Below are positions 1 through 52,946 of a stretch of DNA of 52,946 bases, piece after piece. Under the pieces are notes generated by a model. That model was not told the origin of the DNA. It did no database searches and saw nothing but the letters and a program-made list of their open reading frames with translations. The stretch covers positions 1 through 52,946 of IMG/VR virus record IMGVR_UViG_3300020129_000041, one strand, 5' to 3'. This stretch comes from a virus. The position numbers were made by a program, and so were the translations under genes. How positions within the stretch are numbered: the first letter of the stretch is position 1; the number at the start of each line of letters is the position of its first letter.

Positions 1-2
1 AC

Positions 3-107
3 GGCGACGGCTCCGGCTACGGCTACGGCTCCGGCTACGGCTACGGCTCCGGCTCCGGCTACGGCTACGGCTCCGGCGACGGCTACGGCGACGGCTACGG
101 CTATGGC
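3..107. repeat. GGC(TAC/TCC/GAC) hexameric low-complexity repeat, left end
   Basis: This is a run of six-base units GGC-NNC encoding Gly-Tyr, Gly-Ser and Gly-Asp. It matches the 321-base run at the right end of the window. Because units are 6 bases, slippage by whole units never breaks the reading frame. Confidence 0.95.
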
Positions 108-470
108 GAAAAAATCGAAAAGGCGTACTGGTCGAAAGCGATCGCGTACTTTGCCGCGAAGTGGACGCCGGAGCAAAAAACCGAATTGCGAGCCGCGAAA
201 CTCGTCGGCGCGCGCATCGCATTCTGGCGTTCCGATGCGCGAGGTTTCCCCGCAAACGGCGGCAAGCAACTCATGCCAGTAGCGCCAGGAACCGTCGAGG
301 AAATAGCCGGACCGCTTAAGCTCTGTACGAGGAATGCACTGCACGCAACCGACCTGCCGCGCAAGTGGAAAGGCGAACGGCTATGGGTCGTCGCGCTTTA
401 CGGCGAAGTAGCTGATGGCGGCGACAAGATAGGCGCGCTCAAGCGCGAGATTTTGGGAGAATGCATTTGA
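3..470 (+). CDS. Gly-rich repeat protein, C-terminal part (5' end missing)
   Basis: The reading frame is open from the left edge. About 35 codons of strict Gly-X alternation (X = Tyr, Ser, Asp) are followed by a roughly 120-residue ordinary domain that starts EKIEKAYWSK and contains the basic-aromatic segment RKWKGERLWVVALYGEV near the end. The stop is TGA at 468-470. The N-terminal part of the same protein begins at 52584 and runs off the right edge, so this is one gene split by the window ends. Joining the two ends directly would lose one base of frame, so the repeat is probably collapsed or trimmed. I recall similar Gly-repeat proteins in other phage early regions, but no function is established to my knowledge. 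A structural, adhesive or condensate-forming role would be speculation. Confidence 0.85.
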   Translation, partial: GDGSGYGYGSGYGYGSGSGYGYGSGDGYGDGYGYGEKIEKAYWSKAIAYFAAKWTPEQKTELRAAKLVGARIAFWRSDARGFPANGGKQLMPVAPGTVEEIAGPLKLCTRNALHATDLPRKWKGERLWVVALYGEVADGGDKIGALKREILGECI

Positions 471-562
471 GCCAACTAGCCAAACAGTTTGGTGTTTGGC
501 CGACTCTCATCCGGCGCATCGTGTTAGGCCAAGCTTGGAAACACATCGGCGAGTGTGTATGA
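461..562 (+). CDS. Tiny helix-turn-helix protein (33 aa)
   Basis: The ATG at 461 overlaps the end of the preceding gene by 10 bases and follows a GGGAGA ribosome-binding sequence. The product contains LAKQFGVWPTLIRRIVLGQ followed by AWKHI. This is the recognition-helix pattern usually found at the C-terminus of phage HNH or NUMOD-type DNA-binding proteins (family knowledge). Here the motif is nearly the whole protein. It could be a stand-alone DNA-binding peptide or the remnant of a larger endonuclease. The open frame, its position in the coupled gene chain and the recognisable motif support it being real. Confidence 0.6.
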   Translation: MHLSQLAKQFGVWPTLIRRIVLGQAWKHIGECV

Positions 563-590
563 CGCCCCCTGGCGCCTTGGCCGCGAAGCC

Positions 591-851
591 ATGACCGATA
601 AGCCCGCGCAGGTGAGTATCGAGGCGCAGATAGAGGCGTGCAAGGATGCTGCGCTTGGTGAGGTAGCTGTAACCGAACGCGAGAAGGCCACTCTCCGTGC
701 CGCCGCCGCGACCCTGCGCCAAGCAAAGACGCTCGCTGAGACACAGTGCAAGTCATGCGATTATGACGAGGCCGAGGGCTATCTGTTCAACCATTGCGAT
801 ACGTGCTGCCGCGCAATCGCTACAACCCTATGGGCGCTGACTCATGACTGA
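591..851 (+). CDS. Small cysteine-rich protein, probable zinc binder
   Basis: This 86-residue product begins MTDKPAQ. The middle is a predicted charged helix (EREKATLRAAAATLRQAKTL), and it is followed by a CKSCD ... HCDTCC cluster of five cysteines that could hold a metal. A GTG start at 555 is possible and would add 12 residues. The ATG at 591 was chosen because the added residues look unlike coding sequence. Its last codons overlap the ATG of the next gene (844). Function unknown. Confidence 0.6.
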   Translation: MTDKPAQVSIEAQIEACKDAALGEVAVTEREKATLRAAAATLRQAKTLAETQCKSCDYDEAEGYLFNHCDTCCRAIATTLWALTHD

Positions 852-1038
852 CACCCCGCCGCCGAGCACCGCCGCTCACAATGCAGCATTGGTAGAGGCC
901 GCCGATATTGTCGCCAAGCGCGCGAAGTCCCTGCGCGACGTGACCATCTTCGACGAGGGCCGATGCGTGATTACGATTGCACAGGTCGAGAAATACATGG
1001 ATGGAGTCGTCGGCGCAATCCTTGCGAGGCGCATATGA
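844..1038 (+). CDS. Hypothetical protein, 64 aa
   Basis: The start overlaps the previous stop by 8 bases and the stop overlaps the next ATG (ATGA), so it is part of a translationally coupled chain. The N-terminus MTDTPPPSTAA uses the same starting word as the next gene (MTGQPSTAA) and as the damaged start at 4428. The rest looks like a short alpha/beta segment with no recognised motif. Function unknown. Confidence 0.55.
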   Translation: MTDTPPPSTAAHNAALVEAADIVAKRAKSLRDVTIFDEGRCVITIAQVEKYMDGVVGAILARRI

Positions 1039-1784
1039 CCGGCCAGCCGAGCACCGCCGCGAGCGAGTTACACGCCGGTCCGTGTGTAGTCTGCGGATTG
1101 CGCAATTACCCGCTGAGCTTCGGCGGTCCGACGATCTGCCCTGCCTGCGATTGCGGCAACAGCGGTCCGCAACTGGTGCGCTCGCAGAAGCATCGCATCG
1201 CTGAACTTGAATCTGCGCTCTCGCGCCTGTCCGCTGGCGAGGGTGGGGCGCTGGTCAAGGAGATACACGCCCTGCTCGCCGAGACTCGCAAGCAGCGCGC
1301 CTTTACCAGCGAGAGCGAGTTCCGGTGGGAGTCGATTGTCCAGCGCGCCCGCGACGAGCTGGTGCGGAGGACGGAGAAGTTCAGCGAGCACACGAAGGCG
1401 GTCGAGTCATTCCTGTCGGACCTGTATTGCACGATGGTCGACCCGTGCGCCGAGGGAAAAATGTCCGTCGCCGATATGAAGGCCGCGTTGCTGAAAGCGG
1501 CTGAACAGGTGCGCGAGGATCAGGCCAAGCTCGCCGAGGCGGAGCGGGATGCACGGATGAACGACGAAATGTTGAAAGCAGCGGTGGACAGATTTCTCTC
1601 ATGGAAGCTGCCTGCTACGTTTCATCCCGACTGCGGTATTAGCTTCGACGGTCGCGGCAAGGACGCGCGTGGATTCGACAAAGGTTGGCCGGTCGGGACA
1701 AATCTATTTACGGCGGATGAAGCGCGGGCGATGCTTGCCCACTGCCTTGAGTACCTCGCCGCCGACCCGAGCAGGGAGGGGTGA
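1035..1784 (+). CDS. Zinc-ribbon plus coiled-coil protein, mosaic paralogue of the gene at 4480
   Basis: This 249-residue protein has an N-terminal CVVCGL ... CPACDC zinc-ribbon pattern (residues about 14-40), then long charged helices. It shares short near-identical words with the product of 4480-5109: LSRLSAGEG, RARDELVR, AKLAEAERDAR and a final LAADPSR, separated by unrelated sequence. The start at 1035 overlaps the upstream stop as ATGA. An in-frame ATG at 963 would lie inside the previous gene. No enzymatic motif is seen. The shared words point to recombination between copies rather than simple divergence. Confidence 0.65.
   Translation: MTGQPSTAASELHAGPCVVCGLRNYPLSFGGPTICPACDCGNSGPQLVRSQKHRIAELESALSRLSAGEGGALVKEIHALLAETRKQRAFTSESEFRWESIVQRARDELVRRTEKFSEHTKAVESFLSDLYCTMVDPCAEGKMSVADMKAALLKAAEQVREDQAKLAEAERDARMNDEMLKAAVDRFLSWKLPATFHPDCGISFDGRGKDARGFDKGWPVGTNLFTADEARAMLAHCLEYLAADPSREG
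1522..1552 (+). repeat. 31-bp direct repeat, copy 1 (partner 4871-4901)
   Basis: Thirty-one identical bases encode the coiled-coil word AKLAEAERDA in two otherwise different genes. With the other shared words it marks the boundaries of mosaic exchange. Confidence 0.9.
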
Positions 1785-1786
1785 GC

Positions 1787-1999
1787 ATGGCATACCGATT
1801 CTATCCGCCAGACGAAGGGTTCAGCGCCGACGAGATTAAGCGCGGGCTGCATTGGGTATACGCCGACGTTGAGTGTCCGCACTGCGGCAAGGTGCAGCCG
1901 GTTGCAGCAACAACCTATGTCGGCGGTCCTTGCGTGCAATGCGGACTGCACACTGGCGATAACGTCAGTGCCGCCCCTCCCACGAAAGGCGAGCGATGA
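1787..1999 (+). CDS. Small zinc-ribbon protein, 70 aa
   Basis: The product contains CPHCG and CVQCG about 27 residues apart, a classic four-cysteine zinc ribbon. An AGGGAGGGG ribosome-binding sequence lies about 7 bases before the ATG at 1787. A GTG at 1781 overlapping the previous stop is the alternative start. The C-terminal word VSAAPPTKGER reappears in the 11-codon ORF at 5914, so this gene end has been duplicated. Function unknown. Confidence 0.65.
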   Translation: MAYRFYPPDEGFSADEIKRGLHWVYADVECPHCGKVQPVAATTYVGGPCVQCGLHTGDNVSAAPPTKGER

Positions 2000-2199
2000 T
2001 CCATTACGCCGAATGCTACAACTGTTATGCCGAGGTTAGCATCGACGGATCACGCGATCCCGATGCTCGCCGCGATGCGCTCAAACAGGCCATGAAAGCC
2101 TGCACGTTCGAGCTTAATGGTGAGACGGTCTATCACATGACCGGGCGTGAGTGCTACGACGCAATCCGCGCCCTGCTGGAGCCGAGCGATGAGCGCTGA
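1996..2199 (+). CDS. Hypothetical protein, 67 aa (paralogue of 5946-6149)
   Basis: The start overlaps the previous stop as ATGA. The sequence has CYNCYAE and a helical centre, and it ends IRALLEPSDER, identical to the end of the product of 5946-6149. The two genes are the same length (67 codons) with divergent middles. The last codons lie within a 46-bp direct repeat. No known motif. Confidence 0.6.
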   Translation: MIHYAECYNCYAEVSIDGSRDPDARRDALKQAMKACTFELNGETVYHMTGRECYDAIRALLEPSDER

Positions 2200-2209
2200 C
2201 ACCGAGCGC
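2164..2209 (+). repeat. 46-bp direct repeat, copy 1 (partner 6114-6159)
   Basis: This is a perfect 46-base repeat covering the end of one small gene, a TGGAG ribosome-binding site and the first codons of the next ORF (MSADTER). It therefore copies a whole stop/start translational-coupling junction. Confidence 0.92.
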
Positions 2210-2224
2210 GGGTATTGGATATGA
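2189..2224 (+). CDS. 11-residue leader ORF coupling translation into the helicase gene
   Basis: An ATG inside the 46-bp repeat opens an 11-codon frame (MSADTERGYWI). Its TGA overlaps the ATG of the helicase-methyltransferase gene as ATGA. The helicase has no convincing ribosome-binding site of its own, so this mini-ORF may deliver ribosomes to it. It may instead be only a relic of recombination that brought in the start of a MmcB-like gene (compare 6139). Confidence 0.4.
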   Translation: MSADTERGYWI

Positions 2225-4431
2225 GCGGGCCATCGTATGGGCAGTTTCTGCGCTCCAAGGTTATCAGCGATCCGGCAACGGGTCTGCGCGATGTGCCGGA
2301 CCTGTCGCCGATGCTGTTTGACTTTCAGCGCGACATCGTGCGCTGGGCACTCCGCCGTGGCCGTGCTGCGATCTTCGCTGATTGCGGACTCGGTAAGACG
2401 CCAATGCAGCTTGAATGGGCGCGGCACATACCGGGCCGCGTGCTGATCTTGGCACCGCTCGCGGTATCGGCGCAGACCGTGCGCGAAGCGCAGAAGTTCG
2501 GGATTGAGGGCGTTGTCTATGCTCGCCAGCCGACACTCACGAATGAGAAGATCATCGTCACGAATTACGAGATGCTTTCGCATTTCGACCCGGCCGACTT
2601 TACCGGGATCGTGCTCGATGAATCTTCCATCCTCAAGTCCTACGATGGCGCGACTCGCAATGCGATCATTTCCGCCTTCGAGCGGACGCCATTTCGGCTC
2701 GCTTGCACTGCGACGCCAGCCCCGAACGATTACATGGAGCTCGGCAATCACGCCGAGTTTCTAGGCACGCTGACACGCACGGAAATGCTCTCAACCTACT
2801 TCGTCCATGATGGCGGAGAGACGCAGAAATGGCGCCTGAAGGGCCATGCCGAGCGCGACTTCTGGCGCTGGCTCTGTTCGTGGGCAATCACGATCCGCAA
2901 GCCATCTGACCTTGGCTACGATGACGGCGATTTCGTTCTGCCTCCGATTGAGTTCATCGAGCATACGGTCGGCGCAACCCATGCCCAAGAAGGCTATCTG
3001 TTCGCGCTGCCGGCAGCGGGCCTTCAGGAGCGCATTGCAGCGCGCCGCGATACGTTAGTCGAGCGCGTGACCGAGGCCGCAGCGATCGTGGCAGAAGATG
3101 ATGGGACTTGGGTCGTCTGGTGCAATCTCAATGCAGAATCAGAAGCGCTCGCCAGTCAGATTATCGACTCCGTAGAGGTACGCGGGTCGGATTCTGCCGA
3201 TGAGAAAGAGCAAGCGCTTGTCGACTTCTCGACCGGCAAGACGCGGATCATGGTCACGAAGCCGAGCATCGCCGGCTTCGGGTTGAACTGGCAGCACTGC
3301 GCGAATGTCGCCTTCGTTGGACTCTCGGACTCGTGGGAATCCTACTATCAGGCCGTGCGTCGTTGCTGGCGCTTCGGGCAGAAAAAACCAGTCAAGGTGC
3401 ATATCATCACGGCCGACATTGAAGGCGCCGTGCTCGCCAATATCAAGCGCAAGGAAGCCGACGCGGAGAGGATGGCAAGTGAAATGCTGGAACATATGCG
3501 GGATCTGAACGCGGAGGCCTTGCACGGCGCAACCGTGCGCCAACGCGACGATTACAAGCCAGAGGTATCGCAGGGCGAGGATTGGACGCTCTATCTCGCC
3601 GATTGCGTGGACGTGACGCGGGAACTGCCGGACAACTCGCTGCATTATTCGATCTTCTCGCCGCCGTTCTCATCGCTCTATACCTACTCGGCGAGCGAGC
3701 GCGATCTTGGCAACTGCCGCGACTTGGATACTTTTATCGCTCACTTCGGGTTTCTGGTGAAGGAACTGCATCGGGCGATGATGCCCGGTCGTCTCGTGAG
3801 CTTCCACTGCATGAATCTGCCGACGAGTAAGGTCAAGCATGGCGTCATCGGGTTGCAAGACTTCCGCGGCGATCTGATCCGACTCTTTGAGCAGCATGGT
3901 TTCATCTATCATAGCGAAGTCGTGATCTGGAAAGACCCCGTCACGGCGATGCAGCGCACCAAGGCACTCGGACTGCTGCACAAGCAGCTCAAGAAGGACT
4001 CCTGCATGAGCCGTCAGGGCGTACCGGACTATCTCGTGACCATGCGCAAGGCTGGCGACAATCCAGAGCGCGTGACGCATACCGCCGATGACTTTCCGGT
4101 TGAACTCTGGCAAAACTACGCGAGCCCGGTCTGGATGGATATCAACCCGAACGAGACGCTGCAATTCAGGAGCGCACGCGAGCACGCCGACGAGCGCCAC
4201 ATCTGCCCGCTACAACTCGAGGTGATTCGCCGCGCGCTCAAGCTTTGGACCAATCCCGGCGATCTAGTGTATAGCCCGTTCGCTGGCATCGGCTCCGAAG
4301 GCTTCTGCGCGCTCCAAGCCGGTCGGCGATTTGTCGGCGCGGAACTCAAGCGCAGCTATTGGGAGCAGGCTAGCCGCAATCTACCGAGGGCGCGCGAGGA
4401 ACAAGGGCTGCTACTGGCGGACAGCGCATGA
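2221..4431 (+). CDS. SNF2-type helicase fused to DNA methyltransferase
   Basis: This protein of about 736 residues has two enzymatic halves. The N-terminal half is a superfamily 2 ATPase: DCGLGKT (Walker A, about residue 55), VLDESS (motif II, DES instead of DEAH), CTATPAPNDYMELGNHAEFL (motif III region), SIAGFGLNWQ (motif V) and QAVRRCWRFGQ (motif VI). The C-terminal half is an N6-adenine/N4-cytosine methyltransferase with SPPFSSLY (motif IV, about residue 480) and SPFAGIGSEGF (motif I, about residue 685), i.e. permuted order. A TTG at 2215 would add two residues. Such fusions are known from phages. A role in modifying phage DNA against host restriction is inferred, and no partner nuclease is adjacent. 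Confidence 0.93.
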   Translation: MSGPSYGQFLRSKVISDPATGLRDVPDLSPMLFDFQRDIVRWALRRGRAAIFADCGLGKTPMQLEWARHIPGRVLILAPLAVSAQTVREAQKFGIEGVVYARQPTLTNEKIIVTNYEMLSHFDPADFTGIVLDESSILKSYDGATRNAIISAFERTPFRLACTATPAPNDYMELGNHAEFLGTLTRTEMLSTYFVHDGGETQKWRLKGHAERDFWRWLCSWAITIRKPSDLGYDDGDFVLPPIEFIEHTVGATHAQEGYLFALPAAGLQERIAARRDTLVERVTEAAAIVAEDDGTWVVWCNLNAESEALASQIIDSVEVRGSDSADEKEQALVDFSTGKTRIMVTKPSIAGFGLNWQHCANVAFVGLSDSWESYYQAVRRCWRFGQKKPVKVHIITADIEGAVLANIKRKEADAERMASEMLEHMRDLNAEALHGATVRQRDDYKPEVSQGEDWTLYLADCVDVTRELPDNSLHYSIFSPPFSSLYTYSASERDLGNCRDLDTFIAHFGFLVKELHRAMMPGRLVSFHCMNLPTSKVKHGVIGLQDFRGDLIRLFEQHGFIYHSEVVIWKDPVTAMQRTKALGLLHKQLKKDSCMSRQGVPDYLVTMRKAGDNPERVTHTADDFPVELWQNYASPVWMDINPNETLQFRSAREHADERHICPLQLEVIRRALKLWTNPGDLVYSPFAGIGSEGFCALQAGRRFVGAELKRSYWEQASRNLPRAREEQGLLLADSA

Positions 4432-4469
4432 CCGCCCGCCCCGCCGAGCACCGCCGCGAGCGAGATTAA
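4428..4469 (+). other. Frameshifted former start of the gene at 4480 (or 13-codon leader ORF)
   Basis: The ATG at 4428 overlaps the helicase stop (ATGA) and opens a 13-codon frame ending at TAA 4467-4469. Removing one C from the CCCC run at 4439-4442 would give MTARPPSTAASEINAER and run straight into the MARLF start at 4480. That reading matches the MT..P.STAA starts of the genes at 844 and 1035. So either a one-base insertion, a sequencing error, or a retained leader ORF. Confidence 0.5.
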
Positions 4470-4479
4470 CGCCGAGCGC

Positions 4480-5109
4480 ATGGCGCGGCTATTCCACGGT
4501 CACTATGAGCGGCTTGCGCCTTCGTTCAGCTACGTGACGCGCAAGGATTCGCGTGTCTCGTTCGATGATCTACCGCCGAACAATCGCGCGCTCATGCTGG
4601 CCGTGTGCAAGGAAATCGTCGAGTGGATCGAGGATTGCGAGCGTGCTGTGCCGCTCTCGCGCCTGTCCGCCGGCGAGGGTGACGTGACGGAACTCTTGCG
4701 CGACGCGGACGAATGCCCCGAATGGTCAAGCCTCGACGCCGTCAAGAACGTGGTGCGGAAACTGGCTATTGAGTTACGGCGCGCCCGCGACGAGCTTGTG
4801 CGGCAGGCGGATCACATTGTGAGCATGACCGAGGACCGCGATGCGTTCCAGCAGATGTACATGGACACGAAGGCCAAGCTCGCCGAGGCGGAGCGGGATG
4901 CGCGGAGGATAGACTGGCTAGAGTCGCACAAGAGCGCGCACATGGGTCCGCTGAATACTCACGTTACGCGCAAAGCCGCGTCAGTTGAAATGACGTGGTT
5001 GCCGGAACACAGCGTTATCCAGCGGGTAAATGCTGAGACTGTGCGTGCGGCTATCGACGCCGCCCTCGCCGCCGACCCGAGCAGGAGCAACGATGCCGCT
5101 CGCGATTGA
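4480..5109 (+). CDS. Coiled-coil protein, mosaic paralogue of the gene at 1035
   Basis: This 209-residue product is mostly charged helix. It shares the words LSRLSAGEG, RARDELVR, AKLAEAERDAR and LAADPSR with the protein at 1035 in the same order, with unrelated stretches between them. It lacks the zinc ribbon of that protein. The true start may be lost: a one-base change at 4439-4442 separates it from an ATG at 4428 coupled to the helicase stop. The 3' end overlaps the cytosine methyltransferase start by 17 bases. Function unknown. Confidence 0.65.
   Translation: MARLFHGHYERLAPSFSYVTRKDSRVSFDDLPPNNRALMLAVCKEIVEWIEDCERAVPLSRLSAGEGDVTELLRDADECPEWSSLDAVKNVVRKLAIELRRARDELVRQADHIVSMTEDRDAFQQMYMDTKAKLAEAERDARRIDWLESHKSAHMGPLNTHVTRKAASVEMTWLPEHSVIQRVNAETVRAAIDAALAADPSRSNDAARD
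4871..4901 (+). repeat. 31-bp direct repeat, copy 2 (partner 1522-1552)
   Basis: Second copy of the 31-base block encoding AKLAEAERDA. Confidence 0.9.
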
Positions 5110-5917
5110 CCTGTTCTGCGGCCTTGGCGGCTGGACCGAGGGCTTGCTTGCGGAGGGCTGGGACGTGATCGGGTTCGACATTGAGCAGCACGCATACGGC
5201 GAGCATCGCTATCCAGCGCAACTCGTCCTGCAAGACGTGCTGACGCTGCACGGCTCGCAGTTCCGCTCGGCTGATCTGATCGTCGCCTCGCCGCCGTGCC
5301 AGAAGTATTCGTACATGGCGATGCCGTGGTCGAAGTCGAAAGCGCTGATCGCTTGGTATCTGGAGTCGCCCGAGCGCATCGCCGAACTGAACGCGCTGTT
5401 TGACGCTTGCTTTCGCATCCAGCGCGAGGCGTGCGAGGCCAGCGGTCGGCATATCCCGCTGGTGGTCGAGAACGTGCGCGGGGCGGTTCCGTGGGTCGGC
5501 AGGAGTCGCTGGAACTTCGGCAGCTTCCACCTATGGGGCGACGTGCCCGCGCTAATGCCGATGACGAAGCGCACGGCCATCTTGAAGCCACAGGAGTATC
5601 AGCGGCGGCATGGGACGGGTTCATGGTTCGCAATCGACATGAAGTCGGCGCGAGCAGGAATCACTGATCCGGCTGCGATCAAGCAACCCGGAACGCGCTT
5701 CGACGGCAGCGGCAAGTCGTGGCAGACCGCAGCGGTTGAGGCGACCGGCACGAAGCAGGGCGGCGATTCGTTCAACGATTCGCAGCCGTCAATCTCGCGA
5801 CTCTATGGCAGCAAGAGCAGCAAGCGCAAGGCCGCGTCGGCGCTGATCGCCAAAATACCGCTGGTGCTGGCGCGGCACATCGGCCACTACTGGCATCCCG
5901 ACAGGATCGCGTCATGA
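5093..5917 (+). CDS. C5-cytosine DNA methyltransferase
   Basis: This 274-residue protein has DLFCGLGGWTEG (motif I, SAM binding, residues 5-16), SPPCQ (motif IV, catalytic cysteine near residue 67) and VVENV (motif VI, catalytic glutamate near residue 124). The start ATG is preceded by AGGAG six bases upstream. An in-frame ATG further upstream lacks this. It is shorter than bacterial Dcm/HhaI enzymes and the usual QxRxR motif VIII is not obvious, which is common in phage versions. It probably methylates phage DNA together with the helicase-methyltransferase at 2221. No restriction enzyme is nearby. Confidence 0.92.
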   Translation: MPLAIDLFCGLGGWTEGLLAEGWDVIGFDIEQHAYGEHRYPAQLVLQDVLTLHGSQFRSADLIVASPPCQKYSYMAMPWSKSKALIAWYLESPERIAELNALFDACFRIQREACEASGRHIPLVVENVRGAVPWVGRSRWNFGSFHLWGDVPALMPMTKRTAILKPQEYQRRHGTGSWFAIDMKSARAGITDPAAIKQPGTRFDGSGKSWQTAAVEATGTKQGGDSFNDSQPSISRLYGSKSSKRKAASALIAKIPLVLARHIGHYWHPDRIAS

Positions 5918-5949
5918 GTGCCGCCACTCCCGCGAAAGGCGAGCGATGA
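5914..5949 (+). CDS. 11-residue leader ORF (MSAATPAKGER), duplicated gene end
   Basis: The start overlaps the methyltransferase stop (ATGA) and the stop overlaps the next ATG (ATGA), so it bridges two genes with no gap. Its peptide is nearly the same as the C-terminal tail of the zinc-ribbon protein at 1787-1999. It is best read as a copied gene end that still serves translational coupling. It may not make a functional product. Confidence 0.4.
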   Translation: MSAATPAKGER

Positions 5950-6149
5950 GCCATCCGATGCAGCACGTACAGAATTTATGCGACATGGCGGCTGCCGATT
6001 CTAGGCGCGTCGCGATCAAACAGGCGATCAAGTGCTGCGAGGATTACGCCGTGGCGATGCAGATCAACCAAGAATTCTTGGCGCACGGAGCGGCCCATGC
6101 GTGTGCCAAGCGCATCCGCGCCCTGCTGGAGCCGAGCGATGAGCGCTGA
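5946..6149 (+). CDS. Hypothetical protein, 67 aa (paralogue of 1996-2199)
   Basis: Same length as the product of 1996-2199 and ends with the same IRALLEPSDER. The middle (QAIKCCEDYAVAMQINQEF) is helical and differs. The start is coupled to the leader ORF at 5914. No recognised domain. Confidence 0.6.
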   Translation: MSHPMQHVQNLCDMAAADSRRVAIKQAIKCCEDYAVAMQINQEFLAHGAAHACAKRIRALLEPSDER

Positions 6150-6159
6150 CACCGAGCGC
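6114..6159 (+). repeat. 46-bp direct repeat, copy 2 (partner 2164-2209)
   Basis: Here the repeat joins the end of the 67-residue gene to the start of the MmcB-like nuclease gene. At the first copy the same junction leads only to an 11-codon ORF. Confidence 0.92.
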
Positions 6160-6663
6160 AGGTGCGCCTCCGCTGACGAGATCGCGTATGCGCTGACGCG
6201 ACCGCAGGGTCCGTTCCCCTATCGCCGGTATGTGTGCGTGCCCAACGTCAGTTGGGGCTTGGACTTAGCGGGCGAGGCCGATGTCGTCGCTCTCTCCGGC
6301 TCCGGGTATCTGACCGAGATCGAGATCAAGATCAGCGTCGCCGATTTCCGCCGCGACGCCGGCAAGCGCAAGCACAGGCTTCCGAACGGGAGCGCGCACG
6401 GACTCGTCAGCGCCTTCTACTACGCAATGCCGGATACGATCTGGCCCAAAATTGAAGCCGAGTTTCCGCCGCACGCGGGATTGATCCTTGTCGATGACGA
6501 ATATCGGGCGCGGGTCGTTATCAAAGCGCCGGCGCGAGCGTGTCGCAAGCTCAGAGACGACGAGCGCGAACAGCTCGGGCGCTTGGGGACGATGCGATAC
6601 TGGACGCGGCTCAATCACGGCCAGTGGACCGCCCGCCCCGCCGAGCAGCGCGAGAGGGAGTAA
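6139..6663 (+). CDS. MmcB-like PD-(D/E)XK nuclease
   Basis: This 174-residue protein has GEADVVALSGSGYLTEIEIKIS followed by ADFRRDAGKRKHR. The Asp and the Glu-x-Lys spaced across two strands are the PD-(D/E)XK nuclease core, and the following DF..D..K..HR is characteristic of the MmcB DNA-repair family (family knowledge). The ATG overlaps the previous stop by 11 bases and follows TGGAG. The last residues repeat a 20-base word also present at 4431-4450. It is the last gene of the rightward arm. A role in phage recombination or repair is inferred. Confidence 0.65.
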   Translation: MSADTERRCASADEIAYALTRPQGPFPYRRYVCVPNVSWGLDLAGEADVVALSGSGYLTEIEIKISVADFRRDAGKRKHRLPNGSAHGLVSAFYYAMPDTIWPKIEAEFPPHAGLILVDDEYRARVVIKAPARACRKLRDDEREQLGRLGTMRYWTRLNHGQWTARPAEQRERE

Positions 6664-6685
6664 AAAACCCCGACCGGAGCCGGGG
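6662..6685 (-). terminator. Rho-independent terminator of the leftward late operon
   Basis: On the minus strand the stem CCCCG/CGGGG (6681-6685 with 6668-6672) encloses an 8-base loop and is followed directly by six T residues (6667-6662). It lies between the converging ends of the early and late transcripts. The plus-strand side lacks a T run. Confidence 0.8.
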
Positions 6686-6710
6686 CCGAAGTGGAAGGAA
6701 TAACAGACGG

Positions 6711-7046
6711 CTACGGAGTGACGCCGGGCCCGGTAACCTCAATCGCTCCGGCTACTGCCAGGCCGGCGGCGACGCCGAGCGAACCTTGCAGCAGGTAGTT
6801 GCCGGGCGTCCCGAGCTTGGTCTGATCTCCGAAAGCCGCGGTAATATTGACCGCGCCTTGCTTGCCGGTCAGCGTCAGGGTCGCGCCTTGCGGGTTCGCG
6901 GGATCGGGCGCGACCAGCGTCGCAACGGTCGTGTCGTCGATCGCCCATACTGGGATATCGGCGTCCGTGGTCGTGTTGCCCTTGTCATCGACGAACTTGT
7001 CAACGGCCAGTTGGAACGGGCCGCCGTCTACGGTTGTATTGCTCAT
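6711..7046 (-). CDS. Ig-like (BIG2-type) domain protein, 111 aa
   Basis: The product reads as one beta-rich domain: PVWAIDDTTVATL ... PQGATLTLTGKQGAVNITAAFGD resembles bacterial Ig-like BIG2 repeats, which phages often place on virion surfaces. The ATG at 7046 has an AAGGAG site seven bases upstream. The frame is open further upstream to an ATG at 7193 (MSHHEHDG...), and that extension ends VTLKYPGFSITFEGDF, which looks coding. A 160-residue form or a separate peptide is therefore possible. It is the last gene of the late operon. A decoration or lysis-linked role is not shown. Confidence 0.7.
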   Translation of the reverse strand: MSNTTVDGGPFQLAVDKFVDDKGNTTTDADIPVWAIDDTTVATLVAPDPANPQGATLTLTGKQGAVNITAAFGDQTKLGTPGNYLLQGSLGVAAGLAVAGAIEVTGPGVTP

Positions 7047-7234
7047 GAAATCTCCTTCGAATGTAATCGAGAACCCCGGGTATTTCAGGGTAACGACGGG
7101 CCGTGCCGGCTCCGGTTTGCAGCGGCAGAATACCCAACAAAAGAGCCGCCGGAAGGCTTCCGCCGCAGGGCCGTCGTGTTCGTGGTGGCTCATGCCTGTA
7201 GTATACGCGCGGCGGTTTACGGTGGCGTTACCCG

Positions 7235-7624
7235 CTAGCCGAAATAGGCTGCGTTGAATGCCTTGGCGTCGGTCGCCGGGTCGCCGGTGAGCTGGAGCGT
7301 GAGCGGGCCCGGCGTCCCGTTCTTGCCGGGCGCTGGCGCTGGAGTGGCAGGCTCGGCTGCGGCCGGCCCCGCCGCGGTCACCGCCATGTGCGCCTCGACC
7401 GCCCCGCGCAATTTGGAAAGCTCCGTCGCGATATCGCTTCCTACGGCCTTCAGATCGGCCCCGGCGGTCGCGGTCAAGGCTGCAGCGCCGGTCGGGTTCT
7501 TCTTGTGATACCAGACGAAGGCGACGACGGCGAGGACGACGACCAGGATCGCGCCGAACATCCACGGGTCGAAGGTTGAGCTGGCAGCCGCCACGGGGGC
7601 GAGGGTTTGGGCGTAAGCGTTCAT
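7235..7624 (-). CDS. Single-pass membrane protein, 129 aa
   Basis: There is one strong membrane segment, MFGAILVVVLAVVAFVWY, near residues 20-38, followed by KK and a helical then Ala/Pro-rich tail. The ATG at 7624 overlaps the upstream o-spanin stop (ATGA) and has AGGAG about 11 bases upstream. It lies directly after the spanin pair in the lysis cassette, so a lysis or membrane-remodelling accessory role is plausible but not shown. Confidence 0.7.
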   Translation of the reverse strand: MNAYAQTLAPVAAASSTFDPWMFGAILVVVLAVVAFVWYHKKNPTGAAALTATAGADLKAVGSDIATELSKLRGAVEAHMAVTAAGPAAAEPATPAPAPGKNGTPGPLTLQLTGDPATDAKAFNAAYFG

Positions 7625-8013
7625 TTGGGGGCGACTCCTTTGGTGGTCTGACATTGGACAAACAGGGCTTCGAGCTGGCGCATGTAGAGCTCGTCGGCGG
7701 CGTTATCGGCCGCGATCGCATCCGCCATCTGGTCGGTCGTGGCGTGGTCGATATCGATCGGCGTCGGGACCGGCGCGACGGGGCGATCGGCCTCGCTGAA
7801 GCAGGGCACCGGGACCGGAACCTTGACCTCGACGGTCGTGGTCCGCGTTTCCGGCGGCAACGTCGGATCGGATGCGCAGCCGACAAGCGCCACCGCTATA
7901 ATTGCGATTGTGAGCCGACCATATCGCGGACGTCGATAGCGGCGCGGTGGCAACACGGAACAGGAGTTGGCGGGTCGACCCGCGACATCCCCGTACGATG
8001 CTGGCCGGCTCAT
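7621..8013 (-). CDS. Outer-membrane lipoprotein spanin (Rz1-like)
   Basis: This 130-residue product has an Arg-rich leader, a hydrophobic segment LTIAIIAVALVG and a lipobox ending in the cysteine of LVGC. A Pro-rich stretch (VKVPVPVPC, PVAPVPTP) follows. Lipobox plus proline-rich periplasmic part is the signature of o-spanins. The start overlaps the upstream i-spanin stop as ATGA. The n-region before the hydrophobic core is unusually long (about 33 residues), so an internal start cannot be excluded. With the i-spanin it would fuse inner and outer membranes in the last lysis step, which implies a Gram-negative host. Confidence 0.75.
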   Translation of the reverse strand: MSRPASYGDVAGRPANSCSVLPPRRYRRPRYGRLTIAIIAVALVGCASDPTLPPETRTTTVEVKVPVPVPCFSEADRPVAPVPTPIDIDHATTDQMADAIAADNAADELYMRQLEALFVQCQTTKGVAPK

Positions 8014-8456
8014 TTCGCCACCCCGCGCCGATCGCGCAGCGCCTGCCGCAGCGTGTCCTTTGCTTTGGCGAGTTCGTCCGCGCAGGCCATCAGTTTCGGC
8101 TTGGCGGCGGCGTCGGCCTGAAGTTGGGCGATCCGCGGGGCCGCTGCGGTTGCATCCTTCGCCTGCTGTACCCGCAGCGCCTTTGCCGCGTCAGAGTTCG
8201 CCTGCGCGCGGTTGTGCCAGAGGTCGACCAGATCGGATTGCGTCTTGGCGTTGGCGACGCAGGCCGCGGTATCGGCCTGGGCGTTCTCGATGCGCGTGTT
8301 CAATTGTGCGACCACCTTCTGGTCAGCCGCTAACTGTCGCGCCGCCCCTTCCTGCCGCGCCGGCTCGACGTAGTATTTCTGTTCGAATTCGTGGAAGGCG
8401 AAGGCCGCTCCGGCGGCGAGCGCGGCATAGATCGCGAGCTCGATGAGTATGCTCAC
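8010..8456 (-). CDS. Inner-membrane spanin (Rz-like)
   Basis: This 148-residue product has an N-terminal membrane anchor (LIELAIYAALAAGAAFAF) and then a long periplasmic helical region rich in Ala, Gln and Asp (QLAADQKVVAQLNTRIENAQ). This is the layout of i-spanins. The separate Rz1-like gene follows immediately with an ATGA overlap, rather than being nested as in lambda. Confidence 0.75.
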   Translation of the reverse strand: MSILIELAIYAALAAGAAFAFHEFEQKYYVEPARQEGAARQLAADQKVVAQLNTRIENAQADTAACVANAKTQSDLVDLWHNRAQANSDAAKALRVQQAKDATAAAPRIAQLQADAAAKPKLMACADELAKAKDTLRQALRDRRGVAK

Positions 8457-8752
8457 GGCGCCGGCCCGATGTAGGTCTGCACGACGGGGTCTTCGAGCTC
8501 GGCGATTGCCGCGCGCGCCCGCTTGATGTCATTGTCGATCGCGCTCGCGCAGTGCGAGCGGCCCGTAACTGGGTCTTTGCGAAACGGCCAGCAACGATCA
8601 AGCAAATACCAGCCGACGAGGCCCCAGCGATGGCCATGAGCCGCCGCCGTGCCGCAACGCGAGGATATCGTTACGCCCAGCGTACCGTAATGGAAGAACG
8701 CCTGCACGAAGGCGTCGAAGCCGATCGCGAGACGTAGGAGATATGCTGTCAT
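8453..8752 (-). CDS. Conserved phage protein of the lysis cassette, 99 aa
   Basis: The N-terminus MTAYLLRLAIGFDAFVQAFFHYG is amphipathic and hydrophobic. A later part has GRSHCASAIDNDIKRARAA. The spacing of an ISSR motif, a WYLLDRCWPF segment and a single HC motif resembles a small family of phage proteins often found near lysis genes. I recall the pattern but not an assigned function. Start and stop overlap its neighbours by four bases. Confidence 0.6.
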   Translation of the reverse strand: MTAYLLRLAIGFDAFVQAFFHYGTLGVTISSRCGTAAAHGHRWGLVGWYLLDRCWPFRKDPVTGRSHCASAIDNDIKRARAAIAELEDPVVQTYIGPAP

Positions 8753-9126
8753 CTCGATGCTGCCTTGGCCGCATCCCTGGCCTTAGCAAGCTCTGCGGCG
8801 GCTACGTCGAGCTTCTTCTGCCACAGCGCGCGCTCACCCACCTCGGCTTTGCTCAAGTTCTGATATCGCGCCTTGGTGTCGAGTCGGTCTACTTCGTCGC
8901 CAAGGCGCTCGGCCCGTAAGTTAATGTGGGCGACATCATGCCAGCCCTCGTCCCGGCGATAGTCACTCTTGAAAACGAACGTACCGACGACCCACCCGCC
9001 GAACCCACCGAGTAACGCTACGATGGTTAGGAGCGAGGCAATCGCCGCCAATGGGTGCTCGGCGAACGACAGGAAGCCGCGGCTCAGGTTCTCTTTGCGG
9101 GTTGCCGGCTTGCGAGGTTTGGTCAT
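8749..9126 (-). CDS. Membrane-anchored coiled-coil protein, 125 aa
   Basis: A basic N-terminus is followed by a membrane helix (IASLLTIVALLGGFGGWVVGTFVF, about residues 29-52) and then a coiled coil with heptad-like charged residues (LRAERLGDEVDRLDTKARYQ). The topology resembles an i-spanin, so the cassette may hold two spanin-like proteins. Both ends overlap neighbours as ATGA. Confidence 0.65.
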   Translation of the reverse strand: MTKPRKPATRKENLSRGFLSFAEHPLAAIASLLTIVALLGGFGGWVVGTFVFKSDYRRDEGWHDVAHINLRAERLGDEVDRLDTKARYQNLSKAEVGERALWQKKLDVAAAELAKARDAAKAASR

Positions 9127-9506
9127 TTGGTTAGTGTAGTCTTTTGCGGAACGTCCGGAGGCGCGGTCGGCAGCACGCCAGCGGGCGCCGTGCCCCCGGC
9201 CGGAACGGTCGCGGTATGACTGTCGCTCCAGATGAAGGCAGCGATTCCCGGCAGCACGGTTACGAAGATTGCGGCCGAGATCGCGGCTACGGCGGTACTA
9301 TACGCTGAGAGAATCTTGGTGAGCTCCTCCGAGCTTGGCCATGCCGTCCAGTACGCGCCGCCGGCGGCAGCGGTAACAATCGCAAGCAAGCCCCCATAGA
9401 TACGCATGGTGCGGAACAGGAAGACGTACCCCGCATTGACGGTCCCATCGGCATTCATAATCGCCGAGTGGTACAGCGCAACCGGATCGAAGCGCGGAGC
9501 GCTCAT
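9123..9506 (-). CDS. Two-helix membrane protein, candidate holin
   Basis: This 127-residue product has two hydrophobic segments (YGGLLAIVTAAAGGAYW and AVAAISAAIFVTVLPGIAAFIW) and a Pro/Ala-rich tail. It starts four bases inside the end of the endolysin gene (ATGA). Position and topology make it the best holin candidate, but several other small membrane proteins in the cassette could do the job. The longer frame reaching 9983 is an antisense-like shadow of the endolysin gene. Confidence 0.6.
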   Translation of the reverse strand: MSAPRFDPVALYHSAIMNADGTVNAGYVFLFRTMRIYGGLLAIVTAAAGGAYWTAWPSSEELTKILSAYSTAVAAISAAIFVTVLPGIAAFIWSDSHTATVPAGGTAPAGVLPTAPPDVPQKTTLTK

Positions 9507-10045
9507 GCGAGCGCCTGGTTGGCGAGCTTGAGGTACGCTACTCGCCGATCGAAGTGCGTCGCTGGAGCTGTCACCGACCCGTTTATCTTGAGCGTGATTC
9601 GCTCGAAGTTTCCGGCGTCGGCGAGGTTGTTTAGGTCGTTTGTTTGCCAGAACCATGCGCCTCCCTGGGCAGCGCCCCACGGTTGCTCGAGCAGTTCGGG
9701 CGTATCGAGCAATCGCAGATCGCCATAGACGGCGAGTGAACAAGCCTGATAGTTGGCGCGGCCCGTGACTTCGAGCAAGCCGCGGCCCGGGAACTTGATG
9801 CCATCGCCGGGTTGCGTGTTGCCGAGGTCTGCGCGGCCCTCGTACGCCGCTCCGCTCGCGATCTCCCGCACATACCTGAGCTCGCCGGATTCCTCCGCCA
9901 CTTGGGCGAGGAATGCGGCCTGCCGCGCTTTCGTCTGGTCGATACCGAAGGCGACTTGCGCGTCGTTGATCGGCGAGATCCACGTCGCGGCGCGGTCCTC
10001 GGTCAACGTCCGCATGATCGTGCGAAGCTGCGTCGTTGAGATCAT
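9503..10045 (-). CDS. Endolysin, glycoside hydrolase family 19 (chitinase-like)
   Basis: This 180-residue product has AAFLAQVAEESGELRYVRE (catalytic glutamate in the EESG motif, near residue 52) and KFPGRGLLEVTGRANYQ, both hallmarks of GH19 phage lysozymes. The whole protein is one catalytic domain without a cell-wall-binding extension or signal peptide. It needs a holin to reach peptidoglycan, which fits the neighbouring membrane proteins. Confidence 0.92.
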   Translation of the reverse strand: MISTTQLRTIMRTLTEDRAATWISPINDAQVAFGIDQTKARQAAFLAQVAEESGELRYVREIASGAAYEGRADLGNTQPGDGIKFPGRGLLEVTGRANYQACSLAVYGDLRLLDTPELLEQPWGAAQGGAWFWQTNDLNNLADAGNFERITLKINGSVTAPATHFDRRVAYLKLANQALA

Positions 10046-10046
10046 G

Positions 10047-10592
10047 TCATTTCGTCGTCGTGGTCGTCGTGGGACGGGCCACTTCCGGCGGCACGTTAAT
10101 GATAATTGTCGGCGGAGTGACTGCCGCAGTTGATGGCGCTACGTGACTGCCTAGCACCGCGTAGGCTGTTATGAATACTCCGACCGCAGCGATCACCGCG
10201 AAGATATATTTCCACGTGTTGTCTACGCCGCCGCCGCGTCCACGTTGTTGAGATACAAACTCCTGAATCGGTTTCAGCGTTTCCTCGATCTTCGCCACCG
10301 ACGACGCAAGATCGTCCTTGGAGGAGTAAAAACCCCGCTCTTTACTGATCTGCTCGCGCAATTCGTTCGCCTTTTCGTCTTTGTATGTTTGAATCTCACG
10401 CGCCAGACCGAGCGCTGCGAGGTCCGCAGTTTCCTTGATCTTCAGCGCCTTCTCGCGCTCGACGCCAACCTCCATATAGCGTCGGTCGCGCTCAGTTTGC
10501 AATTTTTCCTCAGCCGTCCGCAGCGCCTCGTTATGTGCGGCATAGGTGTCGACGGTCCAACCGCTTACCTGCTTTTCGGTTTCTCCGCTCAT
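10047..10592 (-). CDS. Coiled-coil protein with C-terminal membrane helix, 181 aa
   Basis: A long charged helical region (ALRTAEEKLQTERDRRYMEV, REIQTYKDEKANELREQI) is followed by a membrane helix (YIFAVIAAVGVFITAYAVL) and a tail rich in Pro, Val and Thr ending in seven Thr and a Lys. The ATG at 10592 has GAGGTG seven bases upstream. An ATG six codons earlier lacks this. Similar proteins are common near phage lysis genes. Function unknown. Confidence 0.68.
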   Translation of the reverse strand: MSGETEKQVSGWTVDTYAAHNEALRTAEEKLQTERDRRYMEVGVEREKALKIKETADLAALGLAREIQTYKDEKANELREQISKERGFYSSKDDLASSVAKIEETLKPIQEFVSQQRGRGGGVDNTWKYIFAVIAAVGVFITAYAVLGSHVAPSTAAVTPPTIIINVPPEVARPTTTTTTK

Positions 10593-10596
10593 GGTT

Positions 10597-11001
10597 TCAC
10601 CTCTTGCCATTCCTGATCGCCATATAAATATCCGCGTGCTCGCGGACCATCCGCGACTCGAATTCCTTCATCAGCGCGGAATCGGTTTCCAGTTTGCTAA
10701 TCCGTTCCTCGTTGATCTCCTGCCGGCGCCGAGTGTAGGACGCGTTAGCGCGGTCGACTTCGGCATCGTGCTTAAGTTGCTTGACTTCCTCGGCGAGTTG
10801 TGTCTGAGCATGGGCTTCGCTCCAAACAATTCCGCCGAACGTCGTACCGAGCACGATCCCTAACCCAATGATGGCCACGACCAGATGCCAGAGCTCGACC
10901 CTTATACCACCGCGAGCCGCCGCGACCATGCCGAGCAGCGGAAAATGCTCCGCAATCTTGTGCAAATGGCTTGCGCTGTCAGGGCCGAAAGGGTCACTCA
11001 T
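10597..11001 (-). CDS. Membrane protein with coiled-coil tail, 134 aa
   Basis: A central membrane helix (VELWHLVVAIIGLGIVLGTTFGGIVW broken by one His) is followed by a charged helix (LAEEVKQLKHDAEVDRA and EERISKLETD). The start overlaps the LamG-domain gene stop by four bases. It is one of five or more small membrane proteins in this cassette. Role not assignable from sequence. Confidence 0.65.
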   Translation of the reverse strand: MSDPFGPDSASHLHKIAEHFPLLGMVAAARGGIRVELWHLVVAIIGLGIVLGTTFGGIVWSEAHAQTQLAEEVKQLKHDAEVDRANASYTRRRQEINEERISKLETDSALMKEFESRMVREHADIYMAIRNGKR

Positions 11002-11744
11002 GAATTCGGGAAGGCGCCCGATGGAATGGAAAAGTTAGCCGCGTATCTCCCGACGCCGTTAGTCACGCGGAGGTCATCGAACTTACCTACGCATGAGCCT
11101 CCGCCATTGCCAGCGATCCCGAGCGACATTTGGTTCTGCACATAAGTATTGCTGTCAGTGAAATTTGAACCAACTTGCGTTCCGTTCACGAAAAGCCGCG
11201 TCGTGCCGCTGGCCCGACAAAGCGCGACGTGCTGGAATACTCCAGCCGTTATCGCCCCCGCCGCGCTGGTAATACGCGCGACGCCGTTGCCAACATATCG
11301 GATGGTTCCATCGTGTAGTCCGCCATCATTTAGATTTGGCACCCAAGCAGCAGTCAGTGACGAATCGCGCATATCGAAATAGATTTTCGTCGCATTGAAA
11401 TCATCGTTGAGCGTCGTCGGATTAACCCAGAATTCCACGGTCCAATCGCTGGTACTGAAGTTGTAGTCAGCGTGCGTCGCTCCTCTGAGCCCATTGCCGA
11501 TGCCAGAGTTAGGATTATTGAGACAAGCCGTTCCCCATTTTGGAGAACTAGTGGTAAGCAGTGACCCGAGGCTTCCGGTGTTCGCCAAAGTATTGCCGCG
11601 CGAGCACGAATTCGTGTAGGTCGTCGATCCGTTCGTGCCGTCGAAGTGCGCGAGCTGCACAACTGAGGAAAAGAACGGATCGTGAGCCAAGCCGCTGGAC
11701 TGAGCGACAGGGCCTGAGATCATCGGCCAGTAGATCAGGCTCAT
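10998..11744 (-). CDS. LamG/concanavalin-like lectin domain protein
   Basis: This 248-residue product carries the laminin G-like/ConA jelly-roll pattern: WTVEFWVNP, IRYVGNGVARIT, FQHVALCRASGTTRLFVNGTQVGS and KFDDLRVTNGVGRY are the strands typical of this fold. Such domains bind or cut glycans. In phage tails they occur in receptor-binding proteins. It lies between the collagen-like tail fibre and the lysis genes, so a tail-tip glycan-binding role is inferred. No catalytic residues can be assigned. Confidence 0.8.
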   Translation of the reverse strand: MSLIYWPMISGPVAQSSGLAHDPFFSSVVQLAHFDGTNGSTTYTNSCSRGNTLANTGSLGSLLTTSSPKWGTACLNNPNSGIGNGLRGATHADYNFSTSDWTVEFWVNPTTLNDDFNATKIYFDMRDSSLTAAWVPNLNDGGLHDGTIRYVGNGVARITSAAGAITAGVFQHVALCRASGTTRLFVNGTQVGSNFTDSNTYVQNQMSLGIAGNGGGSCVGKFDDLRVTNGVGRYAANFSIPSGAFPNS

Positions 11745-12763
11745 GCGAGCGCCCCCGAAAGCACGAATGTGTTGGCAGCGTATGCGAATAGCGTTGCGGA
11801 GGCGTATTGCCCTGAGAGTTTGGTCAGAGCGCCCAGGGAGTTAACCGTCGTGCTACTAGGCGTGACGGTAACCTGGCCGGCGCCGAGTTGGACGAGCATA
11901 CAGCCAAAGTTCGCGCCCAGGCCAGTCGGCACGGTGAGTGTGATCGCGCTCGCATTGTTCAGTGTCACTGTGACGCCATTATCGCTCGTTAGCAGCGTAT
12001 AGCTCGTCCCTGTCTGCGCGTTCGTGCTCGCGGCCCAGTCGGTCCCATTTGTACCGTTCGTTCCATTGGTCCCGTTAGTTCCGTTTGTACCGTCAACCCC
12101 AGGCTGGCCGGCGACATTGATATCCCAATCGGTGTGCGTTCCGGTGCCCGAATTCTTATCCATTGTCGCGACAAGAGTCGTCCCGGAGTACGAGGTGACG
12201 ACGCCCTCCATCCATTCGGCCGTTCCTCTCGACGTTGCGCGGATTCTCGCGCCGACGGTGTAAGCAAGTCCGGACTGCGTCGTGAACGATTTGGAACCAG
12301 AACCTGCGGTCGCGAGGCTTGTGGTGCTGGTCGCGGTATAGCCTGCACCGTTTGTTCCGTTCGCCCCGGGGAGGCCAGCGCCCTGAGCCGTGCGCCAATC
12401 GTTATAGCTCGAAACGAACCCGCTCGCGGTCAGCACGTCGTAAAGAGCGACGGATCCAGCCGCGAGAGGACCCGGCCAGCTTCCAGGGATGCTCGTCGTC
12501 GTATGGACGACTCCGGACGTATCGACGTAGATGTAATTGGTCGTGTTATCGGTCAGCGTCAGCGTCCCATTGGCGATCTGTGTCGGCGTGCCAGAGACTT
12601 GCAGCGTGCCGCCGTAGTATCCCCAGACGAGGCCGATGCAGACGCTTGCGTGCCGCCCGAATCCGGTCGACGGAGATGCCGCATCGGTTGCGGCATTGAA
12701 AGTTACCTCCTTCGACCCTTGCGATTGGAGCATCGTATCCAGATTTGTCGTCGAATTCGCCAT
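11741..12763 (-). CDS. Tail fibre with collagen-like segment
   Basis: This 340-residue product opens with a domain typical of phage fibre N-termini (MANSTTNLDTMLQSQGSKEV). A short G-x-N tract (about 132-139) precedes a beta module (about 143-219), then a collagen-like (G-T-N)n tract (about 223-241) and a C-terminal beta domain that may trimerise. The beta module also occurs in the DUF2460 protein at 18051-18866. Start and stop are packed tightly against its neighbours. Confidence 0.8.
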   Translation of the reverse strand: MANSTTNLDTMLQSQGSKEVTFNAATDAASPSTGFGRHASVCIGLVWGYYGGTLQVSGTPTQIANGTLTLTDNTTNYIYVDTSGVVHTTTSIPGSWPGPLAAGSVALYDVLTASGFVSSYNDWRTAQGAGLPGANGTNGAGYTATSTTSLATAGSGSKSFTTQSGLAYTVGARIRATSRGTAEWMEGVVTSYSGTTLVATMDKNSGTGTHTDWDINVAGQPGVDGTNGTNGTNGTNGTNGTDWAASTNAQTGTSYTLLTSDNGVTVTLNNASAITLTVPTGLGANFGCMLVQLGAGQVTVTPSSTTVNSLGALTKLSGQYASATLFAYAANTFVLSGALA

Positions 12764-12766
12764 TGC

Positions 12767-15700
12767 TTAACTCGCTTTCAGCTTGAAACCGATGTTGGCG
12801 ATCATGCCGCTGACGCCATCGGTTGTGATCGTGATGTAATAAGTCGTGTTCGGCTGCAATTGCGGATTCGTCTGCGGGTTCGGCACGAAGCCGGTATAAG
12901 CCGCGACTGAGATTTCATTATTGCCCTCGGCGTGTGCGGTCGGCTGGATCGGCACCCCGCATGGCGAGAGCGAGAGCACATAGTTCCGCGGCGTCGGCGG
13001 TCCGCCGAATTCGACCGCGATAAACTGGAGCACGTAGTTACCCGGGCTCGCTCCGATCACGAACTTGAACACCCAAGCATCGCCGGGGCCGAAGTCGGAT
13101 GGCGAGAAGAACGAACCGCCGCCCGTGCCCCAAGTCACGTTTTGATTGGTGACCGTTCCGCCGCCCGTGCAACCGCCGCCCGTTGGCGGGGAAGGTGGCG
13201 GCAGCGTATTGAACGGCTGCACGGGATGCGCTGGCGCATCTACGAATGAGCCGGCGCCTGGGATCGCGGCATTCGTTTGCGCCCCAAGACCGAAAGTTCC
13301 AAGTTGCGCGATCGATACGTAGACCGTTTGCTGAATGCGCGTGAAGTCGGCGACCTGCATTGCATTCGTATAGGTGAACGCTGGCGAGGTCAGCCCAGTG
13401 ACGACTCGCGCGCAAGTACTAAACTTTGAGTCCCAGATTTGTAATACATAGAGCTCGGTCGGTTCCGATACCGGCACGTCAGTAAAGTCGGCCCATGCCC
13501 CGCCGACGCGCGTCCGGCGCGTAGCCTGTATCAATATATCGCCAGCCGCATTCGGCGCGCCGTGCAGCAACGTCGGCGAATAGGGGCGCAACGTGACGCC
13601 ATTGCACACGAAACTGATCGCCTGCGTAGAATCAAGGCTGGAACCTATGCTTACCGGTTTCCACGATCGCGACTGACCAAGGTCCGAGAAGATAAGCGGT
13701 GCGCTGACCGTGGATGGCAGGAGGATAAAACGCTCGCCGGAGACGTGCGTCACCATCTCGAACTCCGTGCCCCTTCGCCCGCGCAACAATCCGGATAGCT
13801 TATAGGTTAACGGCGCGGTCAGAACGGCGTTCTTGAACTGTATGATCTCGCTCCCGAGCAGCGCCATATTCGCACCGCCAAGCACCGCGAGTTCATTCTG
13901 ATTGTCAAGCGTCCCGCCGCCTGCTCCGATCAATACGCTGACGCTATTTAGCTCGTCGAACATATTGCCGCCAGCGAAATTGCCCAGCGCTGTCTGCGCT
14001 GTGCCTATGACCGATGCGGTGCGCAGCGCAGCATCTTGGGTATAGGTCTGGCCGCCGTCAACGGAGAGGTAAAGATTTGCGCCCTTCCACGTATCGTCTG
14101 CCGTACCCGCCATTGCGGCATAGATGCCGATGGATGGATCAGTATCGACTAGCAGCGGAATGTCGAGCGGTACTAGCAGCGTCGGTTGCGAGGAGCCAGA
14201 GGACGGCGGCGTACCGCTGCCGCTTGTTGCATTAGACGCGACCTCGGCGGTATAGAGCGCTGGAATCGAGCGCTTGCCATCGAATTCCACAATCCCGCGC
14301 GCGGTCAGCCTCTTGTTCTCGATTCGGATAATGTGGCCGTTCGCTGCCACGACGTCGGTCGGTCGCAGGTAAGCGTACTTGCGCGAGGTCTGAAACCTGA
14401 ACGCGTCCCGTTCGGCTATGGTGTCGTATAGGAGAACGTTCGCAATCTGCCGCGCTTTCTGGTCCGACATGGCGATCGCGAGCGACAAGTCCGCAACGGA
14501 CGTGCTGAGCGTGACCTGCCTTATCGCCTGCTGAACCCCTGGCTGGTACGCTGCCCCAGTGTTCATGTAATGAATATCGACCTCGGCCGACAGCTCTAAC
14601 TCCTGTGTTCGCGCGTGCTCGACCAACGGCCCAGGCTCGCTGCCGTACTCGACCGCTGCTAATTCATCATCTGGAATCGTTATGACCGGAGCCGCACCGC
14701 GATTCACGAAGACCGCTTTACCGTCGCTATCTACTGCATCAACGAAGTAGGCAGAGCGCAATTGATCCAAGTCTGAACGCGCGTCCGTGCGAGTGGAGAT
14801 GAGGTAGCCATCGACTACCTGCGTCAGAGCGCTTACATCTATATCGCCGGCCGAGAGTCCTACGCGCGTAGAAACGTCGCTGACTATTTCTGACAGCAGG
14901 ATCGTACCGGCGCCGATTATCCTAGAGAATAGCGCCATCGATGAACCCTGGATTACGCCGCAGTAGCCATCGGATGGGCTGCACATCGCCGCGTAGGGGA
15001 TACCGGTCTCGTTCGGATTGGTCATGAATGCGGCGGCACCAGTCGAGTCCCAATCGAGTATTCCGGTGTTCGGGTCGATCTTGAACACTGTAGCGATACC
15101 GACCTGTCCGCTATAGTTCGGTTCGCCCACTTTCGGGTTGTAACTGTTGTTGGCGCTGTAGCACCAAAGAAACTCGCCGTTATCCTCAAGCACATTGATG
15201 TTGAAACTGGCTTGCCCTGCGGTGCCGCTATCGTTTCTCAATGATTGCGAGGCGAGTCCTATTATGTTTAGGTTGCTGGCGATCGTTCCGGTCGATGTGA
15301 CCGTGCCATCGACGATCCGATACCATTTAGTCGGCCGACTTGCCTGAGAGATGAGGCTCGTCATTACGAGCAATATCTTGCCGTTCTGAGATAAGGCCGA
15401 GTGGGTGAAAAACTCAGCGGCCGGAACTCCAGCATCATTAGCGAAATTCTTGCCAGTCAATCCGGTCGAACCCGATAGGGATGCAGAACCGGAGCCGACC
15501 GCGCAGTTGGTCGTACTCGCCCCAATCAGGCCGCCTCCGCTCCCGCCGAAATCTCCAGAGCACCAGAGCGGAGTCGTGCTCGTATCGGCATAGACGTAAG
15601 TCCCGATCGGCTTCCAGCCAAAGTTAGACCCAGCAGATGTGACCGGGGCGACGACGGAATCGCCGATAACGTCGGCAGCGGCCTCTACGTAACTCGGATT

Positions 15701-16486
15701 AGCATAAATCCGAGTCGTCGCGCTAGGATAGGAACGGACGCGGATGTCGGAGTTGTCGAGCGACCAGTGCGTGATATACGGAAACTGATCGCCGAAATCG
15801 CTCCCGCCGCCGCCGACAGCGGAATAGCACCACTCATGCGGCGGATTGTTGTGATACTCGTGCAGCTTAAAAATCGGCGACTCTTGGCCGCCGACGGTAT
15901 AGACCAGGAAGCTAAGTTGCGGCAGAGTATTGCCGTACTTGCCCAAGTCCCAATCCGCGAATACGACCGCAGCGTCATCGCGGAACGCGGGCACATTGCC
16001 GACGCCTAATTCAGCCTCCATTGTGGGATCTGGGTTAGCGTTCTCGACGCCGAGATAGACAGTGACCGGGACGGAGCCGTTATCAATATTCGTATAGGTT
16101 CCGCTCACATCCCAGATTGCTTCCCCTGCGGCCCATATCGTCAGAATGCCAGCTATTGGACCCTTGCAAATCTTCACCGCGAAGGATGCGGTATAAGTGA
16201 AAGTCGTTACTTCCGGACCGCCCTTGCCGCCGGTCTTGTGCTCATGCTCCTTGAGATCAGTTTGCCAGACGACTTGTGGCGCTGCTGGAGACGGTCCGCC
16301 AATCCGAATCGTCCCGTAGGGTATCGGGATCATTTCTCCGTAATTCGATCCCTGCAACTTCAGATTCGACAGCCGCGGCCCGTCCTGCTTTCCTGGGAAT
16401 AGGAGATTGCCAATAAGCGAGCCTGCCAGCCATCCAAGCGGTCCGAAGAAGTAGGCGCCGATGCCGCCAAGGACCAGTGAAGCCAT
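12767..16486 (-). CDS. Large tail tip / baseplate hub protein (GTA and J-like)
   Basis: The protein has 1,239 residues. The N-terminus is hydrophobic and Gly-rich (IGAYFFGPLGWLAGSLIGNLLFPG), as in many central tail proteins. It continues GPRLSNLKLQGSNYGEMIPIPYGTIRIGG, then YTASFAVKICKGPIAGILTIWA, which is characteristic of the phage-tail-3/GTA hub family. Its position after DUF2460, DUF2163 and NlpC/P60 genes matches the order in gene transfer agents and lambda (tail tip J follows K and L). Host recognition probably depends on its C-terminal domains plus the fibres downstream. Confidence 0.87.
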   Translation of the reverse strand: MASLVLGGIGAYFFGPLGWLAGSLIGNLLFPGKQDGPRLSNLKLQGSNYGEMIPIPYGTIRIGGPSPAAPQVVWQTDLKEHEHKTGGKGGPEVTTFTYTASFAVKICKGPIAGILTIWAAGEAIWDVSGTYTNIDNGSVPVTVYLGVENANPDPTMEAELGVGNVPAFRDDAAVVFADWDLGKYGNTLPQLSFLVYTVGGQESPIFKLHEYHNNPPHEWCYSAVGGGGSDFGDQFPYITHWSLDNSDIRVRSYPSATTRIYANPSYVEAAADVIGDSVVAPVTSAGSNFGWKPIGTYVYADTSTTPLWCSGDFGGSGGGLIGASTTNCAVGSGSASLSGSTGLTGKNFANDAGVPAAEFFTHSALSQNGKILLVMTSLISQASRPTKWYRIVDGTVTSTGTIASNLNIIGLASQSLRNDSGTAGQASFNINVLEDNGEFLWCYSANNSYNPKVGEPNYSGQVGIATVFKIDPNTGILDWDSTGAAAFMTNPNETGIPYAAMCSPSDGYCGVIQGSSMALFSRIIGAGTILLSEIVSDVSTRVGLSAGDIDVSALTQVVDGYLISTRTDARSDLDQLRSAYFVDAVDSDGKAVFVNRGAAPVITIPDDELAAVEYGSEPGPLVEHARTQELELSAEVDIHYMNTGAAYQPGVQQAIRQVTLSTSVADLSLAIAMSDQKARQIANVLLYDTIAERDAFRFQTSRKYAYLRPTDVVAANGHIIRIENKRLTARGIVEFDGKRSIPALYTAEVASNATSGSGTPPSSGSSQPTLLVPLDIPLLVDTDPSIGIYAAMAGTADDTWKGANLYLSVDGGQTYTQDAALRTASVIGTAQTALGNFAGGNMFDELNSVSVLIGAGGGTLDNQNELAVLGGANMALLGSEIIQFKNAVLTAPLTYKLSGLLRGRRGTEFEMVTHVSGERFILLPSTVSAPLIFSDLGQSRSWKPVSIGSSLDSTQAISFVCNGVTLRPYSPTLLHGAPNAAGDILIQATRRTRVGGAWADFTDVPVSEPTELYVLQIWDSKFSTCARVVTGLTSPAFTYTNAMQVADFTRIQQTVYVSIAQLGTFGLGAQTNAAIPGAGSFVDAPAHPVQPFNTLPPPSPPTGGGCTGGGTVTNQNVTWGTGGGSFFSPSDFGPGDAWVFKFVIGASPGNYVLQFIAVEFGGPPTPRNYVLSLSPCGVPIQPTAHAEGNNEISVAAYTGFVPNPQTNPQLQPNTTYYITITTDGVSGMIANIGFKLKAS

Positions 16487-16924
16487 CTATGCCACGCCTC
16501 GGAACGAGTAGGCGCGCATAAGACGCCAGAACGTCGCCGTCGCCCCGTTTTCGACGACGGCGCCAGCGCGCTGGTAACCGTGAATGACGTAACGCGGTTC
16601 GGTACGCGAGACGATCGCGAAATGCATCGGCTCCTTGGCGAATGTGTATTGCAGAATATCGCCAAGCTGCACGCACTCGAGCGGCAGTTCGTCCAGATAT
16701 TCGGAGCAGGCTGCGAGCAAGCGCTTGGGTTCGGGCTGCCGCGCATAGCCCCGAAAACGCGCATCAGCGAGCCATGCGGGGACTTCGGCGACGCCGAGCG
16801 CGCTCGCCACGCCGACGACAAGCCCGATGCAGTCGCAACCGACGCCCTTGAGTGCCTGACCGTGGTGGAAAGGCGTTCCCATCCAGGTGCGAGCTTCGGC
16901 AACGATTGCGCCGCGCTCGATCAT
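16487..16924 (-). CDS. NlpC/P60 family tail peptidase
   Basis: This 145-residue product has GVGCDCIGLVVG with the nucleophile cysteine at residue 32 and a His at 101 in EPMHFAIVS, the NlpC/P60 catalytic pair. It starts at the ATG overlapping the upstream stop (ATGA). The longer frame adds 29 residues from within the upstream gene. In the tail module this enzyme is thought to open peptidoglycan during DNA entry. Confidence 0.9.
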   Translation of the reverse strand: MIERGAIVAEARTWMGTPFHHGQALKGVGCDCIGLVVGVASALGVAEVPAWLADARFRGYARQPEPKRLLAACSEYLDELPLECVQLGDILQYTFAKEPMHFAIVSRTEPRYVIHGYQRAGAVVENGATATFWRLMRAYSFRGVA

Positions 16925-18054
16925 TGCTTGCCCACCTGGATAATTTTGTCGATCCCAGGCAGATACGGCTCTCCCCGGAAGTTGACCGCGTTGCCGAAAC
17001 GATTTATGCAAGTCGAAATCGACTTATCGCAGCCAGCCACCATAGAGTAGGTATCGCCGATTGCGACGGTATACGGGAATGGGAGTTGGAGCGTCCACTG
17101 CCCTGGAACGTAGGATAGAACATCCGACCTAAAACCGTTCGATAGTCCACTCGTCATCGTCATGATGCCAAAGTCGAAATATCCGGACGCGCCGCCAAGT
17201 GGTGTCACGGTCCCACTGTTGGCGGTGTACGATCCGGAAAAGGCAGACGTATCTATGGCTAGGTCGAATACGTTGCCGGATAGATTGCGGATAACCGTGT
17301 TCGCGTTCAGCGTCGCGAAGTCGCCAGCAACGCATCCGGATATTGTGATCGGCTCGCCGGTCCTGAATGTCGCCCCGCTCGCGAGCGTGACGTGACCGGG
17401 GTTCGACTTGGATATAGCTGTAATGAGCACGCCGCCGGCCGGTCCCGGCTCCGTGCGCGCAGTGTCGCGCATAACCACTTGATCCGAGCCCGCATCAACG
17501 CCAGTAAGCGTCCCCGTTACCGTGAACGACGGCGAGCCGCCAATGAGGACAACCTTGCAGCGAGCATCGCCAAGATTGGCGCGGCAACCCGGCTGCGTGA
17601 GCTCGCCGAGCGTCGTCGAGTAGGCCTGCATGATCCCGCGAATCTCGGCAACGAATTGGCCGCGCTTGCTCGTTATCTCGCCGAGTTTCCAACCTGGGAC
17701 GCGCAAGCCGCCCATCGTCAGATCGGCCCAATTGATGATCGAGACGCGGACGCCAGCGTAATCCCATAGGCCAGCTTGCAAGTCGGCTTCAGTGATAGAC
17801 GGGCTTGTCAGGACGCCATCGTATTCAGCATTATCGACCTGCATTGCGCTACCACTAGCCGAGTCGCTTGTGATGTAGCTTACGGCCGCCTGATACGTCA
17901 CCGAGCCGCTGCCGTCGTCATAAACGATATCTTGGTCGTGATCGGTAAAGCCTAAGACCGTACCATCGACCCTAGCGACGCGAATGATCGTGCAAAGCGT
18001 CTGATACTGGCTCGCCAGGTGAGCCTTAAGCGCCGCGCTGATCGAAATCGTCAT
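16921..18054 (-). CDS. DUF2163 / BR0599 family tail hub protein with inserted FCCH-like module
   Basis: This 377-residue product has the family features VLGFTDHDQDI, DYAGVRVSIINWAD, GELTQPGCRANLGDARC and, at the end, a CDKSISTCINRFGNAVNFRG cysteine motif followed by GEPYLPG. An extra 75-residue stretch at about residues 211-286 (ITAISKSNPGHVTL ... SGTVTPL) interrupts the C-terminal half. It looks like the FCCH-type module also found in the tail tube protein at 22131. The start overlaps the DUF2460 stop (ATGA). Confidence 0.87.
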   Translation of the reverse strand: MTISISAALKAHLASQYQTLCTIIRVARVDGTVLGFTDHDQDIVYDDGSGSVTYQAAVSYITSDSASGSAMQVDNAEYDGVLTSPSITEADLQAGLWDYAGVRVSIINWADLTMGGLRVPGWKLGEITSKRGQFVAEIRGIMQAYSTTLGELTQPGCRANLGDARCKVVLIGGSPSFTVTGTLTGVDAGSDQVVMRDTARTEPGPAGGVLITAISKSNPGHVTLASGATFRTGEPITISGCVAGDFATLNANTVIRNLSGNVFDLAIDTSAFSGSYTANSGTVTPLGGASGYFDFGIMTMTSGLSNGFRSDVLSYVPGQWTLQLPFPYTVAIGDTYSMVAGCDKSISTCINRFGNAVNFRGEPYLPGIDKIIQVGKQ

Positions 18055-18866
18055 GGATTGCGCAATTCCACGATCGGTATCGACTGATAGCTGATAAGCA
18101 GTTGGCCCTTGCTGCGGTCTATGATCTCGCCCTTGAGCTGGTCGATATCGAAGCGGCATGGCACGTCGAATTCGCCCGACCAAGACGTTGGGGCGCCGCT
18201 GAAGGTCACGATCCCGGTCGTGTAATCAACGCTGATCCCGCTGCCTCCGGCGATGCTTATATTGCGTACCGGCTTGACGATCTTCCGATCTTCCGTTCCG
18301 GCGGTCAGCGTCCAATCGGCGTGAGTCCCGCTACCTCCAATCGTATCGACCGCGACGACCAGCGTAGTGCTCGAATACGATGTAACCGGCCCCTCCATGA
18401 AATTCGCGGAGTTGGCATTGGAGAACGCGCGCACGCGACCTCCGACGACGAAGGACAGACCGGCCTGCGTAGTGAATGTCTTGCTCGCGACCGCGATTGC
18501 CAAACTGCTTGTGCTCGTTCCGACGTAGACAGTCCCCAGCGTATAGCGTTTGTAGAGCTGGCAATGCGTCGAGTCGATCGCGCCAAAGACTCCCTCCGTG
18601 CTCGAGACAGTGAAGTCGGCCCAATCCTTGTACCGGAATCCATTGAGCTTCCCCTTGGCGATGCGGAAGAACGAAACGAGTTCCGACTGTTGCGTCGGAA
18701 GTTTGGCGGCGTGACTTACCTCGAATCCGCATAAGCCCTGCGACCACGCTCCCGTTCTATATTCAGCGCCCGAGTTCACGATCACGGCCGTTGTCGAATA
18801 TCCAGGGCCGCCGATGCCATGAAACGATATCCGCTCCGGGAAACGCGGTTGCTCTAGGAATGCCAT
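18051..18866 (-). CDS. DUF2460 tail protein with inserted fibre module
   Basis: This 271-residue product has the DUF2460 hallmarks: FPERISFHGIGGPGYST at the start, a KGKLNGFRYKDWADF segment and a C-terminal GEFDVPCRFDIDQL. Between QLYKRYTLGT (residue 112) and RKIVKPV (194) sits an extra module of about 75 residues (GTSTSSLAIAV ... HADWTLTAG) that is absent from ordinary family members as I know them. It closely resembles a module in the tail fibre at 11741-12763. Sits between tape measure and DUF2163, as in GTA-like tails. Confidence 0.87.
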   Translation of the reverse strand: MAFLEQPRFPERISFHGIGGPGYSTTAVIVNSGAEYRTGAWSQGLCGFEVSHAAKLPTQQSELVSFFRIAKGKLNGFRYKDWADFTVSSTEGVFGAIDSTHCQLYKRYTLGTVYVGTSTSSLAIAVASKTFTTQAGLSFVVGGRVRAFSNANSANFMEGPVTSYSSTTLVVAVDTIGGSGTHADWTLTAGTEDRKIVKPVRNISIAGGSGISVDYTTGIVTFSGAPTSWSGEFDVPCRFDIDQLKGEIIDRSKGQLLISYQSIPIVELRNP

Positions 18867-18870
18867 CGGC

Positions 18871-21471
18871 TCACCTGCTCATCGCGCGGCGCGTAGCTAA
18901 TCCGGCTTCGCGCGCGATCTGTGACGCGGTGCGGGAATCTACGTTGCCGGGAACATTAATCGAGATATTGACCGATGGCGAACCGAACCTACGTCGAGTC
19001 AGTTCGCTGTTCGGGATGACCGTGCCACGGCTGCGCGGGAAGAAGAGTTCCGGACCCCGCTCGCCGACAATGGAAAACTTGCCGAGCGGAGGCGAGCCGC
19101 CAGACGCAAAGCCGCCTCCGAATAGGCCAGCGAGGTCGGAACCGACTCCAGAGTCAACACCGCTGCCGCCGAAAAGCGAGCCGATGCCGCCGCCTATCGC
19201 GCTGCTCGATCCGCTTACCGACAGAGATGCCGCGGCAGATTCCAAGGCCAGCGCCGCGGCGCTTAAACCGGTGCCAGCGAGGCCCAGAGTAGAGCCCGCG
19301 GCCGTCAATGATGCCGCTCCGGTCGCATCGCCTGCCTTCCCGAACAGGTCGCCCATTGCCGACCCCTTGCCGCCGAAGGCGCTTGCGAAAAAGTCGGAGA
19401 TTCCACCTAGCGGACCACCCTTGCCGAAAAGCTGCTCGGAGATATTCTTGGCCGCGATCTGGCTAATCGATTGCTCAATCGACTTCGCCATGTCCAGGAA
19501 TGCTTGCTTGACCGACTTAGTACCGCTAACGATATCGGTCAGGAACGTCGTAAACGAACCCTCAAAGATATCGCGGAATTTCTTGGCGAGCACATCGCTT
19601 TCGGCCGCTAGTTCCGCGATCTTTAGTCTGAGCTGGTCAATCGCCAATAGTTGTTCCGGCGTAGTTGCCACCGCTGCCGCCGCATCGGCTGCCTTACTTA
19701 GAACGCCGATATAGGCTTTCGCAGCGTCCGCGCGCCTTACCAGTCCGCCGATCTCCGTCTCGGTGCCGGTCTGAACCGCCAAGTCAATACGCGACTGCTC
19801 TATGTCTATCCCTGCTAGAACGGTAGCGTACGCCCGCGCCAGATCATTTAGCGCAGCCTGCTCTACCGCTGCCTTACGGATCGCAGCGGCGTTTTCAAGC
19901 GCCACTCGGGCGGCTGCGTCTCCAGCAGCGGCCGTGGTCTGAAGCCGTGCTATCTCGTCGCGATGCTGAATGTCGAAACTAACTCCAGCACCGAGTGCCG
20001 TGTTGCCGCGCGTAGCGGCTGCCTGTGCCGCTAGTTCCGCGTACGCGTCTGTTTGGGCTTGGACGGCGAGGACTTGATCCTGGTCAGCCTTGAGTATCTT
20101 CTGCTGCATCGCGAAGAACGCCTTGGCGTCCTCCATCGTGATCGCGCGCAATCTGGCCTCGGCCGCAGCCTTCTGGGCCGGATCATAGGAATTCGAGGAG
20201 AGAATTCGCGCCTGATCCGCAGCCTGCTTTTCCAAGTCGTCTTGGACTGCTTTGTAGGCATCGGCGGCGGATTTCCGCTCGGCGTCAAAGAACGCGGCTA
20301 CCGTTACCGTTCCGCGCTCGTAGCCGAACGCGAGTTGGGTCTGCTGACGCTGAAGGAACGCCTGCTGTTTAGTCAATTCCAGAGCGTAGAAAGATGCCGA
20401 CTGCTCGGCGCGGCGCAGTAGTTCCGCTTTCTCTAGGGCCAGTGCGGCCTCAGCGCGTGCGGTCAGATTCGCGTTTAGCGCGGCCTCTCGCGCGGCCTCT
20501 TCGCGCGGATCCACGCCGCCGATAAAACCGCTCGCCGAACGCCTAGACTCCGGCAAAGGCGGCGGCAGCGGCGCGCCAGCCATGATCGAACCGGCGACGG
20601 TTGCCCCGCGTTTTAGCGTCTCGAAGAATCCACCTACGCGGTCCTGCGAGTTCTTGATGCCATCCGCGAGGTTGTCGAAGAACTTCGTGAGCTTGCTCAG
20701 CGCCCCGCCTTCTCCAGCGAACTTCTCGCCAATCACTATTTCCAAGTCGCTGAATGACCGCGACAGCCGCTTCGTCGCTCCGTAGAGATTAGTGGTATCG
20801 GCCTCGGAGGCGCCGCCTATCGTCTGGGCCAGAGCCTCCAACGTGACCCGCTGCGCGCCCGCGATGTCGCCGCTCTCTCGCATCCGAGCGGCAAGGTCAA
20901 TCTGCGTTTCTTTTAGGTTTAGACCGGCTGCCTTGAGCAATCGCATCTGGCCGCCGGTCCCCTCGAGCGCGCGGCCCATTGCCACCGCTGCGGTTGGCAG
21001 ATCAGTTCCAAGCGCGGCGGCTAGGTCAGGCACCAGCTTGATTGCATCCTCGAAAACGCCCGTCTGCACGCTGCGGAAACGTAGGAGCGCGGTTTCCGCT
21101 TTGCGGATATCTTCGTCGCTGAATATCGTCGTCGCTTTGACGCCAGTCCCGATCTGCGCGAGAGCCTTGGCGGTGAGTCCAGCGGAGGTTCCAGTCGCGA
21201 TCAGAACCGCGTTGAGCTGCGCGACGGCGCGCTGGCTTTCCTCAGTCTTCTGCTTGATATCCTCGAATAGGGCGACGACTCCGGCGATAGATACGCTTAC
21301 GCCGAGCGCACTGCCGAGCTGGCGCATTACGCCCTGGACGCTCTTGGCTGATGCTGCGATCTGATCTAGCGATCGCTGCGCCGTGTATTGGGCCTTCGTC
21401 AGACCGGCTGTGAATTCCGCCGCGTCAAGCCCAAGACTTACAACAAGGGAGCCGAGGCTACTGGCGGCCAT
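18871..21471 (-). CDS. Tail tape measure protein
   Basis: This 866-residue product starts LGSLVVSLGLDAAEFTAGL, the usual tape-measure N-terminus. Long Ala-rich helices follow, then a lambda-type C-terminal domain (FTTFLTDIVSGTKSVKQAFLD, ISQIAAKNISEQLFG) and a Gly/Ser-rich segment. It lies directly downstream of the two chaperone ORFs. At the commonly used 1.5 angstrom per residue the tail would be about 130 nm long (inference). Confidence 0.92.
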   Translation of the reverse strand: MAASSLGSLVVSLGLDAAEFTAGLTKAQYTAQRSLDQIAASAKSVQGVMRQLGSALGVSVSIAGVVALFEDIKQKTEESQRAVAQLNAVLIATGTSAGLTAKALAQIGTGVKATTIFSDEDIRKAETALLRFRSVQTGVFEDAIKLVPDLAAALGTDLPTAAVAMGRALEGTGGQMRLLKAAGLNLKETQIDLAARMRESGDIAGAQRVTLEALAQTIGGASEADTTNLYGATKRLSRSFSDLEIVIGEKFAGEGGALSKLTKFFDNLADGIKNSQDRVGGFFETLKRGATVAGSIMAGAPLPPPLPESRRSASGFIGGVDPREEAAREAALNANLTARAEAALALEKAELLRRAEQSASFYALELTKQQAFLQRQQTQLAFGYERGTVTVAAFFDAERKSAADAYKAVQDDLEKQAADQARILSSNSYDPAQKAAAEARLRAITMEDAKAFFAMQQKILKADQDQVLAVQAQTDAYAELAAQAAATRGNTALGAGVSFDIQHRDEIARLQTTAAAGDAAARVALENAAAIRKAAVEQAALNDLARAYATVLAGIDIEQSRIDLAVQTGTETEIGGLVRRADAAKAYIGVLSKAADAAAAVATTPEQLLAIDQLRLKIAELAAESDVLAKKFRDIFEGSFTTFLTDIVSGTKSVKQAFLDMAKSIEQSISQIAAKNISEQLFGKGGPLGGISDFFASAFGGKGSAMGDLFGKAGDATGAASLTAAGSTLGLAGTGLSAAALALESAAASLSVSGSSSAIGGGIGSLFGGSGVDSGVGSDLAGLFGGGFASGGSPPLGKFSIVGERGPELFFPRSRGTVIPNSELTRRRFGSPSVNISINVPGNVDSRTASQIAREAGLATRRAMSR

Positions 21472-21772
21472 TGCCCACTACCTTTCTCGGAGCGAACTCG
21501 AGCGCGACCTTGGCCGCGTCAAGAGCATCGTCGGGCTGAGTCTGCCCATCGGCGTCGCGATCATCATCGAAAAGGAAATCCGACAGGCTTAGGTTTTCGG
21601 CGCCCGCCGCACGCATGACCATGAGCGCAATCTGCGCGAGATAAAGCTCCAGCCGGCGCGAAGGCAAACCGCGCCGCCGGTTATAGGCCATCCAACTGCG
21701 GAAATCACGCTCCGGCAATGCCCGAGCAAGCGCGCCGAGGTTTGGCTGGCCGACCTCTAAAGCCAAGTCCAT
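21458..21772 (-). CDS. Tail assembly chaperone, T-like part (made by -1 frameshift)
   Basis: Read alone from its ATG this is 104 residues (MDLALEVGQPNLGALARALPERDFRSWMAYN...). The frame extends upstream without a stop to the slippery site at 21796-21802. The frameshift product continues from the G-like protein as ...EPGK-ITARREFLMDLALEV, about 225 residues in total. The TARREF..WMAYNRR pattern is typical of the second, frameshifted half of lambda G-T type chaperones. The fusion would bind the tape measure and tube protein during tail assembly. The end overlaps the tape measure start by 14 bases. Confidence 0.82.
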   Translation of the reverse strand: MDLALEVGQPNLGALARALPERDFRSWMAYNRRRGLPSRRLELYLAQIALMVMRAAGAENLSLSDFLFDDDRDADGQTQPDDALDAAKVALEFAPRKVVGNGRQ

Positions 21773-21792
21773 AAGGAACTCCCGGCGCGCCG

Positions 21793-22134
21793 TTATTTTC
21801 CCGGTTCGTCCCCTTCCGTAAGCCTAGCCGCAGCCAGGACCCTGCTCAGCTTCGCCCAATCGCGCTTGCTGATGAGTTTGACGTCGGCTTCGCTGTTCGG
21901 GTCGAATAGGCGATTACCTTCGGCGTCGCAGATGATGACCGCCGCCGCGCCGCTGAGCGGAGCGTTTTTCTTCCACTCGACGCCGTTAACGGCCTGCGCC
22001 GCATCGACTTCCGCCGTCGTCACTGAACGGACGTAGATCGTCGGCCAGCCCTCGACGTTAACCGCAGTCGGCGGCTCCGCATCCTCGGCGGCCCAGGCCG
22101 CAAGGAGAGCGTCCCTCAATGTAGGTTTGCTCAT
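21793..22134 (-). CDS. Tail assembly chaperone, G-like part
   Basis: This 113-residue product (MSKPTLRDALLAAW...) lies between the tube protein and tape measure, the position of lambda gpG. It ends ...CCG GGA AAA TAA. The last sense codons form the heptamer G GGA AAA in the right phase for a -1 slip into the T-like frame. The main product is this short chaperone, and a minority should be the G-T fusion (family knowledge). Confidence 0.85.
   Translation of the reverse strand: MSKPTLRDALLAAWAAEDAEPPTAVNVEGWPTIYVRSVTTAEVDAAQAVNGVEWKKNAPLSGAAAVIICDAEGNRLFDPNSEADVKLISKRDWAKLSRVLAAARLTEGDEPGK
21796..21802 (-). promoter_or_regulatory. Programmed -1 frameshift slippery site G GGA AAA
   Basis: The heptamer X XXY YYZ is placed exactly at the last two codons before the TAA of the G-like ORF (21795-21793). 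After a one-base backward slip, reading goes ATA ACG GCG CGC ... straight into the T-like ORF with no stop. This is the arrangement seen at lambda G/T (whose slip is GGGAAAG). Confidence 0.88.
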
Positions 22135-22796
22135 GCAGCAGCGACGTCAAAGGGCGCCCCCGTGAGTTTCAGCGTCATCGAGCCGGTCCACATCCCATTG
22201 ACCGCAGCCCGCTCGCTAGTTTGCTGCACGAACCCTAGCACCGTCCGCTGGCCGCCGCCCTTGGGCAGCACGATCCGAACCGCCGTGATATCTCCGGACG
22301 AGTCGAAGGATCGAAGCGCAGATTGGATCGCTGTCTCTGGAGCGAAATTGAAGTCCAATTGCGCCGTGCCGAGGTCACCGAGGCCGAGTTCGTACTCCCT
22401 GAAGTCAACGCTGCAAATCGTCGTCGCGTCGATTTCTGGCTTAGTGCCGCCAGTCCGGTTGTAGCCAGTCAACTCGCAGAAGTTGCTGAACAGGCCCTTG
22501 TCGATATGGCCGCCGCTCGTATATGTCCCGTAGCCGGTGGAATCGATATCGACGAGTTCGAATTGCGTCGAACTGGTAACGTTGACGATGTAGGAGTTAT
22601 TGTTGACCTCCGTCATTCCTACGACGCCCGTGATCTGAACGACGTCGCCATCAACCAGATTATGCGTCCCAGTCGTGACGACGGCCGGATTTGCCTTCGT
22701 GATCGCGCTGATTGCCGGGGAAGGGCTTTCTGCGTCGTAGCCAGTAAGGACAGAGACCGTAGAACCTTGGAATTTGTACCGCCGTCCACCTGCCAT
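22131..22796 (-). CDS. Major tail (tube) protein with FCCH-like insert
   Basis: This 221-residue product starts AGGRRYKFQGSTVSVLTG and has TGTKPEIDATTICSVDFREYELGLGD broken by ordinary tube strands, as in lambda gpV-like proteins of this type. Residues about 29-99 (ISAITKANPAVVTTGTHNLV ... YGTYTSGGHI) form an inserted FCCH-like beta module related to one in the DUF2163 protein. It would be displayed on every ring of the tail tube. The stop overlaps the chaperone start by four bases. Confidence 0.87.
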   Translation of the reverse strand: MAGGRRYKFQGSTVSVLTGYDAESPSPAISAITKANPAVVTTGTHNLVDGDVVQITGVVGMTEVNNNSYIVNVTSSTQFELVDIDSTGYGTYTSGGHIDKGLFSNFCELTGYNRTGGTKPEIDATTICSVDFREYELGLGDLGTAQLDFNFAPETAIQSALRSFDSSGDITAVRIVLPKGGGQRTVLGFVQQTSERAAVNGMWTGSMTLKLTGAPFDVAAA

Positions 22797-22810
22797 GATG
22801 TTTCCCTTTC

Positions 22811-22834
22811 AAAAATGCCCGCTCGCGCGGACGG
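22811..22834 (-). terminator. Possible weak terminator or attenuator before the tail tube gene
   Basis: On the minus strand a 6-bp GC stem with one mismatch and a 4-base loop is followed by A and five T residues in the 61-base gap before the tube gene. It may lower transcription or stabilise a processed 5' end. The tube ribosome-binding site (AAAGGGAAA) follows. Confidence 0.4.
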
Positions 22835-22857
22835 TTTATGCCGGTTGACTGAGCCTG

Positions 22858-23238
22858 CTACGGCGAGTTGCCGCTCGGAGTCGAACCGTGCAACATATAA
22901 TCAAGTATTTCCCTGTACGTCTTGGTTTCCGCGTCGAAATCCGACGTCGAGCTTTGCAGCGTCGCGGGCGGATCGAATACCGCCATCGCCGCCATAACCT
23001 GAAGGCGCAGGCTCCTCGCCGCCGAGAACGTCGTCGCCACTACATCCAACTGTAACCGAATTTCGGCCGTGTCATCGTCGCCATCGCCGCAAGCATCAAC
23101 AATCGGAACCGAGTCGATGAAGCTGTATCGAATCGCCGGCCAAGTAGGGACCACGGGCGCCTGCGGGAAGATGACCGGAGCCACGCGCTTACCGACCAGC
23201 GACTGAAGCGCGGTGAAGATATCGGCTTCGACGCTCAT
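22858..23238 (-). CDS. DUF3168-type tail terminator/completion protein
   Basis: This 126-residue product starts VEADIFTALQSLVGKRVAPVIF followed by PTWPAIRYSFID, the pattern of DUF3168 tail completion proteins. It lies between the HK97 gp10-like gene and the tube gene, the usual place. It probably caps the tail tube at its head-proximal end. Confidence 0.83.
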   Translation of the reverse strand: MSVEADIFTALQSLVGKRVAPVIFPQAPVVPTWPAIRYSFIDSVPIVDACGDGDDDTAEIRLQLDVVATTFSAARSLRLQVMAAMAVFDPPATLQSSTSDFDAETKTYREILDYMLHGSTPSGNSP

Positions 23239-23684
23239 CGGCTCGCCTTCCTGATGGCCCTGGTAAGACCGCCCGCTAGTTCAGCAGCGATGATTTGCGC
23301 CGCTTCCTCTTTCCCCGTATCAAAGCTCGAACGGAGGAACGAATTCGCGCCCATCTTGACCGTACCGAACTCCACCAAGCGGCCATAGCGCGCGGCATAG
23401 GCGTCCTTTCGTTTCCCGCGAACGGTGACGATATATTCCGCCGTCAGCGGAGACTTGATCTTCTTCACTACGATATTCTTTTTTAGGTTCCCGGGCGGCA
23501 CAAGCACGCCATCTAGCATATGCGGCAGCGGCCACTCAGGAGCCTTGGCAATCGCCATCTCTTTAATCAGTTGCGCTCCCTTGTTCGTCGCGGTCGCACA
23601 AAGCCGGGTATTGACCTCAGCCGATAGCGCCTTCATCGACTCGCCGAGCTCACGCAATCCCTTGATCTCGACGATATTAGCCAC
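23235..23684 (-). CDS. HK97 gp10-like tail/joining protein
   Basis: This 149-residue product starts VEIKGLRELGESMKALSAEV and has KGAQLIKEMAIAKAP and YGRLVEFGTVKMGANSFLR, all typical of the HK97 gp10 family. It sits between the head closure and DUF3168 genes in canonical order, with short overlaps at both ends. Confidence 0.88.
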   Translation of the reverse strand: MANIVEIKGLRELGESMKALSAEVNTRLCATATNKGAQLIKEMAIAKAPEWPLPHMLDGVLVPPGNLKKNIVVKKIKSPLTAEYIVTVRGKRKDAYAARYGRLVEFGTVKMGANSFLRSSFDTGKEEAAQIIAAELAGGLTRAIRKASR

Positions 23685-24051
23685 TGCTCACCCCGCCACG
23701 GCAGATCATGCTGATCTTACGCCGCCTGCCGTCCATATCCTGAAGCGAAAGAATCTCAAAGGGTTGATCCGGCGGCCCGATGACGATAAGCCGGTCCATC
23801 GTCGTCAGTCCAGCAACGAAGCGGATGATTACCCGGTAGATTGCCGACGAAAGTATCTCCTTGCCGATCAGGCTCTCGATCTCCATCCCGCGCAGGCCTT
23901 CGATGGGCTGGATATCTGCCCACGCTGCGGCAAAGTCGGTGAAGGTCGGGACCATCTCGCCGGTATCGTCCTGCGAGTCGGCGCGCTTCTGGATCATAAC
24001 CCGATCGCGAAGCTGGCCCGCGCGGACGCCAGGATAGGTTGCGGCTGGCAT
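23677..24051 (-). CDS. Phage head closure protein (head-tail adaptor)
   Basis: This 124-residue product has GQLRDRVMIQKRADSQDDTGEMV, FAAAWADIQPIEG and a late YRVIIRFVAGLTTMDRLIV, as in SPP1 gp16/HK97 head closure proteins. Gene order (connector, closure, gp10-like, terminator, tube) agrees. Confidence 0.88.
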   Translation of the reverse strand: MPAATYPGVRAGQLRDRVMIQKRADSQDDTGEMVPTFTDFAAAWADIQPIEGLRGMEIESLIGKEILSSAIYRVIIRFVAGLTTMDRLIVIGPPDQPFEILSLQDMDGRRRKISMICRGGVSSG

Positions 24052-24776
24052 CAGGCGATCCCTAGGCGCACGGAGTAGCGTTCCATCAGCGCCGCTGCTC
24101 CAAGCGGTATTTCATGCAATTCTACGTCGAGCGAATTTTCGCGATTCTCATGCAGATGCCCGAGGACGAGCAGCATTGCCGCGCGGAACTCGAATGGTAA
24201 ATCCTGACTGACGGTCGGACTCTGCCCCGTCAACTGATAGCCGCAGGTGTAGCGCACCCTGACGGCCCGCATATTCTGGAACTGCGCGATCGGCCAGAAC
24301 GTCCCCGGTGCCGGATAGAGGACCGACGGTCGAGCGTAATCATTGACGTAATACGCGGATGGGTCCAGCGTCTGCTCCACGCCGCTGCCATCATCGTATT
24401 TTACGGATTCAATTGAGATGAACGGCGATGCCATCGGCAGCATGATGCCGTAGCCCGAACAGTACGGGTACGGCAGATAGCCGCCTGGTGAAACGAAGTT
24501 CCACGCCGACCACGGCGCGCCGGGAAAGGCCCCAATCCCGAGTTCGAGCATCTGCACGCACAGCGCGCACATCGATTGACCTTCGCACCACTCGCGAGCA
24601 ACCGATATGTTCGATTCGATCCAAGCATCTTCATCGCTTAGCGGCGGGCTGCCATAGGCGATTACGCGCAGATGCTCCCGCGCTTCCGAGAGCGTAATCT
24701 GCTCGGCGCTAGGCGGCGTCACGACCTTGAAGTTGAACCGGTCGTAGCGGTAGCGGCTTAAGTCACGGAGATACAT
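24051..24776 (-). CDS. Head-tail connector protein (gp6-like)
   Basis: This 241-residue product has the adaptor pattern TLSEAREHLRV ... DEDAWIESNISVAREWCEG and ends with a helical FEFRAAMLLVLGHLHENREN. The central Tyr/Gly/Pro-rich segment (GGYLPYPYCSGYGIMLPMAS) is longer than in compact gp6-like adaptors. ATG at 24776 shares one base with the upstream stop. A GTG one codon earlier is the alternative. The gene is separated from portal and capsid genes by about 13 kb of accessory and fibre genes. Confidence 0.83.
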   Translation of the reverse strand: MYLRDLSRYRYDRFNFKVVTPPSAEQITLSEAREHLRVIAYGSPPLSDEDAWIESNISVAREWCEGQSMCALCVQMLELGIGAFPGAPWSAWNFVSPGGYLPYPYCSGYGIMLPMASPFISIESVKYDDGSGVEQTLDPSAYYVNDYARPSVLYPAPGTFWPIAQFQNMRAVRVRYTCGYQLTGQSPTVSQDLPFEFRAAMLLVLGHLHENRENSLDVELHEIPLGAAALMERYSVRLGIA

Positions 24777-25462
24777 CACGCCCTCGCAGTTTCCCGCCAG
24801 AGTTCGGCGTGTTCGCAGTGCTCGTATCCCGGCAGGTCAGGCGTACCCTCGGTGAAGTGGACGATGGCCGGACTGTTCCTGCGCGCGTCAATCCCGACCA
24901 GGTGATTCCATTCCGGCGGCAGGCCGCCAATTTCGTCATCTGCGAGGAACCGGAAGGCGTGCAAATCCCGTCCGGGCCACTGATTGAGGGCCATGATGTT
25001 CAATCGGCGAAGCGCGGGATGCGAAGCGTTCCAAAGCGCGACGGAGCTCCAGTTCTTGCGCGGATAGCCGACTTGGGGCTGGCAATCCATCTTCAGGCCA
25101 TCCGCCGCCTGCCACTCCCGCTTCACGACCATGACCGCCTTCGACTCATCAGCGATGGCGAGCAACTCGTTCGGGTCGCGCAGGAACAGCACGTCGGAAT
25201 CCGCGAATAGGCACCAGCCATCATGAGCTAGCACGGGGACGAAGAAGCGCGAGATGGCGAACGCGGTTGACTGCGGAGCGTCGCTATTGATATCCCACAT
25301 CTGCCCTCGGCGGTCCGTGGGCCGCGTAAGCAATCCCGCAGCGCGCAAGCGATCATCGCGCAGCTGGATGACTTCGCAGCCGAACCGGCGAGCAGACTTC
25401 GCGGCCACGTCCCAGGCCGTCGAGAACCTGTCATCCCAGCCGATGTAGACGCGGAGGCTCAA
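24776..25462 (-). CDS. Glycosyltransferase (GT8-like, DXD motif)
   Basis: This 228-residue product begins LRVYIGWDDRFSTAWDVAAKS and has GWCLFADSDVLFLRDP, where DSD (88-90) is the metal/nucleotide-sugar DXD motif. A later LPPEWNHLVG matches the acceptor end of this fold. TTG at 25462 overlaps the methyltransferase stop and follows GAGGAA. It is the last gene of a sugar-related cluster and sits directly before the connector. Transfer of a sugar from a nucleotide donor is well supported, but the acceptor (virion protein, host glycan or DNA) is unknown. Confidence 0.8.
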   Translation of the reverse strand: MSLRVYIGWDDRFSTAWDVAAKSARRFGCEVIQLRDDRLRAAGLLTRPTDRRGQMWDINSDAPQSTAFAISRFFVPVLAHDGWCLFADSDVLFLRDPNELLAIADESKAVMVVKREWQAADGLKMDCQPQVGYPRKNWSSVALWNASHPALRRLNIMALNQWPGRDLHAFRFLADDEIGGLPPEWNHLVGIDARRNSPAIVHFTEGTPDLPGYEHCEHAELWRETARA

Positions 25463-26031
25463 GCTTTCCTCGCCTCTATCCGCATATCGCGCCTAGCACG
25501 GCCTACGGGATGATGTTGCGTCTTAGTTCTCAAGGCATACGCGAAGCCGTTTTCCTCGAGAAACGCTCGCAATGACTTTTCGCTCCAACCCCACTTATGG
25601 AGCATATATGGGTCCTTCGTCCTCGGATCGCCGTAAGCTGCCCACAGTCCGAGCTGGTCCGGATGCTTGTCGCCCGGAATTCCCTCCAAGATATTGCGCG
25701 CCCACTTCATCATGTCCGGCAATTCGAGCACAAGCAGGCCGCCGATCTTCAGTAGCCGTCGCCACTCTGCGATAACTGCCTCGCAGTCCCAGCGGTAGAA
25801 GTGCTCCCAAACGTGAATAGCCATGACCTCGTCCGCGCAGGCGTCCGGAAGTTGGATATTCTTCGCATCGGCGATAAAGTCAGGCGTCACGCCAGCCGCA
25901 GTCTCAACCTCCTGCACGTCTATATTCACATACCCTTCGGCATGATTAATGCCGCACCCGATATTCAGGCGCAGAGGCGATCGGCTAAGTACCGATGCGA
26001 TAAGTTCTTGCCGCTCCTCAAGCTGCAACAC
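25459..26031 (-). CDS. SAM-dependent methyltransferase (class I)
   Basis: The LNIGCGINHAEGYVNIDVQ segment is motif I with its acidic end. IQLPDACADEVMAIHVWEHF is motif II and LLKIGGLLVLELPD motif III of a small-molecule type methyltransferase. The GTG at 26031 has AGGAG seven bases upstream and was preferred to a TTG at 26046. It lies between glycosyltransferase-like genes, so sugar or glycan methylation is the natural inference. DNA methylation motifs are absent. Confidence 0.82.
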   Translation of the reverse strand: MLQLEERQELIASVLSRSPLRLNIGCGINHAEGYVNIDVQEVETAAGVTPDFIADAKNIQLPDACADEVMAIHVWEHFYRWDCEAVIAEWRRLLKIGGLLVLELPDMMKWARNILEGIPGDKHPDQLGLWAAYGDPRTKDPYMLHKWGWSEKSLRAFLEENGFAYALRTKTQHHPVGRARRDMRIEARKA

Positions 26032-26839
26032 GGTCGCGCTCCTCAATCCGCGATAGCAGAAACTGCCAGCACTGCGCCGCCTCGCTAGGCCGCCATTGGA
26101 ACCAAGCCAGATTGCGCAGGAAGCGCAGACGCTGCTCTAGCGTCGGCCTCACCGGGAAAGCCAACTCATTACCGTAAAGCGCGCTCGCAGCGCCGTCCCA
26201 GCAAACGACCGGAATACCAGCGATACAAGCGTCGACAGCCACATTGGAGTGCCGGCATACGACCAGCGAAGCGCCCTTTAGAACCTGCTCGATCGGCATA
26301 CCCGCCATCTTGCTCGTCCCGGGCAGCGTGGTTCCATCTTCGCGCTTCGGTCGGAAAATAACCTCGGCTCTCGGATACGCCGCTCGGATGCGCTTGAGCG
26401 CGTCGCGCTCCCAGGTCAACCACGGTTGAGCAAGCGCGGTATTCGTCTTCGGCCCGAGCCCGACGAGCACGATCGGGCCGTTCGGGTCGTAGTCCTCGCG
26501 CAACTTGACCCCGGAAGAGTCGAAGCGCTCGGCCGGTCGATCATCCAGCCACGCCTGCGGGTGATCTTGATCGATCGTCATGCGCATGGCCCGGTCGGTC
26601 TCTCCGCCACGCATCCAGTATCCAAGATCGAAGCCGACCATGTGCCGCCCGCTAGCGAGGTGCTTATCGATCCAAGGACGGCGGCCGACGTGACCCATCC
26701 CGTAGACCATAAGCAAGTCGGATTGGCCGAGATAGCGCTGATTGCGGACAATCAGCATAGGCGAGGAGCGATACATCGCATCCAGCATATCCCTGCCCGG
26801 TTTATACATCAGTGGATCGACCAGAATCTCGCACTTCAT
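26018..26839 (-). CDS. Glycosyltransferase-like protein, 273 aa
   Basis: The C-terminal half has GPIVLVGLGPKTNTA, RIRAAYPRAEVIFRPK, IEQVLKGASLVVCRHSNVAVDACIAGIPVVCW, the two-domain (GT-B) donor-site pattern seen in capsule synthesis and Kdo-type transferases. The ATG at 26839 overlaps the upstream stop (ATGA). Acceptor and sugar cannot be told from sequence. It resembles the product at 27944 in overall plan. Confidence 0.68.
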   Translation of the reverse strand: MKCEILVDPLMYKPGRDMLDAMYRSSPMLIVRNQRYLGQSDLLMVYGMGHVGRRPWIDKHLASGRHMVGFDLGYWMRGGETDRAMRMTIDQDHPQAWLDDRPAERFDSSGVKLREDYDPNGPIVLVGLGPKTNTALAQPWLTWERDALKRIRAAYPRAEVIFRPKREDGTTLPGTSKMAGMPIEQVLKGASLVVCRHSNVAVDACIAGIPVVCWDGAASALYGNELAFPVRPTLEQRLRFLRNLAWFQWRPSEAAQCWQFLLSRIEERDRVAA

Positions 26840-27684
26840 AGCGACTCCAGCCAGGTGCGGTACTGCGCTGCGATTGCCTCTATTCGCGGGGTCTTGGCGT
26901 GCATCAGTTCCGAACGCCACGAACGGGCGCCGTTCTCAGCCGACAGCGTATCGAAGGCTGACTCCATCTCAACGGGCGTGTCGGCCCAGAGTTCGGCGCC
27001 GCTGGCGGTCTCGAGGTATCCGCGTTCCCGGTTCAGCACGCAGGGAACGCCGGCCGCCTGCGCATTGGCGAGCTTGACGTTGCTCTTCCAGTTCTTCGCT
27101 GCGTATCCGTCGGCATCCCTGACGGCGACCACGATATCGAGTGCGGAGACTGAGGGCGGCTTTGGGTCGAATCGCCAGCCGCGTTTGCGGCAGGCTCCGT
27201 CGATGTCCGCGAACCAGCCGTTGATATAACTTTGACCGCCTTCGTAGCCGACACGGCTTATCTCCGGTCTGACGGTGGCGCGCTCCAATCCCGGGCGAGC
27301 ATGGTGCGGCAGGACAAGCGTCGGCAGGCCGAACGGCGAGAGGTCGGAGGCCATTGCCGAAGTCGATGCTACGACCGCTGCCGGCCGGATCGCCTTGATC
27401 TCGCGCTTTAACCATTGGACGCAGACGTCGCGCTCCCACCAATTGCCTATCGGCTGCGGCCAAGCGTCGACGATATCCCAGACGATCGGCACACCGGCGG
27501 CGCGCAGCCGCGCTACTGCGCCGGCGTTCGGACGCTTGACTACGATCGCCAGATCAGGCCTCTGGCCTCCCGCGAGCGGGTCGCCGAAGTTCGACAGCGA
27601 CGCGCCGAGCGCGCGCCCCAGCTGTTCCCCGCGGATGCGCCAGGAGGCGGAAGCGTTCGAGCCGACGAGTAGGAGCCGCTTCAT
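26836..27684 (-). CDS. Glycosyltransferase-like protein (GT-B), 282 aa
   Basis: The start MKRLLLVGSNASASWRIRGE is a Rossmann strand-loop. AAVVASTSAMASDL and LPTLVLPHHARPG resemble the N-domain end of GT4-type enzymes. A C-terminal SALDIVVAVRDADGYAAKNW and LANAQAAGVPCVLNRERGY fits the donor-binding region. An AAGGA site precedes the ATG at 27684. Third sugar-transfer candidate in the cluster. Confidence 0.7.
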   Translation of the reverse strand: MKRLLLVGSNASASWRIRGEQLGRALGASLSNFGDPLAGGQRPDLAIVVKRPNAGAVARLRAAGVPIVWDIVDAWPQPIGNWWERDVCVQWLKREIKAIRPAAVVASTSAMASDLSPFGLPTLVLPHHARPGLERATVRPEISRVGYEGGQSYINGWFADIDGACRKRGWRFDPKPPSVSALDIVVAVRDADGYAAKNWKSNVKLANAQAAGVPCVLNRERGYLETASGAELWADTPVEMESAFDTLSAENGARSWRSELMHAKTPRIEAIAAQYRTWLESL

Positions 27685-27689
27685 GGTCC

Positions 27690-27947
27690 TTACGTCGGCG
27701 TTCCCACGCAGGCGAAGACGCACGGCGCGTTGCCGCCCGTATCCGGACTCCCGACCGCCGGGAAGCCATAGGAGACCAGCCAATAACTGTCCGAAACCTT
27801 CGTCAAGGTCGGGTTATCCGAACTGCCAACCCCAAGCGCTTGGAGGATCTTGCCGACCGTCGGCGGCGTATCGCCCGAGAACGTATTTACCGGGCTATTG
27901 ATCGCCAAAAACTGGTTCAGGGGATAAAGCCGCCAGGTATAGTTCAT
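27690..27947 (-). CDS. Hypothetical protein, 85 aa
   Basis: This is a short beta-rich product (MNYTWRLYPLNQFLAINSPV...) with two cysteines near the end in CVFACVG. ATGA coupling to the upstream gene and tight spacing downstream show that it belongs to the operon. Small virion or fibre-adaptor proteins can look like this, but no family is recognised. Confidence 0.6.
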   Translation of the reverse strand: MNYTWRLYPLNQFLAINSPVNTFSGDTPPTVGKILQALGVGSSDNPTLTKVSDSYWLVSYGFPAVGSPDTGGNAPCVFACVGTPT

Positions 27948-28726
27948 GCCGCCTCCATGAGTTTCCGGTCAAGCAGATGCGCTATCGCTTCGCCGCTGGC
28001 GATCTCGCCGATTCGCCACTGCGCCCAGATCAGGCGCCGGAACATCGCAAGCCGCGCGGCTTGGTCAGTGTTCGGCTCAACGGTCCCGAACTGCTCGAGC
28101 GGTCGGCCAGCGCCGGCCCCGATCCAGTGCTGGAACCCGTACCAGACCGGAACGCCGAGCATGAGCGCGCCTAACGCGGCCGCGCTATTCCAGGTTGCGA
28201 CCGCCGAAATATCGGCCAGATCACGCGCCAGCGCGACCTTTGGCGGATTCGTGCCCGGGTGCGGCCTGATGCGTCCGCCGTACTTGGCGCGCGTCCTTTC
28301 CGCCCATTGCGGCGGGGAGGCAATGCCAGGTTCTCCAATCCCGCGCTGCGCGAGCACCAGCAAGCAGCCAGAACGCTCGCGGAAAGGCGCTAGATCGATG
28401 CCTAATGCATCCCAGCGCTCGGGGTCGCCCTCAGACCAAGTCCCCGCGCCCGCATGGTGTCCTAGGGCCATTGCGAGCCAGGTATCGCCACGCCAGGACT
28501 TGCCTAGATAGCCGTTTTCGACCACGAGCACGGCCGCGCCAGCGCGCTCGTACTGCTTAGCAGCCTCTGCGCTCGCTCCGTAACGGTTCCAGATCACCAA
28601 GGCGTCGCCTGGTGCCGGGTCCGGAATCGACGGCCTGACCGAGAAGCCGGCGGCCGACAGACCCTTCAGGAACGCTGCCCGCCGGTCCTTAAGAGAATCC
28701 CGGATCATGCAGCAGGCGCGGTTCAT
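27944..28726 (-). CDS. Capsule-synthesis/Kdo-transferase-like protein, 260 aa
   Basis: This has GDALVIWNRYGASAEAAKQYE, AVLVVENGYLG, a helical middle, and ISAVATWNSAAALGALMLGVPVWYG late in the protein. The last pattern (serine/asparagine loop before an ALxxGxPV strand) is typical of capsule polysaccharide transferases. It shares its plan with 26018-26839. Function as a sugar transferase is inferred. Confidence 0.62.
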   Translation of the reverse strand: MNRACCMIRDSLKDRRAAFLKGLSAAGFSVRPSIPDPAPGDALVIWNRYGASAEAAKQYERAGAAVLVVENGYLGKSWRGDTWLAMALGHHAGAGTWSEGDPERWDALGIDLAPFRERSGCLLVLAQRGIGEPGIASPPQWAERTRAKYGGRIRPHPGTNPPKVALARDLADISAVATWNSAAALGALMLGVPVWYGFQHWIGAGAGRPLEQFGTVEPNTDQAARLAMFRRLIWAQWRIGEIASGEAIAHLLDRKLMEAA

Positions 28727-29484
28727 GCCAGCGCCTCGTCCAGTTTCACGCGCGGGAAGCAGGTCAGGCGCGTGCGCCGGCTGGCATTCCTAACAACGAC
28801 GCCCATTTCTGCCAAGCCCCACGCCAATCGGACGAAATTAGCCGCCCAGATCTCGTATTGCGGAACGCTATGCATGGGCCGCGGGTGATCGCCATGCCAG
28901 TGCGAGCGCCCAACAGCGTCTGCTCCGACGTCGAAGCCGAGCAGAACGATCCGCGCCGCTCCGACTTGATATGCCAGGCCAACCGCCTGATAGCCTCCGT
29001 TCGCACCCTGGTTGATGACTCCGATGCGCTTGCCGAGTCCCGGCTTGGTCTCGCTTCGCACCAAGTGTAGCCGCGTCCATTTCTTCGCGGCGACCTCGTC
29101 CTGGGTCCAAAGCTGGCCGGCGAATGAGTCGAGTTTCTGGTAAAAGGCGTTCCACCAGCGACCGTCGCAGGCGTAGAGGACATCGGCCCAGGGCGCGCGC
29201 TGGTAACTGTTATTGACCACAATCACCCGGCGATCCCTGCCATTGCGCCACGCGCCGACAGCCTCGCAATCCTCAACCGTCAGGCTCGGGCCGCTCGCGA
29301 TCACGACCACGGAAGCGCCGCGCCACGGCAGCGCATCCCAATATAGCCGCTGGCCGACCGGCGCGGCCGCGCCTTCGCTGACCAGTTGCAGAGCGGTCCG
29401 CTCACAGTCGGCAACGAATTCCTGCCCGTCGGCGATCGTTCCGACGCCGATATCCAAGTTTCGGAGGGCGACTAGGCGGGTCAA
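28723..29484 (-). CDS. DUF115 / Maf-like protein, possible glycosyltransferase
   Basis: This 253-residue product has VVVIASGPSLTVEDCEAV, the ASGPSL motif of DUF115/Maf motility-associated proteins, then VIVVNNSYQRAPWADVLYACD, INQGANGGYQAVGLAYQVGA and IVLLGFDVG. Maf proteins add nonulosonic acids to flagellin in bacteria (family knowledge). TTG at 29484 overlaps the upstream stop and has GAGGGA before it. It is a key hint that the cluster may glycosylate proteins. Confidence 0.72.
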   Translation of the reverse strand: MTRLVALRNLDIGVGTIADGQEFVADCERTALQLVSEGAAAPVGQRLYWDALPWRGASVVVIASGPSLTVEDCEAVGAWRNGRDRRVIVVNNSYQRAPWADVLYACDGRWWNAFYQKLDSFAGQLWTQDEVAAKKWTRLHLVRSETKPGLGKRIGVINQGANGGYQAVGLAYQVGAARIVLLGFDVGADAVGRSHWHGDHPRPMHSVPQYEIWAANFVRLAWGLAEMGVVVRNASRRTRLTCFPRVKLDEALA

Positions 29485-29783
29485 GCTTCCCTCACCGGGA
29501 GTATCGAGAGCTTCTGGAAGATGCAGCCGTCAGCGCGTTCCACGGTCGCCCGTACCCGATAATCGGCGCCGACCACGCCTCCGCGCATCAGTTGGAACAT
29601 CGCCCCATCCTCCATCCAAGGCTCCGAATCAAGTATAGCCTTCGGGTCAGGATCCTGGACGCGGGAACTCGAATCAATTTCAGCCTCCACGTGCAGCGAT
29701 TTCGCCGCCATCCCGCCGAGTTCCGACCGGAAGTCCCAAGAGATCGGCAACCGCTCCGCCGGGTATTTGAGGTTCAGTCTCAC
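29481..29783 (-). CDS. Phage fibre-tail adaptor-like protein, 100 aa
   Basis: The pattern PISWDFRSELGG ... GADYRVRATVERADGCIFQKLSILPV matches small phage fibre-tail adaptor proteins (W-D-F start and a final strand of the form V.....DG....) as I remember them. The GTG at 29783 forms GTGA with the upstream stop and has GGAGGG seven bases away. ATG at 29798 would overlap more. Probably structural. Confidence 0.65.
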   Translation of the reverse strand: MRLNLKYPAERLPISWDFRSELGGMAAKSLHVEAEIDSSSRVQDPDPKAILDSEPWMEDGAMFQLMRGGVVGADYRVRATVERADGCIFQKLSILPVREA

Positions 29784-30715
29784 GCCGCTTCCCTCCATTC
29801 GCGCTCATCGAAGGCGCGCAACTCATCGTTGTGGAAGGATCGCGACTCCTCGTTTAGCCGCCCGCGCTGTTCCATTTGGTCAAAGTTCCGATAGCCAACC
29901 GCCAGCGATGCCCCTTCGGCAACAGCGGATGCCATTCCCGACGCCGTTCCTGCGGCGCTTGCAATGGACCTAGCATCACCCTTCGATATCGCGCCAGCGA
30001 CCGCGTATGCGGACGCAGACCGGACCATGACAAAGCGGATCGGACCGAGGCCAGGTGGGCCGCCAGTTCCGACGTTTACTTCGGCGTGCGGCGTGACGCC
30101 GCGGGCAGACGAACTGCCGTTCGCTATCCCGGTAGCCTGAGCGATCTCACCCGATGCGGCTGCTGCGCTGGCGGCTCCGAGAGCGGTCCCGCTCGCGGCC
30201 CACAGCGAGCGAGCGTGACCGACGGCGGCGCTCGAGCCGGATGCCATTCCTGCGGCTTCGTCGGCTTCCTCCGACGCCCCGACCGCGGACGCCGAGCCAA
30301 GAGCCGAGCCGACCGCGCGTTTGAGCGCTGCGGAGACTGCGGCGGCGATCGATGATCCAGATGCGGTGCCATTGGCAGAAAACAGTTCCCGGCCGACCGC
30401 TGCGGCAGTCGAAACCCCTGATGCTGAGCCGACTGCTTTGTCTGTTTCCCGACCAACGGCGGCGGCGGTAGCGTGTCCGCTTGCCGCGCCAACCGCAGTT
30501 CCAACTTCCTTCCCGACGGCCGAAGCGGTCGCATGACCTGACGCGCTGCCAACCGCAATGCCAAGTTCGGCGCCAACGGCGGACGCGGTTGCTTGTCCTG
30601 TCGCCGTACCGACACCAGATACGAGCAAGACTAACGGCCGATCGATCGTCCACGACGCGAGGTCGCTCGACTGCCCGGGGTCAGTGAATAGATTGGACGA
30701 CCAAAGAAAGATCAT
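29780..30715 (-). CDS. Ala/Gly/Ser 20-residue repeat protein
   Basis: This 311-residue product has an N-terminal segment (MIFLWSSNLFTDPGQSSDLASW), then at least six imperfect 20-residue units of the form VG.E.G.AVGSASG.ATA.A (about residues 47-165), further degenerate units, and a charged C-terminus (GYRNFDQMEQRGRLNEE). The N-terminus looks like a virion attachment segment. Repeats of this composition may form a rigid beta or trimeric rod. It lies in the fibre block. Function as an elongated fibre is inferred. Confidence 0.72.
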   Translation of the reverse strand: MIFLWSSNLFTDPGQSSDLASWTIDRPLVLLVSGVGTATGQATASAVGAELGIAVGSASGHATASAVGKEVGTAVGAASGHATAAAVGRETDKAVGSASGVSTAAAVGRELFSANGTASGSSIAAAVSAALKRAVGSALGSASAVGASEEADEAAGMASGSSAAVGHARSLWAASGTALGAASAAAASGEIAQATGIANGSSSARGVTPHAEVNVGTGGPPGLGPIRFVMVRSASAYAVAGAISKGDARSIASAAGTASGMASAVAEGASLAVGYRNFDQMEQRGRLNEESRSFHNDELRAFDEREWREAA

Positions 30716-31341
30716 ACCTGCACCGTGCTAATCAGGAATGACAGCTCGCGAGCACCGGTCGCCGCGAAGCGAATCGCGATGCTGTTCCCATTCAGATCGG
30801 CAGCCGCGAAGCTTACCTTATACCAGCCGTTGGATATTTCCGTGATCGTGGCGATGTTTGTCAGGTCGGCAAACGCCCCACCGTCAATCGCCGCCTGCGA
30901 ATTGCCTGCCGTGCGGAGCGACGCCTGCAACCCCGTCTTCAACACGCCCGACGTGTCGAACATGGCGAACATGAAGTTCGCGAGTGCCGCGTTCTTCTTG
31001 ATGCCTTGCACGTTAGTGAGCGTCACACCCGCTGCCGTCGTGTTGATGCAGAGAAAGAAATCAGCCCATTCCTTCGGCGACGTCTGGTCGATTCCCACAA
31101 CCGTGATGACGTCTCCGTTCATTTCCGCCGCCGACAGGGAGAGCAATACTGCTACCGTTGCGGATGGGCTAACGCTCGGCAGCGTTCCCAAATTGGTTAA
31201 GCCTCCGCCATCGATATCGACCTTGAAATCGCCAGTGGCAAGCGTCGGATTGCTCCTGAACGAACCGACGGCCGTCATATCGTTCAACGCTATACGCCTG
31301 GTCCACGCTTGATTCTTGATTGGCGGGTTTGCGTTAGCCAT
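30712..31341 (-). CDS. Fibre-associated beta protein, 209 aa
   Basis: Two beta halves are visible: TVAVLLSLSAAEMNGDVITVVG and a second with FMFAMFDTSGVLKTGLQASL, ATITEISNGWYKVSFAAADLNGNSI and a terminal ARELSFLIST. The ISNGWYKV..AAADLNG pattern recurs in phage virion proteins that carry duplicated beta-sandwich units. Start has no strong ribosome-binding site, so it may depend on coupling to the fibre gene upstream. Confidence 0.68.
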   Translation of the reverse strand: MANANPPIKNQAWTRRIALNDMTAVGSFRSNPTLATGDFKVDIDGGGLTNLGTLPSVSPSATVAVLLSLSAAEMNGDVITVVGIDQTSPKEWADFFLCINTTAAGVTLTNVQGIKKNAALANFMFAMFDTSGVLKTGLQASLRTAGNSQAAIDGGAFADLTNIATITEISNGWYKVSFAAADLNGNSIAIRFAATGARELSFLISTVQV

Positions 31342-32562
31342 TTACATGGTCGCCAGGATAGGCGCCCCGGCCATATTGTTGGATGACGTATTGGCCGGGT
31401 AGTTCGTGGCTACGTTGAAGCAGCGCGTCGCTAGACAATTAAAGCTCACGAGAGTGAGTCCAAGGCTTGCATCGCAATCGGTAAAGTTTGTGAAGATAGC
31501 CAAGGAAAACGCGCCAGATGGAATTACGATCTTGTAGTGTCCGCTCCCTGGAGTGGTGGATACAAAGTTTGCAGAAGAAGTCGTGGTGGTCGTCCCCGAG
31601 GTAGCGAACTGACCACTCACGGTCATCTTCTGACCCGCGGTGATGGTGTAGGTCTTTGGACCGCCGCTAAGAGCAGAGTTGTTCAAGATGCCAAGCGTGA
31701 AGTCAGAGCCAGCAAAAGTCAGTGCTGCATTCGGTAACGTGAACGTATGCGTAGCAGGCAAAGTATTCGTGCCACTCCATGTGATCGTTGCCGCAGCAGC
31801 TACCACGATCGTAACGGTAGCAGCCCAACCCGTTCCCAAAACCAACGTGCAACTGGACTGCAAGTTCAAGCTCGGTGTCGAGGCACCGGTTGTTGTGCCG
31901 CTCGTATAACTCAGCGTCCCGGTTCCGTATTTAACCGATCCGCTAACAGTGAAAGTATTTGCTCCAGCCGCGATAGTGAGGTTGTTATTGATTGTCCCGC
32001 CGCCGGAAGTCCACGTCGTCGTCGATATTGCCGACGTGATGTTGATGAGAGTCGTCCCCGTAATTGAACCCGAGGTCAAGCCATTGAAGTTTCCGCCGGC
32101 AACATTTATCGTGTGTCCATTCACGACAACATTGCTAGAACCGGACCCAAAATTAAGAGTGGAACTTGGAGCAATAAGTCCTCCAACAGTCCAATCGTCG
32201 CCTAGCGTGTAAGTGTTTGCTCCCTGCAAGTTAAGACTGCCCTGCCACGCCTTGCCACCGCTCGTCATGGTGAGCGTGCCATTAAGCGTAATCGTAGCCG
32301 TCCCGGATGCGGCGACCAAGGTCATTCCAGAAACGAATTTTAGAGTGCTGGTGAGCGTCAGAACAATGGAGCCGTTAATCGTGAACGTACCAACGTAATT
32401 CGTGAAGTCAAGCGACGCGCAAGCGGCATTCGCCGTTACTGTCAGATTGCCAGAGGAAGCGGTCGCGGTTACCGTGTCCCCGGCTACTGGCACCTGCGCA
32501 GGAGACCAACTGGCGGTCGAGTTCCAGTTCCCTCCGGCATTGCTGATGACGATTGCGGTCAT
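31342..32562 (-). CDS. Beta-helix/G8-like fibre protein, 406 aa
   Basis: The protein is almost entirely Thr/Ser/Gly-rich short strands. It opens NWNSTASWSPAQVPVAGDTV, the start of many parallel beta-solenoid surface proteins, followed by repeats of the kind TLTLNGTLTMTSGG and LNLQGANTYTLG. Such proteins in phages are adhesins or depolymerases. No catalytic residues are evident. The start overlaps the 1,092-residue gene's stop (ATGA), so both are made together. Confidence 0.75.
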   Translation of the reverse strand: MTAIVISNAGGNWNSTASWSPAQVPVAGDTVTATASSGNLTVTANAACASLDFTNYVGTFTINGSIVLTLTSTLKFVSGMTLVAASGTATITLNGTLTMTSGGKAWQGSLNLQGANTYTLGDDWTVGGLIAPSSTLNFGSGSSNVVVNGHTINVAGGNFNGLTSGSITGTTLINITSAISTTTWTSGGGTINNNLTIAAGANTFTVSGSVKYGTGTLSYTSGTTTGASTPSLNLQSSCTLVLGTGWAATVTIVVAAAATITWSGTNTLPATHTFTLPNAALTFAGSDFTLGILNNSALSGGPKTYTITAGQKMTVSGQFATSGTTTTTSSANFVSTTPGSGHYKIVIPSGAFSLAIFTNFTDCDASLGLTLVSFNCLATRCFNVATNYPANTSSNNMAGAPILATM

Positions 32563-35500
32563 GGCTTAAACGAGAACCGAGCTTGTGTTTGGACACCGGG
32601 AAACTTCGGCAGCTTCGCCGCGAGCGCAGCGTGATACCAGGAGTAGCAAGCATCAGCACCCGCTACGAGCATCGTCTTGGCAAGCGCGAGCGCCGCATCC
32701 AGGTGCAGATAGAACGACAGATAGCCGTGCGGCGGGTAGGAAGTCAGGTCCGGTATCAGCGTCTTGCCATCCCATCCCGCATCATTGATCGGCCAAAACT
32801 GCGGATAGGATGAGGCGTCAGTGTCAGAGTGCCCATCGCTGCCATGCTTATAGTACGCCCAGCAATCCGCCCAGTTGATCGGCGCGGTTGCATCGCTGCT
32901 GATCGGCTGCGGATATTGGGTATAGTCGCTATACGCTGCCGTGTTCTTGTTCGGGATCGAGTAGTACGGCATCGGCCATTGCCGATTCCAGCCGCTGGTG
33001 CCGTTGGTCATCGCGATCTGTTTGCCGATAGACCAATTAAAGACGGGCGTCCATTCCGAGAATCCCATCTGTACGCCGATGCCGACCTGCGTCGATAGCC
33101 ACGCACCTTGCCATGACGAGCAGATGTTCGTATGCGTCCACTCGCGGAACATCGAGTGGATGCGCGCGGGCGCGTTGACGAACTGCATCGAGAACGCGAG
33201 GTTGTCGTCGAGGCACGCCTTGAAGTACGAGCGCGGTTGCAGCCACATCGGGACGCTTGTCGGCGTCGATGCCGCAGCGAGGAACAGATCACGCAAGCCC
33301 CAAGCGTAGCAGCGCGTCTCGCCAGGATAGATGAGGCCCGGGAGCTTCTGGAGTTGACGCGGCCCGAGGTCATAGAGAATGCGCCGATTGATCCCGAACT
33401 GTAACGCCTCGAGCATGAACGGATCATCGGTCAGGAGCCACGGCGCGTTGGCGTTCGCGTACCAGTGTGCGCCGCCATCGATGCCGACGAAGCCCGGATT
33501 GGCCGGCCCGGCATCATAGCGGGAGTGCGGCGTCGCGTTGAGCGCGCCGCCTTCGTTGCTCACGGCGCTGGTCAGATCCCGGCACATGAGCATCGAGCCA
33601 TCCGCCGCGCGAATATGCATCGGGAAGTTGCCGGTCCACTCGCCTTCAGTGCGCAGGGTGCGCAGATTGTTCGCTGCGCCAAATATCGCGTAGCTTGCGG
33701 CGCTCTCGGTAAGGTGTCCGAGCTCGTCATGATCGCCACCGGCAGCGGTTGCCGGAGTGAAACCGCCGGTAAACATGCCGGGGTTTGGCTGCGTCAGCGG
33801 CCCCGGCCACGCGACGTCTGCGCCATATGAGCCCTGGCCGAACATTCCATCCGTGGCGAAGTTCGGGATCCACTTCCGAGCGATTAATGTCGCTGGAGTG
33901 CGAACGACCGGCCGCATCGAAGATTGGTGCCGCCAACGCGAATACCACCAATGCTTGGCGATCGCGTAAGTTGCGAGCGTCTTGCCAACCTTGCTGACGG
34001 TCGCCGTATACGGTCCAACGTCGACCGGAGTCCCGACTGTCGCACGCCCGTACTCGACGACGATCTCGTCGCGCCAGCCAGCGGCGGGCGCGACGATACG
34101 CGCCCCGGTAGCATCGGCGTCCACGCGAAACCAGATGCGCCAATCGGGAAACGCGGCCGACATGCAGAGATACGACTTCTGTCGCACGAACTCGCCGACG
34201 AAATCGCCCATATCGGCCGCGCCCTTTCCCGCGAAGGCTGCCACCTTGCCGCCACCGAAGTCGAGCGTGATCGCGAGATCATCTACGTTCGACTGCTTAC
34301 TCGGTGACGGCAGGCTAGGGTTTACTGCATTTCCCGGAGGTCGGTAGACCCATGTTCGCGGCTTCGTCAGATTGTTTCCGTCCTTGTCGCTGTTCCATAG
34401 GAACACGAAGCATCCGCTGGCGTCATCGAAGGCTACGCAGTGCGACTCGGAGCAGATATTTACTCCGGTAGGATTGTCAGGATTCGGCTCGACCGTGACG
34501 ACGCTGGTACTCCATACGCGCGTCACCGGATCGAGTTCGTAGTGTGTGCCGTCCAGGATCATGCCGCCGAACTTCTTGCTCCAATTGTTGCGCCGCGAAT
34601 TCGAATTCTTGCTCCACTTCCACGTCGGGACCGGCCCTGTGCATGGCACAAGGATGCAAGTGCTCGCCGCGAAGTTGGCGCGGTTCAGTGTGACTTCATA
34701 AAGCTTGTACGGCAGCGGTGTCTGCGCCGAGCCGCCGTAGTCGTTCGCCACAATGTAAAACTTGTCGTTTTCTGGCCAATACGCCATTGAGTGCGCTTCG
34801 ATGGATGCGCCTGGCGCGCCGGCTGTCGCGACGCTCGGCCCTTTTTGCACTACCACGTCCGAGCCGCCCAGCGTAACGAGCCAGAAGTTCGCGGCTCCAT
34901 CCTGGCGATCATTCGACACGATCAGCACCTTGCCCGTAACCGGGTCGAGAACTCCCGCACCCGCATTCGACCACGCCTGTCCCCCACGATGGTCTTCAAC
35001 TCCGCCCGTGAAGTCGCCCGTCTTGATCGCGGAGAACGCGTACTGCCCCGAATCCAGGTCGTACCAAAACATCCGGCCGCCCCAGTACGTACCGCTCGTG
35101 ACGCCAGGGAGATAATCCGGCTGACCCCGCCCGGTGAGGCAATAGAGGTAGCGATGCCCGCCAGTATCAACTCGGAAAATCAGTTGATAAGTATGGCGAG
35201 CGGTCGGGTGGTTCGTGCTTATATAGCGCCCGAAGTTGAGATCGATATTCGCGACCGTCATATCTGCGACGTTCGTCGGCGCGTGAACGTTCGACCAAGT
35301 AAGCGTGACGAGATCGAACACCCGAATCGTCGTCTCCTGCGACGGGCCATGGCCGCCCCCGCGCAGGTAGACCTTGTCGCCGATAATCTCTGCGCAAAGG
35401 CCGCTGTCGTCCACGATGCTCGCGGCCCGCAATCCGTTCGTGCTGAACTGCGGGTCTGGGTTTGCGTAAGGCCCGAGATTCCGCGCCGTATTCGCGGGCA

Positions 35501-35837
35501 GATCGGCGAAGCGGCTCGTCGTCGCAGTCGCAACCGTTACCAACGCACTCGCCGTCGCGCTGCCGGCGCTGTTCGTCGCCCCGAGCGCAAAGGTGTGGTT
35601 GGCCGTCACCGGCAGCGTCACCGGCAAGCTTGGCAGCGCAACGCCGTCCAGAGTAAGTGTCGGCGCCGGGCTTCCGCCAATCGTCGCCGATAGCGTGACG
35701 CTGCCGCCACCGACTGGCAATGTTGCCGGGACCACCGCGAAACTAGTGATCGTTGGAGCAACGGGTGGAGCGCTAAGAGACTGCGCCGTCGCCAGCGCCG
35801 TTTGCAAATCAGTAATAACCGTTGCAACGGTCGCCAT
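32559..35837 (-). CDS. Large surface protein: Ig-like, propeller and probable helical toroid domains
   Basis: This product has 1,092 residues. The N-terminus MATVATVITDLQTALATAQSL resembles the whole start of the small protein at 35841. Next is an Ig-like domain (about 27-105, PTITSFAVVPATLPVGG), a beta-propeller-like region with repeated blade ends (about 110-480, including VFDLVTLTWSNVHAP and YELDPVTRVWSTS), a short beta linker, and a final part of about 450 residues rich in Trp, Tyr and His and dominated by helices (HWYANANAPWLLTDDPF, RILYDLGPRQLQKLPGLIYP). The last part resembles an (alpha/alpha) toroid of glycan-degrading enzymes, but no catalytic motif was identified. Confidence 0.78.
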   Translation of the reverse strand: MATVATVITDLQTALATAQSLSAPPVAPTITSFAVVPATLPVGGGSVTLSATIGGSPAPTLTLDGVALPSLPVTLPVTANHTFALGATNSAGSATASALVTVATATTSRFADLPANTARNLGPYANPDPQFSTNGLRAASIVDDSGLCAEIIGDKVYLRGGGHGPSQETTIRVFDLVTLTWSNVHAPTNVADMTVANIDLNFGRYISTNHPTARHTYQLIFRVDTGGHRYLYCLTGRGQPDYLPGVTSGTYWGGRMFWYDLDSGQYAFSAIKTGDFTGGVEDHRGGQAWSNAGAGVLDPVTGKVLIVSNDRQDGAANFWLVTLGGSDVVVQKGPSVATAGAPGASIEAHSMAYWPENDKFYIVANDYGGSAQTPLPYKLYEVTLNRANFAASTCILVPCTGPVPTWKWSKNSNSRRNNWSKKFGGMILDGTHYELDPVTRVWSTSVVTVEPNPDNPTGVNICSESHCVAFDDASGCFVFLWNSDKDGNNLTKPRTWVYRPPGNAVNPSLPSPSKQSNVDDLAITLDFGGGKVAAFAGKGAADMGDFVGEFVRQKSYLCMSAAFPDWRIWFRVDADATGARIVAPAAGWRDEIVVEYGRATVGTPVDVGPYTATVSKVGKTLATYAIAKHWWYSRWRHQSSMRPVVRTPATLIARKWIPNFATDGMFGQGSYGADVAWPGPLTQPNPGMFTGGFTPATAAGGDHDELGHLTESAASYAIFGAANNLRTLRTEGEWTGNFPMHIRAADGSMLMCRDLTSAVSNEGGALNATPHSRYDAGPANPGFVGIDGGAHWYANANAPWLLTDDPFMLEALQFGINRRILYDLGPRQLQKLPGLIYPGETRCYAWGLRDLFLAAASTPTSVPMWLQPRSYFKACLDDNLAFSMQFVNAPARIHSMFREWTHTNICSSWQGAWLSTQVGIGVQMGFSEWTPVFNWSIGKQIAMTNGTSGWNRQWPMPYYSIPNKNTAAYSDYTQYPQPISSDATAPINWADCWAYYKHGSDGHSDTDASSYPQFWPINDAGWDGKTLIPDLTSYPPHGYLSFYLHLDAALALAKTMLVAGADACYSWYHAALAAKLPKFPGVQTQARFSFKP

Positions 35838-35840
35838 TAT

Positions 35841-36068
35841 TCACGCCTTCAGGGCATTCTCGACTGCGTCCGCCGCTGCTTGCACATTGGCAAGTTTCGC
35901 TGTCAGTTTCGCGTCGTCGGCTGTAACATTCGCGAGGCTTGCTTGCAAAGTGGATACTTGGGCCTGTGCTGCGGTCAGTAGATCCATCGGCGACTGCGTG
36001 CCAGCGACCGAGCAAGCATCCTGAAGTGCGGTCTGAATCTCTGTTACGACGTCCGTGATGGTTGCCAT
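35841..36068 (-). CDS. Small helical protein sharing the anchor of the 1,092-aa protein
   Basis: This 75-residue product is Ala-rich and helical (MATITDVVTEIQTALQDACSV ... ADAVENALKA). Its first 20 residues align with the N-terminus of the adjacent 1,092-residue protein. AAGGAAAC precedes the ATG. It may be a trimerising or attachment helix, or a chaperone for the large fibre. Both are inferences. Confidence 0.68.
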   Translation of the reverse strand: MATITDVVTEIQTALQDACSVAGTQSPMDLLTAAQAQVSTLQASLANVTADDAKLTAKLANVQAAADAVENALKA

Positions 36069-36081
36069 GTTTGTTTCCTTC

Positions 36082-36369
36082 TCAGTTCCTACGTTGACCG
36101 AAAAAATCCTTCTCCTGAATCTGACCGCCGATTCCAACAGCCTTTCCGACAGCCGCCATTACCAGTCTTGGCCTTGGGACCGGCCGCAGTGCCATAGCGA
36201 GTTCCGCGTCATGGACCGTTATCCATTTCCCGTCGGGCAGGTATTGATTCAACTCCGCGACCATAGCCTGATAATCCAGACTGAGCCGCGCGCTATACAA
36301 GTTCGGGTTCGCATCGATCGCCGCCCTCAGCGAACCGAAGTCGCGAACAGCGCTCTGCGGCTTCGCCAT
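36082..36369 (-). CDS. Hypothetical protein, 95 aa
   Basis: The product starts MAKPQSAVRDFGSLRAAIDANPN and has a helical centre. The ATG shares one base with the upstream stop (TAATG). It lies in the fibre block. No domain recognised. Confidence 0.62.
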   Translation of the reverse strand: MAKPQSAVRDFGSLRAAIDANPNLYSARLSLDYQAMVAELNQYLPDGKWITVHDAELAMALRPVPRPRLVMAAVGKAVGIGGQIQEKDFFGQRRN

Positions 36370-36815
36370 TAGGACTCCGTAATGGTCGTAGCCGTCGTCA
36401 GCTGCGGCGTCACCCCGCCTCCCGCGCTGACCGAGATAGTCGGCGCTATCGTCCCGAAGTGGAATATCACGCCAGCTCCAGCGCTTGCAACTGAGCCAGT
36501 GAAAAAATCCGTCTCCACTTCCGCGCTGCCGACTCCCGACTGCGGGAAAGATACCGTCGCAACAGGCGAGATCGATTGGCCCGAGATGCTATGACCGCCT
36601 GACGTTCGCGCCACCGCTTGGCGAACGTAGTTCGTGTATGCGGCCTCGTTCGTCGTTTCGTTGCCAGTCGCGCCAGGACTCGCGGTGCATAGTCCCCAAT
36701 AGATATTGGTCAGCGGCGTGCCCGTATCGTTGACGGCGATCCCTGTCCACGTCACCGCTTGATAGAGCAGTTTGAGGAAATTCGCGGAAGTTGTATTGCC
36801 TTTGCCAGTAGCCAT
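36369..36815 (-). CDS. Phage tail fibre/virion protein, 148 aa
   Basis: The sequence ANFLKLLYQAVTWTGIAVNDTGTPLTNIYWGLCTA followed by EAAYTNYVRQAVARTSGG and FHFGTIAP belongs to a recurring family of small phage structural proteins (the LCTASPG and Y.Y.R..V.R motifs), usually annotated as tail fibre protein. GGAGA precedes the ATG at 36815. Confidence 0.72.
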   Translation of the reverse strand: MATGKGNTTSANFLKLLYQAVTWTGIAVNDTGTPLTNIYWGLCTASPGATGNETTNEAAYTNYVRQAVARTSGGHSISGQSISPVATVSFPQSGVGSAEVETDFFTGSVASAGAGVIFHFGTIAPTISVSAGGGVTPQLTTATTITES

Positions 36816-36834
36816 CTTGTCTCCAGTCGATCCG

Positions 36835-37824
36835 TTATCTCAGTCTCACTACTGGCTGAGGAGCCGGCGCGCTGCGCGCAACGGCGTCTCCATCCCGTCC
36901 GTCGGTTCCCTTCTTCACGCACAGAATCCAATCATCGCTCTGCCCTGGGCATTCGATTGTTTTCTCGGCGCGGCAATACCATTGCGATCCGCTCCGCGTA
37001 ACCGTATCTCCGAGCTCGTATTGGTCTTGCTTCCACACGCCACGGTTGAGCTGCGTCGGCGTAAAGAATGGCGCCTCGAGCACAGTCCCATTGAGCAGCG
37101 TGAGCAGCATCATGAAATGCCGATGATCTCCCGAGTCCTTGACCTCGAACTTGATACCAGCGAGCAACTTGGGGAGCACGGCATCGGCGACCGTCGCGAT
37201 CACCGAAGGATCATCCGCGCTCTTCCCATCGCGACCCGGCCTTCCGTCGCGCCCTAATTCGCCTTGCTTGCCGCGTAGCCCAGGCTCGCCCTGAACGCCG
37301 AAGCCGTCTTTGCCCTTCAGCGATACCAGCCATTGCTGAACCGTCCCCGCGAAACCTTCCTTGACAGCGAGATCGAACGCGCTTGCTCCAGGCGGCCCCA
37401 TCTCTCCGCGATCACCTTTTATCGACTCGCCTTTTTCGCCGCGCTCTCCGGGTTGCCCATCCTTCGGCTTCGGGACTCGCTCGAGTACGGCAGTTACGAT
37501 GGCATCAACGTCCGGCGCTGGCGCATCCTTTCCAGGCTCCCCATCTTTAGCAGGCGGAAGCGCCTTGAACGCTTGGTCGACCCGCACCAGAACGTCATGC
37601 GTGACCGTCTCAGAGACTTCAGCGGCCAACGCCTTCACGTCCACCGCCGGAGCGTCCTTACCCGGCTGCCCAGGAGCGCCGTCTTTAGGCACAGGAAGCG
37701 CCCTTAGCTTCGCCTCCAATTCATCCACGCGATCCATCAAAGGCGCATAGCGCTTGGCGACATAGCCCTCGATCGCTTGGAACAGTTCCTCCTCGAATTC
37801 CAGCGTCAGGCCGTCATCGCTCAT
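36835..37824 (-). CDS. Collagen-like phage protein
   Basis: This 329-residue product has an N-terminal helix (LEFEEELFQAIEGYVAKRYAPLMDRVDELEAKLRAL, broken here), three helical stretches separated by collagen G-x-y tracts (KDGAPGQPGKDAP, GDRGEMGPPGASAFD, GEPGLRGKQGELGRDGRPGRDGK) and a C-terminal globular part with WKQDQYELGDTVTRSGSQWYC. It starts four bases inside the portal stop. It may be a capsid or tail fibre built as a trimer. Confidence 0.82.
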   Translation of the reverse strand: MSDDGLTLEFEEELFQAIEGYVAKRYAPLMDRVDELEAKLRALPVPKDGAPGQPGKDAPAVDVKALAAEVSETVTHDVLVRVDQAFKALPPAKDGEPGKDAPAPDVDAIVTAVLERVPKPKDGQPGERGEKGESIKGDRGEMGPPGASAFDLAVKEGFAGTVQQWLVSLKGKDGFGVQGEPGLRGKQGELGRDGRPGRDGKSADDPSVIATVADAVLPKLLAGIKFEVKDSGDHRHFMMLLTLLNGTVLEAPFFTPTQLNRGVWKQDQYELGDTVTRSGSQWYCRAEKTIECPGQSDDWILCVKKGTDGRDGDAVARSAPAPQPVVRLR

Positions 37825-39194
37825 GCGGCGTTCCTTAGTCTGCGCGCGACGCGGGCGAAAGACAGCACCTTGGTCGGCACCTTCGGTTCATTCGGCGTCG
37901 GCAATGCGGGCGGACTCGGATCGGACGCGGCAGGCGTAGCACTCGGAGGCCCGCGCTCGGCGAGCTGGTTGAGCGGGTAATTCTGTTGCTGCAAGTAAGG
38001 CGTCTCGCCACCCTTGACTGGCGGCAGGTCTTCCTTCGCCCGCGCTTCGTTCGGCGAGAACACCGCGCTCTGGATCAGTTTCGAGTAGGTCTCGGCGCGG
38101 GCCTGCGGGTCCATCCTGAGCAAGCCCTCTAGATCGAACTCGACATATTGGCCCGCGGCAAGTCCGAGTCCTTCGCCAAGCAGCGCTTCGATGCCCTCGA
38201 TGTGTTCCTGTAACGCCTGCGAATAGTATTCCTGATTCAACGTCGCCAATCCCGATGCCGGCAACGTCGAGCCGCCAAGTTTGTAAAGCGGAATACCGAA
38301 CGGCCGTACCACGTCCTCGACGGTCCACTTCAGCTGCTCGATCAACTGTGCCTGGTCCGCCGGCATCGTCATGGTCTCGAACTTCATGCCGCCCGTCGTC
38401 ACGAGAATGCGGCCGACGTTGGCGCCGGTAAAGCCTTCGGTAAGTTCCTTTTTCAATTCCGCGAGCCGAGGGTCGGAGATCGTTCCCGGCGCATCCAGAT
38501 GCCCGCTCGGGCGCGACATGTTCTCGAAGAATCGCGCGCTGTTCGCCTGGATCCTTATGCCCTGCGTTGCGCTCGCAGCGCAAGCATAGATGGGCGAGAC
38601 TCCGACCAGCGGATGCCAGAGCGCAGGGCAACGGTCGTGGATGATCTCGCGCGCGGCTACCGTCGGGCTGTCTGTCACACCAGCTAACTGATCCGGAGAA
38701 GCGATCTGATACCAAACGCTTCCGTCACCGCCAACCAACGGCTTGACGTGGAAAGGATTCAGTGGATACAGCGCGATCACAACTCCGCTTCCGTCGCGCT
38801 CCTTTAGGATGTACGAATTGCCATGCATCAGTTTCGACACCATCCACTGCGAGAAGAACTGGATGCGCGTCTGATAACGATTGGGCTTGCGCAGTACCGC
38901 TAGCGCTGCATCGCCTTGCATAACCTCCTGTCCGATGTCGCCAACCTGCCGCATCAGTTTCGGGCGGATCTTGGAAATGTCGCCAGCGATCAAGCGGACG
39001 CAGGCGTAAACCGTGGAGAATGCGAAAATATTGGCGTTGCCGAGCGGTTCTATGTTCCGCTGCCACGCACCGGGGAACATCTCGCGCACGATCCCCCAGA
39101 GCGGCGCAAAGCCTCCTGGCGGAAGCTGCGTGACCATCTCCATGCCTTTTTCAAGGCCGTCATAGTCGCGCTGTGGCTGGGCGAAGAGTCTCAT
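37821..39194 (-). CDS. Portal protein (HK97 family)
   Basis: This 457-residue product has FAFSTVYACVRLIAGDISKI, LMHGNSYILKERDGSG, YPLNPFHVKPLV, FGIPLYKLG and LNQEYYSQALQEHIEGIE, all standard PF04860 portal motifs. It is preceded by a TTG-initiated microgene and followed by the collagen-like gene. The portal forms the DNA channel of the capsid and binds the terminase. Confidence 0.95.
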   Translation of the reverse strand: MRLFAQPQRDYDGLEKGMEMVTQLPPGGFAPLWGIVREMFPGAWQRNIEPLGNANIFAFSTVYACVRLIAGDISKIRPKLMRQVGDIGQEVMQGDAALAVLRKPNRYQTRIQFFSQWMVSKLMHGNSYILKERDGSGVVIALYPLNPFHVKPLVGGDGSVWYQIASPDQLAGVTDSPTVAAREIIHDRCPALWHPLVGVSPIYACAASATQGIRIQANSARFFENMSRPSGHLDAPGTISDPRLAELKKELTEGFTGANVGRILVTTGGMKFETMTMPADQAQLIEQLKWTVEDVVRPFGIPLYKLGGSTLPASGLATLNQEYYSQALQEHIEGIEALLGEGLGLAAGQYVEFDLEGLLRMDPQARAETYSKLIQSAVFSPNEARAKEDLPPVKGGETPYLQQQNYPLNQLAERGPPSATPAASDPSPPALPTPNEPKVPTKVLSFARVARRLRNAA

Positions 39195-39391
39195 TCCTCG
39201 GCCGTCAGGTCACGGCGCCGGTACTGGCGCTTCATCCGTGGTTCCTGACTCTGCTGCGCGCTATCGTCGGCGGGGCGTGCGGCACCAGAGCGCACGAACT
39301 GCCGTCCTTCAACGTCGTCTGTCTCGAAAGACTTCCCTGGCATGACCATGCCGCCCGGCAGGAAGATCTTCATGTTTGCGATCAATTTCAA
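39191..39391 (-). CDS. Small conserved protein with TTG start, 66 aa
   Basis: It begins KLIANMKIFLPGGMVMPGKSFETDDVEGRQ broken after residue 30. This resembles small phage proteins of the SH3-like fold found near capsid genes. The TTG has GGAGG seven bases upstream, which decides the start, and the stop overlaps the portal ATG (ATGA). Confidence 0.68.
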   Translation of the reverse strand: MKLIANMKIFLPGGMVMPGKSFETDDVEGRQFVRSGAARPADDSAQQSQEPRMKRQYRRRDLTAEE

Positions 39392-39454
39392 AGATTGGCC
39401 TCCGACTGCGAAACCGCCGCGCCAAGGCGGACCCTAGCGCGGCGTATTGCGTCG

Positions 39455-41884
39455 CTACAGAGTGATACCGTCCCAGACCACGACTGCGTGCGTGTGCCGC
39501 GGCAGGTAGTTGATGTACCTCTCGGCGCGCAGGGCGATCAAGTTGTTCTGATACAGGGAAACCAGACTGACCGCGCCGCCCGCTGGTGCATCGCTCATCT
39601 CGAGCGATGCCTCCGAGCTCATATCGACCGTCATCGCGCCGTCGTCCGAGAGGAAAATCTCGCTCGGATTCATAAACACGGCGTAAGTCTCGTTGGCCGA
39701 CACTGCGCTGATGTGGATGTTATTGGTCGTCAGGACTGGATAGCCCTTGAACGTTCCGCCCTCTGGTCCGACGTCCGGATATGCGAGGACGCCGTTCGTC
39801 GTGCGGAGCGTGCTCAGGCCGATCGCCGTCCTGGGAGACATTACCCAGACGCAACCCGTCAACGGGATATTGTTATTCGCCAACTCCCCATAGATCTTCG
39901 CGACGTCGGAATCGACGCCGGCAATCGTTGCAGCGCTAAAGTTGATCTTCGTCGCGCCGTTAGTCAGAGAGGCCGGCGAGACGTTGGATACCGCGGCGAC
40001 GTCCGGATCAAGCGCTTGCTCATCGCCGAATTGCGAGATTGCCCGTGCCATGTCGGTCCGGACCGTCTCTTGCGCCGACGGATTGGAGAACCGCACCAGT
40101 TCGTCCGTGGTCACGACGAGGCTCACCTGCTTGGCGAAACGCATCGTGATGAGATCGAACGCAGCCTTCGATAGCGGCTTCGGCGCGCCCTGTCCCGCCC
40201 ACTTGCCAGACGTTCCCGCGGTCATCCTCGGGATGGAGACGTTGAACGGAACGCGGTGGAAATTGTTGATGCGCCCAAGCACTGTCATCGGGCGCAGGAA
40301 TTCGACGAACTCGGAGGCCATCGGCTGCAACTGCACCAACGGACCCGCCCAGCTTCCATCGGTCGTCGTGCCGGCAGCAACTGCGGTCTTGAATGCGATC
40401 TCGACCTCCGGCGTCGAGTCGCGGAACTGCTTCGCGCGTTCGGCCGCCAGCATGAGATTACCGCGGGCGTTCGCCAGACACATCGCGTAGCGAACGAACG
40501 CCATGCCCTTCGGCAGATTTGAGTTGGCGCGAATCACGCCATCGCCGTATTTCACGGTCGACGCCGGCTCGACTACCGCCGCAGCCGCACCGCCGGCCCC
40601 GTTCTTAGCGGGTTCGACCGCTTGGGCGTGCTTGAGTATGAAGGCTTCGTGATCTTTCAGCCGGACGATGTGCTTGTCGCACGTTTCGACTTCGCGCTTC
40701 AGTTCCTCGTATCTCTCGTTTTCCTCCGCGGTCGCAGTGCGGCCTTCCTTGGCCCAAACCGCGACGATTTCGTTCATCGCCGCAGACGACGATGCGCGCT
40801 TCGCCTCGTATTGCGTTACCTGTTCCGTTGTGGTGCTCATTGTTTCTGTTCCTTTGGTTGATTGGGATGAGGTTCCCGAAGCGCCGGGAGGATTCAAACG
40901 CACGACTCGGTCTGCATTTTGGCCTAGCGCGGCCGGCAGTCCTATGTCGTAAGCCTTCACCGAGGTAATACAAGCCTCGACGTTCATTGGTATGGAGACG
41001 GCTGACAACTCGTGCCAGCCCCATTTGGTCCAGCGTGTGGCGAGCGGATTGCCTTTGATCGGCTCGCCTTCGATTCCGCTCCAGCCGATTGATAGTCCGC
41101 GGACAAGTTTGTCGCGTATCTTGACCCATGCGCCTTGCAGATCATCCTTGAGTTGCTGCGGATAGTCGGCTTTCGGTTTCGCGACCATTCCCTTGACCGG
41201 AATGCCCTTGGCATTCGGCGTCGCCGCGGTAATCCAGCCGATTGGATCGGTGATCGAGCCTTTGCCGTGCTGCCAAAGCAGAGGAATCGGGAGCGCAAAC
41301 TCCGCGCCCATCGGATCCATGCTGTCGTCGCCGAAGTCGAGCAGCGGCGTCGATGCGATTCCCTCGAAGGTGTAGGAGTCGCCCGTCTCCCCGACGGCCT
41401 TGATATCGAAAGTCGCCCACGCGATTCGGTGATGGGCCTCTTTTCCTGATGCGGCAGTCGTATCTGCGCCCCACGGCACCGCGATCGTGTCATCGCTGAA
41501 TTTGTCCCGCGCCTTCGCATAGTAGGCGGCAACCTTGCGCTTGACGCCAGCTCGATCAGCGGCCGGGATATCGACCCCGCCGCGCGCGCCCTGCATGACC
41601 GCTGCAACGGCGACGATGGCGTGCCAGACGGAGACCGCCGCGCCGTCGATCACATCCGCGAACTTCAGCTTATAGCCGCTGAAATTCATCTTGTTGCCGG
41701 GATCGCGCCAGAAATGGACCGAGGCGTACTTCTCCCAATCCATCTTGTCCTTATCCCCGCTCCCATCGCTTGACGCCCAGGCGCGGATGCGCGTCTCCGC
41801 CTCGTTGTCGATATAGGCGCGGTCGCGCTCGTCCGATAGGGGAATGTCCGTCGAGCCGGACGCCGCCTTGGTCTGTTCGCTCAT
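39455..41884 (-). CDS. Prohead protease / major capsid protein fusion
   Basis: This 809-residue product has three parts. An N-terminal domain (about 30-135, HFWRDPGNKMNFSGYKLKF) is typical of some prohead proteases. A U35/S78-type protease domain (about 150-330) has LLWQHGKGSITDPIGWI with the catalytic His and GLSIGWSGIEGEP with the catalytic Ser. A helical delta-like segment and HK97-type capsid domain start near residue 349 (MSTTTEQVTQYEAKR). AAAGGAAC lies eight bases before the internal ATG at 40840, so free capsid protein may be made directly as well as by protease cleavage of the fusion. Confidence 0.92.
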   Translation of the reverse strand: MSEQTKAASGSTDIPLSDERDRAYIDNEAETRIRAWASSDGSGDKDKMDWEKYASVHFWRDPGNKMNFSGYKLKFADVIDGAAVSVWHAIVAVAAVMQGARGGVDIPAADRAGVKRKVAAYYAKARDKFSDDTIAVPWGADTTAASGKEAHHRIAWATFDIKAVGETGDSYTFEGIASTPLLDFGDDSMDPMGAEFALPIPLLWQHGKGSITDPIGWITAATPNAKGIPVKGMVAKPKADYPQQLKDDLQGAWVKIRDKLVRGLSIGWSGIEGEPIKGNPLATRWTKWGWHELSAVSIPMNVEACITSVKAYDIGLPAALGQNADRVVRLNPPGASGTSSQSTKGTETMSTTTEQVTQYEAKRASSSAAMNEIVAVWAKEGRTATAEENERYEELKREVETCDKHIVRLKDHEAFILKHAQAVEPAKNGAGGAAAAVVEPASTVKYGDGVIRANSNLPKGMAFVRYAMCLANARGNLMLAAERAKQFRDSTPEVEIAFKTAVAAGTTTDGSWAGPLVQLQPMASEFVEFLRPMTVLGRINNFHRVPFNVSIPRMTAGTSGKWAGQGAPKPLSKAAFDLITMRFAKQVSLVVTTDELVRFSNPSAQETVRTDMARAISQFGDEQALDPDVAAVSNVSPASLTNGATKINFSAATIAGVDSDVAKIYGELANNNIPLTGCVWVMSPRTAIGLSTLRTTNGVLAYPDVGPEGGTFKGYPVLTTNNIHISAVSANETYAVFMNPSEIFLSDDGAMTVDMSSEASLEMSDAPAGGAVSLVSLYQNNLIALRAERYINYLPRHTHAVVVWDGITL
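40840..40855 (-). promoter_or_regulatory. Internal ribosome-binding site and ATG for separate capsid protein
   Basis: Within the fused gene, AAAGGAAC followed by eight bases and an ATG (40840-40838) would start a 461-residue protein consisting only of delta region plus capsid fold. It implies two products from one gene. Confidence 0.6.
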
Positions 41885-41888
41885 CGCG

Positions 41889-42101
41889 TCACCTCACGTA
41901 AACGACGCCCGGTTTCTTAGTCTCCAGAGCAGCAACGGCCTTCGGTGCCTTCGCTTTCTTGGCCCCGGTCATCGCCTCGTGCGCCGACTGCGCCATGCCC
42001 ATCATCTTCTGTATATCGGCCGCCGGCATCGGCTCGCCGCTCGAGACGCAGGCGTCCATCATGTCGATCATATCCGCGATGTTGCCGATTGCGCCGCTCA
42101 T
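41889..42101 (-). CDS. Small Met-rich helical protein, 70 aa
   Basis: This contains IADMIDMMDACVSSGEPMPAADIQKMMGMAQ and then a basic AKKAKAPKAVAALETKK tail. ATGA overlap upstream and a 4-base gap to the capsid fusion. No family recognised. A scaffold or DNA-binding helper is possible. Confidence 0.62.
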   Translation of the reverse strand: MSGAIGNIADMIDMMDACVSSGEPMPAADIQKMMGMAQSAHEAMTGAKKAKAPKAVAALETKKPGVVYVR

Positions 42102-42256
42102 TTCTTGCCTCTCGGTTTCGGTTTGGGTTTCGGCTTAAGTACGGCCGGAATCTGGTTCGGCGGAACGAGCGCTGGCGTGTTCGTCGTCGACATCGGCGCG
42201 ACGTCGCCCTTCGTCTTTTCCTTGCCCTGTCCGGTCAATTTCGCCCAGGTGCCCAT
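42098..42256 (-). CDS. Basic KP-repeat microprotein, 52 aa
   Basis: MGTWAKLTGQGKEKTKGD at the start, Pro-rich middle, and KPKPKPKPRGKK at the end. The N-terminus resembles CsbD-like starts only superficially. The start overlaps the DUF3309 gene stop (TGATG) and the stop overlaps the next ATG (ATGA). Strongly basic, so nucleic-acid or capsid binding is possible. Confidence 0.58.
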   Translation of the reverse strand: MGTWAKLTGQGKEKTKGDVAPMSTTNTPALVPPNQIPAVLKPKPKPKPRGKK

Positions 42257-42423
42257 CAGAGTTTCCCCATGACGGCGAGGATCAGGACCACGATCAAGAC
42301 GAGGAATATCAATCCCGAGCCGGCGTAGGGAACGCCTAGCGGCAGGCCGCCGAGCAGGATCACGATCAGGATGATGAGCAACACGACGGCGAGCGTCGAC
42401 ATACCTTTCTGGAACGTTCTCAT
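42256..42423 (-). CDS. DUF3309-like small membrane protein, 55 aa
   Basis: Two hydrophobic helices (LAVVLLIILIVILLGGLPLG and GLIFLVLIVVLILAVMG) are joined by a short GVPYAGS loop, matching DUF3309-type microproteins. AAGGAG lies five bases before the ATG at 42423. Its presence between terminase and capsid genes is unusual. Confidence 0.75.
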   Translation of the reverse strand: MRTFQKGMSTLAVVLLIILIVILLGGLPLGVPYAGSGLIFLVLIVVLILAVMGKL

Positions 42424-42445
42424 GCGAACTCCTTTGCGTAGGCGT

Positions 42446-44161
42446 TCATACGACCATGACCCGAAAGCGCTGCTCTTCCTCGCGCTTTAGCGACCGGCCG
42501 GCGGCCATCACTGCGGCGACAATGCCGTCGATCCGGCCGGTGGAGCGCTGCTTAGTCGGCTTACGGTTTCCGGCCGGGTCGGTATCGAGCACCACACTAG
42601 CGGCGTTCCAAGTCATCAGCGGATTGCCGTCATGCTTGAGCTCGCCCGCCTTTAGCATCCGCTCGTACTCGTCGACCGCGGGCGCCATGTCCTTCCAGCC
42701 CTGACCGAATGAATGAAGCGGCAGTTCGATCCCTTCCGTGCTCGCGAACTGGAGCAAATCCTCAATCCGGTAGCGGTCATAGCCGATCGATTGGACCTCG
42801 TATTTCTGTGCCGCATCGACTAAGCGGGCGAGCACGAAAAGTTTATCGATCGCCGATCCCGGCGTGGTCTCCAGCCAGCCCGCGGCGCGCCAAGTCCCGT
42901 AATGGGCGCGGTCCGCCCGTTCCTTCTCCGCCAAGGCCTCCGCGGGGAGCCAGAACCAGACCTTTTGCCGCCAGATCGGATCGTCGCCGGTCGGTTCGAA
43001 GAGCAGCGCGAAGGCGGTCAGGTCCGTGGTCGATGCCAAGTCCAGACCGCCAAAGCAGCGCCGGCCGAGCAGCCGCGCATCATCGAATTCCGCATCCTCG
43101 GCCCGCTTCCAGGACTCGTAGGAGAGCCACGGATTGGCCGCATCGGTCCACTGGCAGAAATTAAGGCGCCGCACTGTCGCCTCTTTCGACGGCATCCCGC
43201 GCGCTTGGAGCACCTGCTCGCGCAGGTACTGCGGCTGGATGGTGATGCCGAGTAGCGGGTTTGCTTTCGGCCAGCAAGACTCGTCCGAGAACGGGTCGTC
43301 GTCGACGTCGAGCGCGCACACGTAGCCGAAAAAGGCGTCATCGGTCAGCGAGCCGTCGCAGACCTTGCGCGCGTATTCGTGATACTCCCAGCACACCGAC
43401 TGCCGGTCGGTCCCGCTATTGGTGATGAGCACGATCAGCGGCTGGCGGCGCCCTTTCAGGCCCGCGCGCATCATCTCGACCATCAGCGCCGACTTGTGCT
43501 CATGCACCTCATCGCCGAGCGAGCAATGCGGGCGCGGCCCAGACTGCGAATCATCGCTTGAGATCGGGCGGAAGAACGACGCCGTATGGTCGTCGTAGAT
43601 GTTCCACTCGCTGCCCTTGCCGCCGGCGCACTTTAGCGCTTGGCTAAGTTCCGGCGACTGTTCGACCATCGCCACCGCATCCCGGAAGAGGATTTGCGCC
43701 TGGTCCCGCTTGGTCGCGAACGCGTAGACTTCGGCCCGCGGCTCGTTGTCCGCCGAGAGCATCTTGAGCCCAATCCCCGCCGCCATCGGCGACTTGCCGC
43801 TGCCCTTGCCCTCCTCGATGTAGGCCATCCGGAAGCGCCGGGTACCGTCGGCCCGCTTCCAGCCGAACAGGCTGCCAACGATAAACTCCTGCGATTCGTG
43901 GAGCTCGAACTCCCGCCCCTCGAACTCGCCGCCGTTCAGACGCAGGATCTCGCGAAAGAACCGGAAGGCCTCGCCAGCCTCATGCTCATCCCATTCCAGC
44001 CCTCGCTTCGGCCCGTCCTCCAAGTCCCGAAGATGCCTAAGGCACGCCGCGCGGACGTGCGGGCCGGCGACGGCTTGCCCTTGGGAAACCCGTTGGGCAT
44101 AGGCCGTCACCGGATCAGCTCCGGAACGAGGCAAGCCCCGTCTTCGGCTTTTGCGCGGCAT
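42446..44161 (-). CDS. Terminase large subunit (HK97 type)
   Basis: This 571-residue product has YIEEGKGSGKSPMAA (Walker A-like, 117-124), HCSLGDEVHEH (Walker B, about 214-218), GGLDLASTTDLTAF and a C-terminal RIDGIVAAVMAAG (nuclease). The ATG at 44161 overlaps the small subunit by 47 bases. A GTG at 44110 with GGAG upstream is an alternative start that would remove the basic leader. It packages DNA into the prohead. Confidence 0.94.
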   Translation of the reverse strand: MPRKSRRRGLPRSGADPVTAYAQRVSQGQAVAGPHVRAACLRHLRDLEDGPKRGLEWDEHEAGEAFRFFREILRLNGGEFEGREFELHESQEFIVGSLFGWKRADGTRRFRMAYIEEGKGSGKSPMAAGIGLKMLSADNEPRAEVYAFATKRDQAQILFRDAVAMVEQSPELSQALKCAGGKGSEWNIYDDHTASFFRPISSDDSQSGPRPHCSLGDEVHEHKSALMVEMMRAGLKGRRQPLIVLITNSGTDRQSVCWEYHEYARKVCDGSLTDDAFFGYVCALDVDDDPFSDESCWPKANPLLGITIQPQYLREQVLQARGMPSKEATVRRLNFCQWTDAANPWLSYESWKRAEDAEFDDARLLGRRCFGGLDLASTTDLTAFALLFEPTGDDPIWRQKVWFWLPAEALAEKERADRAHYGTWRAAGWLETTPGSAIDKLFVLARLVDAAQKYEVQSIGYDRYRIEDLLQFASTEGIELPLHSFGQGWKDMAPAVDEYERMLKAGELKHDGNPLMTWNAASVVLDTDPAGNRKPTKQRSTGRIDGIVAAVMAAGRSLKREEEQRFRVMVV

Positions 44162-44510
44162 CAGGCTTCGGAGGAGCGAAAACCCGCGATCGGTCGGACG
44201 GCGTCATGCCACAGCGCGCGAGCAGGTTAATCAGAAGCGCCGTCTGCCGTATCCCGAAATGGTACGGGTCGCGCCGAGAGGCAGCGATGAGCCGCGCCAT
44301 GTGCTCGAGCAGTTTCCGGTCGCTCGACTGGAATACCCCAGGCGCGCACTCAGCGACGATTTCGTCCCAAATGGCCCGCTCGTCCTCTGGCATGGACTCC
44401 GGTGCCGGACCGACCCCGCCTGCCTTCGGTTCCGAACGCCGCCTGGACGGATTGTGCTGCCACGAACCCGAGGCCTCCTGGACAGCCGCTGGCTTCCTAA
44501 CGGCCGACAC
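44115..44510 (-). CDS. Terminase small subunit (P27 family)
   Basis: This 131-residue product has SMPEDERAIWDEIVAECAPGVFQSSD, a helical centre and INLLARCGMTPSDRSRV, the last being the P27-family signature. GTG start with GGGGG upstream; overlaps the HNH gene by 14 bases. It recognises the packaging site. Confidence 0.88.
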   Translation of the reverse strand: MSAVRKPAAVQEASGSWQHNPSRRRSEPKAGGVGPAPESMPEDERAIWDEIVAECAPGVFQSSDRKLLEHMARLIAASRRDPYHFGIRQTALLINLLARCGMTPSDRSRVFAPPKPDAAQKPKTGLASFRS

Positions 44511-44931
44511 TTATCCCCCGCGTTGCTATTTGGGGCGATTCTTTTCGTGCCCGCGCGCGGTTTCCAAAGATGTATTCGTGATTTTTTTCCACTCCCCCCC
44601 CGGTCTTAGCCGATGATCCCGCCGGCTGATTCCAGTGATGCGCAGGCTCGATCGGGACACCTGATGCGTTGACGTCGGTCTTGAGTGCTCGCTTGCCGGC
44701 CTCGGCGATGGACTTGGCCTTGTGGCATGGGCGGCACAGGGACTGCCGGTTGCTTGCCTCGTCCAGGCCGCCTTGGTCGAGCGGCTTGACGTGGTCGACC
44801 TGGGTTGCCGCGGCGCAACGCCCCATGAGCAGGCAGTAGGCGCAGAGGGGAAACTCGGCGAGGTGGCCGCGGCGTATGGCTTGCAGTTGCCTGCCGCGGA
44901 TGCGTTTGACGAATGGCCTATGCTCGGTCAT
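44497..44931 (-). CDS. HNH endonuclease
   Basis: CAYCLLMGRCAAATQVDHVKPL ... NRQSLCRPCHKAK (broken at 20 residues) contains the two CxxC pairs and the His-Asn-His core. HNH proteins next to P27/HK97 terminases are needed for cos cleavage in related phages (family knowledge). A run of eight C at about 44596-44603 lies in the C-terminal part, so the last 40 residues could be affected by a base-count error. Confidence 0.85.
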   Translation of the reverse strand: MTEHRPFVKRIRGRQLQAIRRGHLAEFPLCAYCLLMGRCAAATQVDHVKPLDQGGLDEASNRQSLCRPCHKAKSIAEAGKRALKTDVNASGVPIEPAHHWNQPAGSSAKTGGGVEKNHEYIFGNRARARKESPQIATRGISVGR

Positions 44932-44941
44932 CGCAAAGAAA

Positions 44942-44977
44942 CCCGCGCGCCAAGGGAGTGGAGTTGCAACGCGCGGG
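44942..44977. repeat. 8-bp perfect inverted repeat upstream of HNH gene (candidate packaging or control site)
   Basis: CCCGCGCG (44942-44949) and CGCGCGGG (44970-44977) are separated by 20 bases, 11 bases before the HNH start. A second hairpin, CACTTC/GAAGTG, lies at 44982-45000. In HK97-like phages the cos site is in this position. No cos sequence can be named from sequence alone. Confidence 0.45.
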
Positions 44978-45003
44978 GGATCACTTCACCAGGAGAAGTG
45001 CGT

Positions 45004-45033
45004 AAAAAACCCGCAGAGCCATAGGCTTGCGGG
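45004..45033 (-). terminator. Rho-independent terminator ending the leftward early block
   Basis: On the minus strand CCCGCA-A-GCC, a TAT loop, GGC-TC-TGCGGG forms a two-part stem followed by six T (45009-45004). It separates the replication block from the HNH/terminase operon and also lies downstream of the promoter at 45.1 kb. Confidence 0.82.
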
Positions 45034-45073
45034 GATGTTGAACGTGAAACCTTGCGCACAATGCGCTCCAGAA

Positions 45074-45090
45074 GTCAGAGAATGTCTGAC
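45074..45090. promoter_or_regulatory. Perfect 6+5+6 palindrome at the transcription start (operator candidate)
   Basis: GTCAGA-GAATG-TCTGAC, just downstream of the predicted start point of the minus-strand promoter (about 45095). Symmetry and position suit a dimeric repressor. Alternatively it is an RNA hairpin. Confidence 0.55.
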
Positions 45091-45101
45091 CCTAGGGCTG
45101 C

Positions 45102-45131
45102 AAGATAGAACCGATGGTTAGGTTATGTCAA
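45102..45131 (-). promoter_or_regulatory. Sigma70-like promoter, minus strand
   Basis: TTGACA (45131-45126), an 18-base spacer and TATCTT (45107-45102). The -35 box is perfect and the -10 box matches 4 of 6. It points toward the HNH/terminase operon, with a terminator about 60-90 bases after the start. Confidence 0.6.
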
Positions 45132-45151
45132 GACAATTCGAATAGAGCGGG

Positions 45152-45736
45152 TTATAAGCCTGACTGCAAAGCCTTCCGTTCGGCTATGGCTTCTGGCGAC
45201 TGATCGATTCCAGAATCTCTTCCTTTAACGCCGAGCACCTCGCGCGCTATCTCAATCGATCTCGGAGGCGGCGGTTCACCAAGTTCTGCGAGCCTTATTA
45301 TTCGCTTGGCCCACCATTTCCCGAACCCGTTTTCTGGGCGAGGAATTTCTTCTGCCACTTGAGCTTCGATAGGCGTTCGCTTCGGGATTCCCGATGAAAT
45401 ATACAGCCCCAAGGTAGCAGCATAAAGTTCCGCCGTTGAATATGCGGCGTTTCCGCCAGTATATCGAAGCGATTCTTGGACCACCCTCTGCCCATGAGCT
45501 GCATCAGTGCAGAGAATGTGCGCCCGACAAAACAAAGATCCGTCGCCGCGCGTTCCGTGCCCTATTGTCCCAGCGTACCAGCATCTATCTTGACCCGAAG
45601 ACCAGGCGCACCTGTTCCGGTCTTGGCTAGCCTGCTCTGTCGGCGTAGTCCTCGGCTTGGCTCTCCATCCGCACTTATGGGACGCGGCTGACAATGCAAT
45701 ATCGTCTCCGCATTCTGGGCAGGTCTTAGTTTGCAT
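45152..45736 (-). CDS. Zinc-ribbon protein, 194 aa
   Basis: The N-terminus QTKTCPECGDDIALSAASHKCGW has four cysteines/histidines of a ribbon. The middle has RCAWSSGQDRCWYAGTI and FCRAHILC, a second cysteine group. The ATG at 45736 follows GAGGAG by five bases. It directly follows the replication gene, with an 11-base overlap, so a role with replication or as a small regulatory protein is possible. Confidence 0.66.
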   Translation of the reverse strand: MQTKTCPECGDDIALSAASHKCGWRAKPRTTPTEQASQDRNRCAWSSGQDRCWYAGTIGHGTRGDGSLFCRAHILCTDAAHGQRVVQESLRYTGGNAAYSTAELYAATLGLYISSGIPKRTPIEAQVAEEIPRPENGFGKWWAKRIIRLAELGEPPPPRSIEIAREVLGVKGRDSGIDQSPEAIAERKALQSGL

Positions 45737-46445
45737 TTGGCTCCTCAGTCGGGACTTCGCCAATATATTGGGCGAACTTGGTAGCATTGAATAGAGTTAC
45801 TGGACGCAGAAATTTTCGCATTTTTTCGTCGTCCTTCCACTCGCGACACTTGCGGGCTATCACCGCCTTGCAGTCGCTGACGGTGTTTCCTTCCTTGAGT
45901 CTGGCAAGGATTGGCTCGAGCGTCTTTGGGGTCGGCCTGTAGAAACGGTTTGCCTTCGAATTCAGGAAATGAAGGAGGCCAGCCGCGTCGGTGTTCGCCT
46001 GCGAACCCGACGATGTTTTTGACTTTCTTGATTTTGAATCTAGTTCTAGATCTGACTCTGACTCTGACTCTGACTCTGGATTAGCATTGCGTCCGCTTTG
46101 CGTTCGCTTTGCGTTCGCATTATCCTTTTTCCAGCGCGCCAATGCTGAGTCCCGCGCCGCAAAAGTCTTGCTTGAAAGATGCTCCAGTTCCTCGTCGCAA
46201 CGCTTGTGCTTCCAAGTCGGCCCAGCCTTGGTGAAGAACTCCGAAAGTACAAATTCCACGGCGGCGCGTTCCTCTCCAGAAAGAGCACCGCAAACACGGC
46301 ACATTCCATCCAAATCGCCGCGGAGTCCGCCCGCGCCCATATATTCGTCAATCAGGATTCGGTAAGCCCCGTGCTGGAGCAGGGTAAGTCGGCGAGTATC
46401 GCGAAGATAATCAGCCGGGAAAAAGCGATAGTAGGGTAAGCCCAA
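45726..46445 (-). CDS. Replication protein with DUF1376 N-domain and phage replisome C-domain
   Basis: The N-part (LPYYRFFPADYLRDTRRLTLLQHGAYRILI, broken) is DUF1376. A Ser/Glu repeat linker (ESESESESDLE) follows. The C-part (FYRPTPKTLEPILARLKEGNT ... CREWKDDEKMRKFLRPVTLF) matches the conserved C-terminal phage replication domain that recruits helicase. TTG at 46445 follows GGAGG at four bases. The linker DNA is a GA/TC hexamer repeat (about 46040-46080) that could vary in length. Confidence 0.83.
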   Translation of the reverse strand: MGLPYYRFFPADYLRDTRRLTLLQHGAYRILIDEYMGAGGLRGDLDGMCRVCGALSGEERAAVEFVLSEFFTKAGPTWKHKRCDEELEHLSSKTFAARDSALARWKKDNANAKRTQSGRNANPESESESESDLELDSKSRKSKTSSGSQANTDAAGLLHFLNSKANRFYRPTPKTLEPILARLKEGNTVSDCKAVIARKCREWKDDEKMRKFLRPVTLFNATKFAQYIGEVPTEEPNAN

Positions 46446-46538
46446 GACGCCTCCGATAAGGCAGGTGAAGGTGCCGGTAAGCCCCGTATCGGCGGGGCAG
46501 GCGCGCTCGTTGCAGACGCGCTTGTCCCGGCATTGAGA
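46446..46538 (-). other. 93-base gap with in-frame cysteine-rich open stretch
   Basis: No gene start is visible. The frame between the TAG of the upstream gene and the TTG of the replication gene is open and would read CRDKRVCNERACPADTGL, then TFTCLIGG, which looks coding-like with four Cys. It also contains a 6-bp hairpin GCCCCG/CGGGGC. It could be an RNA structure or the remnant of a longer N-terminus. Confidence 0.35.
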
Positions 46539-46835
46539 CTATACGCGCAGCTGGCTGCGCCAGCGCGTTTTAGGGCTCCCGAATTTGTCGGTTTCGTAGC
46601 CCGCTGGCTCGATGATCTTCTCCCGCTCGGCGCGCTTCATCACATGGCCCCAGGCGCGCTTGTCCGGCGGCGGGATGAAACCATCGGCCTCAGCCATGCC
46701 ACGTACGTGCTCAGTGCGGAAATAGGGCTGGACCATAGCGTGCAACTTGACATAGCCGAGAGCTCTGTCGGACCAGGCTTCGCAGACGTGGTCGGCATGG
46801 TCGGTATGTAGTATCGGAATCTCAAGTTGAGTCAT
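46539..46835 (-). CDS. Winged-helix-like protein, 98 aa
   Basis: The pattern GMAEADGFIPPPDKRAWGHVMKRAEREKIIEPAGYE followed by TRWRSQLRV recurs in phage and mobile-element proteins with a winged-helix fold (broken here after 36). Start overlaps upstream stop (ATGA). Located with replication genes. DNA binding inferred. Confidence 0.68.
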   Translation of the reverse strand: MTQLEIPILHTDHADHVCEAWSDRALGYVKLHAMVQPYFRTEHVRGMAEADGFIPPPDKRAWGHVMKRAEREKIIEPAGYETDKFGSPKTRWRSQLRV

Positions 46836-47122
46836 TGCAGCGGGTCGCTTCGTGGAATTGATTTATTCTCGGGGCCGGCTACTTTCGCCAAAGTGCCGCC
46901 GATAAACGGATTTGGCATAACGCGCTTAGGAGACAGCGCCACAAGCCGCTTGAGATCGAACCATTTCCCGCTACTGCCATCAGGATTATCTTTAACCGCG
47001 TGGGGCGTGACAACGACCTGGATGCATCCGTAAAGATCAAACGAGACCGACGTTGCTACTCCAGCGAAACCAGTAACGACATCCTTAACGTGCTTGCCCA
47101 AAATTTCAAATTCCGTTCTCAT
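46832..47122 (-). CDS. Conserved phage protein, 96 aa
   Basis: FEILGKHVKDVVTGFAGVATS ... LYGCIQVVVTPHAVKD ... GKWFDLKRL fits a widespread small phage family (KDxVTGFxGxAT, YGCxQVxVxP, WFD). Role unknown to me. AAGGAAG lies five bases before the ATG, and the start overlaps the microgene upstream (ATGA). Confidence 0.75.
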   Translation of the reverse strand: MRTEFEILGKHVKDVVTGFAGVATSVSFDLYGCIQVVVTPHAVKDNPDGSSGKWFDLKRLVALSPKRVMPNPFIGGTLAKVAGPENKSIPRSDPLQ

Positions 47123-47289
47123 AGCGCTTCCTTTTGGTGGGTCAAAATAGTTCCTAACTTCGTCCTCCGACAGAAAATAGCGATGGCTTCGGCGCGGGTC
47201 CGTGCTTGGATCACCCGCACGACAAATGTAGCTCCGTACTGGTTGCGGTATTGCCTTACCACGAATCTCGATGGCCGTGGATCGTTCAT
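47119..47289 (-). CDS. Microprotein, 56 aa
   Basis: MNDPRPSRFVVRQYRNQYGATF, then VVRVIQARTRAEAIAIF, a compact beta-alpha unit with basic charge (broken at 22 residues). ATGA overlaps at both ends. No family recognised. Confidence 0.6.
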   Translation of the reverse strand: MNDPRPSRFVVRQYRNQYGATFVVRVIQARTRAEAIAIFCRRTKLGTILTHQKEAL

Positions 47290-47453
47290 CGCCTGCTCTG
47301 CGCCGCGCCGAGTTCAGCCTTCAGGTCGCGGAGAGCGTGCTCTGCGGCTTGGACGTAGGCGAGGGCCATTCCGTAATTGCCGAGCAGCGCTTGCTGGTCA
47401 GCGAGTTGGAGTTGCTTCTCGACGGTGATCGAATATGCCGACCAGTCGGTCAT
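47286..47453 (-). CDS. Helical microprotein, 55 aa
   Basis: MTDWSAYSITVEKQLQLADQ followed by a helical QQALLGNYGMALAYVQAAEH and ALRDLKAEL. Both ends overlap neighbours by four bases. Unknown function. Confidence 0.6.
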   Translation of the reverse strand: MTDWSAYSITVEKQLQLADQQALLGNYGMALAYVQAAEHALRDLKAELGAAQSRR

Positions 47454-47599
47454 TGAATCCGCCATGCGAGGAACGCGCAGCCGCAGGCAGCGAGGAAAGT
47501 AAACGTCGCGAGCGCAGGCGAATGGGCATAGAACGCCCAGAGGCCGCTATTGGTCAGCCACAGCAGGCCGTCGACGGTGTAGAGAACGCGGGAGCTCAT
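47450..47599 (-). CDS. Small membrane protein, 49 aa
   Basis: Hydrophobic LLWLTNSGLWAFYAHSPALA and TFTFLAACGCAFLAW suggest two membrane segments. Overlap ATGA at the end and start. No clear ribosome-binding site, so coupling probably delivers ribosomes. Confidence 0.55.
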   Translation of the reverse strand: MSSRVLYTVDGLLWLTNSGLWAFYAHSPALATFTFLAACGCAFLAWRIQ

Positions 47600-47757
47600 T
47601 GAGGTTTCGCTTTCAAAGTTGGCGGCAAGAACTGATCCGCGGTCGTCGGCGTGGGGACGCGCTTCGCGGTCTTGCGCGCCTTCGCTAACTCTTCCTGCGG
47701 CAATTTCGGTGTGAGGACGCAGACGAGGATTGCTTGCAAGAATAGGCGACGGGTCAT
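47596..47757 (-). CDS. Small protein with hydrophobic N-terminus, 53 aa
   Basis: MTRRLFLQAILVCVLTPKL looks like a signal or membrane anchor (two Arg, hydrophobic core, Cys), followed by a polar tail. GGAGG lies eight bases before the ATG at 47757, which decides the start over the ATG 11 codons upstream. Confidence 0.58.
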   Translation of the reverse strand: MTRRLFLQAILVCVLTPKLPQEELAKARKTAKRVPTPTTADQFLPPTLKAKPQ

Positions 47758-47921
47758 CGTTGCTGCCTCCGGTTGTACCAGCGCAGCCAAGAGCAGATCA
47801 GATCAACGGTCGCGGCTAGCAATACCAGCGCCGTGCCGAACATCCAAAACCAGAGCGCCCATAGCCCGATCACGATCGCGAGCACGGCGCAGATAACGCA
47901 GAAGAGGAGGTAATTCGTCAC
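47754..47921 (-). CDS. Small membrane protein, 55 aa
   Basis: The GTG at 47921 forms GTGA with the upstream stop and has GGGGGTGAG just before it. Hydrophobic stretches LLFCVICAVLAIVIGLWALW and FGTALVLLAATVDLICSW give two membrane helices with a basic end (RWYNRRQQR). Function unknown. Confidence 0.62.
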   Translation of the reverse strand: MTNYLLFCVICAVLAIVIGLWALWFWMFGTALVLLAATVDLICSWLRWYNRRQQR

Positions 47922-48226
47922 CTCACCCCCATGCACGCTATTAGCGGCGAGAAATCGTATCTGAGATAATGCGTCCCGCCGCCGTGCTGGTGCGGATTGT
48001 CAACCCGATGCTGGACGGCTTCCCGATCGCGGACGAGGAAGCGCCGGGGATGCCCGGGGCGGATCATGCCGACGCCTTCCACGATATCCCAATTGACGAG
48101 CTGCCCAAGGGCGCCCGCCGCCTGGTTCTTGGTCAGTTTCGTGCCGGCGATGATCTCGCGCAAGTAAACGGCGCGGCCGGCTTTGAGCAGGAACGCGCCT
48201 ACCTTTTGGACGTTCGTCGTGGTCAT
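47918..48226 (-). CDS. Winged-helix-like regulator, 102 aa
   Basis: VGAFLLKAGRAVYLREIIAG followed by KLTKNQAAGALGQLVNWDIVEGVGM is a helix-turn-helix/wing pattern (broken after 20), then a His-rich tail. Located immediately after the nuclease gene in the leftward early block. DNA binding inferred. Confidence 0.65.
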   Translation of the reverse strand: MTTTNVQKVGAFLLKAGRAVYLREIIAGTKLTKNQAAGALGQLVNWDIVEGVGMIRPGHPRRFLVRDREAVQHRVDNPHQHGGGTHYLRYDFSPLIACMGVR

Positions 48227-48669
48227 AAGAGGATCGCCTTCAGCGGTTCGATGATAGAAGCCATCTTTTCCGGCACCACGCGCAGTACGCGCCAGCCCAA
48301 GACCGCCGCCGCGTTGTATTTCTCAATGTCGCGCTCAATGTTCTGCGGATGACTATGCGCGCCGCCGCCTCTGCGCCAGATTCCGCCTTCGACCTCGACG
48401 GCGATCTTGCGGTCGATCCAGGCATAGTCGAAGCGCCAGCCGCGCGTAGGAGAAAAGTTATATTCGGGTTGAGGCAGCGGCAGACCGTGCGCTTGGCAGA
48501 GCAAGACAAGAGGATAGAGCGTCGGCATCGCAGCAGTAAGTGCCGCAGCTTTTGGCTTCGATAGAGTGCCCGGATACGCAATCATAGCGGCCGCCGCCTC
48601 ATGCCGCGCCAGACGCTTCTTGACCCATGCGTCGATGGTCGCGCGATCCCATCTAACCGCTTTAGCCAT
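48223..48669 (-). CDS. PD-(D/E)XK family endonuclease (DUF559/Vsr-like)
   Basis: GWRFDYAWIDRKIAVEVEGG with D at the strand end and ExE...G afterwards, then HSHPQNIERDIEKYNAAAVLGWRVLRV (broken), matches the DUF559/Vsr nuclease core. Start ATG 48669 chosen because upstream extension would run through the HNH remnant. A role in recombination or host DNA degradation is inferred. Confidence 0.73.
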   Translation of the reverse strand: MAKAVRWDRATIDAWVKKRLARHEAAAAMIAYPGTLSKPKAAALTAAMPTLYPLVLLCQAHGLPLPQPEYNFSPTRGWRFDYAWIDRKIAVEVEGGIWRRGGGAHSHPQNIERDIEKYNAAAVLGWRVLRVVPEKMASIIEPLKAILL

Positions 48670-48904
48670 GACGATAACGCCTTGCTGGACGAACCGCGTC
48701 CTCATTGGACCACGTATTAAGTCTGTGCCAGATAGTTGATTCTCCAAGCCCAAACCGCCTAGCAGCTACAGCTAGAGTCATGGTTTCTCCGTTGACTGTA
48801 AGAAGGCGGCTGCATCGCCGATTGTTCTGTTGTTGTTCGGGCGTCGCCCATCTGCAATTTTCCGGGGCGATCCGCGTAGCGTTAAAATGGGTTGACGGCT
48901 TCAT
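48662..48904 (-). pseudogene. C-terminal fragment of an HNH homing endonuclease
   Basis: The product (about 80 residues from the ATG at 48904) has NATRIAPENCRWATPEQQQNNRR, a short beta stretch, TLAVAARRFGLGESTIWHRL and ...WSNEDAVRPARRY. This is the end of phage HNH homing endonucleases (NUMOD/HTH part). The N-terminal HNH core is missing. The frame can be extended to 48982 but the promoter at 48915-48942 would lie inside it. It may still act as a DNA-binding protein. Confidence 0.6.
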
Positions 48905-48908
48905 CTCA

Positions 48909-48943
48909 CTTGACATATTACAGCGGATAAGCGTATTGTCAAG
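48909..48943. promoter_or_regulatory. Overlapping head-on promoters in a palindrome (early switch)
   Basis: The arms CTTGACA (48909-48915) and TGTCAAG (48937-48943) are perfect inverted repeats. Plus strand: TTGACA (48910-48915), 18 bases, TATTGT (48934-48939), with the Cro-like ATG at 48960. Minus strand: TTGACA (48942-48937), 16 bases, TAATAT (48920-48915). The two promoters use the same 34 bases in opposite directions, so RNA polymerase cannot use both at once. Confidence 0.65.
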
Positions 48944-48959
48944 CCTGAAAGGATCGCAC

Positions 48960-49157
48960 ATGGATGAAGCCACCCTGCTCAAGCGCTTGCGCCGTCGTTG
49001 CGACGAGGAAACTCAGGCAGTAGTCGCGGCCCAGATCGGCATCAGCCAGCAATACTTGTCCGACATTCTCGCTGGCCGAAGGAAGATCGGGCCGACCGTG
49101 CTCGATGCGCTAGGGGTGGAACGCAGGGTGACATACCAGCCGACGAACGGTAGTTGA
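48960..49157 (+). CDS. Cro/CI-family helix-turn-helix regulator, 65 aa
   Basis: EETQAVVAAQIGISQQYLSDI, followed by LAGRRKIGPTVLDALGV, is a Cro/CI-type HTH. The ATG at 48960 follows AAAGGA by six bases. It is the first gene after the rightward promoter and the only such regulator seen. It probably binds the palindromic region upstream and sets the balance of the two arms. Confidence 0.82.
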   Translation: MDEATLLKRLRRRCDEETQAVVAAQIGISQQYLSDILAGRRKIGPTVLDALGVERRVTYQPTNGS

Positions 49158-49185
49158 CAGCGTTACAGCTGAAGCGCAGTATAGC
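49154..49185 (+). promoter_or_regulatory. Possible second rightward promoter/operator
   Basis: TTGACA (49154-49159) and TATAGC (49180-49185) are 20 bases apart, longer than ideal. The inside (GCGTTACAGCTGAAGCG) resembles the inside of the 48910 promoter (TATTACAGCGGATAAGCG), so both may be bound by one regulator. Confidence 0.35.
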
Positions 49186-49215
49186 GCCATGAACACGACG
49201 ACCACAAAGGAGCCC

Positions 49216-49473
49216 ATGACTACCGCCGCCCACGCCGTCACCGCCGATCCTAATCGCACGACGCCGTACCTCGGCCTGTTCGGCCGTGCTGATCTGTTCG
49301 CATCGCGCCAAGCCTACGGATGGGGCTCCTGTCCTTGCACTATCTGGCTGCACGCTGACCTGGACGAGCATCAGCGCGCGGAGGCCCTTCGCATCGTAGA
49401 GGGCGCGTTCCCGGTCATGGGCTACGGCTGGCGCGTAGACGGCAAAAAGATCGACGTGTGGAGTTGTGAATGA
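49216..49473 (+). CDS. Hypothetical protein, 85 aa
   Basis: The product has RTTPYLGLFGRADLFASRQAY and a C-terminal YGWRVDGKKIDVWSCE. AAGGAG lies only three bases before this ATG. An ATG nine codons upstream (49189) lacks a ribosome-binding site but is possible. Function unknown. Confidence 0.62.
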   Translation: MTTAAHAVTADPNRTTPYLGLFGRADLFASRQAYGWGSCPCTIWLHADLDEHQRAEALRIVEGAFPVMGYGWRVDGKKIDVWSCE

Positions 49474-49568
49474 TCCGCTGGCTTGCGATGCATCACGACG
49501 ACGCCGATGCGGCTATTCTTTTTCTCGCGCTGGTCGGGATCATGGCGATAGCGATGGGGTGGATATGA
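49470..49568 (+). CDS. Membrane microprotein, 32 aa
   Basis: MIRWLAMHHDDADAAILFLA followed by LVGIMAIAMGWI: one helix crossing the membrane. ATGA overlaps at both ends support translation. Confidence 0.55.
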   Translation: MIRWLAMHHDDADAAILFLALVGIMAIAMGWI

Positions 49569-49762
49569 GAAAACTACTCGACGTGAAGGTCAAGCGCGGC
49601 TTGGTGCTGGACGAATGGGAAAAAGCAGACGCACAGAATACGCTGGATGGTCTACGCTCGTTCGCAGAGCGTCAGGAAGCGCGGCGCATAGCGGCCCAGG
49701 GCAAACCCGTCGCCGATAACGTGACCGAGATATTGCCGGTCGTGCGGAAGCGCAAGCCATGA
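49565..49762 (+). CDS. Hypothetical protein, 65 aa
   Basis: MRKLLDVKVKRGLVLDEWEKADAQ then a helical region and a basic end (VVRKRKP). Coupled by ATGA at both ends. No known family. Confidence 0.62.
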   Translation: MRKLLDVKVKRGLVLDEWEKADAQNTLDGLRSFAERQEARRIAAQGKPVADNVTEILPVVRKRKP

Positions 49763-49932
49763 GTATTAACAGCGAGAGCGTTACCAAACTGTGCGACGCG
49801 CTAATCGACAACGGTCATCCGACGCCTGACGAGATTCGCCGCGCGATGGCAATCGCCTACGAGGCCGGGAAGATCGACGGCTCGCTGGAGCAATTGAATA
49901 AATGGCTATCGGTCGCGGAGGTCAAAGCATGA
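49759..49932 (+). CDS. Hypothetical protein, 57 aa
   Basis: MSINSESVTKLCDALIDNGH, EIRRAMAIAYEAGKIDG and SLEQLNKWLSVAEVKA form a helical bundle-like pattern. ATGA overlaps at both ends. Unknown. Confidence 0.6.
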   Translation: MSINSESVTKLCDALIDNGHPTPDEIRRAMAIAYEAGKIDGSLEQLNKWLSVAEVKA

Positions 49933-50048
49933 GGCGTTTGCGGCGCTGGTTCCGTCTGGCATTCGCGTGGTCCAAGGCGAGCCGGACGCGCGTCAAGCGC
50001 AGCGAGGCGCAGCGCGGACGCAAGCGCACGCCGAAGGTTGCGGCATGA
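49929..50048 (+). CDS. Highly basic microprotein, 39 aa
   Basis: MRRLRRWFRLAFAWSKASRT then RVKRSEAQRGRKRTPKV: 14 Arg/Lys in 39 residues, with GGAGG seven bases before the ATG. The next gene's start overlaps its stop (ATGA). A nucleic-acid-binding or nuclease-regulating role is possible given the exonuclease gene next to it. Confidence 0.55.
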   Translation: MRRLRRWFRLAFAWSKASRTRVKRSEAQRGRKRTPKVAA

Positions 50049-50965
50049 ACCGGCGCGGCTTCATTGGCGGCAGCGATATCCCGGTCATCATCGGTGTGTC
50101 GCCTTGGAAGGATCGGCTGCGTCTGTTCGCGGAAAAGACGGGCGCGATCGAGCCGGATCAACGCGAGAGTAAGGTCAAGCGCCGCGGGAAGATTCTCGAA
50201 GCCCCGATCGTCGAACTCTACCGCGAAGAGGTCGGCGAGGTAGCGATCTCTAGCGGGGGCGTCTTCAGGCTGGACGGCGAGCCGCACTTCTGCGCCCAGG
50301 TTGATGCGATCGAATCGGCGGACGGCTACGATATCCCGCTCGAGATCAAGAGCGCGAGCGAATTCACGCGCGGCAAGTGGGGGCCGAGCGGGACAGATGA
50401 TGCGCCGACCGCATATTGCGCGCAGCTCCATTGGCAACTTGCCGTGACCGGTGCGCCGCGTGGGAAGATCGTCGCGCTACTCGGGGCCGATGACTTACGG
50501 GTCTATCCGATTGACCGCGACGAGAAGATCGTCGAATTCCTGCTCGAGAAGGCACGCGAGTTCTGGACGATGATCCAGACCAATACCGCGCCCGATATCG
50601 ACTTCGATCATCCGACGGCCGGGGATACGCTTGCGGCGTTATTCCGCAATTTCAAGGCCACGGAAATACTCCAGGCCGACGATGCGCTGCGCGCTTGGCG
50701 CGACGTTATGGTCGACGCAACCGCGCTCGAGACGCGCTACCGCGTCACGAAAGAGAACGCGCGCAACCATCTGCTCGAAGCGATGCGCAACGCCGCCGTG
50801 ATCGACTTCGGCGACGGGCAGATGTACGAGCGCAAGGTCGTCAAGCGCGCAGGCTATACGGTCGGACCGACGGAACACGTCGACGCCCGCTTGAAGAAAA
50901 CGAAAGCCGACGCCGCCGCGTTGGCGCTACCGGAGAGGATCGGCAATGTCGAACGCAGCGCTTAA
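50045..50965 (+). CDS. YqaJ-type recombination exonuclease
   Basis: This 306-residue product has GFIGGSDIPVIIGVSPWKDR (family N-terminus), VKRRGKILEAPI (catalytic Glu), FCAQVDAIESADGYDIPLEIKSAS (D...ExK) and AYCAQLHWQLAVTG (Q-x-x-W..). The order is that of YqaJ-like exonucleases. It works with the RecT-like protein immediately downstream (overlap 20 bases) for single-strand annealing recombination. Confidence 0.93.
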   Translation: MNRRGFIGGSDIPVIIGVSPWKDRLRLFAEKTGAIEPDQRESKVKRRGKILEAPIVELYREEVGEVAISSGGVFRLDGEPHFCAQVDAIESADGYDIPLEIKSASEFTRGKWGPSGTDDAPTAYCAQLHWQLAVTGAPRGKIVALLGADDLRVYPIDRDEKIVEFLLEKAREFWTMIQTNTAPDIDFDHPTAGDTLAALFRNFKATEILQADDALRAWRDVMVDATALETRYRVTKENARNHLLEAMRNAAVIDFGDGQMYERKVVKRAGYTVGPTEHVDARLKKTKADAAALALPERIGNVERSA

Positions 50966-51890
50966 GTCCGTCGCAGGCTCGGAAGTCGTCGTCGCCGAGA
51001 AGGATCCAAAGACGTTCCCGGGGATGCTGGTCGCGTTCAAGTCGCAGATCGCGGCGGCGCTCCCGAAGCATATCAATCCCGACCGGATGTGCCGCGTCGC
51101 CCTGACGAGCTTCCGGCTCAATCCGCTCTTGAGCCAATGCACTCCGGGCAGCGTTTTCGCCAGCGTTGTCGTGCTCGCGCAGCAAGGGCTGGAGCCTGGG
51201 CTCAATGGGCGCGCCTTCCTCGTTCCGTATAAGGACAGGTCGGGGCAGTATCAGTGTCAACCGATCCCAGGATGGAAGGGCCTCGTCGAGCTCGCCAACC
51301 GCACGGGCCGCGCATCGGTCTGGACGGGCGCCGTATTCCCCGGCGACGATTTCAGCTTTCAACTTGGCGATGATCCGCACGTCACGCACCGCCCCGGCGA
51401 CGAGGATGATCCGGCGAAGCTTACGCACGCCTATGCGGTCGGGCGCGTTCGCGGTAACGAGTATCCGGTGATCGAAGTCTGGTCGAACGCGAAGCTTCAG
51501 AAGCACCTAAAGCGCTATAACAAGGTCGGCGAGAAGCACTACGCCTATGCGAATTGGGAACTCTACGCGCGCAAGATTCCGCTGCTCCAAGTGCTCAAGT
51601 ATCTGCCGTCGAGTCCCGAGCTTGAGGCAGCGATCAATCTTAGCTACGCGGCCGATGCCGGCCAGCAAGTGACGATCAATGAGGCGATCGACGGCACGTT
51701 CGCGCCGACTACGACCAGCGATAGCGAAGCGCCGCCGACCTATGCCGAACTCGCAGAGGCGATCAACAAGGCCGAAGACAAGGACGGCGTCGATCTCGCT
51801 GAGTCGCTAATAGACAAGGCAATCGCCGACGAGAAGCAACGCATCGAGCTTCACGATCTGGCGAAAGCGCGCCGGATCGAACTCACCTAA
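50946..51890 (+). CDS. recT: RecT-family single-strand annealing protein
   Basis: This 314-residue product has NPLLSQCTPGSVFASVVVLAQQGLEPG, AFLVPYKDRSG..QCQPIPGWKGLVELANRTG, and ALPKHINPDRMCRVALTSFR, all characteristic of RecT/Beta proteins (broken into short pieces here). Paired with the exonuclease upstream. Confidence 0.94.
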   Translation: MSNAALKSVAGSEVVVAEKDPKTFPGMLVAFKSQIAAALPKHINPDRMCRVALTSFRLNPLLSQCTPGSVFASVVVLAQQGLEPGLNGRAFLVPYKDRSGQYQCQPIPGWKGLVELANRTGRASVWTGAVFPGDDFSFQLGDDPHVTHRPGDEDDPAKLTHAYAVGRVRGNEYPVIEVWSNAKLQKHLKRYNKVGEKHYAYANWELYARKIPLLQVLKYLPSSPELEAAINLSYAADAGQQVTINEAIDGTFAPTTTSDSEAPPTYAELAEAINKAEDKDGVDLAESLIDKAIADEKQRIELHDLAKARRIELT

Positions 51891-51925
51891 CCCCGCGCCG
51901 CTGGCGCACACACGAGAGAGCAATC

Positions 51926-52249
51926 ATGCCGCATCCGCAATCGAACAATCCGCACCAAGGGCAGCACGGTATCAAGCACTACGGGGAGTATCCCGGCGCA
52001 CTTTTCCTCGACGCTGGCAGCCTGTCGGACAATGACCTGATCTACGTCGCCACGCATCCCGGCTTTGGCGGCCCGAACTGTCTCGCCGACATCCTGACCA
52101 AGGCATCGCAGGATACGGCCTACCACGCGCGCTACAACACGCTGTTCCAAGGCGTGCAGCCGAGCGTGCCTGCGGGCTATGTGGCGCCGGCCAATGTCGA
52201 GGCCGCCTGCGCGAAGTATGCGGAGTTCGTCGCGCAGAAGCACGGATGA
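51926..52249 (+). CDS. Hypothetical protein, 107 aa
   Basis: MPHPQSNNPHQGQHGIKHYG and a Gly/Pro-rich centre; GAGAG about five bases before the ATG. No family recognised. Coupled to the next gene. Confidence 0.6.
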   Translation: MPHPQSNNPHQGQHGIKHYGEYPGALFLDAGSLSDNDLIYVATHPGFGGPNCLADILTKASQDTAYHARYNTLFQGVQPSVPAGYVAPANVEAACAKYAEFVAQKHG

Positions 52250-52296
52250 CGGATATGGGGCTGCGCGAGCGGCCCCAATTACAGAGAGGGCAAACG

Positions 52297-52596
52297 ATGG
52301 CAGCGAAGAAAACGAATGGCAAGGAGCGAGCGGTGCTGGTAACGACCGCGCATCGCGGAGTGTTCTTCGGATACGCGAGGAAGACGGACGGCGCGACGAT
52401 TGCGCTGCGGGCGGCGCGGAATTGCATCTATTGGCCGACTGCTAACAAGGGCTTCCTCGGCCTCGCGGCAACCGGTCCGGTCAGCGGTGCGCGCGTCGGA
52501 CCGCCAGCGGATATCGAGTTGCGCGATATCACATGCGTAGCCGCCTGCACGCCGGAGGCCGTTGCGGCGTGGGAGAAGTCGCCATGGAGTGCGTGA
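52297..52596 (+). CDS. DUF6948-like protein, 99 aa
   Basis: The product has LVTTAHRGVFFGYARKTDGA, ALRAARNCIYWPTANKGFLG and LAATGPVSGARVGPPA, the DUF6948 pattern. GAGAGGG precedes the ATG at 52297, which was chosen over 52246. It overlaps the Gly-rich gene start by 13 bases. The adjacency to a Gly-repeat gene appears common in phages as I recall. Function unknown. Confidence 0.75.
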   Translation: MAAKKTNGKERAVLVTTAHRGVFFGYARKTDGATIALRAARNCIYWPTANKGFLGLAATGPVSGARVGPPADIELRDITCVAACTPEAVAAWEKSPWSA

Positions 52597-52946
52597 TTCG
52601 AGGCGCGCCGCCGGAGGGTTTTAACGGCTCCGGCTCCGGCGACGGCTACGGCTCCGGCTACGGCGACGGCTACGGCTACGGCTCCGGCGACGGCTACGGC
52701 TACGGCGACGGCTACGGCGACGGCTACGGCGACGGCGACGGCTACGGCGACGGCTACGGCTACGGCGACGGCTACGGCTACGGCGACGGCTACGGCTACG
52801 GCTACGGCGACGGCTACGGCTACGGCTACGGCTACGGCTACGGCTACGGCTACGGCTACGGCGACGGCGACGGCGACGGCTACGGCGACGGCTACGGCTA
52901 CGGCGACGGCGACGGCGACGGCTACGGCGACGGCTACGGCTACGGC
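52584..52946 (+). CDS. Gly-rich repeat protein, N-terminal part (3' end missing)
   Basis: The ATG at 52584 overlaps the DUF6948 gene. After MECVIRGAPPEGFN the protein is entirely Gly-[Ser/Tyr/Asp] dipeptides to the window end (107 codons). The frame ends on a codon boundary. The rest of the gene is at positions 3-470. Confidence 0.85.
   Translation, partial: MECVIRGAPPEGFNGSGSGDGYGSGYGDGYGYGSGDGYGYGDGYGDGYGDGDGYGDGYGYGDGYGYGDGYGYGYGDGYGYGYGYGYGYGYGYGDGDGDGYGDGYGYGDGDGDGYGDGYGYG
52626..52946. repeat. GGC(TAC/TCC/GAC) hexameric low-complexity repeat, right end
   Basis: 321 bases of GGC-NNC units with Tyr and Asp codons dominating and Ser at the beginning. The true number of units across the genome junction cannot be known from this assembly. 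Confidence 0.95.

Follow-up and report, generated by a model that had tools for sequence, protein, structure and literature searches.

Why should a phage carry five glycosyltransferase-like genes and a class I methyltransferase gene among the genes of its own virion? The question is raised by six genes at positions 24776-29484, on the minus strand, of the window, the whole 52,946-nucleotide stretch of viral DNA analysed here (IMG/VR record IMGVR_UViG_3300020129_000041). The original prediction placed all six genes there, packed between fibre genes and the head-tail connector with shared start/stop overlaps, and this layout was confirmed, except that a seventh small ORF, SM, had been missed (Table 1). 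Fibre-like genes and a Gp77-like adaptor lie upstream of the set and the connector lies downstream, placing it inside the virion operon. From position 29798 down to the connector, adjacent genes overlap by 4 bp at nearly every junction, including those of the adaptor with ST and of the GT8 gene with the connector; the exceptions are a 5-bp gap before GTB and a 29-bp overlap before MT. No promoter-like or terminator-like sites were found inside the set on the minus strand.

Table 1. Glycosyltransferase-like gene set, flanking genes and candidate acceptors in the window
Feature	Position	Strand	Description
ST	28723..29484	-	Maf/GT42/MptE-superfamily glycosyltransferase; putative starter enzyme
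KA	27944..28726	-	GT-B protein; CMP-Kdo transferase fold (KpsC/WbbB/KrkA)
SM	27690..27947	-	85-aa ORF between KA and GTB
GTB	26836..27684	-	GT4-like GT-B glycosyltransferase
KB	26018..26839	-	KA paralogue
MT	25459..26046	-	class I SAM-dependent methyltransferase
GT8-like GT-A glycosyltransferase	24776..25462	-	invariant D88-x-D90
Gp77-like fibre-tail adaptor	29481..29798	-	PF23148 E 9.7e-5, below Pfam cut-off; directly upstream of ST
Head-tail connector	24051..24779	-	phrog_442 E 1.8e-15; directly downstream of GT8 gene
Collagen-like fibre, candidate acceptor	36835..37824	-	Collagen E 1.5e-4
Major head protein (protease fusion), candidate acceptor	39455..41884	-	phrog_617 E 4e-106

Pfam and PHROG scans with single sequences gave little for KA, KB, GTB and SM (no useful match for KA and KB), and only MT scored above its Pfam cut-off. 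These scans are weak. The sugar-transferase assignment of the set rests on profile and fold evidence, which upheld the sugar-transferase patterns ascribed to the five genes. ST matched phrog_4603, annotated as 'alpha-2,3-sialyltransferase', with E 4e-45. Its AlphaFold model has a pLDDT of 87.5. Plain Foldseek returned low TM-scores with an MptE enzyme ranked first, whereas a second structural comparison set Maf (5mu5, Z 15.7, the best match), CstII (Z 11.7) and MptE (Z 11.3) clearly apart from unrelated folds (Z <5). Among 39 diverse homologues, G65, N91, L181 and G183 are invariant, S67 is kept in at least 90%, and the nucleotide-binding G-x-GPS motif with a conserved Asn is present. Like the Maf flagellin glycosyltransferases (DUF115/MptE-like), with which it shares the fold over 179 residues, ST is cytoplasmic and carries a GxGPS-type motif; it differs in having 13% identity, no extra Maf domains (253 vs about 630 residues) and no flagellin context. 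The GT42 sialyltransferase CstII gave the best PDB matches of the ST sequence profile, but with E only ~0.01; its acceptor is lipooligosaccharide, and ST has a conserved HWHGDHP-type motif of its own. Since Maf glycosylates flagellin, the Maf-like fold of ST strengthens the view that virion proteins are glycosylated.

ST is annotated as 'structural protein' in phage PAJU2 and Klebsiella phage Eowyn and as 'putative morphogenetic function' in P1, and most phages with ST carry no other member of the set. These facts would fit an ST that has turned into a structural or assembly protein retaining its fold, the other genes being passengers, and ST could have a structural role if the PAJU2 and Eowyn label rests on virion detection. 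We regard this explanation as very unlikely. Active-site-like residues of ST are kept over 165 clusters (D185 in 96%, G183 in 97%, H195 in 93% and N233 in 95%). P1 pmgO, which is the ST gene of that phage, proved dispensable for growth in a published screen, as did pmgP and pmgQ (PMC10695390), and this dispensability fits a decoration role. In two loci, L014 and L019, a second GT-like domain is fused to ST (judged by eye), and phrog_6804, a stand-alone protein similar to that domain, accompanies ST and a methyltransferase in the phages D3, PAJU2 and Eowyn. Such fusion and linkage to other glycosyltransferase-like proteins and methyltransferases argue against a purely structural ST and count in favour of glycosylation.

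The KA profile matched KpsC with E 5e-6, and the top 15 structural entries for the KA model (pLDDT 91) were Kdo transferases only (Z 12.6-8.9). KB is 22.5% identical to KA in BLASTP (E 6.5e-4), and both align within one family. A search with the single KB protein found relatives in 1 locus; family profiles were needed to find more, and KB is carried by 26/26 six-gene loci. KA thus resembles the retaining beta-Kdo transferases KpsC, WbbB and KrkA in fold and in its HP motif, but KA has Ile at the position aligned with the nucleophile Asp of KpsC (D160), and the Q-x3-D-x-S motif is found in 3/81 KA clusters. The alignment was made with a HMMER profile in place of a MAFFT alignment of KA, KB and a KpsC fragment, which was gappy and unreliable. 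The KpsC nucleophile is absent from the aligned place in both KA and KB, so that their chemistry need not be that of KpsC, and the 'capsule/Kdo-like' description stands for the fold only.

GTB matched the glycosyltransferase family phrog_7162 (E 2e-4), and its family members matched Pfam Glyco_trans_1_2 (10/21) or Glyco_trans_4_4 (4/21), with a best E of 6.6e-7. MT exceeded the Pfam cut-off for Methyltransf_11 (E 5e-8). The GT8-like protein matched the unnamed phrog_28018 (E 5e-49); it is under the Pfam Glyco_transf_8 cut-off (13.3 bits vs 24.3), and its profile retrieved WbbM and a GT8 enzyme with E 0.0097, then glycogenins. Its DxD metal-binding motif, D88 and D90, is invariant in 20 members, and the aligned stretch of WbbM reads FIDSD. 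The slot of SM is variable: SM itself has no relative in the other loci, and a second methyltransferase-like ORF is often found there in relatives.

These families also bring to mind the host envelope. The fold of KA and KB is that of capsule and O-antigen Kdo transferases, WbbM is an O-antigen enzyme, and serotype-changing phage glycosyltransferases are known (discussed in PMC10955285), so that late in infection the set might alter the LPS or capsule, for instance to keep released virions from binding to debris or to shut out rivals. We consider envelope modification unlikely. Membrane-type segments are absent from all proteins of the set (the highest Kyte-Doolittle mean over 19 residues is 1.55), and neither a membrane protein nor a flippase nor a polyprenyl-phosphate transferase is encoded in it, whereas Gtr-type seroconversion modules have a membrane flippase and a polyprenyl-linked transferase. 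The starter-like ST is closest to a protein glycosyltransferase. Most relatives have the genes inside virion operons, and the seroconversion genes known to us are located outside them.

A target in the phage DNA is very improbable. DNA-hypermodifying glycosyltransferases of phages have been described, according to the passage of PMC12619734 that cites Pyle et al. 2024, and DNA methyltransferases are also encoded in the window; on this explanation the enzymes of the set would glycosylate hypermodified bases. Yet no thymidylate synthase-like or hydroxymethylating gene, nor any other thymidylate-type base-modification gene, was found among the ORFs scanned, and the set lies in a late virion operon. 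Glycosylation of bases needs neither four enzymes for elongation nor a methyltransferase for the sugar. The Maf/CstII and Kdo-transferase folds also differ from those of the DNA glucosyltransferases that we know of. The ORFs scanned contain no flippase or polymerase gene either, and the lack of membrane segments, flippase, polymerase and base-modification genes counts in favour of glycosylation of virion proteins.

A search for the set in other phages had been proposed, with absence of conservation named as a result that would speak against the idea; the search did not refute it. All six families occur together in 27 non-redundant viral contigs, and the order ST-KA-GTB-KB-MT-GT8 is exact in 21; the set is a genuine unit and not a chance assembly. 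ST is far wider than the set: it forms 168 clusters, 142 of which adjoin virion genes and 102 of which are flanked by them on both sides, and all of the virion genes scored near ST (821/821) are on its strand. It is found in D3, PAJU2, P1, Eowyn and Caulobacter giant phages. In relatives, ST is most commonly located between head and connector genes. The set occupies several slots in virion operons, namely head to connector, connector to closure, closure to neck, neck to tape measure (L120, L127, L139) and tape measure to tail tip (L158, L161), which points to repeated placement among the late genes. Not every set is co-transcribed with virion genes: in L005-L008 and L010, which are podovirus-like contigs, helicase, polymerase or integrase genes lie upstream of it, and the L007 set converges with a gene for an ejection protein.

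The Thr/Ser-rich fibres next to the set had been named as candidate acceptors. This part of the prediction was not upheld: by tblastn, the four fibre ORFs within 29780-35837 have relatives in 0/26 six-gene loci and in no other locus, so we rejected them as a common acceptor. They are weak candidates, although fibres that evolve fast could still accept sugars in this phage alone. In the same searches, other loci did contain relatives of the portal, the connector, the major head protein and the collagen-like fibre. Relatives of the collagen-like fibre occur in 36 loci, including 13/26 six-gene loci, and its C-terminal domain is also present in fibres preceding ST in relatives.

Glycosyltransferase-like genes, their position in the virion operon and their recurrence as a set are best explained by a phage-encoded cytoplasmic pathway that glycosylates virion proteins of the same phage and methylates the attached sugar, as had been proposed; we put the probability of such a pathway at roughly 70%. 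The enzymes would be made at the same time as the virion proteins. ST, as a Maf/CstII-type enzyme, would most likely start the glycan by transferring a sugar, probably supplied by a CMP-activated host donor, onto Ser/Thr residues in a protein of the head, neck or head fibre, either ahead of virion assembly or while it proceeds. KA, KB, GTB and the GT8-like enzyme may then extend the glycan stepwise with host nucleotide sugars, and MT may methylate it, perhaps as a cap. The virions might benefit by being shielded from host receptors, enzymes or recognition of other kinds. The non-universal co-transcription, the missing KpsC nucleophile and the 'structural protein' labels count against this pathway. 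So does the fact that D3 and P1 are well studied and yet, on a non-exhaustive search, their virions are not known to us to have been reported as glycosylated.

Similar systems are known. According to PMC11600133, which deals with cluster O phages and cites Freeman et al. 2023, mycobacteriophage glycosyltransferases and an O-methyltransferase are reported to modify the capsid and tail tube. This precedent counts for glycosylation by our set, and it makes the term 'undescribed system' in the original prediction an overstatement as a category. The two systems share phage-encoded glycosyltransferases accompanied by a methyltransferase; ours differs by its Maf-like first enzyme, its head-connector operon and its occurrence mainly in phages of Gram-negative bacteria. 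No mycobacteriophages were among the listed tblastn matches to KA, GTB and GT8 or among the named ST matches listed. In the Caulobacter giant phages CcrBL9 and CcrColossus, a tail protein gene is followed by a co-directional run of ST, KA, a second K protein, a GT8-like protein, MT and GT9; there GT9 replaces GTB, and the run adjoins tail and lysis genes instead of the connector. This run is annotated mostly as hypothetical. The chlorovirus PBCV-1 also builds and methylates its own capsid glycan with virus-encoded glycosyltransferases and methyltransferases (A064R, A061L; PMC9614988). It is a eukaryotic algal virus with other enzyme families and another glycan linkage.

The recurrence of the set, and of a simpler form in P1 and D3, suggests that many phages put sugars on the particles they build. 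We propose tentatively, as a possibility somewhat short of even odds, that head assembly in phages of Gram-negative bacteria widely includes Maf-type protein O-glycosylation, an overlooked process carried out by anything from a single starter enzyme to a pathway of six genes, and that P1 and D3 capsids or necks are glycoproteins. The presence of ST in P1 (pmgO) and in D3 makes this idea directly testable in two classical laboratory phages. If it is true, glycosylated virions would be common in phages of Gram-negative bacteria and no speciality of mycobacteriophages, a large family whose members currently bear the label 'alpha-2,3-sialyltransferase' or 'putative morphogenetic' would gain a function, and these phages would be a natural source of cytoplasmic protein glycosyltransferases.

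Collinear late genes run along the minus strand of this tailed phage, a 52,946-base IMG/VR virus record, and past the glycosyltransferase-like genes and methyltransferase (the set) the operon continues with the connector and then the genes for head closure, neck and tail. Between the adaptor and the connector, most neighbouring genes share a stop/start overlap of 4 bp. No promoter-like or terminator-like sites were found on the minus strand within the set, its GC content is in line with the genome, and none of its proteins has membrane-type segments.

Late-operon features of the window in transcription order
Feature	Position	Strand	Remark
Terminase	42446-44161	-	late operon
Major head protein	39455-41884	-	late operon
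Portal	37821-39194	-	late operon
Collagen-like fibre	36835-37824	-	late operon
Fibres	35837-29780	-	late operon
Gp77-like adaptor	29481-29798	-	precedes set
ST (Maf/GT42/MptE superfamily)	28723-29484	-	first in set
KA (CMP-Kdo-transferase fold)	27944-28726	-	second
SM (small ORF, 85 aa)	27690-27947	-	third
GTB (GT4-like)	26836-27684	-	fourth
KB (KA paralogue)	26018-26839	-	fifth
MT (methyltransferase)	25459-26046	-	sixth
GT8 (GT-A)	24776-25462	-	last

ST, the proposed starter, matched phrog_4603 'alpha-2,3-sialyltransferase' (E 4e-45), and the best PDB match of a profile of 25 homologues was CstII sialyltransferase (E about 0.01). The structure nearest to its AlphaFold model (pLDDT 87.5) is the Magnetospirillum Maf flagellin glycosyltransferase (Z 15.7, 179 residues, rmsd 2.9), followed by CstII (Z 11.7) and an MptE enzyme (Z 11.3), with unrelated folds below 5. 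The label 'structural protein' on ST in phages PAJU2 and Eowyn leaves room for a structural role; however, the active-site-like residues are kept across 165 clusters (D185 in 96%, H195 in 93%), which argues for catalysis.

KA and KB are paralogues (22.5% identity, E 6.5e-4) whose joint profile matches KpsC (E 5e-6). The top 15 structural entries for the KA model (pLDDT 91) are CMP-Kdo transferases only (Z 12.6 to 8.9). The fold is thus common to KA and KpsC-type Kdo transferases, but the KpsC nucleophile D160 aligns to an Ile in KA, so that KA may differ in catalytic mechanism and donor. GTB family members match Pfam models of GT4 type, MT scores above the Pfam cut-off as a class I methyltransferase, and GT8 has an invariant DxD motif and a profile that matches GT8 enzymes weakly (E 0.0097).

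Viral and bacterial contigs were collected by searches with ST, KA, KB, GT8 and GTB and scored by profiles built in this analysis. All six families occur together in 27 non-redundant loci, 21 of them in the exact order ST-KA-GTB-KB-MT-GT8. In Caulobacter giant phages and environmental phages (L005-L009, L022, L044, L105) a GT9-like enzyme replaces GTB, giving a second form of the set. Most often, ST stands by itself or is accompanied by a methyltransferase or by a GT-D/methyltransferase fusion. One such fusion (L029:10584-11765; GT-D Pfam E 1e-32) immediately follows ST, as do similar ones in L023, L027, L028, L032, L036 and L037, and all seven loci carry a second, divergent ST copy further along. 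The KA-GTB gap of relatives often holds a second methyltransferase-like ORF (by eye), a slot taken by SM in the window and by a type IV pilin-like ORF in L240 (4018-4485; phrog_3433 pilin, E 7e-10). The closest complete relative, L003, has an extra methyltransferase-like ORF (4329-4955) upstream of its fibre genes.

ST falls into 168 clusters at 80% identity. Virion genes are near it in 142 and on both sides in 102, and all 821 virion genes scored share its strand. The usual slot is head or portal to connector; neck to tape measure and tape measure to tail tip are also used, a pattern suggesting that virion operons acquired the set more than once. An arrangement that counts against a virion role is seen in the podovirus-like contigs L005-L008 and L010, where helicase, polymerase or integrase genes precede the set; in L007 an ejection-protein gene is convergent with it.

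Named phages also carry ST. It is orf7 of Pseudomonas phage D3, in the interval from major head protein to head-tail adaptor, ORF010 of PAJU2 and pmgO of P1, where pmgP is a distant copy and pmgQ a glycosyltransferase; P1 growth does not require these three genes (PMC10695390). In each of D3, PAJU2 and Klebsiella phage Eowyn, ST is accompanied by a phrog_6804-type protein and a methyltransferase of the phrog_6564 type (assigned by PHROG matches in D3 and Eowyn, and from its own sequence in PAJU2). By eye, the phrog_6804 protein resembles a GT9-type transferase, and ST of L014 and L019 is fused to a similar domain.

The best reading, at a probability of roughly 0.7, is that the set is a cytoplasmic pathway glycosylating virion proteins. 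The Maf-like starter would attach a sugar to a head, neck or head-fibre protein, further enzymes would lengthen the glycan from host nucleotide sugars, and the methyltransferase would cap or edit it. We infer the donor, the acceptor, the order in which the enzymes act and the benefit; gene order, conservation, folds and soluble nature are observed. The original prediction had named the Ser/Thr-rich fibres as candidate acceptors. As a general rule this holds poorly: across 26 loci with all six genes, no relative of any of the four fibre ORFs turned up, a test limited by the fast evolution of fibres. Major head protein, portal, connector and the collagen-like fibre do recur there.

The fibres have features of their own. 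Those at 36835-37824 and L003:7697-9376, the latter immediately upstream of ST, are collagen-like, and their C-terminal domain is similar to carbohydrate-binding module 5/12 (a weak match, in L003). The fibre-like ORF at 29780-30715 consists of Gly/Ala/Ser/Thr repeats of ~20 residues (GTASGxATAxAVGxE), and a weak PHROG match is its sole family assignment. A 1092-aa ORF between head and fibre genes (32559-35837) has a weak Kelch-like stretch and gave no match in the PHROG scan.

According to the account in PMC11600133, citing Freeman et al. 2023, phage glycosyltransferases and an O-methyltransferase modify the capsid and tail tube of mycobacteriophages, a combination of enzyme types as here. 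Chloroviruses also glycosylate their own virions, with other enzymes (PMC9614988). The novelty lies in the different enzyme set with its Maf-like proposed starter, in the constant gene order and the location within virion operons, and in the extension to classical laboratory phages.
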